Shown here: piece by piece, positions 1-64,000 of the stretch
Layout of the letters: each line of letters starts with the position of its first letter
Numbering within the stretch: position 1 is the first letter of the stretch
Source of the DNA: Mactromeris polynyma
Taxonomy: Eukaryota > Mollusca > Bivalvia > Venerida > Mactridae
Assembly: GCA_032209605.1 (NCBI GenBank)
Contig: JASFXZ010000043.1
Coordinates: forward strand, 1,660,819 to 1,724,818
Reading direction: 5' to 3'
Length of the DNA stretch: 64,000 nt
The notes under the pieces: generated by a model
Told to the model about the DNA's origin: nothing
Database searches by the model: none
Seen by the model: only the letters and a program-made list of their open reading frames with translations
Position numbers and translations under genes: made by a program

Positions 1-945
1 TGTGGGGATTGTGAAACCGATCAAATGTGTCTAACTCTGATACGGCTGTTTCCAAAATTACGGTTACTAAAGACATGGGGCTAACGCCCAAGTCTAAAAA
101 TTAAGACTTAAGCACTAAGAACTCATGGCTTAATAGGAATTTCAAACTTTTAGCCTAAGCACTTCCATCCATCAAAAGACTCACGTTTTGTGAATTTTGG
201 AAAGTTGTTTTTAGTGATTTTTTTTCCACATTTCAAGTTTTGTACTACACTTTGTAGATTTTTTCTCATCTGATGTTACAATTAGTCCGAAATTTTGAAC
301 AATAAGGCTGTGACATTGTTTTTGACAGTTTCAATGAGAATAGCTATTTACTACATTTCCTCAAAGAAAATATCTTTGTTTTCAAACTGTTGTATATGCA
401 GTCGTATATGAATGTATAGTTCATATAATTTGTATTATTTGGTAGTAGGTAAAACATATTATCATACAAAAATATCAGAACTGATTTTTATTGTATGTTG
501 AATAATTCTATGTGGATATAAAGCTGCTAATCGCTGCAAATTCAAAATAGCATCCGAAATAGTGTATGTCAATCAAAGATGCGTTACTCGCACCAGAGCA
601 TACGTATCTTGTTTCACCTGATGAAATAAAGATGAAATACTTTATTATATACAAAAATAAAGAATAATAAGAATACGCCGATTTTGAAGCTATTTACCCC
701 ACCCACTTAAATTGTCGTTTTGTTACCTTTTTACTATATAATTGTAACGCAAATGCATTAAAAAAATGAGTTCATCATTTAAGAAATAATATTACTGCAT
801 TTTTTGTAAAAACATAAATAAAAACTATGCAATATTTCGAATACATTTATAAGTATATCATTTACTGAACAATTTTGGTGGCCATCTTGGATTTCTAAAA
901 TCGTACCATGATGCGACCAATATTTCTTAAAGCTGAGATATTAAC
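1..945. other. AT-rich non-coding stretch
   Basis: No gene, RNA or clear repeat is visible. No open frame of meaningful length resembles a protein family I know. Confidence 0.5.
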
Positions 946-1502
946 CTTCACATTGAGCTCTGGATATTTTTTGCACACAGAAGACCCCTAGGGACTGGAG
1001 TAAAAAATGAAATGTCGAGCCTGGCTTCACAATCATATATTCTTTCAAGCTTCGAATTACGGCTGAAATCTGAGAGTCGGGCTAGACACAACTCTCGACA
1101 AGCGACATTCAAACTTTGACAATTACGACCAACTTTTAAGTTTGGACAGATATTTTCAGTGAGCAGAAACAGTATGAAATCATTATCAAACCATTTTTAA
1201 GACGCCCATCGATAATATCAACTTCACATTGAGCTCTGGATATTTTTTGCACACAGAAGACCCCTAGGGACTGGAGTAAAAAATGAAATGTCGAGCCTGG
1301 CTTCACAATCATATATTCTTTCAAGCTTCGAATTACGGCTGAAATCTGAGAGTCGGGCTAGACACAACTCTCGACAAGCGACATTCAAACTTTGACAATT
1401 ACGACCAACTTTTAAGTTTGGACAGATATTTTCAGTGAGCAGAAACAGTATGAAATCATTATCAAACCATTTTTAAGACGCCCATCGATAATATCAACTT
1501 CA
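946..1502. repeat. Tandem duplication, 2 x 276 bp
   Basis: A 276-base unit occupies 946-1221 and is repeated directly at 1222-1497, followed by five bases of a third start. By eye the two copies look identical, so the duplication is recent or kept uniform by conversion. A short open frame falls inside it but is not protein-like. Confidence 0.93.
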
Positions 1503-3047
1503 ATGTTACGAGTTCAAACTGCCATTGTCATAGCAACGATACGTTAACCTAATGTGAAGCTAGCTGGATATAAATAGTGTCTAGTCTCTAGGGATATTTA
1601 AAGAAACTAATTATACGGTTTAACTGAAAAACTGACATATGTTAATTAACCGTGGAAAGGCATAGCCAGACTTTTACTTTTAAAAACTGCCTATTGTGTA
1701 ATGCTGCACTTTCAAATACACGTATATCACTGTAATAGGCAATCTTCTAGTGATTGTGTCATTTAAAATTTACGGAGTTTGCTTTATTCATTTACGAGTA
1801 CATAGATACTCTACATCCGTGTGTACACAAATTTAAACCATGTCCGAGAATATTTACACGCTTATTCTACGGAAAAGTTCGGCATTTAGTCAAGACATTT
1901 ATTAACGACTGATTGTGGTAAGACACCCCGATTACTTTCATGGAAAGTATTGAAATACGTGATAGAGCAAATACTAAATCATTGAGATTACCCATAGTCA
2001 TGTGATTTTGGCCAATAACTCAACAGTTTCTCCAACATTCAAGAAATTCGACGGATATATCATATACATTTCAAAACGCGCTCTTCTGCAAATACACAAG
2101 ATTTCTAAATGCACTCCATCGTTTGTTTTCAAAAACTCTACAATAAATGCCGTAAATACCGTACTTTTGGCAGACGTCGACCAACGGTGGTATTGTATAA
2201 CTTCAGTTCTTGTATGGCGTGATTAATGCAAACACCATATAGAGATATGTGAATTGAGAGGTAAATGGGATCCCATCCAATCGTTTAAAATTTCCATTCC
2301 TCTATATTACTCTGACGTAGGACAGGAAAGTGTTACATATTGGACAGGCAGTGGTAAGTAAATGGAATAACAAATTCTTCATATGTAAGAGCAAATTAAT
2401 CCTTAGGGGAATGTTTTTCCGAGACGAAGCAAACGTTTATACCGCGTTGTTGAAAGGTCTGTAATTTCGGGCAAATTGAATTCTCGGACTTCAACACATC
2501 TGTCGATCTGTGAAAGAACTGTTACTTAACACATCACCGATGAATGTAGTTAAAATGATGATTCCATAAGGGATTGGTATGTGAAGAAGTCAACTACTGG
2601 TACCCAATAGTTATTAGAACCGGCTTTCTTTGTCTTATACATTTCATAAATTAATATTACTGGCGAAAACCTAGCGCGTATAAATTGGTTCAATTATTCT
2701 GTTCAGATAGAAAAAGTAGCTTTGATGCTATTTTCAGCATTTATTCATATTGCATCACTGTCGTTTGTCAAATATTCTGATTCTCTTGGAGTGATTTTTT
2801 TATCATAAATTCTAGAGCATATTAGTGTATATCGATTTTGAAATATGATTGTGTTATGATAAATGAATTCGTACGAAATAGTCAAGTCATTTATTCACAT
2901 TGACCGTTCACCTCTATATTGCAATACCGATCACGCATTTAGCTCATCGAATGTGTCCGTTTCACTACCTGTCAAAGGAACATCATTCTAAATGATAATT
3001 GAGGGTTCTTTGTGTGTTTGTTCATTCGTTAATAAATAACACAAATA
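1503..3047. other. Non-coding stretch, nothing recognised
   Basis: The sequence is AT-rich and lacks protein-like frames, tRNA-like segments and obvious terminal repeats. A 74-codon open frame near 2002-2226 has no recognisable motif and is probably chance. Confidence 0.4.
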
Positions 3048-3312
3048 CGATGCGATAAACGCGCTATGGTAAATACGCTATGATAAATGCGCTGTGATAA
3101 ATGCGCTGTGATAAAAGCGCTGTGATAAACGCGCTATGATAAACGCGCTGTGATAAATACGTTATGATCAACGCTCTATGATAAACACGATGTGGTCAAC
3201 GCTCTATGGTAAACACGCTGTCATAAATACGCTATGATAAATGCGCTGTGATAAGCGTACTATGATAATCGCGCTGTGATGAATGCGCTATAATAAACGC
3301 GCTGTGATAATC
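3048..3312. repeat. 15-bp degenerate minisatellite
   Basis: About 17 imperfect copies of a unit close to GATAAACGCGCTATG run head to tail. Units vary between CTATG and CTGTG, between AAACGC, AAATGC and AAATAC, and in the base before TAA. The CpG-bearing unit stands out from the AT-rich flanks. Confidence 0.88.
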
Positions 3313-4272
3313 AATTTAGAGTTTGTTCGAACTCTCCTATATCATACATACATATCAATATGTTTTGTTTATTCAATTAAATCAACTGATAAAAAACGCA
3401 ACGTTTCACTGTTGTTTATTCTGTTATTATAATTAACAATGATTGCATTGCTTGAACATATCCTCTGCTCTGCGGTGCTCGTGGAGAAAAAATCTTCAAT
3501 CAGGAGCTTTCTGATCACATCCGACATAAGTGTGCATTCAACGGTAAAATGAATTGTCCGTTGACTTATCTGATATGACAGTATCGAGTTATCACTGTAG
3601 CCATAAACATATCTCAAGAAAACTGATCAATGGCACGACTGGAAATTACGTTTTTATGGCCTTAGAAATATTGTTTCTGTTATAAACTCTCGGCAAACAT
3701 GGCCCGATAAGGATGGAATAATTGATGTGGGTAAAGCCAAGACTGCTTGAATGTCTCTCAGATATGATGTATTGGTGCATGAAGTAAAAACCACTTGGAA
3801 CCCAGGGAGTATAAGGAGGAGACTTGATCCTCATCGGTACAGATATACTTAAGTTCATGTCGTGTATTTTAGGTACTGACAACTTTATACAGTAAAATAC
3901 CACTTAATGACCACCTCAATAAAATGACCACATCGAAATTAAGAACGCAATGTTCACTCTTTTGCTCTATATTCAACTTCAATATTCAGATCACATCAAT
4001 AAGACTATCAGTTTTCAAGGGTCCCAAGGGTGGTATTCTTATCGGGGGATTACTGTTTTGTACATAGCACTAGGAACTACGCGGCAGACAGGCAGGCTGT
4101 ATTTCAAAGCTAAAAGTGTGATAAAGTATTATGGAAGTATTTTATGTTTATTTCTAAATTTAAATATTTACATCAATTGCTTAAAAAAAACAAAAAACAC
4201 TCTTTATGGCATATCGACAAACATATTGGCCTTTGGCAACTGATGTGTGTTTTATTACTTTGGTCGGTGTAA
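3313..4272. other. Non-coding stretch, nothing recognised
   Basis: Two minus-strand frames (3369-3617, 3646-3903) and one plus frame (3950-4243) of 80-97 codons are present, but none has motifs, a plausible composition or splice context. I see no repeat structure. Confidence 0.35.
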
Positions 4273-6108
4273 AGCAGGGGGCTGTAAATAAGGAGCAAGA
4301 ATGATTTATCCAAAGTATCCTACCATGTAGGCAGCTTCAACTAATACATACTTCTTAAACATTGTGTACATTTTTTATTTTGGCCAAAACTCTGGTCTCC
4401 AGTCTCACATATAAAAGTTTGTAATCATTAATTATTGTAAGCATCGAATAATTATAGTTCAGGCGAGGATTTAATTAGTGTTTCAATAAGCTTACAATGT
4501 TCTTACACCGAAATATTGACTTAACACTTAACACTGCCGACCTAAAATAAATTGTTGTATATTGAATCCATGACAAAATCTGTATTGTTGACGTTGGTTT
4601 CCCAATCAAATATTGATGTCACAAACTTGGTGTATATAAGCGTTTTTGGACGGTACCGCTCAGGTACCGTCTATAGTAGTGTGGCAATTTGAGAGGCATA
4701 CAACAATTGGTTCCTGTTTTCAAAACAGAAAGAAATGCTGAAAGCCGGTAACAAGTTAAAAACGTCCACATCCCAATTACTACGCGACGAAGTAGTTCCA
4801 AAGTTCACCGAACGAAATAATATCATTAACATTTCAATAAAATGAAATGTTGAAAAGGTGACCTGCTAAAGTGGTTTGTGAACTAATTAGCTGTTTCTGT
4901 GGAGTTCAGATGGGTTTTAAAGCAATGTTTAATGCCGCGAATGTATGGCCGAGCGCGTGTCGGACCAACGTCGAGAGGTTCTGGCTACACCGTAAGACTC
5001 CGATGACAAGCAGGGGGCTGTAAATAAGGAGCAAGAATGATTTATCCAAAGATTCCTTTATTTTATTGTAGCATAATATCTCACAATGAATACAAAGATG
5101 TAATATGTATCAACATTGCATATAGAAAATATAATAACAAAATGTATACATTAACTCGCTTAAATTTGCATGAGAGAGGTTGTCCTTGACAACAATAATT
5201 TTAACATGAATAGTACATATAGATCTAAACTTATCATAATTTAGTACACTAATTAAACATAGCATAATTTGTACACTACATAATTCTCATTTACCATAAA
5301 ATATGTATGGCGGACTTTTGCCAAATGAGCCAAATTAATATAGACAGTTATTTTTAAACTGACTGTTTATAATCTAATACTGGCTTAAGCCAAATTAATT
5401 ATAATACAGTTGGCATGAACGAAGTTCAAGCAATTAATAACTAGCAACTTTTTCTATAAACATGAATATTCACATTTTAATTGAATATTTGAAACTGAAT
5501 AAATTGATAAGATGTGAAAAGTTAATAACAACAATTTTAATATTGTCTTACAACAAAATATTTAAATTGAACACAATGTAATAAAAACGCATCATACCTG
5601 TAAATAAGGAGCAAGAATGATTTATCCAAAGATTCCTTTATTTTATTGTAGCATAATATGCTGGTCTTTGGATTTGCTCCAGTTTATATAGCGAAAATGG
5701 CCGCATAAGCGTCATAATCTCATAACAAACATAATGAAGACATAATTAAAATTCCTTTTGAAATGTTCGAGAAGCCCTTGGTCAAGCCATCCTGTTTGAC
5801 ACCTTGAAAGGAAGTTTGCAGACTTTGAGCAAACAACCTGATGTCATCTCAATTGAGAACATATTTTTATCCAAGCTATCAATTAGCAGGTTTGCACTTT
5901 TGCTTGCACAGTAGCCAAAAAGGTGCTAAGCAGTCAGAAAGCTAAATGTCTAAATTGATTTCTTAACAGAGTGGCTTGACCTGATAGAGGAAATTCTCAC
6001 CAAAAATTAAGTACTTGCAATAACATATTAATAATCTTAATCTTAATCCAAAGTTTGAAAATAATATTAAAGGGAATGAACCAAAATTTGTAAAATATAG
6101 AACAGAAC
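4273..6108 (-). repeat. Cluster of retroelement-like 3' ends
   Basis: The same short sequence (CTGTAAATAAGGAGCAAGAA and what follows) occurs at about 4283, 5018 and 5598. The copies at 4273-4315 and 5009-5051 also share an upstream AGCAGGGGG. The copies at 5018-5079 and 5598-5659 match over about 62 bases and lie 580 bp apart. Read on the minus strand each ends in an AATAAA-rich stretch plus a fixed terminus, like the 3' ends of 5'-truncated retroelements. I infer two or three truncated copies in one orientation just downstream (in element sense) of the LINE remnant at 6.1-7.2 kb. No coding sequence is visible in this part. Confidence 0.55.
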
Positions 6109-7203
6109 AGAACAGAATGATTTATTAATATCTGGATTTAAGTATAATACTTATCATCCAATATATACAATTTACAATAATAATATTAACATACTCAATG
6201 AGAGTAAGTACATGTACATTTATACATACAACATAGTCAAACAAAATATTACAAATACACATGACAAACGACAGTGATACAATATGAATGAAAACAGCAT
6301 TATAAGTATAACATCTAATCAAGAACTTAATAGATTAGTACGTACTTTAATAGCACTTTGTAGATACATAGTCAATCCTTTTAAAATTACATCATTATTA
6401 GAACTAAATAATTGAATCAATTTATACATACTAGGTTTTCGCCAATAATATTCTTTTATGTATCGCTTTCGTAAAATTTTATATTTGCAACAATTAAGGA
6501 TAAAATGAAACTCGTCATCTAAGTCTCCATTGTTACATATTAAGCATATTCGCTCATTTCTCTCTATACGAGATATTCCGTATCTGCTTGATTCCATTCG
6601 CAGACAATGTGCAGAAATACGAAATTTAGTTAAAAGCTTTCTACAAGACTTATTTGTAATTTTGTTAAGATAAGTTTCGTATTCAAAAACATGTTTCAAA
6701 TGTTTATATACACATAATACTTTGTTTTGAGATAAGTCAGAGTTCCAGTTTTGAATAAAACAATCAATTACCCGTTGTTTAAAATCACTAATAATGTTGC
6801 ATGAATTTATAATACTTGCTTGGTTTTCCCAGAAATACCCAAAACCGTAACTATACAACATGGTTTTAATATCAGATACCCAGTTGTTCTTATTTAAGTT
6901 AAGATCATTCAACAATGTATGATATAAAAATTTGATAATACAGTTTTCGGTATTGAGTACCTTGCACCAATATTTAAACAATCTTACATAGCGTCCAGTA
7001 TACAGGGGGAAACGACCCAATTCGCCGTAAACAGCACAATTACTTGCAGATTGTTTAACCCCCAACACTCTTTTACAAAATTTTAGATGTACTCGTTCAA
7101 TCTCCTTTGATTTTGTATTTTGATATAAGTAACACAATTTTGGAACAAAATATGGGGCATTAATACACACGAGTTTGTATACAGTTTTGGGTGTGCTCAT
7201 AAT
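6109..7203 (-). pseudogene. 5'-truncated LINE, C-terminal part of the RT protein
   Basis: An open frame at 6319-7200 (293 codons, minus strand) matches the C-terminal half of the LINE protein at 12.5-15.8 kb. Shared blocks are a 'YGFGYFWE' / 'NGFGYIWE' segment, 'RISAHCLRME' / 'RSSSHCLMIE', and a cysteine-histidine cluster of form C-x2-C…D-E-F-H-F-x3-C. The catalytic part of the reverse transcriptase is absent, so this is a 5'-truncated insertion cut in the region after the RT core. The 3' end (6109-6125 on the plus strand) carries a short tandem of a 5-base unit (AACAG on the plus strand), typical of non-LTR elements with microsatellite tails. It is not expected to be active. Confidence 0.82.
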
Positions 7204-8482
7204 AAAATTTAATGAACGAAAAATGTTTGTCTCTTATATTGTTTTTAAAGATGGTTCATTCTTGTACTTCATTCATGAAGTACTTACTCAATGTATATCT
7301 TGTTTTATTCCTTATTAATTTCATTAATCGACATCGTTTTGTAAAGAGCATATTTTAAGAGCGTCGACTGTTTTCGTTTAGTACAGATTCTTACTTTTCG
7401 CCGGTTGGTGAAAATGCGTGACAGAAATGCAATCAGACGGGTACCCTACCATACCGGTTCTCGAGACTAAAAATGCCAGGTTATCGCTAAAAACGCAATA
7501 AATTCGCTAAGCGAACGCACGTAGAAGAGTGTACTCGGGTTCAGACTGCGTTTAAAGGATATATATAAAGCGATGACAAGTGATTACTGTTGTTGTTGTT
7601 CTTTATTGTGACAAGATCATATGTCTATCATAGCCGTTTGAACGACTAATACAGAAATTTATGGTAACCATTTACCAATAAGTCCTTTAGTACATATTCA
7701 ATTTGTTGTGGTTTGAAAGTAGGAAAATGACGATTGTTTCTGCCTTAATATTGAAGCTGTTGGTGAGCAATTTTCTGACGTTTTTGTTTCAAGTTTTTGC
7801 CATATTTTTTAGGCTAAGTTGTTAATTGAGCGATTACTTTCATCCTCTGTTTCATTCATTACATGTACAAATAAAACATTCCTTTGGTGGAGAGACATGT
7901 GAAGTGTAATATCCGTTGTATGTTCACCTACCGTCATGTAGATCAAAATGGGACCCTGAAGTTGGACACAGGAAGCAATACAATTGTCCTCATTGTAATG
8001 TGTCAATAATTGCCACATCAGGAAATTACTCTCCTCAAGAAAGAAGCTTCACCCTACAACAAGTCAATTGAGACTAGATATTGCCTTCCCGAAACTTAAT
8101 GACACTTAATTGTTTTTTCGTACGATAATGGTCTCAGTGATCGTCATAAAACCATTCTTAATTAAATACCCAGCCATACTGTTCCCACAGAAAATGCGCA
8201 GCGAGTAACCAGCACATTCACGCTTATAAATTGTTAAGAGGATTTAAGTAAATGAGAGCATAAATCGGCATCGGTTTCATTCACGTTAATTCATTTTGTA
8301 CGCGGTTTCATTTATCTATCATTAAATAGAGACACAAAAATCCTGCTGTCCTCTTAAATTACTTGTTTCCTATATTGATTGTGAGACTTGGTATTCTTAA
8401 ACAACAATACATTCATGACAATTATCTAAAGGTAGAACTATGTGCCTTTAAAGTAACTTTTCTCGTTCTGTTAACAAAATAA
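7204..8482. other. Non-coding stretch
   Basis: No gene was recognised. A short GTT run lies at about 7591. A minus-strand frame at 7809-8018 has no recognisable motif. Confidence 0.35.
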
Positions 8483-8660
8483 TAAAGGGACATTAAGTTG
8501 TTACAGGGAACGCCAAACACATAAGACAATGCTTTCCCACACCAATCCCAGGGAAACAACATACTATAAAACATTTGGGACTTAAAGAGTAAACATGTAT
8601 GGAATTAGCTAGGGGATCAATGAATGTTCTAGGCCTCAATAAAAACAACTGTGGAAAATT
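8483..8660 (-). repeat. Dispersed 3'-anchored repeat, copy 1
   Basis: The edge reads GTTACAGGGAACGCC, followed by a block with 'CACATAAGACAATGC' and 'GGGAAACAACA'. The same ordered blocks recur at 9352, 19565, 50262, 55628 and 61617, and in the opposite orientation at 37060-37640 (a partial copy is at 18301). This copy keeps about 180 bp from the shared end. Confidence 0.65.
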
Positions 8661-9351
8661 TTCTATCGCTTTTTGCTCTGCCATTTATTTATCAATCACG
8701 TTGATGTGTGTTTCTCGAAAGGATCACATGATAAATGAAAAATATTTTGAAGGGCCATATAGTAACACTTTATCCTGAATGGAAGGGACAATCCTGACAG
8801 TGACTGAAGACGATACTGCCGTTACAGAACAAAACGGATGAAGAAACCCTAAAACCAGCATGATGTAAATGAAGAATTTTACCCGTGGCTGCCATTTGAT
8901 AACATTGCGCACTAAAATTGTATAATGCAACTTTGTTTTAAAGACAGCTGGTGACAATAGGCCGCCGAATATGAACATTTTATTCTGGGGTCAGTCGAAA
9001 CAATATCTATCATCATAAAGGCAACAACATATCTCTCGGAACATTCTGACATTTGCTGTATTTTATTTCCCATCTTATGAGCTTTTTAATCCCAAAGGAC
9101 GAACTAACTCTTAACTAAGAAAAAACTGTGTGATCTAATCAAATTATCTGACTTCACTGCATGCATGTCGATGACAAATGGTGGTTTGTAATTATCGCAT
9201 TGATTAGACACCATTGTCCTTTGTAAGTACGATCTGACTATTCACACAAAACACATTAAGTGCTAGGCATAAACAACAACAAATATGTAGTTTCAAGCAG
9301 CACAGACCTTGAAGTTTCATAGCGATGCAAACACAATGTTATATTTTAAAA
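8661..9351. other. Non-coding stretch
   Basis: An 84-codon minus frame (8724-8978) shows no family motif and no splice context. Nothing else was recognised. Confidence 0.35.
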
Positions 9352-9680
9352 TAGAGAGAATAAGTTACTACAAGGGGAATACCACATACATAAGACACAC
9401 ACAGTCATCCGGGAAAACAACAGTTAATAAAACATCAAGCAATAGAGAAGTCGCAAGAGTAAATACGTAAGGGAAAACAAGGAACGCCATGGCCGTGCAT
9501 AAAGGGATAACTAAGGAGAATTGAAGAGGTTAAACAGAGGGGGTTAATGGATGGAATACGTCGCAGGACAAGTCAAGACAGATGGCGACATTACGCCGAA
9601 AATGTGGAGAAAAAATACCATGAAAACAATACAAAGTGAATTAATTGCACTGGGGGAAGGGAAATTTAACATACATCTAA
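9352..9680 (-). repeat. Dispersed 3'-anchored repeat, copy 2
   Basis: It begins AGAGAGAATAAGTTACTACA and then follows the family order: 'CACATACATAAGACA', a gap, 'GGGATAACTAAGGAGAATT', 'GGTTAATGGATGGAATA', 'GGACAAGTCAAGACA'. About 330 bp are retained, more than in copy 1, with the same shared end. Confidence 0.65.
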
Positions 9681-10893
9681 AACACACACATATTTAAGAC
9701 ACATCTGCTTAGTATTTTATCATTTAATTCGATCAATGTACATTCAGTTTCGTCGTTCAAGAGTTTATGGCAGCATATTTAAACTATTTTTTTTTCTTAT
9801 TTAAATAGTTTGGTAGCTACTAATACACCTGCTTATTTTAAAAATACAAACATACGAGTACAAATGGTCGGGGAGGATATGATTCATTCAATTTTGTTTA
9901 CAATGTTATTTTTGTATTCAATTCAATGAGGATCTGAATACATTTGGTTAAAATTGTGCGCTGGCGGAAATATACCGTACAGCGATGAGAGTATGTACGA
10001 ATAGTATACTTATAAGCTAACAGGGTATTTCTAGGCAATGTATTGTTTCCCTGTGATAGTAGAGGCAATTTCGTGAAACATATTGAGTCATGGAATTACT
10101 GTTACGTTAAATGATGATTCCACAGTAACACATTATGGCCAATAACGTACATTACAAATGGAATGATGCCCTCAATTAACGTAAGCGGAAAGTGTTTTAC
10201 TTGTAACAAACCAACAGGGACTTGACATTACTTTATCTAACCTTCTTTACATCAAACTACAACTACTAGTGGCCCTTAATCATTAATATCATCATAAAAC
10301 CAGATTTGATTAAATAACAACACTAACAATAATCTTTAGGAGTGGATCTAAATTCATTTTACTACAAAAGGGCAGCATGGACATTACGTCCGATGATATT
10401 ATCATATCATGAGCGATACGCCCAAGACCATTGTTTACCGCAAAAACAGGCATACCAAAACAGTAATGTTTTCCACCACACAATACTTTACAGTGTACAC
10501 ATAGAAATAACACCCTGTCTTGTATCATTGCTTTACTATATTTGTTTTAAATGCTCATTACCGTCATTTTTGCTTCTTTTGAAGAAACAAAATGTTCTAA
10601 TTATATGAAGTTTGAAGACTGAAGACAAGATTCACTCAGGATGCATAGCGCATTGTTTAGGGCAGAACAAAAAGTGACTCATAAAAAAAGTGTAGACAAT
10701 ATTTTAAAGGTATTTGGATCTATTAAAATGAAAACCGGTGCGGATATTTCCATTCTAAAAACATATATCAATAATGCATTTAATGCACAGTATCGTTTTT
10801 TATCTTAAATTGTGGCTTTAGACAACAACTGAGGGATTGATGTGTATCTGAATATGCTAAACTTTTGGTTTGTTTCTGAAACTAAACCGAACA
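9681..10893. other. Non-coding stretch
   Basis: No gene or repeat was recognised. Overlapping frames of 72 and 88 codons on opposite strands (10310-10608) have no motifs. Confidence 0.35.
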
Positions 10894-10905
10894 TGCATGC
10901 CATTC

Positions 10906-11150
10906 AGCCGCGGCCGTGGTCCAGTGGTTAGTGCGCTGGACTTGGAACCCGGCGATCCGGGTTCGATTCCCGGTCGCGGCAGGTCATACCCTTCCGTGAA
11001 AATTTGACTAAAATGTCGATTTTCCTCCACATGTAGAGAAGTTGCCGGCTCCTCGTGGAAGGGTAAGTTAGTACTGGTTAGGTGAACCGGCCGCCGTATA
11101 TAACTGAAATATTGTTGAGAAACGGCGTTAAACCCGATGAAACAAACAAA
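10906..11150 (+). mobile_element. tRNA-derived SINE with target-site duplication
   Basis: The head (about 10907-10981) is tRNA-like. The acceptor strands GCCGCGG and TCGCGGC pair, and there is an A-box-like TGGTCCAGTGG and a B-box-like GGTTCGATTCC. The anticodon loop is CTTGGAA, which would read UGG (Pro), but the stem below it has a mismatch. A ~100-bp body follows, then a tail block 'GAACCGGCCGCCGTATATAA', 'CGGCGTTAAACCC' and a short AAAC-type tail. Flanks TGCATGCCATTC (10894-10905) and TGCATGTCATTC (11151-11162) form a 12-bp target-site duplication with one mismatch. This supports a genuine retroposed SINE rather than a tRNA gene. The tail resembles SINE tails widespread in molluscs; the family name is uncertain. 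Confidence 0.9.
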
Positions 11151-11162
11151 TGCATGTCATTC

Positions 11163-12489
11163 CCAATCATATGGTAGACTGAGCTTTAATGCTCGTTTGA
11201 TTTGTCTTATAAACTTTGAAATAACTTACGCAAAAAAAAATATTTCACTACATTTACTCCATTAACTTGGTGGATTGGTTTTAATAGTTCGTAAATTATC
11301 ACTGAATCTTAATGCCATTACGTCCATTTATTGTTCAAACTTTCCTGCTAGGTGTATTATTAAAATTCAAAGATGTTTCGCTTTAAACGAGATCGTTGTC
11401 AAGAAAATATCACTGTTAAGTTATATATCCATCACTGTGTGCAATGAAATAGTCGAAAATTTAACAAGAGGCCCAAGATGGCACTGCATCGCTCACATGA
11501 GGCAACTGAATAAAAGCACTGCTTATATACTTGGAGGACAGAAATAGATGAAGATGAGATCTAGGAAATGTTATCAAGGCAAAACAAGAAGTTTTTGACA
11601 TTTTGTTGGTGTTGTTCAATTGTTGCCTGTCTTTGTATTTTTATTGAGTGTCACCTTAGTAACCTTTCGTTTAAATTGTATGAAACTCCGCTAAGTGGTC
11701 CTTGAAAAGGTCTATAACCCAGTAAATTTGAGCCAAAAAGTAATATTTACAATGAAATATCGAAAGAAATATGCACTATTGGCCAATAACCAAGTACTTT
11801 TGGTCCACAAGTTTATAATCACATATCGATATATATTCGATTGGTTAAAGACGAATTTTCGACATACACTGACCAAACTTATTGTTCTGACGGTATTGAA
11901 AATCCAAATTAACAATATTCACGGGACGTGACATATCTTTAGTTTTAGAGAAAATGGGACATATATCGGACTATACCATAACGTATAATCACTGTAACGA
12001 TGAAAAGTTTCAACTAAGAATATTCAAATACGATTTACTTTCATTATCAATCTCTAGCACAGGCTATGATGACATGAACTTTCAATACTAAATAAAGCGG
12101 CATTCATTTGTCGACCTTCAACAACTAAGACCGAAGTAAACAATTATGTTTATAATTACTATTCACTAAAAATAACACCGTGGGACTTTAGACAGAACTA
12201 GGAGATGTAATGAATCAACTACTTGTATAGAACGAACACCAATCTAGATTGCTCTCGGAAATGATGCGCTGATTATCCCCGTTTTAATAACCATATCTAT
12301 AATAATATCTGCAATTATCAGAATTGGTCTTAACATTAAATTGATTTACTGAATGCGGTTGCAACAAGGTTCTAACAACTAAGAATAAGCCATGTTAACA
12401 TTTGTTTTTAACCAAACAGACCGTACATAGCATGTATAAATTGTACACAGCCTAGGCCTCCACATCGAAGGGTTGACAAAACTAACAGG
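11163..12489. other. Non-coding stretch before the LINE
   Basis: Open frames of 67-90 codons (11275-11547, 11695-11931 and its antisense) lack motifs. The true 5' end of the LINE that follows is not resolved and could lie in this stretch. Confidence 0.35.
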
Positions 12490-12609
12490 GTGTGCTTTAT
12501 ATGTGTTCGTGCTAGAATCAAGCAATCGTATTGGACTGATTCTATTCGAACGCTCCATTTCGACTCTTCAACAGTGTCAACTGAACTAACTAACACTGTC
12601 GCGATGTAC

Positions 12610-13080
12610 TTTATGTTTGCTTATATATACCTCCTGAGCGCTCTCCTGTATATGATATTGTTAATTGATCTGTGTTGCAACAACTTGAATTTTTCATTGT
12701 TGAGAATCGTTTACTGAATGTAGAACTGATATTATGTGGCGACTTCAATGCACGTACGTCAAATATTGAGGATTTCATAAGCCATATTGACAATATACCG
12801 GAACTAGGTGAGTTTAATGATATAATTGACGGTGATATCGGTATAGAATGAGTATCGTTTGATAAAATAGTCAATAAAACTGGCAAAGAACTTATTGCTT
12901 TCTGTAAGTTATATTCATGTTATATAGTAAATGGGCGTATTGGTGAGCGTAGTAATAGTGGTTGACTATTACATTGTTACCAAATCCATAGTTGATGGTA
13001 TTGAGAAGCTAGAGATTATGCCTAATACAGAAAGTTGTCATTTACCTTTATGTTTATACATTAATAAGAGGTATAGTTTT
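12610..13080 (+). pseudogene. LINE endonuclease domain remnant
   Basis: In one frame 12612-12672 reads '…CLYIPPERSPVYDIVN', then a stop. The frame from about 12720 reads '…LILCGDFNAR…', the Asp-Asn catalytic loop of the exonuclease-endonuclease-phosphatase fold (GDFNAR at 12738-12755). An in-frame TGA follows near 12848. After a frameshift the domain closes with a 'DYYIVTKS…TESCHLPL' segment, corresponding to the 'VDYVI…SDHFPV' end of such endonucleases; the usual Asp-His pair reads Cys-His here. The nick-making enzyme is therefore inactive in this copy. Confidence 0.8.
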
Positions 13081-15681
13081 GTAAACAATAGGGTAAATGG
13101 TACATGTACAAAAGAGAAGTCAGAGTATTATGCAATTGACAAAGACAATAGTGGCGAATATATTCAGCGTTTAACTGAAACTATTATTAATGGCTGTTTT
13201 AATGTAGTGGACACTATGCTTGATGACAATGATGTTGATATTAACAGTATCATAACGGAACTAGAGTCAGCTGTCATAAAAAGTAGCTCAACGTTTAAAA
13301 AGGTCAAGCGAACCCAATTAAATCAACGGAAGAAACCGTGGTATGACTATCAATGTAGAAATGCTAAAATTGAAACTAGAAAGTGTCTAAAACGATTTCG
13401 GTCCAGCCGATCTGTAAATGACTTAAATATGTATGTCAACAGTAAACACGTATATAAAAGCATGTGCAAAAATAAAAGGTTGATATATAATAAAGCGTAC
13501 TTATCAAACTGGAGTCATCAGCTAATAATCCAAAACTGTTTTGGAAAGAGCTAAACAAATTTACTAACAAACTTAAGTCGGAACCCGATATCTCATTAGA
13601 CAGTTGGCATGACCATTTTAGTAGATTGTTTTCAGCTAACAATGTTCATCCGGTCAATAGCAACGATGAACCAATTGCTGAGAATTGGAATGAAAATCTT
13701 GACGAAGTGGAGGAGATCGTTTTTAATGCGCCTATATCGGATGGTGAGATTATTGACAATATCAAATTACTAAATCCAAATAAAGCTTCTGGTGGAAACC
13801 TCATTCCACAACAACTGGTTTATGGTATAAATGTACTGTTACCTTTTATTCGGAAACTGTTTAACAGACTTTATGCAAAAGGTGAATTTCCAGACCAATG
13901 GAGTCAAACCATTATTATTCCCATATATAAAAAGGGTGATGTTAATAATATGAATAACTATAGAGGTATTTCATTACTAGATGTAATAAGCAAGTTGTAT
14001 ATTTCAATAATTACAAAAAGGTTGACATTTTACGTAAATGCCTATTGTAAAATTAGTGAATCTCAGGCAGGCTTTAGAGCCGGATATTCAACAATTGACA
14101 ATGCTTATATATTATATGCAATTGTGAATAAGCACTTATGTATGAAGAAAAAAAACAATATATGTAGCTTTTATAGATTTTCAAAAAGCATTCGACAGTG
14201 TAGATCGACCTATTCTTTACGATGTTCTAAGAAAAGGTGGTGTTAGAGGTAACCTTTTTAAATCTATACAATCTATATATACCTCTGTTAAAGCTTGTGT
14301 ACGAACCAGTCAGGGTGTAACAGATAATTTCTCATGTCCTATTGGTCTACGTCAGGGTTGTAATTTAAGTCCTATTTTGTTTGTTATGTTTATTGATGAG
14401 CTGTACACGTTGCTTAATAATCATGAGGTTCGAGGTATTCAACTATTTCCAGATATTATGGAAATATTTTTACTTATGTTTGCAGATGATATTGCCTTAC
14501 TGTCTGATACTGTTGTTGGTCTGCAAAAGCAATTAAATATTTTAGAGGGGTTTTGTGAAAATAACAAGCTTTCTGTAAACATTCCTAAAACAAAAATACT
14601 AGTATTCAAAAGAGGAGGTGCTGTGGCCAGAAGAGAGAAATGGACATATGCCAACCGTAATATAGAAATTGTAAATGGTTTTACATATGTTGGGATTTAT
14701 TTTTCGAATAGACTGTCTTTACAAAAAATGGCAGAAGTAATGTCTGTAAAAGCGAAAAAAGTATTGTTTCATATCTTTCATTCTTTGCATGAGTTTACAT
14801 GTTTGCCATATAGTACGTTTTTTAAGTTATTTGACTCAAAGATTGCATCTATCATGTTGTACGGTTCAGAACTATGGGGAATAAGTAATGTATTATGTAT
14901 TGAAGTTTTACAAGTTTATGCATGTAAACGATTTTTAAATGTAAACACAAAATCATGTAATGATGCAATATTGGGTGATGTAGGCAGATATCCTATGTAT
15001 ATATATTCATCAAAGAGAGTTATAAAATATTGGTTGCGTTTGCTTACTATGCCTAGGTATAGATATATACGATTATGCTATGAAATGTTAAAGTATTATG
15101 ACAGCCTTGGTTACAGAAATTGGGCATCTGAAGTTCGCATAAATTTATATAGTAATGGGTTTGGTTATATCTGGGAAACCCAAGAGGTAAGTAATCCGAA
15201 ACTGTTTTTATTACAATATGTGCAACGATTAAAAGATCAGCACATACAGAGATGGCATTCTAGATGTATAGAAACAAGGAAACTGTGTCATTATGTAAAT
15301 TTCAAGTTAAATTACAATGTTGAAAAATATATTACTGCTATAGATGTTGGAAAATTTAGAAAATGTATGGCAAACTTTAGAAGCTCGTCCCACTGTCTGA
15401 TGATTGAGAAATGTAGGTATTATTGCATCTCTGTAGAGTATCGTGACTGTCCTTATTGCGAATGTGCTATAGAGGATGAATACCATTTTGTTCTTATATG
15501 CCCATTGTATAACCATATTCGTTCCAAGTATATACCAATTCACTATGTTAATAATGCTATAGTAGATAATTTTTACAACCTGATGTCGGAAGAAAATGAG
15601 AATATAATTCGTCGTTTAGCTATGTATTTATATTATGCATTTAAAGAAAGGGCACAACACATGTCTATATTTAATTGAAAT
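13080..15681 (+). pseudogene. LINE reverse transcriptase with C-terminal Cys-His cluster
   Basis: The linker frame runs to 13554. A shift near 13510 moves into a frame continuing through 'NPKLFWKELN' to 14246. A second shift at the A-run near 14147-14154 leads into 'VAFIDFQKAFDSVD', then 'GLRQGCNLSPILF', 'FADDIALLSD' (FADD at 14479-14490) and on to the stop at 15678. Visible RT blocks, in order, are 'NYRGISLL', 'ESQAGFRAGYST' and the two catalytic blocks, so palm and fingers are present with both catalytic aspartates. The C-terminal 'CPYCECAIEDEYHF' (about 15452-15493) is the cysteine-histidine cluster shared with the 6.1-7.2 kb copy. The protein would carry out target-primed reverse transcription. 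The frameshifts make this copy non-coding as it stands, although the second lies in an eight-A run where an assembly error is possible. Confidence 0.92.
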
Positions 15682-16068
15682 ATAATTTAAATGATTCTTT
15701 TTATATTATCATGAAGCAAAGTTATGATGTTGATAAGTGCTGTGTATGCATTGTGTATATATTGAACGTATGCTTCACATTGTAAATGTATTAAATGTTG
15801 AGGCCTGTTGTTGCAATAAAATATTGTATTGTGTTGTATTGTATCAGCGTATCATATATTGAACTGAAATTGAATTTAAATTATTATCATTATTTTATCA
15901 TGACGTTAAATTATAATGTTGATGCGTGATATGTACGCTTGATATATGTATTATTATTGAACATATACTTCACTTTGTAAAAATCATCAAATGTTGTGTA
16001 TACTTGTGTATGGGCCGGAGGCCTTTTTATGCAATAAACTATTGAATTGAATTGAATTGAACACTGAA
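15661..16068 (+). repeat. Two related LINE 3' UTR ends in tandem
   Basis: The 3' UTR of the LINE ends with GCAATAAAATATTG and a TTGTA-type tail near 15846. A diverged second copy of the same UTR begins at once (about 15852) and ends with GCAATAAACTATTG and an ATTGA tandem at 16042-16063. Shared landmarks in order are TATCATGA, a 'TATGATGTTGAT' / 'TATAATGTTGAT' block, 'ATACTTCACTTTGTAAA'-like text and GGCCTNTT before the tail. Confidence 0.78.
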
Positions 16069-16277
16069 ACTGTTCGAATAATTGGTCCTGTAAAACTCAG
16101 TAATATAAATGCTAATGGTCCCTTTTTAATCACCAATTTTAATGCACTTTTGATTTCGAAAAAAATGCCTGTCATTATGTGACGAAACAGGAAACGATAT
16201 TTTGTCTGTGTCAATTTTAATGCACTGGATTAATTATTGTTCAGATAATTGATCTGTAGTCAGTGATCCAATTATAA

Positions 16278-16601
16278 TACTGCAATTCACTTTATTTTCG
16301 CGACATATAATTTTCGCGAAAGTCTTGCCCAGAAGTATTTCGCGAAATGATGAATTCCTTCGCACAGATTAACGGAAATTGTTTGTGATGTTGTTTTAAC
16401 ATATATTTACAAATCAAATCGTTAAACAATCACTTCGCTTATTATACATAACATAGTATACACACTTTCGAATATGCATCAAATTCTTACATGCATGATT
16501 TGATTCGCCACAAGCACATTTTCACGAGATGTTGAATTCACGAGTCTCCGGATTCGCGAATTAATACGAAAAATACGTTGTCGCGAAAATGATTTATAGT
16601 A
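16278..16601. mobile_element. Small TIR element with TTCGCGA subterminal repeats
   Basis: The ends are imperfect inverted repeats: TACTGCAATTCACTTTATTT at the left, and TACTATAAATCATTTTCGCG when the right end is read on the minus strand, bordered by TA. TTCGCGA or close variants recur near both ends (about 16297, 16312, 16338, 16551 and 16580). There is no coding capacity, so this is a MITE-like non-autonomous DNA transposon. Confidence 0.65.
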
Positions 16602-17985
16602 GGTCAATTACAAAAATGAATAGCCTGTTGTTTACAAGTTAATCGTGTAAGCGGAAATGACACTAACTGTATAGTTTTATCTCTTTGTGCTTTTGTGTTG
16701 GATAAGCACTTTACATAGAGCATTTCTGCATTACCTTTTAATCAATTCTTGGTAGATTATAAATGACTTGGACATAAAATTCACCCATATGACTTTGTCG
16801 CGACAACGATGCTGCAGCCCATTGTTCTCTTGTGCATACTTCTTCTGTGAGACTGATGTGATCTGCATGCAGGGATTAAGTACATATTGTGACATTTAAA
16901 GAGCGTAAATTAGACTTATATATGCAATATATTAATGTTTACATTAATACTAATATGTATTTTACCGCAAGAGATACCAGAAATGCATTTGTTTGTCTGT
17001 TTCAGAGACTCCTTGTAATAATTCTTGAGTAAACAAAGCAATTACAGGCATTTTATGGCGTTTGTCTGTCATCCTAACAGTTTTAATCAATCATTTGACA
17101 CTTGATATGAAAACAGTCGTTTTGTACAGCAAAATTCAATATATATACGAGCACATGAGATAAAAGACATGAATGATGGTAGATCTATTTAACATATTTC
17201 GAAGGGATTCTTTGTTAGAAATAAATGATGACCATCTTTTTAACATGACCTTGATTGTGGAAAAGAACTAGATTCTATATTATGTGAAGTAGTGTAGAGT
17301 TTGTGTTAATAAATACACATTCAGCAAAACATTCTTTGTAAGTTTGGGTTGTGGGTCATATTTGATTGATCACTTTATCAGCCAACTCATTGTTAATTGA
17401 ATTGCCCACTTCATAAAGTGACCATATTTGGAAACAACTCAATGCTGTTAGATTAATTCGAAAATCATTTCAATGATGTCAGCCACTGTCCGTGCTATGA
17501 GCTACACTTTCTGGTTTATGAACCTATCGGTTTGTTCAAGTGATCAAGTAAGTGACCGTGCAATGTTGTGATATTGTAATATATATAAAAAATTATATCT
17601 AGCTCACAGTTTAACCTAACGTCGCAATGTTGTGACTCGTACTAAACGAGTGGTTTATGTAAATGGCTTAGGGGAATACCCAGACCTTGTGGGTGGTCTG
17701 TAGACTCGGACAGAAAACGCCTCCTGTATAGATACAATTAGTGAATACACGTCCGTTTATGGCAGTTGCATTTTGTATTAATGGGCAATGTTCATGATTT
17801 CAACGGGACGATAAAAGTTATTCTAACCAAGTAGTGGGTGGGTCCTCCATACATTCTTTCAATAATAAACAATTTAAGCATTTTTTTTCCATTGTCAACG
17901 TTGACCTTCAAGCATGGACCACAGTGCCGTTTAGGCAAATAGCAAGTACTTTGTATTTGCATTATGCTCGTTTGTTTATACGAAT
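16602..17985. other. Non-coding stretch
   Basis: No gene, RNA or clear element was recognised. Confidence 0.35.
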
Positions 17986-18300
17986 GATCGATGAATGTCC
18001 GTCGTCCGTCATCGTGAATCGTGCATCGTGAGTCGTGCATCGTGCGTCAATATTTTCTTTAAACAACATCTCCTCCTAAACCACTCTATGGATTTTGACC
18101 AAACTTCACATGAATGATCCTTAGGTGGTCCTCTTTCGAAGTTATATACATTGTTCCGGTCTGTTGCATAAGTAGGTCACAGGAGCTAAAAATAGATTTT
18201 AAAAGTGTAAATTTTGAAAATCTTCTTGTCCAAAACCTTAAGGTCTAGAGCTTTGATATTTGGTGTGTAGCATTGTCTAGTGGTCCTCTTTTGATGGTCA
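17986..18300 (+). repeat. Degenerate CGTCCGTC / CATCGTG repeat block
   Basis: The block starts with short repeats (CGTCCGTCATCGTG, then ATCGTGCATCGTGAGTCGTG) and continues into text of the type 'CTCCTCCTAAACCACTCTATGGATTTTGACCAAACTTCA'. From general knowledge this text recurs in many copies in molluscan genomes. Its source element is not clear to me. Confidence 0.5.
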
Positions 18301-18550
18301 TTTGATGGTCCCCTTTCCCTCATGTGCAGTTCCTTTACTTATATTCATGCTCTCTTTGCTCCCCCTTTCGGCACGTGATAACAGACGTTCTTGGCTTGTT
18401 CCGTGATATATTCCATCCGCTCAACTCTTTCCCCCTCCCCCTAAATTCTCTATATTCACTTTTGTTGATCGGCCAGACCATTCCTTGCTCTCCTTTTTTC
18501 TTACATGTTTACTGTTGTACCTACACAGTTCTAAATGTTTTGTAGCGTGC
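18301..18550 (+). repeat. Dispersed 3'-anchored repeat, partial copy 3
   Basis: CCCTTTCCCTCATGTGCAGT, then 'CCGTGATATATTCCATCC', 'CCCCCTCCCCCT' and 'CGGCCAGACCATTCCTTG' follow the order of the plus-strand copy at 37310-37530. The shared terminal part (GGCGTTCCCTGTA) is missing, so this copy is broken at its 3' side. Confidence 0.5.
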
Positions 18551-19564
18551 TTTGTCCCTAGGTACATATAGGAACTATTGGGTGCTATTCCTGTTTTATA
18601 AACGCCATCAATCGCAATGACATAATGACCAATGCGCACGTTACGGTTCAAACTATCAGTTTTCACTGCTGTCTTTTCTTTCCATTTCAGTTATTTCCTA
18701 TTAAAACCAGAATAATATGTCTCCACATAAATAATCAAGTCACAACATTAGACGAAGTAATTATCCAGCCCAACATCATTTGCCTGTAATCATTTGAACC
18801 AATAAAACAAGAAACACATTATGTCAAAGTAATCGGATATAACATATATCCTAGCTATTTTCATCCAAATATCCAGGTTTAAATCTTTTAATATTATGAG
18901 CTTGTGTTGTTTACCTACTGTATTGTAACCACCAAGTATTTTGTAGACAAACATTATCAAATAGTTGTTTAAAACCAGACAATAAATTCAATTTGTTTTA
19001 CACAAAGGGCGAACGCTTTGTCCCTTGAAACTTGGTCGAACCTGACAACAACACAAATGAAAATCGAACATCGGTGACGCAAAATTCGTGTTATTAATTT
19101 TGTTAGTAAGTGTTAATTCCATGCGGATGTATTACATAATGTGTGGGAGTAGCATATCCAATGTACTAAATCTTTGTAATGGGTTTCAGAATTCGAGTTA
19201 TGGCAATAATGAACTTAAATTGGCAGTCATAACAATTAGTGGAATAAGTCAATCACTTAATTTTTAATTTATTATATATGACTTGAAGGACAAAGAACAT
19301 GATACCAACATTATTTGTTTGATAGCTTAATGAGCAAAATAGTAAACAGTTGTAAAATCTAGCAAACATGTATAAATGAAATAGTCGAGCAGGAAATTAC
19401 ACAAACAAAAGTGCAGAGATAAGAACAAAGACATACATGAACATACTATTTTACATGAAAGCAATTACAACGAAAAAGTGACCCAATACACTTACATAAA
19501 TGATTGATGAAAGCAGAACAGTCGTGGCAAAACCAAAATTTGTTTACATAGGAGGGTTTATATA
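18551..19564. other. Non-coding stretch
   Basis: No gene or repeat was recognised. Confidence 0.35.
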
Positions 19565-19775
19565 CCTTGCTTAAGAGAGAGATAAAGTTGCTACATAGAA
19601 CGCCACATACATAAGACTGTGCCTCTCCACACAGGCCTCCGGGAAACGAGAATACATAAATCAACAGGCATTTGAGGAGGCTCAATGGAACATACGTTAG
19701 GGCACAATGAAATGACCGACCATAAGGGATATCTAGACAAACGGGGGGGTGTATTAATGGATGGAATAGTTTTGA
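19565..19775 (-). repeat. Dispersed 3'-anchored repeat, copy 4
   Basis: AGAGAGATAAAGTTGCTACA, then 'GAACGCCACATACATAAGAC', 'CTCCACACAGGCCTCCGGGA' and, after a gap, 'TTAATGGATGG'. The same shared end as the other copies is present, with about 200 bp retained. Confidence 0.7.
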
Positions 19776-22700
19776 AAAAGAAATATGTGGTACGTAGGTC
19801 TATGTGTCTTCTTAGGTTAAACAAGAATCCACTTTTTATGCAAATAAAAGAGAATGAGCATTTTGACCCCCTCTGAGATTTGTTTGAATTGAGAAAGTTA
19901 TGGAATGCCCTTCACAAGAAATGCAATTATTAATGGTAATGTTAATGCAATAACGTCTCCAAATCGATGGAATGTCAATGTTCTATCTGCCGTAAACGTA
20001 ATTTTGAAAGACTGTTGAATGGTGTCAAGTTGCAACATTAGTTGAACCAAACGACATCGATCACGAACGACTTTGAAAAAGACAATGGCGATTTTAATCC
20101 ATAAAAATAGTGTGCCTGTAACATGACCGCCGTCATCCTGTGAGGGGATCGCCATCATTTTATCACGGTGTTGGGTAAAAGTGAAACAACAATCTTTCTA
20201 GTCGAATCGCTCTCTCTAAAGTTTCAACATCTAAATGCACGTGTTCTGTAAGTTGTAAGTACGAAAGTGAGAAAAAATCACAGGGGAGGTCGAGTACAGA
20301 ATTCAACAAAGAACTGCATAACAATGATCATGAAGAGAAACTTAAATTACCAAGAAGGGTCGTTAATACAAATTTGCTTCACTAGAATATATATATATAT
20401 TAGAACACCCTATATTCGAGCACCTTTGTCCGAACATCAAATTTCGGCAGATCGACATTTATGCAAAAACAGTAATTTCTTATTTTGTCGACCGGTTAGT
20501 TTAACTTAGTTTCTTGTATTTTGTTCATACTCAGGCAGGCAGGTTCGCATCAGTAAATGACGTCATATCACGTGCTCGCAGTCTAAATTAGATGATTAGT
20601 TGTTGTGAGTAGTTTGAGTGTAATTTCATCAATACTGGTGCACTGATGAATATCTATATCGCATGCGGAACGTCACGGGCATATTACGGAAAGTGCGAGG
20701 TAACGCATGATGTGTTTTGAAAACAACAGATGATGTCTTTCAGAAGCGTTGTTTTCAAAGAGAAAAATGCTGTCATATCTAAAACATATGATAGAGCAGC
20801 ACATCAGCGGTACTACGTTTGACTAAAAAATGTAAACAATAACACTGCAAACAAAAGCGGCCTAATTTCAATCATAGTTCCTAAAACTACACCATAAACT
20901 TTTCCATAATCCATATCAGTTTAATGAACCCATGTGTTACTACATTCATGATGATTCAAACACTAATACAAAATATGCGATTCGTGTGATGTAATGATTG
21001 CAAATGGCAACATCGACTTGTAAAGTTCAAGTAATAGAGACAGAAGTGCGTGTGTTGGTTCAACGAGACTTTGCAAACAACAAATTGATTTAAACGTTCG
21101 TTTTTTTCATCTCATAAGGCTTCAAGGACAAATTGCTAATATTACAAGGCTTCCTGTAGCTAGGATTATTTCACTTTGACGATACAAACCAGCGGGTTTT
21201 TTACTGCCGCATGACAGACACACATTTAAATTGATTGCATTCGATATGAAATCTCATTTGTTCACAAAGCACCAAGTTAAACTTCTCCTAACAGATGACA
21301 AATTTATGTTTTGGGAAATCGCTATGGCTGAATAATTTGTCTTCGGGCTAATAAAATGCCATTCTGGGAAATACAGACTAATAAACAATTCATTTATCAG
21401 GTGCATTCACGATAATTTAGGACGAACACGCTAGTTTTACAATTTCTTTATACCTTTTGTTTATGGTATTCTTATGTATTATATCTTTGCCACATTCAAT
21501 CTTTTTGGTTGATAGTAATAAAACCAAATATAAGTCTTATTGATTCTGCAGACGTAAACATAAGAAAGCTCTCTTATACGATAACAGATAATAGAATGAC
21601 AGTGAAGGTCTAGGGATTTATTTACATGAAGGTAACTTATCCAGTATAAGCGGTTAAATATCACGTACCCAAGTATACCAAGTAAGTAAGTCAGTCATGT
21701 TCTCAGTAATTAAATTATTTATATCATAATGCGAGTGGACAACAAACTTTAACGACGAAATTTCGTTAAATAAAGGTACAGGAAAAAGGACAAGAAGAAA
21801 TAAAAGTCTCAAACATCCCGGCGTGTAATTAAAAATATGCGAACATCTGTCAATAGATGACTTTTTTACAGTCTTGCTGACCGGTAGTTTATATTATGTC
21901 ATGATTATAACACTTTCTTATCAACCGTTTTATTAATTTAACAAATAAATAATTAAAGTTAAATGTTATAAATTGTGCGAATTTATTTAATAATTATAAT
22001 ATTAAAGAATTTGTATAATAAAAGATGTCCATAAAGATTAGTTTAGTTTTTATCAAAGGAATGACACTAGTTCCATATTTTGAAATAATAAGTGAATATT
22101 TATACATTTAGCAAAATTTAAGATAGGTCTTAAATAATTTATGATAACGATAACCTTGTTTAGGTAGTGTACCTGTAAATAGAAGGTTACGGTTTAATTA
22201 CAACGAAAATATCTGTTAGTAGATATATATATATACGCCATAAGAAGGTGATCTAGGAACAGTCCTGTCTAGTGAACGATTGTTAATAATAACGAAGTCC
22301 TTCACTTTTACCGTAATTTTTGGTAGTAATAATACCGTTTTATATAGAAATAGTCAAGAAAATTAAGAAATGAGACATTTGTGTTTTATATGTTGGCTTA
22401 CTAAAGTTGTAATTCTATTGGTTATATTTTATTCTTTATTGTCGGTGCGGCGTACTGTCTAGAATGGGATATTATTTTGTACGTGGAGGTGGAGGGGCAC
22501 ATGACTTAATTTTTTTCCAAGATTATTCGATTCAAGATAATTTTACCCACTGACAATAAAGTTTTACAGAAAAAGTATTTGTAATATTTTTTTTTTAATC
22601 TTTTAATTCATTCCCTCATGTGGTGCACGATTTCAAATGGTCAAGGTCTATTTTGACTGATAAAATATTAGAAACCAGTCTACGGAAAGTTTATTTTTAG

Positions 22701-23430
22701 AAAGTTGAAAATAGTTCTCACGTGATGTAAACAATAAAATACCGCGGAAATCCAGCACATTGGTTGGATTTCTTCAATCACATGACAGAACTAGCGATAT
22801 TAACATTACTAAATGAACACACATAAACAGTTGAACTCTAGTCACCATGTACCTATAATTAGAGGTTGTTATTTGATTATTGACTAGGTTGCATGTTTAG
22901 TGACCATGACACTTTAGTGGACCAATCAAGTTTTATTTAATTACAGTATTTAATCTGTTTATAGACCCAGTTCCAACTTGTATAAAGCAAAATAATAATA
23001 TTTAAAATTGCATTCTCTGAATCTTTTACATATCAAATTATAACAAATAGAAGTGATGCGTTAACTGTATGAAATAAATATTTAGATAAAAGTAGTGCTT
23101 ATTCTAAGCTTATTTTTTACGTACGTATGGATCAGAAAAGAAAATGTGATCCTGTGATAAATTTTGAGTGTCATGATAGTCTGAGATAATTATTTAGAAA
23201 CTTAATGATAATTTATGTAAAAGATTCAAAGAATGTAAATTTAAATATAATTATTTTTGTGGACAAAGACCTTGAACAAAGACCTTGATACAGAGAAGTT
23301 GGAAGTGGGTCTGTAAACAGATTAATATCTTTTGTTTACGTGTTTGATACTACTAAAATAGAGTGTAATGCTTTAGTTACATGTTTTTTATACAAAATAA
23401 TGTAAATAACAAAATATCATTCAATTCTTT
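19776..23430. other. Long AT-rich non-coding stretch
   Basis: Small frames (for example 19898-20158 minus, 20267-20509 plus) have no motifs. From about 21.7 to 23.4 kb the sequence is extremely AT-rich. Short TA tracts lie near 20390 and 22222. I searched this stretch for the missing receptor 5' exons by eye and saw none, but small exons could be missed. Confidence 0.35.
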
Positions 23431-23433
23431 AGC

Positions 23434-24227
23434 GGCGACCTTTGATGCTTTGCATCAATGATTTTCTTTTGAGTTTCTTTGGATTAAGCTTAATAACAAA
23501 ACGTCTCTTTCATAACATACGAAGAATAAGCTGGATATAAATGGAACACAGTTCCCATAGGAATGCCTACTTTTTGTTGGTACACTGAGTGATCAAAATG
23601 AAGTCGATGTAAACTTTATTATAATTCATAGTTTTTTGTCGAGCCCGCTTGCTCGACAGTCACGTGCGTGCGTGCGTGATTTTCTTTGTCCGGACAATAA
23701 CTCTGTCACTTATTGGAGGGTCTTCAAATGACTTGAAGCTTATGTTCATCATGATGAGACCGAATGTCTCGTGCAATACCCATGTCCGTAACTCAAAGGT
23801 CAAGGTCACACTTAGTGGTCAAATGTCAAAAATGGGTATTGATTTCTTTGTACGGACCATTACATTGTAATTCATTTCAGAATTTTCAAATTACTTGGCA
23901 CAAATGTTGACCATGATGACACGGCGTGTTGCGCAAGTACCATGTCAAACGTCAAGGTCACACTTGGAGGTCGAATCTCAAAAAAGATCTAAAACATCTT
24001 GTCCAGACCATTCAACTGTCATTTATAGGGGGACTAACTATATGCTTTGTGGCCGGCAATCCGTAGACCCGGGTTGGAATCCTGGTTGTTGTTTACCTTA
24101 TCACATATAAGAAGCTGTGCATGCATTATCACAGTGTCAGTTATATAGTACTTATTATTATCTCCGCATAGTAACACATTTGCGACGCTCTTGATGATTT
24201 GCATCAGTGGTTGTCGCTCACAATTTC
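23434..24227 (+). repeat. Composite repeat with ~165-bp imperfect units
   Basis: A hairpin TGTCGAGC-CCGCTT-GCTCGACA (about 23637-23658) leads into two full and one partial copies of a ~165-bp unit. The landmarks are 'TTTGTCCGGACAATAACTCT', a 'GACCATGATGA' / 'CATCATGATGA' block, 'GGTCAAGGTCACACTT', and a second 'TTTGTACGGACCATTAC' start near 23848. A degraded tRNA-like piece (CCGGCAATCCGTAGAC, about 24052) follows. A ~35-bp direct repeat with GATG-TTTGCATCA lies at each side (about 23434-23470 and 24191-24227). The 71- and 73-codon frames inside are by-products. This text is typical of high-copy bivalve repeats; its class is not known to me. Confidence 0.6.
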
Positions 24228-25290
24228 TGTGTCACGTTAGCTTAGATGAGTAACAGACATAACAATTTGGGAGACAATAATGAAAACAATGTTTTTTAGA
24301 GAAAGTGGATGAATAATGCTCTATTCTGATATGCTTATCAAATCTCTCACAGAGAGCAAATACAATAATTTGACTGCTTCAGTAACTTTTGAAACGGTTT
24401 AAGTCAATATCCTAGAATTCATTCGTTTTAATCGTCAGGCGTTCATTTTTATTCAAAAAGGTTGTTAAAACCTTGGGTATTTTTTTTAGATGTTTTGTTT
24501 CCAGTAATCATATTTTAACCATACCAAAGGAAACCATAGTTCATGGTCACAATTAATTCCAAATCTTTTCTGTGGTAATTATTTAGATTTTGTGAACGAT
24601 ACAATTATCTCTAATAAGATAGAAATAAGATGTGGCTAGCGTTGAACGGGACATTTTTGTCTGAGAAAATCACTAGTTAGAGGTTTTGTCGCTGACAAAG
24701 GAAGCGAAAATAGTATTCATAGGCTTCTTCGTCATTTATCATTGTACCAGAGACTCGAGAGGAATGTTTACATGGTGAATGGCCTATCACTAGTCGTTTA
24801 TTTTACGTGATTAACAATTAAAACTCGCGTGTGTTTATTTATATGCGCAGAAAACCATTATAAATAACGCTAATCTCTTTAGACCAGTACACCAGTTCGG
24901 GTATGGAGAGGTTATCCGGGCAATATAATTACTGCTGTGAACATGCACGTGTGTGTGTGAATGATACAAGAATTTCATCACATCCTTACACATGCATGCA
25001 TTTGGAAATTTGCATTGTGGTAACCCATACGTGGACAAAGTATTTATTCGGTGACAATGTTCCCATGAAGTTCATAAATATACACCTACCATGCAAAGTG
25101 ACATATATAATGGCAATTAATAATTAATAAATTAATAATGGCAACTTAATGCCTAGTCTTTATTACTCACCTCAGTTATTGTGTAATTGATGTCATGCTA
25201 CGAACAGTTGTATACTTGTTTACAGCATATGCAATAATTATGCCACTCTCTACTGAATTGTTCATCATTAGTTTAATTTTTATTTTACAG
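24228..25290. other. Sequence before the first visible receptor exon
   Basis: This is presumably intron. It ends with a pyrimidine-rich tract and the acceptor TTTTATTTTACAG directly before exon 25291. No upstream receptor coding sequence was recognised here. Confidence 0.5.
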
Positions 25291-25507
25291 ATCCCGCAAA
25301 TTAGCTATGCGTCCACAAGTATCGATCTAAGTGACAAGTCAAGATTCGAGTATTTCTCCAGGGTCGTTCCACCGGATTCATTTCAAGCAAGTGCTATGGT
25401 GGAAATTGCAGCATTATTCGGTTGGAACTATGTGAGCACCCTTGCTGACGACGGCAACTACGGCGAGAAGGGAGTAAGCGCATTTGAAGAAAAGGCAAAG
25501 AAATACG
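25291..25507 (+). CDS. mGluR-like exon A (ligand-binding domain, part 1)
   Basis: It begins in phase 0 after TTTTACAG with 'IPQISYASTSIDLSD', a strongly conserved mGluR block, and ends in phase 1 before GTAAGT. It encodes visible residues 1-72 plus one base. Thr9 (as Thr188 of mammalian mGluR1), Asp29 ('RVVPPD', as Asp208) and Tyr57 ('GNYGE', as Tyr236) are the conserved ligand contacts, and their spacing of 20 and 28 residues equals that of mGluR1. The open frame runs upstream into intron, but the homology starts exactly at the acceptor. The exon before it should end at a codon boundary. Confidence 0.96.
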
Positions 25508-26151
25508 GTAAGTTTCGTGATGTTTAGTGCTTTGATTAAAGCCGAATGTCTACCAAAAAGTTCAGAAATGAAGGTGAAGTAGTCGATTAATGTGCTGATG
25601 ATGTCACTTTCCGAAAATAATTCACATTTGACGATAACATTCGTTCATATAATCTAGCTAAATCGATAAAAACTGTGTAGAAACACATCAGAAACTGGTG
25701 TAAAGGTACATTTGTTTCTACTCATGAGATACACCATTTTCGGTTAGGGTGGAAATAATGCTAAATTACTGCTGTACGTAGTCTAATTCATTTGACAAAA
25801 TATGCTTAGTTATGAATATAAGAAAATCGGTGTTTTTTGCCTTCAATACAGATGTAGGGCTACTCTACAAAACATTGTCATCTTTCGTACAAGTTTCTCA
25901 AAACCACAAATACAAGCGTCTGCTATCTGTATTTTATATACTGATCTATGCGCCGAGTTAGTGCTAGGATAGTGATAGGAAATGTTTTGCAGTTGCAGGA
26001 AACTGTTTTTTTAAATTACAATGCAATGTGCTAGAGGACGTCTATATGAAGGCATTAAGAGGCTATTTTCCCAAAATTAGTACTCAAGCATATTTTGATA
26101 GAAAATAAGACTACCTACCTTTTACTGCGTGTGCAAAATATAGTTGTAATA

Positions 26152-26262
26152 TATTAAGTACCAGATCCCATGGAGGGTGATAGCATATTAACCGAGGCGT
26201 AAACATTAACATTTCGAAGGTTAACATTATACTATCTCCCTCAATGGGATCTGATATTTACT
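26152..26262. repeat. Imperfect palindrome at the edge of a dispersed repeat
   Basis: Left arm CAGATCCCATGGAGGGTGAT (26160-26179) pairs with the right arm CTATCTCCCTCAATGGGATCTG (about 26233-26254), with continuing partial pairing through GGTTAAC-like text. The right arm runs straight into the dispersed repeat that recurs at 52.99 kb. Confidence 0.65.
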
Positions 26263-26522
26263 TTATTATACCGAACGAATATGTTGATATTAAAATATAA
26301 ACCAGTAAAGTCAATGACAGAACATGAAAAAGAAACAATAATTGCTTGCAGTCTTTGGATTTTTTAAAGCATTTTTTTTGAAAGAATTGAATCCGTCAAA
26401 GCTGACAAATAATGTCGTTTGCAAACATTACAAGCACTTGATTTTTACATATTTTATAAGTGCCTATCAACTCGGACTATGGGAATTTCCAGTAGTCTAT
26501 CTTTAGACCCGCGCGAGGGTAT
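26247..26522 (+). repeat. Dispersed repeat, copy in intron 1
   Basis: About 270 bp align by eye with 52989-53252. Shared blocks are 'ATCTGATATTTA', 'TTGATATTAAAATATAAA', 'GTCTTTGGATTTTTT', 'TCAAAGCTGACA', 'TAATGTCG', 'ACAAGC-CTTGATT' and 'TTTTAGACCCGCGC' near the far end. The two copies lie in different introns of the same gene and have diverged by substitutions and small indels. Class unknown; no coding sequence. Confidence 0.82.
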
Positions 26523-26555
26523 AAACGTTATGTTACAGCGTCACAGGGTAAACAC

Positions 26556-26607
26556 GCAAGACTATACTTACTCCTATGTATTTATATAGGAGTTAGTATA
26601 GTCTTGC
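26556..26607. repeat. 22-bp hairpin with 8-base loop
   Basis: Arms 26556-26577 and 26586-26607 are complementary with one mismatch; the loop is GTATTTAT. It lies 30 bp beyond the dispersed repeat and could be its real terminus, a small MITE core, or a structured RNA in the intron. Confidence 0.85.
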
Positions 26608-26756
26608 ACTGAACACTCGATATGTGAATTTGGCATGGATAAATCACGTGAGGTATAATAATATATTATAGTTGTAACTTATGTACGGTTGTACCCCTGT
26701 CACGATGTACGATGTGGACACAGGTCTGGGAAAGTTGACAAAGGTGTACAGTAGCG

Positions 26757-26941
26757 TTTGCGCTGTATTTACATACACAGACAATATTATGCTATATTGG
26801 TTCCCTCCATCACAATGTTTGCGCTGTATTTACATACACAGACACTATTATGCTATATTGGTTCCCTCCATCACAATGTTTGCGCTGTATTTACATACAC
26901 AGACAATATTATGCTATATTGGTTCCCTCCATCACAATGTT
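26757..26941. repeat. 61-bp unit repeated three times
   Basis: Unit starts at about 26760, 26821 and 26882 (GCGCTGTATTTACATACACA and on) give a period of 61. The copies are nearly identical, so the two overlapping 74-90-codon frames here are repeat artefacts. Confidence 0.92.
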
Positions 26942-27749
26942 TCCGTCATTTAGCCAAATCAGTCGCATCGTCTATCATATAAAGCAGCAATAATGTCCAA
27001 ATTTTAGCTGGAATCTATTGGCACAAAGTCTTATTAATAGAAGTAACGATTTTCGCCAAAATTCTTGTCTAAATATTCTCGGTTAAGTGATACTGTTACG
27101 AAATATGTCTAGTATAAATAGATGGAAGCAACTATTCATTATAGACGATTGAAGGCGCCTTGATAAACACAACGAACAATGTAATGATGCTATGCAGTCA
27201 GGCTGTATACATTATTACAAATATCGTTATTGATGGATTGCTTCATGCTCTATTTATATCAATGTGATAATATTGGTATGTTTACACAAAATTATATTTT
27301 TTATTCATGTAGTAAAGAAGCATTTCTCATAACAAACAAAGGAAAAAGGCAATCACTGTCAAAGGTAACACGGCATTAAAAGCTCAATTGTTCATGAAAT
27401 AAGCATTGTTCTCAATTGCACTTACGCATGCTGTTCAGAAACATGTAGCAGAACACCAAACAGCTATCACAATAAAAATCATTGCTCAAAAGGAAACATT
27501 AATGGAATATGATTGTATTGATTATTGATGTAATCAATATGAACAAACTTAATGGTGAAGGTAAAAAGGCAGCGTATTTAATACATATATGTATTATTAT
27601 ATATATCAATAAATGTACATCCTATATGTATTGTTTAGTTGTATTAAAGTGCCTTGTCTCTCACATGAATAAATGCTAAAATTATTTGACCACACACAAT
27701 CAAATAGGCATTTGCAGTTCGACATTCTTATTATGATGAACTACTTAAC

Positions 27750-28276
27750 GCTACGGGGAAGCTTGCATAACGGGTGACGAGGAAACTTGCAACATCGCCT
27801 CGGAGTGAGTACCATTGTAGGACGACCTGACAGAGTATCACACTGTGATATTTGGTTTCTATGGTGGCATATTTCTTCCACAAGTTAACTACTTAATTGA
27901 CTATAAAATTATGTAGCTAACTAGATACATATATCGTGTTAACTACATAACAGTTACCTAAACATTATGTAGCTAATGCGTTACTTTTCTAGTTAACTAG
28001 ATAATTAACTAGACATTTATGTTTATCGCGTTAACTACTTTACACTAATCTAAATAAATTGGTGGGTAAGTGGTGGCAGTTGTGGGCACTTTTATCTGGT
28101 ATGAAAATGTTATCACGATATTTATCTAGTTAACCACATAATTAACTAGTGTATTAAGTAGTTAACTTGTGTCATAAATATACCACCATAGAAACCAAAT
28201 ATCACAGTATGATACTCTGTCAGGTCGTCCTACAATGGAACTCACTCCGAGGCGATGTTGCAAGTTTCCCCGTAGC
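27750..28276. mobile_element. Foldback (long-TIR) DNA element
   Basis: The left end GCTACGGGGAA… and the right end …TTCCCCGTAGC are inverted copies. Beyond a ~23-bp insertion near the left edge the arms match for roughly 150-190 bp, covering 'CATCGCCTCGGAGTGAGT', 'GGACGACCTGACAGAGTATC' and 'GATATTTGGTTTCTATGGTG', then becoming looser through GTTAACTA-rich text toward the centre near 28.0 kb. No coding capacity and no clear target duplication were seen. Confidence 0.88.
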
Positions 28277-29821
28277 CTCATAGTGATTTTGCGTTATCAT
28301 TGGATCTGTCCGTGTTTATATTATTACCAGATATTTAACATATTCTCTGGATATGACTTTAATTCAATATAAGTGTTAAGATATATTAAGCTTATGTTTT
28401 TGTTCATTTGTTTACCTAAACAAACAGGAAAAATCTACTTCATCTAGTCAAAACTTTAATAAATATGCATTATCACAGAATACATTTATAATGTATTTCT
28501 CTGTATATGTCGAAAAAACATGTTTGTATTATCATAAAATAAAATAAAAACGTTTTGGCTGTTAGTTATATGATTAAACAAGATTGTTTTAAACGGTTAT
28601 CCATGGCAATGGTTCTTATTAATGATGTTTTTGACTATGTAACAACAATACTGGATGAAGCTTATTAAAAAACATTTAGGTTCAGAAGAGCCATATACTT
28701 CTTTAAGCCTAAATTAGGAATTAGCGTACCGAAACGTATAGTTATCAAGCACTGATAGTGCTGACAGCAAGGGGCTTCACTGCAGATCACAGACGTCACT
28801 TTGACATATATTTATCTATCACAATTATTCTTATGTAGGAGTTAAACACACAAGATTAAATACAAAGAATTGGTATAGACAGTCAGAAGGATGGATGGAG
28901 AAGAAGTTAACAGAACCTTAATATTGATTATATGCCAACATAAACTATAATGTTATTACATGTGTTCTAAGAGGAGACTTCAGTTCAAAAGGACAGAATT
29001 CTTAAATATTTTGATGGATGCACAGCAAATTAATGTCTTCCACATCTACAAATCATGTATCATGGTACTTGGTATTATCAAATTGCATGGCAATCCCTTG
29101 AAAACTGAAGAAGTAGTTAGCCACACAAACTACATATGTTGTATATTGGACAGACAAACTAATCGACCGACCTACAGACAAGGATGACAATAAAACAAAA
29201 AGTATGTGAATTTATTCAATTTAGAACAATAAATCGTAGATATTCAACGGAACAATGACGGAAAATTGCATTTCCCATGATTTCAATATACGTATAATTG
29301 TTCTTTGGATATGTAAAATGTCTCATCGTTTTCTTGTACATTTGTATATGTAACGTGCGGCCGAATATCGGTGTTCTCTGTAGCAATTAAATTTTGGGCC
29401 GCAATAATTTAAGTAAGCGATGGGTAAGCCTCAAACCTTTTTGAGGGCGGAGTTTAAATCAGATTTACTCAAAATGAGAATTATGGAAAATAATGAGAGA
29501 TTGTGGTAGCGACTTGATTTACAACGATGAGAAAGACATAAATGTAATAGTGTTATGATGCTAAGATGATAGATGAAAAAGAACACTGGCAAAATGACGA
29601 CTTAAAACAAGTCAACTCACATAGAAATGATAACCTAAAACTAATAAAAAAGGTGTAATACGACTATTTACAACTCATTATCACTTGGACAACCATGCGC
29701 TACGAGCAAAGTAGAAAATTATGCATATTTTCCAAACTGTGCGAAATGGTGATTAAGGGCATCGCTGTCCGGCTAACTCCATGGACGATGAGGAAACAGG
29801 ACTCAAATATAAACAGACTCA

Positions 29822-29925
29822 ACAAAATGAGCAATGCACTCACGTGCGACTCAAACCAGAATAGTTGGTACGTAGACTCACAAAAATGAGCAATGCACTA
29901 GCGTGCGGATCAAACCAAAAGAGTT
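29822..29925. repeat. Spaced direct repeat, ~57-bp period
   Basis: AAAATGAGCAATGCACTCAC at about 29824 recurs with few changes at about 29883, each followed by GTGCG and TCAAACCA. It lies in a stretch (29.6-30.3 kb) with recurrent ATGAGC / AGTGAGCG text. Confidence 0.6.
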
Positions 29926-30407
29926 TCAAAAGTGTCGCAGTGTTATTCACAGATTCCCGAAAAAATACAATCGACGGCTCACTTTGAGAAATGAGCGATC
30001 AAGTACAGTCAACAAAATGAGGTACTAATATTGAGAAGCTAATTTAACAATGGAGTTCTACGTAATAACCGAGAGTGCGACAGCGAAGAATTCCAATATA
30101 TATATGCTTGGAGGTAAAAATGCCGGAGCAAAATGCATATGATGTGCAGCAAATATTTGAAACTTAATGTGAGTTACTCAGTTGCTCCGAAGTGAGCGAT
30201 AGCTATTTATATTTACTGTTGTTTCAAGTCACTCCGTATTGCTAAAATAAGTCCGCTCTGCGCTCCGATTCTCAATTATTTACTCCAATCGCTCACGGAG
30301 AGCGCCACGCTGATCACAAAAGTGAGAGAAAATGAGCGGAGTTCCACTGATACCTGTATCGGGCGATGCTTACGCTGCCAAATATAAGGCGACTGTGACG
30401 GCTACCC

Positions 30408-30703
30408 TTTGTATTTGTATTTGCGCTTATTTATCGTCGCCACCGGTTTCCCATATGGGCGACGCCTCCGGAAGAATGTTAGTCATATTAGATTTTTGGT
30501 GGATAGTGCATGATACAGAAGATGCCCCAGTTCCAGAAGCACCCCTGGTTCTTTTACGTGCTCGATGTAAAGCATCATACACGGGACCTCGGTTTTTAAA
30601 GTCTCGTCCGAAAGACTGTTAGTACGGTCAGTGATGGAGCGGGGAATCGAACCAGCGATCCCTGGATTACAAGTCCAGCGTTTTACCACTGGACCACGGA
30701 TCC
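30408..30703 (-). mobile_element. tRNA-derived SINE, minus strand, with short TSD
   Basis: Read on the minus strand, it has a tRNA-like head (A-box-like TGGTCCAGTGG, anticodon-arm-like GCTGGACTTGTAATCCAG, B-box-like GGTTCGATTCC). A body follows containing 'CGAGACTTTAAAAACCGAGG', 'TCCCGTGTATGATG' and 'CACGTAAAAGAACCAGG', and an AAATAC tandem tail at about 30410-30422 on the plus strand. GCTACCC stands on both sides (30401-30407 and 30704-30710) as a likely 7-bp target duplication. The loop CTTGTAA would read UGU (Thr), but the acceptor and T arms do not pair well, so it is not a tRNA gene. The 68- and 96-codon frames inside are artefacts. Confidence 0.85.
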
Positions 30704-32311
30704 GCTACCCGTGCGTTCGCCTGGTATTTATAATGTTGAGGTCACGTGGTTAGCTAGGAGTACTGGTCTCTGTGTCCTAGTTTGCGCCTATACGTAGACA
30801 TTGGAACCAGAGTGAAAGCAAGAAATAAGTGAACAGTTGATGTATTGAAGGCATTTCTAGATTTATACATCAATTTGTTGACAAGTTTTCGATGGTTAAC
30901 GATAACTAATTTGTTAATAGAACAAATCAAATCAAAAGGGCTTCATATCGAGTGACTACAACTGCGATGCGAACTAAGAAACACAAAACTTAGTCAACGT
31001 TTATTTACATGCTATCGGTTCAACAACATTAAACAGAAAATCGCCACACATACGTATCTCTGCCTACTGCTATCGTCCGCTGAGTTGTCCGCCTACTGTA
31101 CACTATCTTGTACTATCGTACTATTCCTGCATTTCATAAGCACTTCACGCGCGATACACGCCTGATACGTAAATGATCAAGTCATGTGATAAATGCATGC
31201 GACTGCGGTGTATTGATACCACGGACATACAAACATTATCATTGCCAGTGTTGATATATAAAAAAATTATTCTGTAATTGCAATATTTTAATAACAATTG
31301 AACAATTGGACTCTTTCTAATGCGTCGGTGATGTCAGTTCAAATCCGTTTCTAGCTGATCTCGCAAATGCTTACCGCTATTTCTTTGTTAGACAAGGACT
31401 ATTTTCTTCAGGAGTATGTAAGCCTTTGGCGGTTCAGAATGTAATACTTGGGATGACTCATCCGATGAGTGTCCGCGGATTTCGCCTACTATAGGAATTG
31501 GCTCTGACGAGTCCCTTGCTAAAAATATTTCGACAGAAAGTTGTAGGTCAATGACCAGAATGAACACAGTGTATTAGACAAACCAATTAAATGGAAATAA
31601 TTATTCAGTGCCTTAGCTAACTTAATTGGCTTTTTGACTTACTTGATCAACCGAACCACAAATACACACGTTCGACCGTGAAACACATACCCTGAGATAA
31701 TGATTATTTGTAAGTACGTAAACGAGTAGCGCGGAAATTCACAAACATCGCCCCTTTATACAAATCTTTTTATTAGGGCAAACAAAGAACTAAATAATCG
31801 ACAAGGTGGTCGAGTACATGTCTGTTTTACAATTACATATGTCGTCAAACCCGGCGATTTAACGACGCTACTACCTTAAACTGAGTGAGTATAAGTTAAC
31901 GTATTCGCAACAATGTTTTTTCTATCAAAATTAAGTTTTTGCTTATAAAAAGGCCCACGTCTTTGGCGCCATATATGTTAATAATATTTCTTGAAAAACT
32001 GATGCAACAAACGGTACATAATTATGATTGAAAATTATTTCACACTGCAACGCAAACTGTATCTTGCAATATGAAAGTTTTATGTATACACATATTTATA
32101 ATTCGTATCACACCGAATTATTTGGAAACTGTGAAAACAATTCAATATCGTCCTAGTTACAGGTTCCTGAACAATGCACGCGTAGATTTGTTTCAATTCG
32201 AACTGTTGCCTTTTCAACCAAGCGATTGTCATCTACATACATATGAATGTACGTTCGTTTAGTCAACTGCATGTTTCTCTCATAGTACCATCTGCTTTTA
32301 TTACATTTCAG

Positions 32312-32599
32312 GAATCTGTGTTGCACAATCTTTAAAAATCTCCAGGCTGGCAACCGATACGGAGTTTGACAAAATAGTAAGCGATTTGTTGTCCATGAAC
32401 AAAGCTAAGGCCGTGATCATGTTTGTGAACGAGGACAACTGTCGGAACCTGCTGGCAACACTGAGACGTCTCAACAGAACGACAGAGTTAACGTTCCTGG
32501 CTAGTGATAGTTGGGGCGCTAAGATTCATCCCGTATATGGACAAGAGATATTTGCCGAGGGAACGATCAGCATATTGCCTAAAAGAAAGATTGTGAAAG
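32312..32599 (+). CDS. mGluR-like exon B (ligand-binding domain, part 2)
   Basis: It follows TTACATTTCAG, completes a split Gly codon (GGA) and ends in phase 1 before GTATAA. It encodes visible residues 73-168 ('GICVAQSLKI…' through 'ILPKRKIVKG'). Blocks 'AVIMFVNEDN', 'LASDSWGAK' and 'AEGTISILPKR' are classic mGluR lobe-2 text. Asp138 in 'SDSWG' matches the amino-group contact Asp318 of mGluR1, with a near-identical offset from Tyr57 (81 versus 82). Lys143 after 'SDSWGA' sits where group I has Arg. Asn127 is in an N-R-T glycosylation sequon. Confidence 0.96.
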
Positions 32600-34944
32600 G
32601 TATAATTTGAATGCATACTAATATATTCGTTTTGAAGATAATTACATTTCGTGCAGGGTTGAAAAGAATTTCATATTCATTGTTGGTAATGAGTATGACC
32701 TACTTCGAACAACTGTTCTTTATGCCTCGAGCAAGTGTGTCCCTTAACTCCGTCAGGCATTGTCAATAACTTTATTCTGAATATCTTTAGCAAATTATTG
32801 TTCGCTTCGTCTATAACTTTAATTATGATCGTATAAGAAATTGCACCAGAAAAATCATTAACAGCATGACATTATGTCGATATACCGTGGAAATAAATCA
32901 AAGTAATTGCTCGTAAATAATAAAATTTTTCGCTACAACCATGATGACAAGGCTACGTGCACGAATCCACTTAACAACATCAGGGAAACCTTGATTCTGC
33001 TGGTAAATTTTAATGTTATAAAGCTTCTTGCTATAAATGGCACCATGAAATTATGGAACCATTCCAAATTTCTAGGCGATATCATATTGTATAATATTAG
33101 TTATACAGGTTGTTGACAGGGTATATGGGGGAATATAACCAGTTTGTGTGCCATATAACCCGAGGCGTTTCGTGTTTTCATACGAATTTAGTTAAACAAG
33201 CAATGTTTCGATGCCTAGCTCTCTAGATCTAATAATTAGATCTGTGTATTTTTGGTGTTTTAGTTCATAAAATTGTTTGGAGTGTTTTAGTAATGTATAA
33301 TATCAGTAATTAAAACGTATTCCTTTTAAAATATATCGGGAATTACATGCTGTAGATCAAAATATTTTTATTTCACTCACACGTTATATTGCCTAAAAAT
33401 TAATTGCATTACCCCGTAAGGTACCTCAATACACATGGTTAAGCGCGCGCTTGCACTCTAATTTTTATTTTCAAGCGTCTGATCTCATGGACTTTATCGA
33501 ACTGAATTTTACTCAAACCTTAAAAATTGTATCGTTTAGAATATTAATACTAGCACACATGTTATCTGTTCAATATTTATTGAATCATGTGTGAATATCA
33601 ATTGTCAATTTCTAGTAACTTGCAGACATCAAGAGATAAAAGTTTTCGAGTCGAGCCGTCAGCGAAAATTGTCACGAGGCGCATGAAGGGAAAAACGTCA
33701 TATACCCTGCCAGCGCCGTGTATATAGAATCCTATACGCGAGCCTTTAACCAATGAAATTACTGGATGTTTCTTTGCAGTATTATAACAGCTATTATCAT
33801 AGAGGCTCACAAGAAAGACTTGGGCTTGTCCTCTTAAATAAAGTCGTTATCATTATTACTTTTATTACTATACCTGACTGTCTTATATTATTTACTTTAT
33901 TGATAACAATGCAGACATAAGCACACAAACTTGTCAACCGCATGTGTTGAAATACATTAAGAAATACCAAAATGCTAAGAGATCTTGTGATTACTAAAAT
34001 GAAGTACTAAGGATATTTTGAACGTTATTCAGGATAAAGGACTGAAGAGGATCTTGTCTCACAGCTCAAAGGAATATTACTATTTGTTTAAATAAGGAAT
34101 TCGGGTTTTCATACACACACCAAATTTACTGCACGAAATGTTTTCTCAACAAAGCACGATGCATTTTGGAGACATGAATGTTTGATCAGAGACCTAAGCA
34201 TATAATTCAAATGCGAATCAGTGCAATTTAATGTCAGTTCTGAACAACATAAAACATTCTGAACCATGTTATCATTCCTTGATTTAGTATAATATCAGTG
34301 AATGGACAAATTATGCAAAAAGACTGTTACGAAAACAGATTCCGTAACTGAATATCGAATGTGCCTTATTGTTAGATAACCGAAATCCGACGAAAATGCA
34401 TTGCAATATTCTCGTTTTTGGCCTGGAGCGTTAGCCCAAGGCCATAGTATCTATGCTACATTTCATATGCTGTCCATTATTTCCCAAAGTGCGAAGTACA
34501 CATTGCCATGCGCGGGAAGTTAGTAGTTCAGCACATGCCACTTTACATCGCATTATTAAAACTACATTGTTAAAATCTATTAGAAAAGCATATTCAGTCA
34601 ATATTTAAGAATTTCTAATCCTTTATAGCACATTGGTTTATACAAATAAACAGCGGTTGTCTCGTTTACATTTAATTATTCATTGCAATGCTAAATGGTA
34701 GCATACATGAACAATTTCAACGATATTCTTGCTATGAAATATTGTCGTCTGTACTATATGAAGGCAACATTATTAATTTATAACCTTATTTATAAATCTA
34801 CAAAAAGTAGATTTAGGATTACAGACTTGGCGTCATATGTCTAAGTATAGAAGTTTTGTGTATTAATACAATTATTGATAAGTCTAAGTCTAAACATAAG
34901 TCTAAGATATAGAAGAGCCTAGAAACGTTTGTGAATTAGGCCCC

Positions 34945-36350
34945 TGAAGTTCGGTCAGACGTTAAAATTCAAGAATTATACCAAAAAATTGTACTTGTGC
35001 AAGCTGATAAAGCTTCTAACAACACAGTCATTGTATGACGGTTTTATTATATGGAAGTCCTAAATAATGAACTTAACTGTACTGCAGCTTACAGTCCTAT
35101 TACATCGTCTGCAGATGATATAATTGACAGATACAGCTCAGAATTGTCTAAATTTAATGTAGAAGTCGCATACAAATGTAATAAGTTACCAACTATGTAT
35201 TGGTTACCTAAACTACACAAAACACCATATAAATCTAGATTCGTTGCTAATGCGAGCTTCACTACAACTACACAAACTTCTCACTGGTTGTTTTAACAGC
35301 TATTAAAGCTGAAGTTGTTAAATATTGCAATAAAACTTTTGAAAATTCCAGTATAAACCTTTACTGGGGCATAAAAAATTCTACAGAAGTTTTGAATAAA
35401 TTTCAATCTTTGCATTTTAGAGCAACACGTATCTCTACCTATGATTTCTCCACTCTTTATACTTCACTTCCTCATGATTTAATTGAAAAAACATTTGGTA
35501 GCAATCAACATGTATATTTGGCCTGCAATGATGAAAGGGCTTTTTTTACTTCTAATAATTACAAAAACTTTACTATCTGGACATGTGAGGATGTCTGTGA
35601 AGCTCTTAGTTTTATACTGAATAATATCTTTATTCAATTTGATAACTCAATGTACCAACAGAAAGTTGGTATTCCTATGGGAACTAACTGTGCTCCACTT
35701 ATAGCCGACTTATTCTTATTCTGTTATGAAAGAGACTTTATGTTATCCTTATACAAAGAAAATCAGATGGATGTAATTGAAGCTTTCAATAATACCTCCC
35801 GTTATTTAGATGATATTTTAAATATTGATATTGAGTTTTTCCCAACCATGATATATGATATATATCCAACAGAACTACACCTATCGAAAGCTAACACCTT
35901 GGATACACATGCCTCGTTTCTTGACTTGGACATTTCAATAGAAAATAGTTATTACTACTAAAATATATGATAAACGAGATGATTATGACTTTGAGATTAT
36001 AAATTTTCCCTGGCTTATTAGTGATATACCGAGAAATACAACATATGGCATATATATGTCTCAAACTTATAAGATATCTCAGGGCTAATACTAAACTAGA
36101 GGACTTTAATAAGCGTAACCTTATACTAACAGGTAAACTGCTAAAACAAGGCTATCTTTATCATAAATTATGTAAGACTTTTCGTAAGTTTTGCCATAAA
36201 TATACCGACATTAATTTAAAATATGGCACTAGTGTATAATCTATGTTAGAGACAGGAATTACTAAACCTAAATTTTATGGAGATCTATTATATAATATTC
36301 GCAAAATTCATAACAGTTGTTACTTTGATCAGTTATTTTTAATAGTTTTT
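34945..36350 (+). pseudogene. Penelope-like reverse transcriptase remnant
   Basis: Consecutive frames with shifts read '…VQADKASNNTVIV', then 'LPKLHKTPYKSRF', 'YDFSTLYTSLPH', 'GIPMGTNCAPL' and 'RYLDDILNID' (YLDD at 35803-35814), then 'YDKRDDYDFEIINFPWL', and finally 'KRNLILTGKLLKQGY'. The LPKLHK start block and YLDD box are those of a single-ORF RT lineage common in invertebrates that looks Penelope-like to me; it is unlike the FADD-bearing LINE at 12.5 kb. At least three frame breaks and a stop near 35035 make it dead. No GIY-YIG endonuclease was recognised downstream. It lies in the sense direction of the receptor, inside intron 2. Confidence 0.85.
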
Positions 36351-37059
36351 AAGTAAAATAATACTTGATAGATTTTCACACCTGTTTTTATTGCACGCCG
36401 GACACTAATGTTTTGAGACTAAATGAAGTTATATTTGTAAACCGTACTTGGTATGCAGGATATGACTGATCACAATGTCTTAGGGGATTATGTTCGGGAC
36501 TTTGTAGGCATTGACTTTTGCTCTGGAACTAACATGATGTGTTCCATGGAGTATCTTAAAACTATCAACCAGCCCATTTGGGATTGTGTTGTGTCGTGTA
36601 ATATATATTTTTTCGAATTTATGTTGGTGTTGTCCTTGTTTCTTGTTGTTTTGTGATGTTCTCTGTAACTACTTACTTAATTTTTTTCTCTTGTATATTT
36701 ATCAATGTATAAGGCACAGTCTTGTGTAAGTAACGTTCCCAGTGGCCGAGTATTCTATCTTTTTTATGACGTCATTAAACTTGTATGACGTCATAGATAT
36801 TTTATTATGCGCTACCAAGAAAACTTTTCTCTCTACAATGCAGTTTTATAACACATCTAAATATACAGTCGTATTTTGTGTTTTAGTTTTATTTAGTAGA
36901 CATATTTATTTTAGTTTTAAATTCCCTATCAGTAATATCTTAGAATTATTTAATTATTAACTACAATATCGAGTTGACCTTACTTTAAAATGCATTTTTA
37001 AATTTTAGGGTTATTTCACGTTCTTATGTTACTAGTTTAGTTACTGACTGAGGCTGCTT

Positions 37060-37645
37060 GCTCCTTCGTGCTGGATTAGTTACAGTGTCTGTTGTTATGT
37101 GCATGATGGTTGATTGCTTTTAATGATTAGTTACTGCCTACTTAGTCAATTTATGTATATATGTTGGAAATCAAGGACCATATAGCGATTAAGGGTGAGG
37201 TTAGCTAGCTGTTAACTCGATTTAAACCCCCAGTATTTTTTGCTGACAGTTCCAAGGCTGTAATTCGATATATGATTGTTGTTTCTGTTAGTGTAAAATT
37301 ATTGTTTTGTATTTCCCTTTCCCATATGCAATTCTGTCACTTTATACAGTGTTCAGATTGTTTCCTGCCCATTTTTGGCCTATTACGGCCAGTTGTCTTG
37401 ACTTGCCCTGTGATCTTTTCCATCCATTAATTCCCCCCTCCACCTCCCTTCACGGTCCACTTTGATTCTCCTAGTTATTCCTAGTGGTCTGCCAGGCTAT
37501 TCCTTTTGCCTCTGTTCCTTAATGTGTACCATTTGATCCCCTTAAGTGACTTATGTTTTGTGGACTGTTGTTTTTCCGGAGGTCTGCGTGGGGAGGCACT
37601 GTCTTGTGTATGTGGCGTTCCCTGTAGTTACGTATTCTCTCTGTT
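37060..37645 (+). repeat. Dispersed 3'-anchored repeat, longest copy (5)
   Basis: This is the only full-order plus-strand copy. Landmarks in order are 'GTTACTGCCTACTTAGTCAA', 'GGAAATCAAGGACCATATAG', 'GGTTAGCTAGCTGTTAACTC', 'CCCTGTGATCTTTTCCATCC', 'AGTGGTCTGCCAGGCTATTC', 'GGAGGTCTGCGTGGGGAGGC' and the end 'GGCGTTCCCTGTAGTTAC'. Minus-strand copies elsewhere are shorter pieces of this order. It begins about 700 bp after the Penelope-like RT, and an extra short piece (AAGGCACAGTCTTGTGTAAG) stands at 36711. Confidence 0.75.
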
Positions 37646-37929
37646 GTATAGTTATTGCACAAAGTAACTAATGGAAAAATACGGGTTACTTATTTTGGAA
37701 ATACAGTAGTAGATATGATAATTTGTTTACAAACAAGTAACTAGATATACACAGGGCAAGCAAATCCACAATTCAGCTATCTGCAGCCCCAGGCCTTCAG
37801 CACTAACAGCGCTTTGATTATCATTGATATAGTAAAAGAATGGTTTGATTGTCTACATCGAGTCCATTTTAAGTAGCCAAATCTCTTCGTATGATTGTTA
37901 CTAGTGGAAAACATATACGTTTTAGACTG

Positions 37930-38546
37930 CATTTACTTGCATTGTTTGATGTAAGGACAAAGATACCATGGAAGCATTCACATGCATTGTTTGGTGTAAG
38001 GAAAAGAGACCATGGTGGCATTCACTTGCATTGTTTGGTGTAAGGAAAAGAGGCCATGGTGGCATTTACTTGCATTGTTTGATGTAAGGACAAAGATACC
38101 ATGGAAGCATTCACATGCATTGTTTGGTGTAAGGAAAAGAGACCATGGTGGCATTCACTTGCATTGTTTGGTGTAAGGAAAAGAGTCCATGGTGGCATTC
38201 ACTTGCATTGTTTGGTGTAAGGACAAAGATACCATGGAAGCATTCACATGCATTGTTTGGTGTAAGGAAAAGAGACCATGGTGGCATTCACTTGCATTGT
38301 TTGGTGTAAGGAAAAGAGGCCATGGTGGCATTTACTTGCATTGTTTGATGTAAGGACAAAGATACCATGGAAGCATTCACATGCATTGTTTGGTGTAAGG
38401 AAAAGAGACCATGGTGGCATTCACTTGCATTGTTTGGTGTAAGGAAAAGAGTCCATGGTGGCATTCACTTTCATCATTTAATATAAGAGCAAGAGATCAT
38501 GGTGGCATTTACTTGAATTGTTTGATGTAAGGGCAAGAGACCCTTG
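37930..38546. repeat. 44/45-bp minisatellite with higher-order structure
   Basis: Fourteen units in line: A (45 bp, ends ACCATGGAAG), B (44 bp, CATTCACATGC, GAGACCATGG) and C (44 bp, GAGGCC or GAGTCC before ATGG). The order is A B C A B C' | A' B C A B C', then two decayed units. A boundaries fall at 37930, 38063, 38196 and 38329, exactly 133 bp apart. The C/C' alternation makes the true repeating block 266 bp, present twice (37930-38195, 38196-38461). Confidence 0.95.
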
Positions 38547-39849
38547 AGTCGATAATTGCTTATCTAATTTCATTAAAATCATGCAAAACACATTCATTGA
38601 GTAATAGTACATGCATAGTCTTAAATATCCGAGAATATTCGATGTGATTTTCCAGCACTATCAATTGCAGTCGATCCGGATTAATCAGGATTTGGCTGAT
38701 TACGAACGTGCCCATAAAGCCTTATTATGACAACAAGAAATGAGGAATGGTGTGGTATAACTTTGTGAATGAATTGTCCGTCACTACGGGCCGGTTATTC
38801 GCCCCCAAGTTGTTAAGCACTGGTATTTCCGTACAAAAGTGCATCGATCTCAATCAGGAAAGATGAAAGACGTCGAGAATATTTGTTCAGCAATGCAATT
38901 GACACATCTCTTCAATATTTAACAGCTGCACCAGCGTTATTTGGTCAAAGTTAACATAAACATGTCAGCAACATTTACCATTGCTGTGTCTATGTCATTG
39001 TGGCTGTAACTAATAATATCGGCTTCCAAACATGTTCCAAACAATGTTACGCGACAACATAAATGTAACTTATAGTAGTATTATACTCATTCTTTCTTCA
39101 ATGTTTACCTAAACAAACATAAACAGATACAATTTAGTTCATATTGGTAAAGGGGCATAACACATGTTATGTAATAGATATATGCACAAATTTTATTGTC
39201 AATGAAAATATTGTTTATATCGTAGAATATGAAAACATTTGCAACAAGCAAGACATTAAACTGCTTACGTCCTTCGAAGAAATTCGCTGCCACTGCTGCC
39301 ACCTCTTATATCAATCCCTGTTGTTCATCAAAATGATAAAATCCACCCATATTTGTCAAAATCCCTACTTTCTTTTTTTCTAAATTCGGCTACTTTCGAT
39401 TTAGATACACGTAATATCAAACTAACTGAAGTGCAATTTGGGTGGTTTGAATCTACCATGTAGCCATCTGAGAAGAGAAAAACATTTCATGTTGCTCTAA
39501 AACATCAATATATATGAAATATCGAAGAATATCCTCATAAATTAGTTCTTTGTATTTGTCCGAAATAAAGAAGTGCGTGATATTTTCAAATACAAAAATT
39601 GATGTTTCAACAAGCAGGGTTTGTCATAACGTGATATAACAAAGTTATTGGAACGTTTGTATAAAAGATGTTTAGCCAATCTGGCAGCAATACTAGTTGA
39701 AACCAGATACCTCTTTAAATGATATGGTACAAAACTGCAATTGAAACAAGCGGAGAAAAGATGGTAAGCAACGCGTAAATATAATGTACGTTTTAAAAAA
39801 AGGTTTAAAACTATCTAACAGTGCTTAATTGTCGAATCGGTGGTGTTAT

Positions 39850-40318
39850 TCTCGAGAAAAGGCTACCAGACTCGAGCAAAGGCTACCAGACTCGAGAAAA
39901 TGCTACCAGACTCGAGCAAAGGCTACCAGGCTCGGGAAAAGGCTAACATGCTTGGGAAAAGGCTACCAGGCTCGAGCAAAGGCTACCAGGCTCGAGCAAA
40001 GGCTACCAGGCTCGAGAAAAGGCTACCGACTCGAGAAAAGGCTACCAGGCTCGAGAAAAGGCTACCAGGCCCGAGAAAAAGCTACCAGGCTTGAGAAAAG
40101 GCTACCAGGCTCGAGCAAAAGCTACCAGGCTCGAGAAAGGCTACCAGGCCCGAGAAAAGGCTACAAGGCTTGAGAAAAGGCTACCAGGCTCGAGCAAACG
40201 CTACCAGGCTCGAGAAAGGCTACCAGGCCCGAGAAAAGGCTACAAGGCTTGAGAAAAAGCTACCGACTCGAGAAAAGGCTACCAGGCCCGAGAAATGGGT
40301 ATCAAGCTCAAGAAAGGG
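39850..40318. repeat. 20-bp minisatellite, about 23 units
   Basis: The unit is close to GGCTACCAGGCTCGAGAAAA, with variants CTCGAG / CCCGAG / CTTGAG and GAGAAAA / GAGCAAA. A block of about 80 bp (four units, one of them 19 bp) is itself repeated (about 40126 and 40206). Because the unit length is not a multiple of three, overlapping frames of 84 and 114 codons appear with Arg/Lys-rich repeats; these are artefacts. Confidence 0.95.
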
Positions 40319-41289
40319 CTTACATTCAATTGACCGCTTCTGATGTACCAACTGTAAAGATGTCAAATATAGCCAACAATTGTTTTCATTGAGAATCATA
40401 GATTTGTCAAGAAAACCTTTTGTATTTCCGCGCAAATCATTTTCCACTTTTACAGTGGGCGTACTGGCTGATACGTATTGTTGTCAGGTTTTTGTTACAC
40501 AAATATCTGAAAACGAATGTAACAATAATGCGTTTATAATGCGGAATGAGTAATCGCAGTGGTTACATATAATTGGGTTCCTTTTTGTGCTGCCGGGATG
40601 TTTGAGCAACAATCAAGGTAATGATGTTTTGGAGTTTGATCAATCTGGTGCCTCCTTTGCCAGAAAGCATAACTAATCCCGACTGATTGTTTTATTCCTT
40701 TCTGCCATATTGCAACATTTATGGTGTACATTGCTTCTGTGTTCGGGCTCTGAAACGAGTAAAGTGAGTGCGTTCATTTAGTATCTATGAGACCTACAAA
40801 AAATGACTTGTTTGGAATGATAGTAAAGCGTATTCGAAGAATGTTTAAAAACAAATCGACGATAGTAAATATTAGATTGGATGTCACCTGGTGTCATATT
40901 ATCTTTACCATGATTTATTTGGAAGTTCCCCTTAGCAAATGCTCATGTTTTACCTTCATTATAACAGAAATTGAACGGCCATGGTGGCCCTATATCGCTC
41001 ACCAGAGTTACATTGCCATGTTGGCATCAAGAGAGTCCAAGAGGATTTTCAATGATTTGACCTCGTGACCTAACTTATCTTGATTTTATTAAGTCAAAAT
41101 TGTTCACCAAATCTCATGTGTATAAAGTAAAAAATGTAACCTCTGGAGTGTTAACAATTGTTATACTATAATTGGACATAATGACCTACTTTTTGAAACC
41201 AGATGACCCAGTTTCATACTTGGCCTAGATTTCAATGAGACAAACACTCTGACGTTTTTATTTTAGTTTAGTTCTTACAACTTATACTA

Positions 41290-41455
41290 ATCACTCTCGA
41301 TGTCTGATTCCTGGCTACCAATCAGTACTCACACCGAATTTAGGAATAGTGGAGTTCATGATCAAACCCCGCGTATTACGTGGCTCGAACTCACGACCTT
41401 CGTATCAGGAGTCAGGCGCTCTACCCTCGACCACTGCGGTTTAGGTTATGTGGAA
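41290..41455 (-). mobile_element. tRNA-like SINE fragment, minus strand
   Basis: Read on the minus strand: GCAGTGGTCGAGGGTAGAGC (A-box-like), an anticodon-arm-like GACTCCTGATACGAAGG, GTGAGTTCGAGCC (B-box-like), then a body with 'TTCGGTGTGAGTACTG'. The loop resembles the CCT (Arg) loop of a common tRNA-SINE head, but the stem is degraded. Confidence 0.6.
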
Positions 41456-42657
41456 CATACCAATAAACATAAATCAATGGATTTCCTACAGTTTACATGC
41501 AAAACAATAACAATATTGTGCAAGGTTCACACCGCTACGATCCACGGGTAGGTTTTGTCGCATAACGAATAAGTTGCAATGCATATTCGTCTGAATCTCT
41601 TGAAACATGAAATGTCTCAAAAATATACTGAAAGACGTTTGATAATCTAAAAACTAGTTCAGGTGCGTGAGTGTGTTATAATCTTGTCGCAGCATATTCC
41701 TAGGAGACAATTAAATATATGAGTTTCTGATATATAATAGATCAATCAGTGTGTCGAGCAGATGCGGTATATTAGTTGAAGAAACGGTTGAAAATTGCAA
41801 ACTTATTAAATCTTGCTGTCATTCTGAAAGGAAAGTTTTGAATATTCCATTGATTTTGCCCTATACCCTGGGTTCCATGTGAATCCAAGAATACATACAC
41901 TAGTTCGGCGTACAATTGAACAATTGTAATAAATGCAGCTAATCTAGACACCTGACTTTCGAAAATATTTCCCGAATTCCGATCATTACAATGTTTCTCA
42001 AAACAGTTCCATGTTACTCTGGAATTTTCTCGGAAGAAAGAGGCTTATAACCCGCTGCGTATCGATTCAGTAGTTTATTTTACGCCATGACCAGACACCA
42101 TTTACTCAGTTCTTGAGATACTACTAAATTTTAGATGATCTTGGCTTCATTTAGGAGGAATAAAAGCGTGAATTAATTAAAGTAAAATATCACTGAAATG
42201 AGGGAGGAATGGGAAGAAACAAAGAACTAAGTTGCTTTCATGGTACACGAATGAAACCTATTCTTTCATATTAACAAGGGCTGCAGTCTCCAGTTTTATG
42301 TCAAGTGATATAATTCTTCATTAGACCATATGACTTATTATTGTGTCTTAAATCAAACGTTCCGTTATTTTAGTACGTGTTTGAGCATGTTTTTTGGTTT
42401 AAACAGTTCCTCTTCCTGTCTTCTGCTATAATAATGAAGATTGAATATCGCAAGGTATATTTTCAGATGTAACCGTTTTTACCTAACGCAAACTCCATTG
42501 TTATATGTCGCCTTCGTACATAACAACATACTCAAACTAAACTTTGTCACTTGTCATCCTCCGATCGCTCGACAAAAGTCTCAAATAAATCCAAGATATA
42601 CTAAACCCCAATGGACAGAAAATGCTTAGAAGTTACTTTCGAGACTACCACAAAAAT

Positions 42658-42975
42658 GACGTCAGGTCGCTGTGGTGTAGTGGTTAGCATAACGGACCGG
42701 CAATCCGTAGACCTTGGTTCGATTCCCGGTAGCGCCATTGACCGATTTTTCGTGTTTCTCAAACTTGACTTTATTTCACTACTTACTACAGGTGGTGTTA
42801 AGTGCTGTGTGGCGGATGTAAAAATTCGCCCGTACTTCCTCCAAAGTGTAGTTTACCTTAATCATAAATTTATATATGATAAATTTACACGAAAATGACG
42901 TCAGGTCGCTGTGGTGTAGTGGTTAGCATAACGGACCGGCAATCCGTAAACCAGGGTTCGATTCCCGGTACCGAT
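42658..42975 (+). repeat. Two tRNA-like copies, 239 bp apart
   Basis: tRNA-like segments at about 42666-42737 and 42905-42970 share GACGTCAGGTCGCTGTGGTG, then GGTTAGCATAACGG, and a perfect five-pair anticodon stem ACGGA/TCCGT with loop CCGGCAA (would read GGC, Ala). A T-arm-like GGTTCGATTCCCGG follows. Position 33 is C instead of the near-universal U, and the acceptor stem has a mismatch. The second copy lacks a proper 3' acceptor strand. Both are followed by 'CCGATTTTTCGTGTTT' and 'CAAACTTGACTTTAT', so this is a repeat family with a tRNA head rather than plain tRNA genes. Confidence 0.75.
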
Positions 42976-44198
42976 TTTTCGTGTTTATCAAACTTGACTT
43001 TATGTCTTTAGCGTCTCATTGCCATCATCGTCAACCGGATGGTCTACTCGAAGTACCGCCATACTCTTCGTGTCAAGAAAATAGTACGTGTAAAGTCCTC
43101 TGATTTCATTATTAAGTTGATGAGTATAATGGCTGATTTGATATATATCAATTGTGGAATGGTGGGGGTCTTAAAATAAACAGATTTTCTGGATTATTTG
43201 TGGGTTTTTTGGCAAATGAGTTGCTTCAGTCCTTAGATTATGTGCATGCTTTGATGATCTAGTCTATGTATACCACTGTTTGGTTGACAATAATACTTTC
43301 ACAAACTTTCTTATTCTAACATTAATGTTCCATATGTAGTTTTCAAATTGTTCGAATACTTATTGGAAATTTGTTTCGAGACAGTTCTTGCTTGTTCTTC
43401 AAAACGCAAATTATACAACTAAGAGGTAAGAACAGATGATTCTATGTGAAATGAGGAAGACTGTATCTACCCCTGATTTCGTACTGACAATCATTTTGTC
43501 AAGATTGAAGGGCACTGGTGGAATTGAAAATCAATAAGAATGAATACTGCAGATGTAATAGACGGTGTATTGATTTTTGTTGCCACAAACATTAATGCAT
43601 CCTTATCTTAGTTTGTAAACAATATGCTTTTTCCAAAAATTCTAAGTTATATCAATGCACCACTCTCAATATTGGTTCCGTTTAATTGAATAATGTTGAA
43701 TATCAAGGGGCTCCATTAATGCCATGTTATTTATCAACTCTATTTCTATAACTTCCAAACACATAATAATGACATATTTGAATGATTATATATATTACAT
43801 TGTATGTGACTTGTAACAGCAAAGATCGGAGATTATACAATAACAATTAACGTAATAATGTATTCATTTTGTACATTTTTACCTAAACATTCATGCAAAA
43901 TATAGTCCGTAATGTTAAAGCAGCAATAACTATACTCATACGCAAAAGAAAGTGTGCACTTTTTATTTTTTTATTATTTTAATTCTACAAGGTATAAAAA
44001 TGTCAAGGAATATAATACTATCGGTCGTTACGGTTTATCGCCACAACGAACAGTCAGTCAAACTATGGCTAGTTATTACGAATTGCGATTTTGCAGGATT
44101 TCCACGTGTACAAGTGACCAAACCTATATTCTCTACTTTCTTTCACACATGTATAGTGCGAATACCACCGTAGATTTTGAAAATTTATAACAGCGAAT

Positions 44199-45000
44199 AT
44201 GCCACGACTATCAGAACGTCAGCGTATTGACGCCTTAATGATGCTGGTCAGAGGTGACTCAGGCGCTGCAGTTTCACGGGCACTTAATTGCTATAGAAAC
44301 ACTATAATCAAGTAACGTGATAGGTTTATGCAAACTGGTACTGTTGCCGACCGTCCCCGATCTGGCAGGCCACGCGAGACTGGCGTCAGATTGGACCGTC
44401 ACGCCTCAGCTTCAGTGAGCCAATACGGTATAATCCGAGACACGGTTCTGAGACGACTTCGTCAATGTGGTATGCCTATTTGACCGAGACGTACCTATAT
44501 TGGCCCTACACTGTCCCAACGTCATCGCACAGCGCGTTTGAACTGGGCACATCTTCGTTATCGATGACGAAGGGTGCAGGGGAACAGAATCGTCTTTAAT
44601 GACAAATCCCGTTTTAACTAGGGCCATTACGACGGTAGGGTTAGAGTGTACAGACGTAGGGGAGAGCGATTTGTGGACACATGTGTCCTTCAGAGTAACA
44701 TATTTTGTGGGGGCAGCGTCATGGTGTGGGGAGGGGTCATGTCAAACAGAAAGATGGATATGGTCTTCGTTCAGAGCAACCTTAATACACAGGGTTACCT
44801 TAATCAAGTGCAGATACATGTAGCCGTCCCTTAATACCCACGATCCAGCAACACTGAAGCATGACAATGCAAGGCCACACGGCAAGGCTTACGCAGCAAT
44901 TTCTAAGTTATTAGATGGAATTGCGGTCATACCAGATATTAATGCAACATTGGCATCATTTAATGCGCGAACTATATGCGGAACGGACTATATGTAGCAC
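44199..45000 (+). pseudogene. Tc1-like transposase remnant
   Basis: From ATG 44199 the sequence reads 'MPRLSERQRIDALMMLVRGD', an HTH with 'TGTVADRPRSGRPRET', then 'RRTYIGPTLSQRHRTARLNW', 'RIVFNDKSRF' (first catalytic Asp block), 'DGRVRVYRRRGERF', 'GGSVMVWGGV' and 'LKHDNARPH' (second catalytic Asp block). These are the ordered blocks of Tc1 DD34E transposases. Several in-frame stops (for example after 'NTIIK' and after 'FN') and loss of the final Glu block make it inactive. Terminal repeats were not found. Confidence 0.92.
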
Positions 45001-45937
45001 TACAGAGCTTATCGTGTAAAAACATGTGATGCTAGTAATTTGTAAACTGTACAATTTAGCGATAGTTATAGTTAGCGATAGTTATCTTCGTCATCGCTGA
45101 GATAGAGTGGCTCCTATCTGTACGCGGCTTAATATCATTCACTATCAAATCATAAACTGCGCCAATCAAATATCGTGATGATCTGTACTTTCTATACGGA
45201 CGGCCATTTTTACGCAAAACGTAGAGATTTACGGTCGGTATTTTGTAACGTAACTATACGCTCTAACTTACCTACGTACGCAAATATTAGTGAAACGCAA
45301 TTACGTAGAAATTTTGTATGAACGCAAAAACTTACGAAAATCTTTGATTTACGCAAGCGTAAGTATGTTAGTAAAACGGTACCCAGATGAAAATAACTAA
45401 CCAACGATTAGTTTTGATAGTTATTATTAGATAATACATAATAAAAAGCTAGTGAAATGTGAAATTTACTTATATCTAGTTTAGCAAATATTTCATGACG
45501 GTGGTTATCTGCATACCAAAATAAACTTGGACGCGCTTAGTACGTTAGAGCTTGGTACGTTCTGTTTTGGTTACCGATCTACTACAACCTTGCGTAAGAT
45601 GTACGCGAACTTTACTTTAGTAAATTTGTCATCAAATGCAAATATCTATTGATACTGTTTTTTGATCGGGTAATAAAGTGGACCGTAGTAGATGCTGCAA
45701 ACGTTACAGCCAAAAATGGGCTGTAATCATGATTATTTTAAGATTACTTTGTGTTTTTATTCCGTTTTCTACCACGTAGACATTTAAATAATTGGATATA
45801 TAGTTAAATAGTTAAAGGTATCAACGCATTGATTGACACTTCTATCGTTTAAAAACCAAGTATACACTTATTTCTCACTTATTCATGGCTGAAGCTGTAA
45901 TGTTGTAGCTCTAGGGTTTAACTTATAATGGTCTATG

Positions 45938-46040
45938 ACTGTTGAGCGGTTATTTAGCGCTGGAAAGTTCTTTCGACCTGAAAGGTGTCGACTCAGCGAT
46001 AAGACATTTGAAATGCTAATGATGATTAAATGCAATAAGT
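45938..46040 (+). pseudogene. hAT transposase C-terminal fragment (plus strand)
   Basis: About 33 codons read 'VERLFSAGKFFRPERCRLSD' followed by 'KTFEMLMMIKCNK'. This matches the dimerisation region (hATC) of hAT transposases, where 'ERLFS…AG' and a closing 'IKCN' are typical. Nothing else of this protein is recognisable. AT-rich text with TAATCGATTAC repeats (46196-46340) follows, similar to hAT element ends. Confidence 0.7.
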
Positions 46041-46388
46041 TAACTAAAATTTTCGTCATTAAGTGTAACACAGAAACTGTGTATAGAACTGACACTGACA
46101 TTGAGAATTGAAAATAATGTTATAAGTTCATTCATTGTACTGTTAAAATAATAAATAAGATTCATGGATCTGTGTTTCATCCTGTCATTTACAAAAGGAA
46201 GTAATCATTACTTTCATTGAAATTAATCATAATTAATCGATTACTTGCAAATTATGCAGTAATCATGAAGTAATCGATTACTGGAAAAAAGCAGAATAAT
46301 CATAATTTAATTGATAACTTTTTCAAGTAATCGACCCCATGTCTGCTCGTGTAAGCAAATGTGAACGTTTTCTGTTCAAGCTATATAG

Positions 46389-46650
46389 CTACACCCTGAA
46401 AAGTAACGCACGGCGGCGGTCCTTCTGTTGTGCGAAGATGTCTATTACCCATTGTATGTCTATTTGCCTTTCACGGTAAACATTGAGGCAGGACAGCAGG
46501 TCGGTTGAGCGAATATATTTTTTTAACCTCCTCATTGTTGAGAATGAACGCTCCGCCGTAGTAGCGGTCGACACCGGCATAACCAGCAGCACTAACTTAC
46601 ACATTCGTATGTTTGGGAATGCATATTTGGATGCTACAGACAATTAAGCT
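46389..46650 (-). pseudogene. hAT transposase C-terminal fragment (minus strand)
   Basis: The frame 46389-46643 on the minus strand includes 'LVLLVMPVSTATTAERSFST' and 'MRRLKKYIRSTDLLSCL'. The hATC dimerisation core 'P.S.A..ERSFS..RR.K.Y.RS' is clear. It is a different hAT subfamily (FAM200/ZMYM6-like wording) from the plus-strand piece 350 bp away. The upstream catalytic part is absent. Confidence 0.82.
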
Positions 46651-47429
46651 CTTCTCAAGAGAATCGTATTCTGCGGATGGATCCAGCTACCACTTAGTCT
46701 TGTGCTGCCACCGTTGGCATTCGCGTGAAAATTCAGCTGCATCACAGGTTGTGTCTGCCTGGTTTTCACGGAAAACTATCTCGACAGTTAATTACACAAC
46801 CTAGTAATATATATTTAGGTAAGGTTAGAATAATTTAATATATATACGTGCTAAATCATTAGATGAAAGTGTACATTATATTTAATTGTAAATTACCGAT
46901 TAACCATTAACATTATGTCGGAAAATAGCTCATTGAGCTAATGTTATTTGTTAATATATACCCGATTTTATTAAAGATTCTTGCGTCTTGTATCATTTAG
47001 CGTGCTTTCCACATTTTACCCACGCTAAATAAGTTTCAACTATTGACAAATACTGACTTAAAACTGTTTGATTGTTTTTATCTCACGAGATCGCATTTCG
47101 ACGTTATACATGTAATAATGGTTTAGAACAAGTCACCATTCGCTTCAACGTATTATCAGGAAGAAACACACTTATATGACATTGTATACATAGATAGATA
47201 TATACTTTTATTCCTCCATAAGTGAAGAGATTAACACATATACAGATAAGTACACAAGATATACACACACATCGAAGATATGATATGCACGAACATCACT
47301 AGATCATTATGATACTATATAGATGGATATAATGAATATTTTAACATTTCAAGTAATCATTAACAAAAACAACATCATCAAAATTGCACAACATATCAGT
47401 ATACTGTATACATGTCATTAACCAATATC

Positions 47430-47555
47430 TATATATGCATACATATAAATACATATATACATGAACACACATATACACATATATATATATACACACACAC
47501 ATATATATATACACACACACACATATATATACACACACATACACATACATATGTA
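47430..47555. repeat. AC/AT dinucleotide microsatellite
   Basis: Alternating ATATAT and ACACAC runs cover 47460-47555. The open frames of 69 and 92 codons here are artefacts of the repeat. Confidence 0.9.
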
Positions 47556-47754
47556 TATACAGAAAAAAACATAGAAACTTTCCTTATTTTGCTGTTCAAA
47601 TGTTTACTTTATTTGCATCATTTAGCGTTTATATATTCTCTTTGTATATATCAAGGTACAGAGGTTCAATATTGTCGTTTGACATTTTGAAACTTCCGGC
47701 TATCTAAATATAATTTGGATATATTCGGTATCTATCAACATTGCACTCATAAAT

Positions 47755-47965
47755 TTCAGCTTCAAAAATTCGCAAATTCAACTTCATAAATCCACCATTT
47801 CAAATGCACAAATTCGCAAATTAAACTAATCGAACCCACGATTATAAATTCATGAATTCACGATTTCAACCTCTTGAATTCATTATTTCAATTCCATGAA
47901 TTCTTGAAGTTAAAATCGAAATCGTGAATTCATGAAAATGAAATCCCGAATTCATGAAGTTTAAC
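47755..47965. repeat. GAATTC/TTCATGAA-rich inverted-repeat block
   Basis: TTCATGAATTCACGATTTCA at about 47848 is inverted as AAATCGTGAATTCATGAA at about 47920. Further GAATTC, TCATGAATT and AAATTCGCAAATT motifs surround these. Confidence 0.6.
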
Positions 47966-48066
47966 TGGTTAATTATCATGACAGAAAATAGAAAGCATGG
48001 CAACACCGGTAAGAAACCAGTACATGCTATCCAATTTACGACGAAATTTTTTACGCACTTTTTTCT

Positions 48067-48440
48067 GTGGAGAATGGTTTGCCACAGTCCTGTGTCCCAC
48101 ATATAGTAATAGCATTCCCTAGTCGCGATGTTTGTGCGAGATTTGAGAAATTTAGGAAGATAATCGTGGATGCCATCACCGACGTTGAAAAGCTCGATGC
48201 TACAACACAGATACAGACACATCTGTATAAAGCACAAGCTGAGCGAGAATTGTATTTGTTCATACTCAAGAAAGACTAAAGAAGTTATACAGTCAACACT
48301 GCCCAATACCGCACCAACAATCACGCACTACGCATACGATTTTGCACAAAATGTTACACTACCACACCACTCTCAACAGATGGGCTCTCTCTACTTACTA
48401 ACACTCAAAACGTTAAGCGTGATAACCTTGCTTACATAAC
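48067..48440 (+). pseudogene. Fragment of an unidentified multi-copy-type protein, frameshifted
   Basis: Two overlapping plus frames look like one protein broken near 48268. The first (48067-48279) ends '…YKAQAERELYLFILKK', and the second continues 'TKEVIQSTLP…HYAYDFAQNVTLPHHSQQ'. The 'YDFAQ…LPHH…Q.G.LY' wording resembles a domain I recall from large families of uncharacterised, probably transposon-linked proteins in molluscs. That is recollection, not a match I can verify. It lies 435 bp before receptor exon C and has no splice relation to it. Confidence 0.35.
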
Positions 48441-48874
48441 ACAGTTTTAGGGATAGAATCTTCACTTTAATACATTTTACCCGGGAGAGACACACATACC
48501 CGTATAATCAGTGCGACCATACGTGCGTTGATATGCGCAACATGAGGCCTGCTAATCCCCCCAGATGAAGAATAAGTTTAAAATTATTAGTCGATAGTTT
48601 GAAAACGCCGTCACGTCAATGTCTCGACGTCGTGTAAATATTTTGTTACTAGCGTACTGGTTGTGTTCTTATTCGTGTTTAACCAATTTATACTCGTCAG
48701 AAATTCATGAAATTGGTTTTAATAAATTTCTAATGTATTGAATTTTATTAAAAATAAATAACCTAAAAATGTTGAATTTGACCACTAGGGTCGGAAATCT
48801 CACGACACTGCTCATATATAGTACGTGTTTGAAACATAAATAATGTACAAAGTGACTTGTTTCATCTATTGCAG

Positions 48875-49000
48875 AGTTTGATGATTATTTCCTCAAGTTA
48901 AATATCAGCCATAAAAAGATTGATCCATGGTACAGTGAGTATTGGGAGTCAATATTTGAATGCAGCTTCGACAGGAAGCCAAATACCACGCAATGCACCG
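48875..49000 (+). CDS. mGluR-like exon C (ligand-binding domain, part 3)
   Basis: A 126-bp exon, phase 1 to phase 1, between CTATTGCAG and GTAAGA. It encodes visible residues 169-210: 'EFDDYFLKL', 'PWYSEYWESIFEC' and 'PNTTQCTG'. It matches the mGluR stretch 'F..YF..L……NPWF.EFW...F.C', and its two cysteines correspond to a conserved disulphide pair. There are N-glycosylation sequons at N-I-S and N-T-T. Confidence 0.95.
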
Positions 49001-49263
49001 GTAAGAGGGCTATGGTTTGTTTTACATCCAGGTTATTAAATATTTCATAAAAATGCAATTAAAGTTTCCAGGATGTTTTAATAACGTACAAATTGCCATG
49101 TCCCCGGTCGTCATGAAGACATTTGGACAGTCATAATCGTACCTGAGCCAAGGAAATTGCGAAATATAAGACTGGTTATAATTTCCATAACTGATACCCG
49201 ACCATAATTACCAAAACGTAGCGACACATTCTTTGACGTGTTTTGTGAAACTAGATGTTGGCT

Positions 49264-50178
49264 GCAGGGGCGGATCCAGGATTTGGTCTTAGGGAGGGCG
49301 TAACTTTTTTTGGTTTTGCTCAAGCCTTATAAAACGGCCATGACTGTTTATAAACAACATAATAATAAAATATAATGCTACAATAAATCAGAAACGCTTA
49401 TTTGAAAATCTTATGATTAAGGCTATCTGTATATTTCCGTATTCATAATCAGACATCCGACGCATAGGAAGGTATGGGGCCTTGGATGGGAAGGGTGCGG
49501 GAGGGGTATCCCCTCCCTTTGAGAAAATTTTAAGGAAATCACCTTTGACAGGCGCAAAATCCATCACTTTTATAATGATATTTTCCGAAAATTTGTTTAA
49601 AAATTATGACATTTATTCATACATGTATATGTGCTCGGACATGGTTAATACGTCCGTGATATGTGTAATTTTGTAAAAAAAACACGGTACTTTTAGGGAT
49701 ATATTTTGGAACATCCATTTCAAAGTCAACTTTCATAATGGAGATTCAGAATATGTATTTAATTTGTGTCTGTGTGCACTGTTAAAATACTTTTTGTGAG
49801 TAAATAAGATTATCGCCATTTAATTGATCGTCAAGTAAATGTAATTATCAAAATTTTAAGATTCACAGCAATGCCAATATAAATATACTTGTCACTTGGT
49901 TAGTATGCTTCCTTTCATACCTTCATTAACCCGCCGACTGTTTTCACACCCTAGATAGCAGTCAGGGTACTAGCGATAGTTCCTGTCTGGTAGCGATGAT
50001 AACACTATGTCATGCGTATTAAATATCTTGGCTGAATGCCAATACAATGTGTGACTGGTTTTGACTAGTTTAAGATACAAATTGGAGGGCCCAGAATATT
50101 GCGGCCAAGCTCCTATGTCCATACATACGTGTAAGGTTGGGGAATTTTGCGCCCCCCCCCCCCCCTGAATCCGCTAGT
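49264..50178. mobile_element. hAT-like non-autonomous element
   Basis: The left end CAGGGGCGGATCCAGGATTT and the right end (minus reading) CACTAGCGGATTCAGG followed by a G-run are imperfect inverted repeats. Both lead into AGGGAGGGCG / GGGGCGC text. This GCGGATCCAGG terminus is typical of a hAT group found in many animals. The inner sequence has G-rich GGGAGGGGTATCCCC at about 49500 and no transposase. No exact 8-bp target duplication could be fixed. Confidence 0.6.
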
Positions 50179-50261
50179 GGGCTATAGATGTAAGAACATG
50201 GTGAATAAATGTCAGACGTGTTTAAGCCCCATCTATTTATACTGACAGTATCAAGGGTATC

Positions 50262-50710
50262 AAAGAAAGATTAAGGTGTTACATGGAACACTACACAAGA
50301 CAACGGCTCCCCACACAGATCCAAGTTAAAAACCAGTCCACGAAATATTAAGGATTGAGGAGATATATGGGCAAATATGGGGAAAGGTCATGAGTATTAT
50401 ATCAAGACAAAGAACTGCACATGAGGAAAGGGGAACATAGCATACTTCTAAACAAATTGATATAAATGATAATCACATAGCAATTTACAGTCTTGAAACT
50501 GTCAGTAAAATACTGGGGATTTAAATCGATTCAACAGCTAGCTAACCTTATACTTAACCGTAATATTGGCATTGATTTCCAACATAATTATACACTTACA
50601 TAGACTAAGTTGGCAGTAACTAATCCATACATGCTAATCTAAACCCAGACTGATCGTATTCTTCTGTTCAAATTTAGTTGTTGTCCCCAATAGTATTTTA
50701 AATGTATGTT
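50262..50710 (-). repeat. Dispersed 3'-anchored repeat, copy 6
   Basis: The edge AGATTAAGGTGTTACATGGA is followed by 'CTCCCCACACAGATCC', 'CAGTCTTGAAACTGTCAG', 'TTTAAATCGATTCAACAGCT' and 'GGCAGTAACTAATCCATA'. The order and text match the reverse complement of 37100-37640, with an internal deletion. Confidence 0.75.
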
Positions 50711-50881
50711 ATTTTTCCCTTTTCCCTGTGCAGTTATTTTACTTTATATGTCGTTGCCAGTAGCAACCTATTCTCAATTTGGTGTTGTCAGTCTCATTCT
50801 CAGTACTCCTCATGGTTAATAAGCGCAAATAACCGTGAATAAATTAGTAACATCATTCATGATTTTGTGTTCTATACACAG

Positions 50882-51088
50882 GTCGTGAAGACATTCGTGC
50901 GTTTAATGACGAGCATTATGAACAAGAAGGCTTGGTGCAGTTTGTTATAGATTCGGTGTATGCTCTGGCGCATGCTATAGACAGTCTTAGAAGAATCAAA
51001 TGTCCTGCAGATGCTGTCAATTGTCTCCAAGAAAGTTATCTGAATGGCGAAGATGTGTTAAACTATATTAGAAACGTTTCCTTTTTAG
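50882..51088 (+). CDS. mGluR-like exon D (ligand-binding domain, part 4; Lys to Leu)
   Basis: Phase 1 to phase 1, from CTATACACAG to GTACAC, covering visible residues 211-279. 'YEQEGLVQFVIDSVYALAHA' aligns directly with mGluR4 wording 'QEGKVQFVIDAVYAMGHA'. The lysine that holds the distal carboxylate of glutamate (Lys409 mGluR1, Lys377 mGluR2, Lys405 mGluR4) is Leu228, codon TTG at 50932-50934. Its offset from Asp138 is 90 residues (91 in mGluR1), which supports the alignment. 'CPADAVNC' is the conserved cysteine pair. The exon ends 'YIRNVSFL' plus the split Gly codon. Confidence 0.96.
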
Positions 51089-51464
51089 GTACACTTAGAT
51101 AATATATTTTATTTGGTAAATTTCAAACATTGATTGCTGTCTTACTACACCATGAGAACTGATCCATCTCATTATATGGGTATAAATATCACTTTTACAT
51201 CAAATCAATTTATTCAATATTAATGAAAGAAAGACTAAGTTGAAAGAAATCAGTAAGTGGTATTTTATCAGAAATGATATATGTACGAGTATATCCAAAC
51301 GTACATCATCGATTGTCAGCGTAATTGAATTTTATATCACAACACATGGGGTAATATGTTGAATACGAAATATGAACGTCTTTTGGAATCAATGATGAAA
51401 GCATAATATTGTTGAAATTCGAATGCAATTGACTGACGACTAGGCCCCAATCTCTCGAAGCATC

Positions 51465-52120
51465 TCAAATAGATATCTCAGCTCAATATGATATCTCAGC
51501 TCAATATGATATCTCAGCTCAATATGATATCTCAGCTCAATATGATATCTCAGCTCAATATGATATCTCAGCTCAATATGATATCTCAGCTCAATATGAT
51601 ATCTCAGCTCAAATAGATATCTCAGCTCAATATGATATCTCAGCTCAATATGATATCTCAGCTCAAATAGATATCTCAGCTCAATATGATATCTCAGCTC
51701 AATATGATATCTCAGCTCAATATGATATCTCAGCTCAAATAGATATCTCAGCTCAATATGATATCTCAGCTCAATATGATATCTCAGCTCAATATGATAT
51801 CTCAGCTCAAATAGATATCTCAGCTCAATATGATATCTCAGCTCAATATGATATCTCAGCTCAATATGATATCTCAGCTCAATATGATATCTCAGCTCAA
51901 TATGATATCTCAGCTCAATATGATATCTCAGCTCAATATGATATCTCAGCTCAATGTGATATCTCAGCTCAATATGATATCTCAGCTCAATATGATATCT
52001 CAGCTCAATATGATATCTCAGCTCAATATGATATCTCAGCTCAATATGATATCTCAGCTCAATATGATATCTCAGCTCAATATGATATCTCAGCTCAATA
52101 TGATATCTCAGCTCAATATG
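51465..52120. repeat. 18-bp minisatellite, about 36 units
   Basis: The unit is GATATCTCAGCTCAATAT, almost without error. Variant units with CAAATA instead of CAATAT stand at 51467, 51611, 51665, 51737 and 51809, with spacings of 144, 54, 72 and 72 bp, all multiples of 18; the last two show a four-unit higher-order period. A single TGT variant is at 51954. As 18 is a multiple of three, one frame stays open for 102 codons with a repeated hexapeptide MISQLN; it has no coding support. Confidence 0.97.
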
Positions 52121-52978
52121 AGATTTTGCTCAAAATAAAGACTTGGAGTGAGACAAATATCATTTAAATCTCTTGAAATTGTTTTGAGAAAAAAAATTCA
52201 TCATCTTTTTTTTTGTAAAACAGTTTTTGAGTCTGACCTCTGATGAGGAAAATCTCAACGACACTTTAATGACTGAAGCATTTTTCGTGAGTTATGAAAA
52301 TGTGTTTATTTCTTCACATTAATTGCTGGTATAAATCAAGTTCTGGACAAAATGTTACGATATTGGGAGAAGAATTTCGAAACTAAATCAGATGAACACG
52401 TTGTTGTGTCCGAGAGAATCCAAATGACATAATGGCGTGATGACGTATGAGGTCCTCTTGCTGATAATAAACATTAATCAAAGAGCAAACTTCTTGTATT
52501 TTTAGAGATGTAATACCTAATTTGGCTTAGATTTATGGGAACTTTCCATATTGTACACGTGAGTGATATCATATTTCCAAATGACACATAAATCTTTCTA
52601 AATTGAAACTATCATCTCCAAATGGTTACCTAGCGTCTTGTCATGAGTGAAATGAAATTGAGCAATTCTGATAGAATTTATTACGCACTGCCATGACAAC
52701 AAAATGGCGTTTAATGTATGCATTCAGCATTCACTAGATAACGAAAGCTTAATATCTCATTTCTTCATTTTTGTTAATCTATCAATATAGCCTGGACTTC
52801 TTTATTCGTAAACACTGTTTCCCAATCCAGTTCTTGTTCAGTTCGGTCGAATTATCATTTTAAATGTGAAAGCAAAGTAGACAGTATCTCAAACACTTTG
52901 ACCTGCCTATTTGACTGCGAAATTTACGACACATTTGTGGTATATTTATTCCCTAACAGGAGAATGTAACGTGTTTAG

Positions 52979-53252
52979 ATAAATATCAGATCTGATATTT
53001 ATTTTATTAATCCGAACAAATATCTTGATATTAAAATATAAAACAATCAAGTCAATGTGAAACAGAAACAATAAGTTGCAGTGTCTTTGGATTTTTTGAA
53101 GCAATTTTTTGTGTAAGAACTGAATCTATCAAAGCTGACAGATAATGTCGATTGCAAACATCACAAGCGCTTGATTGTTACGTATTTGTGTAAGCGCCTA
53201 TCGACTTGGACTTTTCCTGGATTCTATTTTTAGACCCGCGCAGGGTAACCAC
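52979..53252 (+). repeat. Dispersed repeat, copy in intron 4, with perfect palindrome
   Basis: It begins with a 24-bp perfect palindrome (52979-53002, centre AGATCT). It then follows the same order as 26247-26522: 'TTGATATTAAAATATAAA', 'GTCTTTGGATTTTTT', 'TCAAAGCTGACA', 'TTTTTAGACCCGCGC'. In the intron 1 copy the palindrome arms are separated by about 70 bp of other sequence. Confidence 0.82.
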
Positions 53253-53627
53253 ATTACGGATTAGCTTATTTTGCAGTAATAACACATGCAACAACGTCTA
53301 ATTTAAACAAAGATATAACGTTCAAAATGTTCTAAAAATCACAATTACATTAAAATGTGATTCAGTACACACTTATAATTAATAACAGTACTTGATTTCC
53401 GTAATTCTTGCCGGAACCAGGGGAGGTAAATGTTCGTCAACTTGATAGTATGTTCGAAGTAAGTTAAATGTATATTCGATTCCTTTTAAATTAAATATTC
53501 AGAAGCAATTAAATATTTTTAAGTAACTGCGTGAAAACACGTTATGAAGTATTCCATTTGTCAAATGCATGGTATCATTCTTTATATCGTGAGATGAACA
53601 ACACATACTCAGGGGTATACATATTAG

Positions 53628-53834
53628 ATTTACAACCTCTTCTGTAAGTGACGTCATTTCCAGAAAACGTCCAAGGTGGCGTCACCATGTACTGACAGTA
53701 AGAAATGTTTGCCCCAAAAGGCAATATGAACACGAAGTGACCATATGTAGTAAACACTGTTTCCTGCTTGCAAATAGTGACATCACATGTTGCTTTTTCT
53801 TGAAATGACGTCACTTACAGAAGAGGTTGTAAAT
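53628..53834. mobile_element. 207-bp MITE with 40-bp inverted ends
   Basis: Arms 53628-53667 and 53795-53834 are inverted copies with one mismatch over 40 bases, starting ATTTACAACCTCTTCTG. Each arm carries the perfect CRE-type octamer TGACGTCA. The 127-bp centre has no coding sequence. The 79-codon minus frame across it is an artefact. Confidence 0.93.
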
Positions 53835-53886
53835 CCTCAAATGTTCTGATATCTAATACATTAGTTAGATATATATGTTGTTGTAG

Positions 53887-54013
53887 GTATTGGTGGTGAT
53901 GACGTTAAGTTTGACAGTAAAGGGGACGGCTTAGGGAGATACGACATTTTTCAATATCAGCGGGTTGAAGGAAATATTTATGAATATGTTCCAGTTGGAG
54001 AATGGACAGACAG
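53887..54013 (+). CDS. mGluR-like exon E (end of ligand-binding domain)
   Basis: 127 bp, phase 1 in and phase 2 out, visible residues 280-321 plus two bases: 'GIGGDDVKFDSKGDGLGRYD', then 'FQYQRVEGNIYEYVPVGEWT'. It aligns with mGluR 'F…GDAPGRYDI.QYQ…G.W'. The donor is AG|GCGAGT. Using GC at 54014-54015 joins AG + A into Arg and opens the next exon in the right frame. The nearest GT (54018) would shift the frame into a stop. Confidence 0.94.
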
Positions 54014-54601
54014 GCGAGTTTTACTTATTATAGACGTACGGATACCAACAGTGTCGTAATACACAATAATGTTTAATAAACATAAGAGCATTTAGTGTGT
54101 CATTTTTCTATGAAATAATTAGTTTTGGAAAATTAAAACATTCACGATTGCTTTTTTGTACAAATGATTTATTCACACTCTATAGTCATCCCCAAATCTC
54201 ATTTCACTTACTGCCTACATCAACGTAATGCTACTGAAAAGCATCAAATTATAATAGTCACGTGTATTCTATGTCTGGTATCTCTTATTTTCGTTCATGA
54301 ACAGAAATGAGAACTACACGTTTTATAATAACCTAATCCATTATATCGATGCCAGTTCTCATAGACTATAGAATAACAAATTCCATAGTTATATTTCACT
54401 TTCATTCTTATTTGCAACAATTTCAAGCAATTGGTTACATTAATTTCCCACAAACGACCATTTATAAGATAAATGCACTTAAATTAGGCGACTAAAATTT
54501 AAATATGTTGCCTTGGGCGTAACGATAACATCGCTTGATTTGAGAGCAGCGTTTTCTGTGGTTTCCTGAATTTGTCGAAACTGTTGAATTATATTTTCCA
54601 G
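54014..54601 (+). other. Receptor intron 5, GC-AG type (588 bp)
   Basis: Donor GCGAGT, acceptor ATATTTTCCAG. Nothing else was recognised inside. Confidence 0.88.
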
Positions 54602-55529
54602 ATTGGTTATTTTCAACGATACTCTAAAATTCCGTGGGAGTGACAACCCGCCTCGATCAGTATGCAGTGAAGAATGTCCATTTGGTTACGTTAAAAATAA
54701 CACAGTCGAAAGTGACACATGTTGTTGGGTTTGCATTCGATGCAGAGAAAATCAAATGTTGAAAAATGAATTTACGTGCCAAGACTGTCCGGATGGATAC
54801 ACGCCTAATCAAAATCTGACGTCATGCATTCCACTTCCGGTATTGCATCTCACATGGGACTCGCTTTGGGTTTTACTTCCGGTGTCGGTTTCAACACTCG
54901 GCATTTTCGCTGCGGGATATGTTTTCTATGTATTCATCAAGTACAATAATACTCCACTGATAATGGCGTCAGGAAGAGAACTTTGTTATGTACTTCTCAT
55001 TGGAATTTTGCTCTCGTATGGAACTACTTTTATCCTACTTGCAAAACCGACAATCATTTTGTGCACTATTAAAAGATTCATACTCGGAATCTCACTGTGT
55101 CTAATATACGCTTCGGTACTTATAAAAACAAACCGGATTTACCGGATTTTCAACAGAGGCGTTAAAGCCATGGTGAAGAGACCAAGTTATACAAGTCCGA
55201 AATCTCAAATATTTATATGTATGTGTTTAGTATCAGTACAGGTTGTAGGTGGACTTACATGGATTGGCTTTGAGACGCCACAGACAATGTATGTAAAGCA
55301 TTATACTGATGTTCTAGTGTTGACCTGTAAGGCCAGTCAGATAGCTATCTTACTATCTCTAGTCTATAATATGTTGCTCATTATTCTGTGTACTGTGTTC
55401 GGATTTATGACGAGAAAGATTCCACAGAACTTTAATGAAGCCAAATACATAGCATTCACAATGTACAGCACGTGTATTGTATGGCTGGCATTTATTCCCA
55501 TCTACTTTGGTGCAAATCATGATTTTAAA
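54602..55529 (+). CDS. mGluR-like exon F (Cys-rich domain and TM1-TM6)
   Basis: A 928-bp exon, phase 2 in and phase 0 out before GTAAGT, visible residues 322-631. The cysteine-rich domain has nine Cys between 'SVCSEEC' (343) and 'LTSC' (397), including the 'TCCWVC' block. Membrane helices lie at about 409-433, 449-468, 476-497, 525-544, 567-590 and 603-625. Class C landmarks are present: 'SGRELCYVLL' before TM2, 'KTNRIYRIF' after TM3, 'NFNEAKYIAFTMY' and 'CIVWLAFIPIYFG' in TM6. The cysteines at 'IILCTIKR' and 'VLTCKAS' would form the usual TM3 to extracellular loop 2 disulphide. This exon alone is enough to assign the family. Confidence 0.98.
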
Positions 55530-55627
55530 GTAAGTATATATACTGAACTATAATCCAATAGATGTATGTTAACATATTTAAGCACAAAACTTCACAATAA
55601 TGTCATGGCTAATTACTTTATGGGAAA

Positions 55628-56010
55628 CATTGAAGGATTAAGTTGTTACAAGGAACGCCACATTCACAAGACAATGCCTCCAAACAGATCACCGAGAAGT
55701 ATAGATCTGCATACCGAACATTAGGAGTTGAGTGGCTAATAAGGGCGAACACCTATTCAAAAATGGGGAAGAAAGGAATTGTCTGAATTGGAGGGGATAA
55801 CAATGGGGAGATTGGATGGAAGGGAGGGAATATAATACAGGACAAGCAATAAAGCAAACTGGCCACTGACACAGGGGGTGAACAAGAATACTATATCAGG
55901 CCAAGGAATGTTACATGGGGAAGGGGAATCCACTATATATCTTAAAAAACATAAAGGGAAATAATAATCATATAGCGATTCACAGTCTTCAGTTGATAAT
56001 GTCAATTTTT
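55628..56010 (-). repeat. Dispersed 3'-anchored repeat, copy 7
   Basis: GGATTAAGTTGTTACAAGGA, then 'GAACGCCACATTCACAAGAC', 'GGGAGATTGGATGGAAGG', 'AATCATATAGCGATTCACAG'. It has the same shared end and order as the other copies. Confidence 0.72.
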
Positions 56011-56429
56011 AATTACACTGGAACCCCTTTAAACCGGAACCCCTTTAATCCGGAAACCCCTTAATTCATGAAACCAGACAAGAATTTTGGCCCGAAATGG
56101 ATATTTCCATTATAAATCACCCCTTTAAACCGGACAAACAGTAATGTCTCAATATTAATTTTCACATCTTGCACAAAACCTTTCGATGGAAGAGTTTGAT
56201 ACAGAACACTGTGAGTATCAGAAGAAACGATTTTCGAATGCAATTGGAATTATAAGTTTAAAATATACAGTAAATAAAGTCAGTTTTTAACATTTCACAC
56301 CTAATTAGTGTTTTGCTAGAGTATCTGTCTGTCATGGCTCGTCTTAATTGCTATGACAACAAACTTATTAAAGATACTTGATAAGTACCTGATATACCTC
56401 AGCCGAATGTTTTAAGGATATAACTGATT

Positions 56430-57345
56430 TTAGTATTCTGCAAACTTCGCACATAGGTTTACAGAAAATATCAACACGGAACAGGTCGATTTACTTACTG
56501 ATCAATTAAGCTCTGCACCATGTTCCTCGCAAACAATCGAATATGTAACCAGCAAAGTCTCAGACATATTCCGCGAAGCAGCCGATAGTAGCTTCCCTGG
56601 AAGTACAAGAACACTTAATAACAACAAGTATACAAACAACAATTTAAGACTGCAAAATGCTAGCAAAAACTATAAAAGAACTATGAACTTTTACATAAAA
56701 AAGCATAAACAAGCTAACTAGTCTAAACTTGGAAATTTTTTAATAGCCTTATGTCAAAGAAACCTCTTCACCCTCCATACAATAATGTTTATCAACATTT
56801 TAAACAGATTTACGGAAACAATGTTGAGGACCAGGCATTTGATAACGAAATCCGTCTTGCGCAAGAGTCAAACGCTTGCCTTAATTAGCTAGGCGGAGAT
56901 TATCAAATGCATATCAACCCTTCAAAACTCAAAAGCATCGAGCCCTTTTGACAATATTATCAACGAATACATAAGTCCACAAAGGATATGGCTCTCCAAT
57001 TTTACCTCCACCCTTTAAAGCCATTTTAGACACTGGTTTTATACCAAAATCCTGTCTGGAAGGAATAATATTCCCTATATAAAAAAGTAAAGGTGATCCT
57101 AAAAGGACCCAAACAATCACAATTCTAAGTTGTTTAGGAAAACTCTTTACTTCTATCCTTAATCAAAGGTTAACACATTTTTTGGAAGAAAATAATATAC
57201 TTGATGAAAACCAAGCTGGTTTCAGGAAGGGTTCATGTTCTGGTCACATATTTACATTACACTCACTTATTGAAATTGCTAAAAAAAGAAAGCAAAAACT
57301 TTTTTGTGCCTTCATTGATTTCTCACGTTTTAATAATGTATCATT
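56430..57345 (+). pseudogene. Decayed LINE RT fragment (second family)
   Basis: In shifting frames: linker text 'NFYIKKHKQAN', then a 'SPFDNIINEYI' block, 'PIYKK.GDPKRTQTITILSC', 'LFTSILNQRLTHFLEENNIL', 'DENQAGFRKGSCSGHIFTL' and 'LFCAFIDFSRFNNV'. These are RT fingers and the first catalytic block; the text then stops near 57345 before the catalytic DD box. Many stops and shifts show it is old. The wording differs from the 12.5 kb LINE, so it is a separate family. Confidence 0.82.
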
Positions 57346-58207
57346 CGAGTCACTGCCGATGCCTCCATCTCCTGTGACTCATATATGCGGCGGTCACGTA
57401 TATGCGGTCATATATGCGGCGGCCGCTCATCGTGCGGATATCAATGCCCTCTAATTTATTTTTCAATATGTGTATAGATACATTATTATAAAAACATCTG
57501 CGTATTTATTTGACTTATAACTAGTTTCTGCTTCCACATTCACAAAAATGTACTCGTGCATAAAAATAATTCTCTCATTTAATATGCTCTACTTAACGTC
57601 TTTGCTGCGATATAAACCGTTGCAATTCAGATGTGTAGCTGTATGGTAACCTAGAATGCTTGAGCTACAAAATTGTTTGCCTTTATTATTATTCTTATTA
57701 TTAATGTTATTACTTTTGACAATGTTGTAAATGCTCATATCTATAATTATCTCATTTTGTTTTAAATTCTATTCTTCAAACTATATACTGTTCCCCCTCT
57801 CATCAATCCATCCCTTAATGGTTTTGTTACCTACTTTAATCAAAGCACAAAAGTGCTGTGGGACGGTACCATTCGTCTCTGTAGCCAAGCTGGCAACTCG
57901 TTGCATACACGTTTCCGTTTTGTAACTAAACAGTTTTATAATATCAAAGTATGTGTAAATAGGTAAGATGGTTTGCATGAAATATGAAATAAAACTAAAA
58001 CATAAGACAGAAATGCGAAAAAGAAAAAAAAAATATTGAAAAATAGTAAACATTTTTTCCAAGAGTTCTTCAATCCGACTTGTTCTAGATATGCTAGATT
58101 TTCAAACCGAAATAAAAGAAAATGGTCAGTAATCATGGTAGAACCTTAAAATTGTAAAACAAGTGAAATGTTTGCCAGTACTAAACATATATAGATCCAA
58201 GTGTCGC

Positions 58208-58281
58208 GTGAACCGGCCGCCGTATATAACTGAAATATCGTTGAGAAACGGCGTTAAACCCGATGAAACAAACAAACCAAA
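58208..58281 (+). repeat. Isolated SINE tail block
   Basis: The text GTGAACCGGCCGCCGTATAT through 'CGGCGTTAAACCC' and the AAAC tail is almost the same as the 3' end of the SINE at 10906-11150 (about 11083-11150). No tRNA head is present, so this is a 5'-truncated copy or the 3' tail of a partner LINE. Confidence 0.88.
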
Positions 58282-58515
58282 TGTCCCCGTTTGAAAAAAA
58301 GTGCCCGAGCTCGTCCGGTCCCGGAGCTCGTCCGGTTTAAAGGGGTTACATTTGTATTTGAATTATATGCTGGATTCTAGGCTCTGAAATATTGAAGACA
58401 TCCATACGTCGGTCATTAACGGGTTTTTATCGGTTACAAAAAAACTGTCAAAGTTACCCTTGTGGAGAAAATTGTAATCAGAGTAAATGTTTGTGAAACA
58501 CGAAAAATCGGTCAA

Positions 58516-58588
58516 TGGCGCTACCGGGAATCGAACCCAGGTCAACGGATTGCCGGTCCGTTATGCTAACCATTACACTACTAGTCTA
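58516..58588 (-). repeat. tRNA-like copy, minus strand
   Basis: On the minus strand: GTAATGGTTAGCATAACGG, anticodon arm ACGGA-CCGGCAA-TCCGT, then GGGTTCGATTCCCGG and TAGCGCCA. It is the same family as 42666 and 42905, including the trailing CCGATTTTTCGTGTTT. The 5' acceptor strand does not pair, and position 33 is again C. Confidence 0.75.
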
Positions 58589-59377
58589 ATTATTTCCATC
58601 GAGGCGATTCTCACATTATAAGAAGCAATAGGCATGGAGTTCTACAATCGGAAGTGGCATATTTACCTTTATGTTAATTACTGACAAAAATCTGTTCATG
58701 ATAAATATATTTTGATTTTCATATTGATAACAAAATGGGTGTAACACTTTTCTACCGACGTATATTCTCGAAAACTATATACATTTGTATATATATTCTA
58801 TAACTACAATATTGTTAAAAATCCGAGTATCATCGCTTACAACTTGGGTAGTATTATGTTTTAATCGGTCAAATTAAATTAATTTCAGCCAACCTTTGCA
58901 TTGTTTAAAAATGATACGTTTTCATAAACTTAGGTTTAAAACACTGGTTTTAAATTACAAGAACATTTCTAGCTATATTTTCACTTATACATTTCGTTGC
59001 CGTTCAATTCATACGGGTATTTTTGTTTTACGAAATAATTCAACAATTTTAGGCAACGAGAGACTGCTAGTGAAATGTGAATTTCATGTTTTCTTTCGAA
59101 GACATAACGCCACAGGCCTTCGGCAACATAGAGACAAAATTGCTGATATCATTCTTAAACTTTTTATGACAGCCTCCCAATAAAAAAATGTTTATCAATT
59201 TTTCTAATAAATTTCAAATTAAAGTTCATTGTATTGCTCCTTTGCGGTTTGAATACCTTTTCATGAGAGTATTTTGAATTGAAAAGCGACGTGGGCATAT
59301 AATATTAATGGATTGATCAATTCGTTGTCCAATATTCATGTTGCTAAAATTTAATTGAAATATTGTTTGTTTTACAG

Positions 59378-59794
59378 ATCGAGATTACATCACTGTGTAT
59401 GTGTGTCAGTATCAGCGCAACTGTTGCTCTTGTGTGCCTCTTCGGCCCAAAGGTGTACATTGTCATATTCCAGCCCCATAAAAACGTGCGACAAGGGGCA
59501 ACACCTTCACTCCAATCAGCCAGCAGGAGTTTTCCAAAACCATTTATTCCAAATCCTAACAATCAAACGGCTATATGTTCAAAGCCAACATTAACATCGT
59601 ATGAAAGCAATAATGGACATGTGAGTGGTGTTACTAAAGTTGTTAATAATGTACACACCACAACTAGTACCATCGAGACAATAAATGACATGTTTTCGGA
59701 TAGTTTAGAGGAGGACGAAGACGACTTTTGTGATGAGACATCATTCATTCCTAAACCAACTGAAGATAAAGCAACATCGACATCAGAACAATGA
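59378..59794 (+). CDS. mGluR-like exon G (TM7 and C-terminal tail)
   Basis: Phase 0 from TTGTTTTACAG, visible residues 632-769, stop TGA at 59792-59794. It begins 'IEITSLCMCVSISATVALVC' (TM7), then 'GPKVYIVIFQPHKNVRQ', the conserved class C end of TM7 with the PKxY motif. The ~110-residue tail is rich in Ser, Thr and Asn and has an acidic run 'DSLEEDEDDFCDE' near 741-753. I see no Homer-type PPxxF motif and no standard PDZ-binding end (it closes TSEQ). Confidence 0.95.
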   Translation: MEITSLCMCVSISATVALVCLFGPKVYIVIFQPHKNVRQGATPSLQSASRSFPKPFIPNPNNQTAICSKPTLTSYESNNGHVSGVTKVVNNVHTTTSTIETINDMFSDSLEEDEDDFCDETSFIPKPTEDKATSTSEQ

Positions 59795-60860
59795 ATTATA
59801 GAATCAAAACTTTATACGAAAGACGTGATTAGTTGACATTTTCGATTAGAGAAAAGTCATTCATCGAAGTTGGAGATCTAGCGAACTATAGTCTAATAGT
59901 ATGCGAAACGTCTTCAGGATGATATTATGTCGTTTTAAGTTAGAAGAAAAACTAGAATCAAATATCACACAAAGTTCTCTACATTTACAGGATTCCATGT
60001 ACATTTGTTTTGGCTCTACCTGCCTTCAACCTTGAAATGTATTACATTACATCTGAACTTCTGTACACTGAAACACTTTTCTAATTGGTCAATCCTCTTG
60101 TAAGCTATTAATTACTTAGGATATAAATCTTTATAAGCAGTATTTGCACACTGATCATGAGTTTACATTTACCTTTTAAATTCACTCATGGGTAATAATG
60201 AAGTAGGCAGACTTAGTTAATATATATTTCACTGTATATATTTTGAAAAACAAATGATGGCAATACAAGAAGTGACCTATTAGAAAAGCATTTGAGTGTA
60301 TGTATATTATTTTCTAATGGTGTGTTTAGTGATTACTTCATTCAAACTTATGTTAAATGTTATTATACGAATTCTCATGTAAAGAATGTCATTTTGTTAT
60401 ATATTTAATTCATAGTTCTATCATATGCTATTTTATATCAAATTCATAGCATCAATATCTTTTGTTCTATGTATTGATTTCGAGACTTCATTCTTCCCGG
60501 AAAATGACCATTGGTGACTAAGACCATTTGACACATTCGTTATTCATCATATTCAAGTCATTCTCATCAACCTAGCAAAAATGCTTCTCTCACACTTACT
60601 ATTGACTGGGTCAATCAAATAGGCATTATGATGGAATTTGAAAGAATGTTACAAGAAATTTACAAAATTTAACTGGATATCTATATTGCTTATAAAGGGT
60701 TCCACAGTAACTATAACTTTGAACAGTATGTAAACAAGACTGGAAAATAACGGTCCATTTTATATTTTGGGCATTAAGACGCCGTCTAAATTATGAGTAA
60801 TTTATGCACTTTTTTGCTATACAGCTACTAATTGTCAAATAAAGATCAGTAAAGCAATTG
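59795..60860 (+). other. Likely 3' UTR with poly(A) signal
   Basis: The first canonical AATAAA I find after the stop is at 60838-60843, giving a 3' UTR of about 1 kb. No repeat was recognised inside. The cleavage site is inferred. Confidence 0.55.
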
Positions 60861-61616
60861 CTAGTTTCTAAGTGAAAATCATTGAACAGTGTCAGCTGAA
60901 TGTTTAGATGTTGTTTTCGTATTACTCTTTCAACAAAAATACTGGTTGTAGGAATATTTTGCTACCATTGTTGATGACAGATGTTTTAATCCACGACTAA
61001 TTGACAACTTTTGTAATTTATAACGAAATGTACGGATACCGTTAATGGCGGCAGATTTATGCCCGCAAAATTAGAAATAGTTAACATACATGACATAGAT
61101 CAAATTGTTTCAGACTTTAATGAGACATAACAGCATCATATGTCATTATAATTATACGTGCTGGTGTTATTTTTATGCCATAAACAAACCAAGTACTACT
61201 TTCATGTAGCAAACATGCATGGCACGTGGGTAAACGCACACAAAGCATTTTTATATACGTTGTAATGCATTTGTTTAATACAACTAAATATATTAAATGT
61301 TCTCACAATTATATTGGTTTGATCAGAATCAACGTAGCTATTGTGTGGGCTCATGTTCACTCTAAATAAATTTACATGCGTATTTTTACATTTTGGAAGA
61401 AATCCTTGTATATTGTTTTCAAAATATTTTCCACAAACGATTTTTGTCAAAAGATTTTACGACTTTTTAAGTAAATCATGAAAACGTGCACATCGTGTGT
61501 CTTGTAATATGCCCATTTTGCAATGTACTTCAAATAAATGCCGACTTAATTCGTAACCATTAACAGATTTATTATATGTGTCATTTAAGCATTTAACTAA
61601 CATCTACGATGAGTTT
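60861..61616. other. Non-coding 3' flank
   Basis: No gene was recognised. Further AATAAA-type hexamers near 61365 and 61532 could serve as alternative poly(A) sites. Confidence 0.35.
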
Positions 61617-61870
61617 AAAACAGAGAGAACTACAGGGAACGTCACATACACAAGACAGTGCCTCCCCACGCAGACCTCCGGAAAAACAACAATCCACAAA
61701 ACATAAGGCTCTTAAGGAGGTCAAACGGTACACATATTAAGGAACAGAGGCACAAGGAATGGCCCGGCAGACCACAAGGAATAACTAGGAGAATCAAAGT
61801 GGACAGTGAAGGGAGGGGATGGGGGGAATTAATGGATGGAAAAGATCACAGGACAAGGATGAGTAATTGT
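61617..61870 (-). repeat. Dispersed 3'-anchored repeat, copy 8
   Basis: ACAGAGAGAACTACAGGGAA, then 'CACAAGACAGTGCCTCCCCA', 'CGCAGACCTCCGGAAAAACA', 'GGAATAACTAGGAGAATCAA', 'GGAATTAATGGATGGAAAAG'. It is the best-preserved short copy, about 250 bp. The 71-codon plus frame inside is an artefact. Confidence 0.78.
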
Positions 61871-64000
61871 TAAACTTTTAATCAAATATAGAGTGCGTGG
61901 ATGCATTTGCGCTGTATCAACACACATGTACATCAAAGTTTATTTCAAATCACAATACGACAACGTCTTGAATGCATAAAGTTTTAAATTTGAAAATAAA
62001 GTTTGCTTAAATATGTATTATTCCATAGTTTGATATGGTCGTCTGCTGGGCGAAAACCATAATGGCACATGAACATGTGTTATTCTCGTGCAAAGGGAGA
62101 AATATCACACTTTTTAGAGTATTAGTGGATTGACATAATGTGAAGCAATCTTTAGTAGTTATTGATCCAGTTGTAAACTGTTCACCTACACATGCAACTT
62201 TTAAACATAAGTCCTAAATTACGGAAATTTAATGAGCTTTGAACCATATTTTGTAAAGTAATAAAAATGAACACGCTTTCATACAACGGGTTAATCAGAA
62301 AAGCAATATTGTCAATAGTGTTACGGGAATGTTAAAGAATACTCGCACATCCTTTAAATGGAAGGCAAATTGGTACCTTTTCGAATTCCTTCCAAATAAT
62401 CGTCTGCATAAAACCTCAATGCATCGTTTTAATTGAAATTTCGTTAAAGAGAAGCTCCTAATTGAAAGTATAAAAGACACAGTGTTGATATTAAATTATA
62501 TTAGGGGTAACAACAATTCTTGCAAAAATATGTAATGGGCATGCATCAGACAGAAATATAAAGATTTTTGAATAAATCACACCACATCACTAAACGTATC
62601 AATGGAAAATGTCATTGACTCAAGAATATGTTGACAAATGTCCCTTATTTTATTAAAAGTGGATTGGATTCTGGAAAAAGCATGAACTTCTGGAAAGGAA
62701 ATGCATGAACATAACAAGGCCATCAGTCAGAACGACTGTTGTCAGCAGAAAACTGAATTAAATATGAAACGAAACCGAAAAAAAACTAAGAACTTTTTTA
62801 TCATAGGATTTCCAAATGAAGACGTGAAGCAATTTTGTTCATACGGTATTGAGTTTTTCCTCTTTCACAATGTTCCAAGACACCTTTTTTAACATAATAA
62901 TGATGAGTATTTTCTAAAAAAGAAATATTACAAAATGCGTTGTAATTCTTTGTTTGAAATTAGCAACAGGAAATGAACAATTTAAGAAGAAAGAAAGTTT
63001 GCAGCAACAGAAAACAACATGCTTGTAGTAAAGAAAAATGTATTACAAAACGACGAACATGTATTACAATGTCATCCTTTGATAGTTGCCTCGGTAGACA
63101 CACGCGTTTATTTCCTCCTGCGTGTGATTTACAAGTACAAAAGTTGCTGCAGAATGCAGCAAATGGAGGTTGCACGGCGATCAAAGTTGAGCAAAAATGA
63201 GGTAGTCAAAGTTAACAAGTTGACCTATATTGGCCAAAATTATTGCATCAGATTTTAATGCCAGTAATTTTTGATGGTTATAATTGATTTAGTAGTGCAA
63301 AATAAGCCTTTATTCCAAATTTTAGTGCAAAATAAGCCTTTATTCCAAATTTATATGCAATATATATAAATTGCAAATAATTAAAACAGGAATATGTGAA
63401 TGATAATTTGGTAGAAAATGACTTGACCGTTTTCAAATTATTGGTCTAAATGAGATCATTAATCTAGTATTTAAATAGTACAAACATATTAATTGTATAA
63501 CATCATGTTATTTTTATGTAAAAAAGTATGTAAAACAAATACATTCAGAGTCATTACTATGTGTTTTATCTATGTCTGTCACACCTCAGTCCATTCAGCT
63601 TTGAATAGATACCAATAATATAGATACAATATGCTCTTTCTCATAATGTCATGTCATGAGTTGTATACTGAGAATGTAGAGACACAATTTGTTTGGATTT
63701 CAACCCAACATTTGCAGCCGTCTGTGATATAAGCAACTAATATTATCAATAGCTGCTTGTTTTATGTGTTTAACTGTAGTATTACAAAGCTTGTTGAAAA
63801 AATCATAAGTCTCCACAAATGGTACTTTTCCCAACCTGATAAATATTCCTCATAAGCATGCACAAACAAACCTAGATGAAACAACAGCTTAGCGCTTGTG
63901 ATTAGTATATAGATAGTGCCATATCTAGATAACCAAGTTGAAAAAAACAATACACACACTATATAACAGTGATTACAATTTTATTGAAAAAGAACTGCAT
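61871..64000. other. Non-coding 3' flank
   Basis: No gene was recognised. Frames of 60-79 codons (for example 62701-62892 and the overlapping set at 62960-63258) have no motifs. A 30-bp unit (AATAAGCCTTTATTCCAAAT and on) is repeated twice at about 63301-63350. Confidence 0.4.

What the first reader, a model, noticed from the sequence alone, without database searches (positions are those of the whole stretch)
50882..51088. mGluR-like receptor has Leu in place of the glutamate-binding Lys
Seen: 'QEGLVQFVID', where mGluRs have 'QEGKVQFVID' or 'QDSKMGFVIN'. The α-amino-acid contacts Thr9, Asp29, Tyr57 and Asp138 are all kept, with spacing like mGluR1. Known: that lysine binds the distal carboxylate of glutamate in mammalian mGluRs. 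Insect mXR-type receptors keep the α contacts, lose the distal ones and do not respond to glutamate. Inference: this gene encodes an mXR-like or otherwise re-tuned amino-acid receptor rather than a glutamate receptor. This is the strongest biological lead in the window.
Basis: partly seen in the sequence, partly recalled or inferred. Interest (0 to 1): 0.75.

Follow-up and report, generated by a model that had tools for sequence, protein, structure and literature searches.

The report
Bivalve class III mGluR with Leu409

Summary
In detail: codon 50932-50934 is TTG (Leu) where human mGluR1 has Lys409, in a clean exon of an intact seven-exon 3' gene part (769 aa; 5' exons lie outside the window). 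The mXR-like reading is not supported. The gene is a bivalve ortholog (81% to Mya arenaria) of class III mGluRs: best PDB matches are mGluR8 and mGluR4, and a tree joins it to class III (SH-aLRT 99). Leu is old: of 155 class III-like proteins 116 lack the Lys (112 Leu) and 38 keep it; every named non-Lys row is protostome or hemichordate, every named Lys row vertebrate, amphioxus or echinoderm. Of 120 class II-like proteins 120 keep Lys. Loss of both Arg78 and Lys409, the class IV/mXR hallmark, is not met by the relatives: of the non-Lys rows with the site filled, 91 of 92 keep Arg78, 84 of 90 a basic residue at 74, and 114 of 114 Lys at 323. One paper says, second-hand, that mGluR1 tolerates loss of Lys409 (another sentence of it says otherwise). 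Most likely a Gi/o-coupled receptor that still senses glutamate; a switched ligand is possible and testable.

The parts
25291..25507 (+). exon a of the visible part: ligand-binding domain, IPQISYAST...KKYG (Thr188, Asp208, Tyr236 equivalents); starts in phase 0, so more exons lie upstream
   Evidence: splice sites and frame; tblastn with Mya P0001, E 6e-37
32312..32599 (+). exon b: ligand-binding domain, ...ASDSWGAK... (Asp318 equivalent and Lys at position 323 = mGluR4 Lys317, number recalled)
   Evidence: tblastn E 3e-44
48875..49000 (+). exon c: ligand-binding domain EFDDYFLKL...QCTG
   Evidence: tblastn E 7e-16
50882..51088 (+). exon d: ligand-binding domain with QEGLVQFVID; Leu codon TTG at 50932-50934 at the mGluR1 Lys409 position
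   Evidence: tblastn E 5e-24
53887..54013 (+). exon e: end of ligand-binding domain; donor is GC (ACAG|GCGAGT), a GC-AG intron
   Evidence: frame with the next exon and homology decide the site; tblastn E 9e-18
54602..55529 (+). exon f: cysteine-rich domain (NCD3G) and most of the seven-helix domain
   Evidence: PDB hits mGluR3, 7, 2, 8 (ORF 54588-55553); Pfam NCD3G and 7tm_3; tblastn E 0
59378..59794 (+). exon g: last helix and cytoplasmic tail, stop codon TGA at 59792-59794
   Evidence: tblastn E 2e-58

Best explanation
A functional class III metabotropic glutamate receptor (pro-ortholog of vertebrate mGluR4/6/7/8) of a bivalve. Shown: open exons with good splice sites, class III kinship, Leu at 409, kept alpha contacts and Lys323, and in the relatives kept Arg78 and mostly Lys74. 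Inferred: it works like other Gi/o-coupled mGluR dimers, the ligand-binding domain closing on an amino acid; the distal carboxylate is held by Arg78 with Lys74 and Lys323, while Leu409 supplies a non-polar wall in place of the fourth basic residue. I expect L-glutamate (or a close acidic amino acid) to remain an agonist, perhaps with changed potency and weaker response to phosphono agonists such as L-AP4. The Lys-to-hydrophobic change lies near the base of the protostomes, once together with the hemichordates or twice apart from them, and Leu has mostly been held since.
For: PDB ranking of the ligand domain: mGluR8 325 bits, mGluR4 324, mGluR7 310, mGluR6 309, against mGluR3 268, mGluR1 258, mGluR2 248, mGluR5 229. 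Tree of 49 rows: class III branch 99, window with Mya and Dreissena 100, the Lys/non-Lys split needs one change. Non-Lys class III-like rows keep Arg78 in 91 of 92 filled, Lys or Arg at 74 in 84 of 90, Lys323 in 114 of 114. Control: Lys409 in 120 of 120 best hits of Drosophila mGluRA (class II-like). In 16 hand-picked same-species pairs (15 species) the class II member has Lys and the class III member does not, 16 of 16. PMC9750798 (Discussion) says that mutation of any key contact 'except for K409' severely hinders glutamate binding, citing Hara 1993 and Sato 2003, and that R78L costs 1,000-fold in potency.
Against: Leu makes up 97% of the 117 non-Lys rows, more than a merely tolerated loss predicts. 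[quoted passage not shown] I did not see the primary mutagenesis papers, and they concern mGluR1, not class III. The window's own residues 74 and 78 are not visible. I saw no functional test of a protostome class III receptor. The tree is a quick one, with site 409 left in, two long rows (human mGluR1, Aplysia) and no class IV sequence.
Confidence: 0.6

Rival explanations
1. Same class III lineage, but re-tuned: Leu409 marks a pocket that prefers another amino acid, and glutamate is weak or inert.
For: Leu in 113 of 117 non-Lys rows including the window, in molluscs, an annelid, flatworms, arthropods and two of three hemichordates, suggests selection for Leu itself; DmXR shows that an mGluR can switch ligand by changes in the distal pocket (PMC2695807, passages); one sentence of PMC9750798 says that change of any of seven contacts is damaging.
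Against: DmXR/class IV lost both Arg78 and Lys409; here Arg78 and two further basic residues are kept in most relatives. Another sentence of PMC9750798 names Lys409 as the exception among damaging mutations, and the paper reports that SjGRM7, with six of seven contacts changed, answers glutamate and none of the four other ligands tried.
Confidence: 0.3
2. It is an mXR / class IV receptor.
For: Leu at 409 fits 'non-polar or acidic' at that site; class IV is reported in all bilaterian phyla investigated except vertebrates (PMC6307864, passages). No class IV sequence was placed on my tree.
Against: Arg78 kept in 91 of 92 filled non-Lys relatives; nearest vertebrate class is III by a wide margin; class III branch 99; no row labelled Drosophila in the top 120 of a fly-ortholog search.
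Confidence: 0.07
3. Artefact or decayed copy: the Leu is a sequencing error, or the gene is a pseudogene.
For: One assembly only; 5' exons unseen.
Against: At least two base changes needed; all seven exons open with usable splice sites; 84% identity over the 7TM exon to Mya; same Leu in orthologs.
Confidence: 0.02

Closest known systems
Mya arenaria 'metabotropic glutamate receptor 8-like' isoform X3 (P0001)
   Same: 81% identity over the whole visible part, same Leu; its protein matches all seven exons
   Different: another species; its N-terminus is known and reads KREKGIQR, that is Lys74 and Arg78
Vertebrate class III mGluRs (mGluR4, 6, 7, 8)
   Same: closest solved structures, class III tree branch, Lys323 (mGluR4 Lys317, recalled), alpha contacts
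   Different: the vertebrate rows seen keep Lys at 409; here it is Leu
Insect mXR (DmXR, mangetout) / class IV mGluRs
   Same: a replaced Lys409 contact; alpha contacts kept (as described in PMC2695807 and PMC6307864)
   Different: class IV is said to replace Arg78 too; the relatives of this gene keep it and group with class III
Protostome class II mGluRs (DmGluRA, Ylistrum P0272)
   Same: same domain plan; the Ylistrum protein aligns to all seven exons
   Different: Lys409 in 120 of 120 rows; Arg74 in 117 of 117 filled and Gln323 in 118 of 118 filled instead of Lys74 and Lys323

Membership tests
metabotropic glutamate receptor family (class C GPCR) | Venus flytrap ligand domain, nine-cysteine domain, seven-helix domain | tested here: met
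   Pfam ANF_receptor, NCD3G, 7tm_3 in one 769-aa model; flytrap match starts at profile position 75 because 5' exons are absent
class III mGluR | nearest to vertebrate mGluR4/6/7/8 rather than mGluR1/5 or mGluR2/3 | tested here: met
   bit scores; tree branch 99, with 49 of 278 aligned rows used
class III mGluR | Lys at mGluR1 position 323 (mGluR4 Lys317, recalled) | tested here: met
   window has ASDSWGAK; 114 of 114 filled non-Lys relatives
class III mGluR | Lys at position 74 and Arg at 78 | tested here: inconclusive
   not visible in the window; in non-Lys relatives Arg78 in 91 of 92 filled, Lys or Arg at 74 in 84 of 90 filled
class III mGluR | Lys409 as in vertebrate members | tested here: not met
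   Leu; the non-Lys state is shared by the named protostome and hemichordate members, so I treat it as a lineage trait and not an exclusion
class III mGluR | activated by glutamate, Gi/o coupled | not testable with these tools
   needs expression; class-level inference only
class IV mGluR / mXR | Lys409 replaced by a non-polar or acidic residue | tested here: met
   Leu at 50932-50934
class IV mGluR / mXR | Arg78 replaced by a non-polar or acidic residue | tested here: not met
   tested in relatives only: Arg in 91 of 92 filled non-Lys rows (the other is His), Mya ortholog included
class IV mGluR / mXR | sister to classes I-III, groups with DmXR | tested here: inconclusive
   no class IV sequence was in hand; indirect: class III nesting, no row labelled Drosophila in the top 120

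The most novel reading that the evidence does not exclude
The whole protostome and hemichordate branch of class III mGluRs is tuned to something other than glutamate, or to glutamate in a distinct way through Leu409: a second widespread re-tuned mGluR branch beside class IV, hidden under 'mGluR7/8-like' labels.
Probability: 0.25. Interest if true: 0.7.

Novelty: new member of a known kind. Interest (0 to 1): 0.4.

Why it matters
Many invertebrate proteins of this branch carry labels such as 'metabotropic glutamate receptor 7-like' or '8-like', which suggests the vertebrate ligand pocket. All named protostome members seen here lack one of the two residues usually said to grip glutamate's side chain, while the class II receptors seen keep it. 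I saw no test of their ligand in the listings and passages from ten literature searches; an expression assay on one clam and one insect member would open the question for molluscs and arthropods.

Tried and rejected
Reading the gene as mXR: rejected on Arg78 in the relatives, class III kinship. Finding the 5' exons in the window: motif scans and tblastn with three N-termini (best E 0.12) found none, so they most likely lie upstream of base 1. A joined exon model with the donor one base later (exon end 54014) gave a frameshift; the GC donor after 54013 gives one frame. In one search the column labelled K409 was off by one; searches use the right column. I had no class IV protein: three protein searches list the 120 best of 1649, 1837 and 1804 hits, and in none did I identify a class IV member. 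AU test of the species-tree alternative (nine deuterostome class III rows together, quick tree): p 0.165, not rejected, so one or two losses of Lys cannot be told apart. Rows: one search aligns all 275 proteins returned plus window, human GRM1 and GRM3; one search counts the 116 non-Lys proteins of P0001-P0155 and 16 same-species pairs picked by hand (further pairs are in the lists and were not counted); the tree uses 49 of 278 rows, picked by hand for spread, with site 409 left in; one search left out P0110 and P0120 (class II-like echinoderm) and P0128 (gap at 409). P0079 (Ile) looks like a mispredicted exon. Taxon names come from database labels; 19 of the 275 rows have none.

Full report
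What is there. The window holds the 3' part of one gene on the + strand: exons 25291-25507, 32312-32599, 48875-49000, 50882-51088, 53887-54013, 54602-55529 and 59378-59794 (stop). They join in frame to 769 residues. Of the six introns in the model five are GT-AG and the one after 54013 is GC-AG. Pfam finds the flytrap domain, the nine-cysteine domain and the seven-helix domain. The flytrap match begins at profile position 75, and no N-terminal exon was found in the window, so the first part of the ligand domain, with positions 74 and 78, most likely lies outside.

Where it comes from. The best protein match is Mya arenaria 'mGluR8-like' at 81%, then Dreissena polymorpha at 76%; the host is therefore most likely a bivalve near these two (inference from kinship; the species was not identified).

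The observation. The codon at 50932-50934 is TTG, Leu, aligned with Lys409 of human mGluR1. The alpha-group contacts Thr188, Asp208, Tyr236 and Asp318 are present.

Is it a local oddity? No. Among the 155 proteins listed by the first two searches, site 409 is Leu in 112, Val in 2, Ala in 1, Ile in 1, Lys in 38 and a gap in 1. In the first 120 the 19 Lys rows are 14 vertebrate, one amphioxus and four echinoderm proteins; the 19 further Lys rows come, where the named ones are fishes and three have no name. Every named non-Lys row is a mollusc, annelid, nemertean, flatworm, arthropod or hemichordate; a few have no name. As a control I took the 120 best hits of Drosophila mGluRA: Lys in 120 of 120. 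In 16 hand-picked class II/class III pairs from 15 species (Limulus twice; scallop, annelid, nemertean, chelicerates, myriapod, barnacle, insects) the class II member has Lys and the class III member does not, 16 of 16.

Which class. The ligand domain scores best against mGluR8 and mGluR4 and clearly lower against mGluR3, 1, 2 and 5. A maximum-likelihood tree of 49 rows, drawn with human mGluR1 as outgroup, joins the window gene and its relatives to the vertebrate class III receptors with SH-aLRT 99, apart from class II. It is a quick tree with two long rows (human mGluR1, Aplysia) and site 409 left in. The Lys/non-Lys label needs one change on it; the branch that unites hemichordates with protostomes has only 82, and a tree with the nine deuterostome class III rows held together is not rejected (p-AU 0.165).

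Not mXR. Ramos-Vicente and colleagues (PMC6307864; [quoted passage not shown] Here Arg78 is kept in 91 of 92 filled non-Lys relatives, a basic residue at 74 in 84 of 90, and Lys323 in 114 of 114. A search with the fly Condylostylus ortholog lists no row labelled Drosophila in the best 120, though it goes down to vertebrate mGluR8 (7991 candidates were scored). I could not place a class IV sequence on the tree, so this rests on residues of relatives and on class III kinship.

What Leu409 should do. PMC9750798 (passages seen) says in its Discussion, citing Hara 1993 and Sato 2003, that mutating any key contact except Lys409 severely hinders glutamate binding, and, citing Jensen 2000, that R78L lowers glutamate potency 1,000-fold. 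[quoted passage not shown] I did not see the primary papers. The same paper reports a flatworm receptor with six of seven contacts changed that answers glutamate and none of the four other ligands tried. Position 74 matters in mGluR7 (N74K; PMC6895203, passages). Taken together, a pocket with Arg78, Lys74 and Lys323 but Leu409 most likely still takes glutamate. Against this stands the strong conservation of Leu (97% of 117 non-Lys rows), which suggests that Leu does something of its own, such as shaping potency or letting in another side chain. A column comparison between non-Lys and Lys class III rows (each at least 85% uniform) shows, among contact sites 74, 78, 165, 186, 188, 208, 236, 318, 323 and 409, a difference only at 409; the neighbouring sites 189, 291 and 295 also differ and may matter.

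What is known in print. Ten paper searches gave, in the listings and passages that I saw, no test of a protostome class III receptor and no mention of this lineage-wide change; figures and supplements were not available, so the alignment figure of PMC6307864 may already show it. That homologs of DmXR are so far found only in insects is stated in PMC2695807 (2009) and again in PMC10815649 (2024) (passages), while PMC6307864 (2018) reports the class in all bilaterian phyla investigated except vertebrates.

Verdict. New member of a known kind, interest 0.4, with a neat open question about the ligand of protostome class III receptors.

Noticed in passing
51468-52121: Array of about 36 copies of an 18-base unit (AATATGATATCTCAGCTC, 97% matches) in the intron after the Leu exon.
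   Followed up: no
37929-38542: Tandem array with a 44-base unit and a 133-base higher-order unit (94% matches) inside the long intron 32600-48874.
   Followed up: no
39851-40320: Tandem array with a 20-base unit and a 79-base higher-order unit in the same intron.
   Followed up: no
938-1502: Near-perfect tandem duplication of a 276-base unit, 2.0 copies at 99%.
   Followed up: no
57083-57454: Piece of a reverse transcriptase (PF00078, E 1.7e-7) on the + strand inside the last intron of the receptor gene.
   Followed up: partly
44316-44483: Open frame that looks by eye like a Tc1-type transposase piece; no Pfam match.
   Followed up: partly
54014: GC-AG intron donor (ACAG|GCGAGT) in the receptor gene.
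   Followed up: yes
P0110 and P0120 (Acanthaster, Diadema): Two echinoderm proteins that the window query found group with class II on the tree and have the class II pattern Arg74, Gln323, Lys409.
   Followed up: partly
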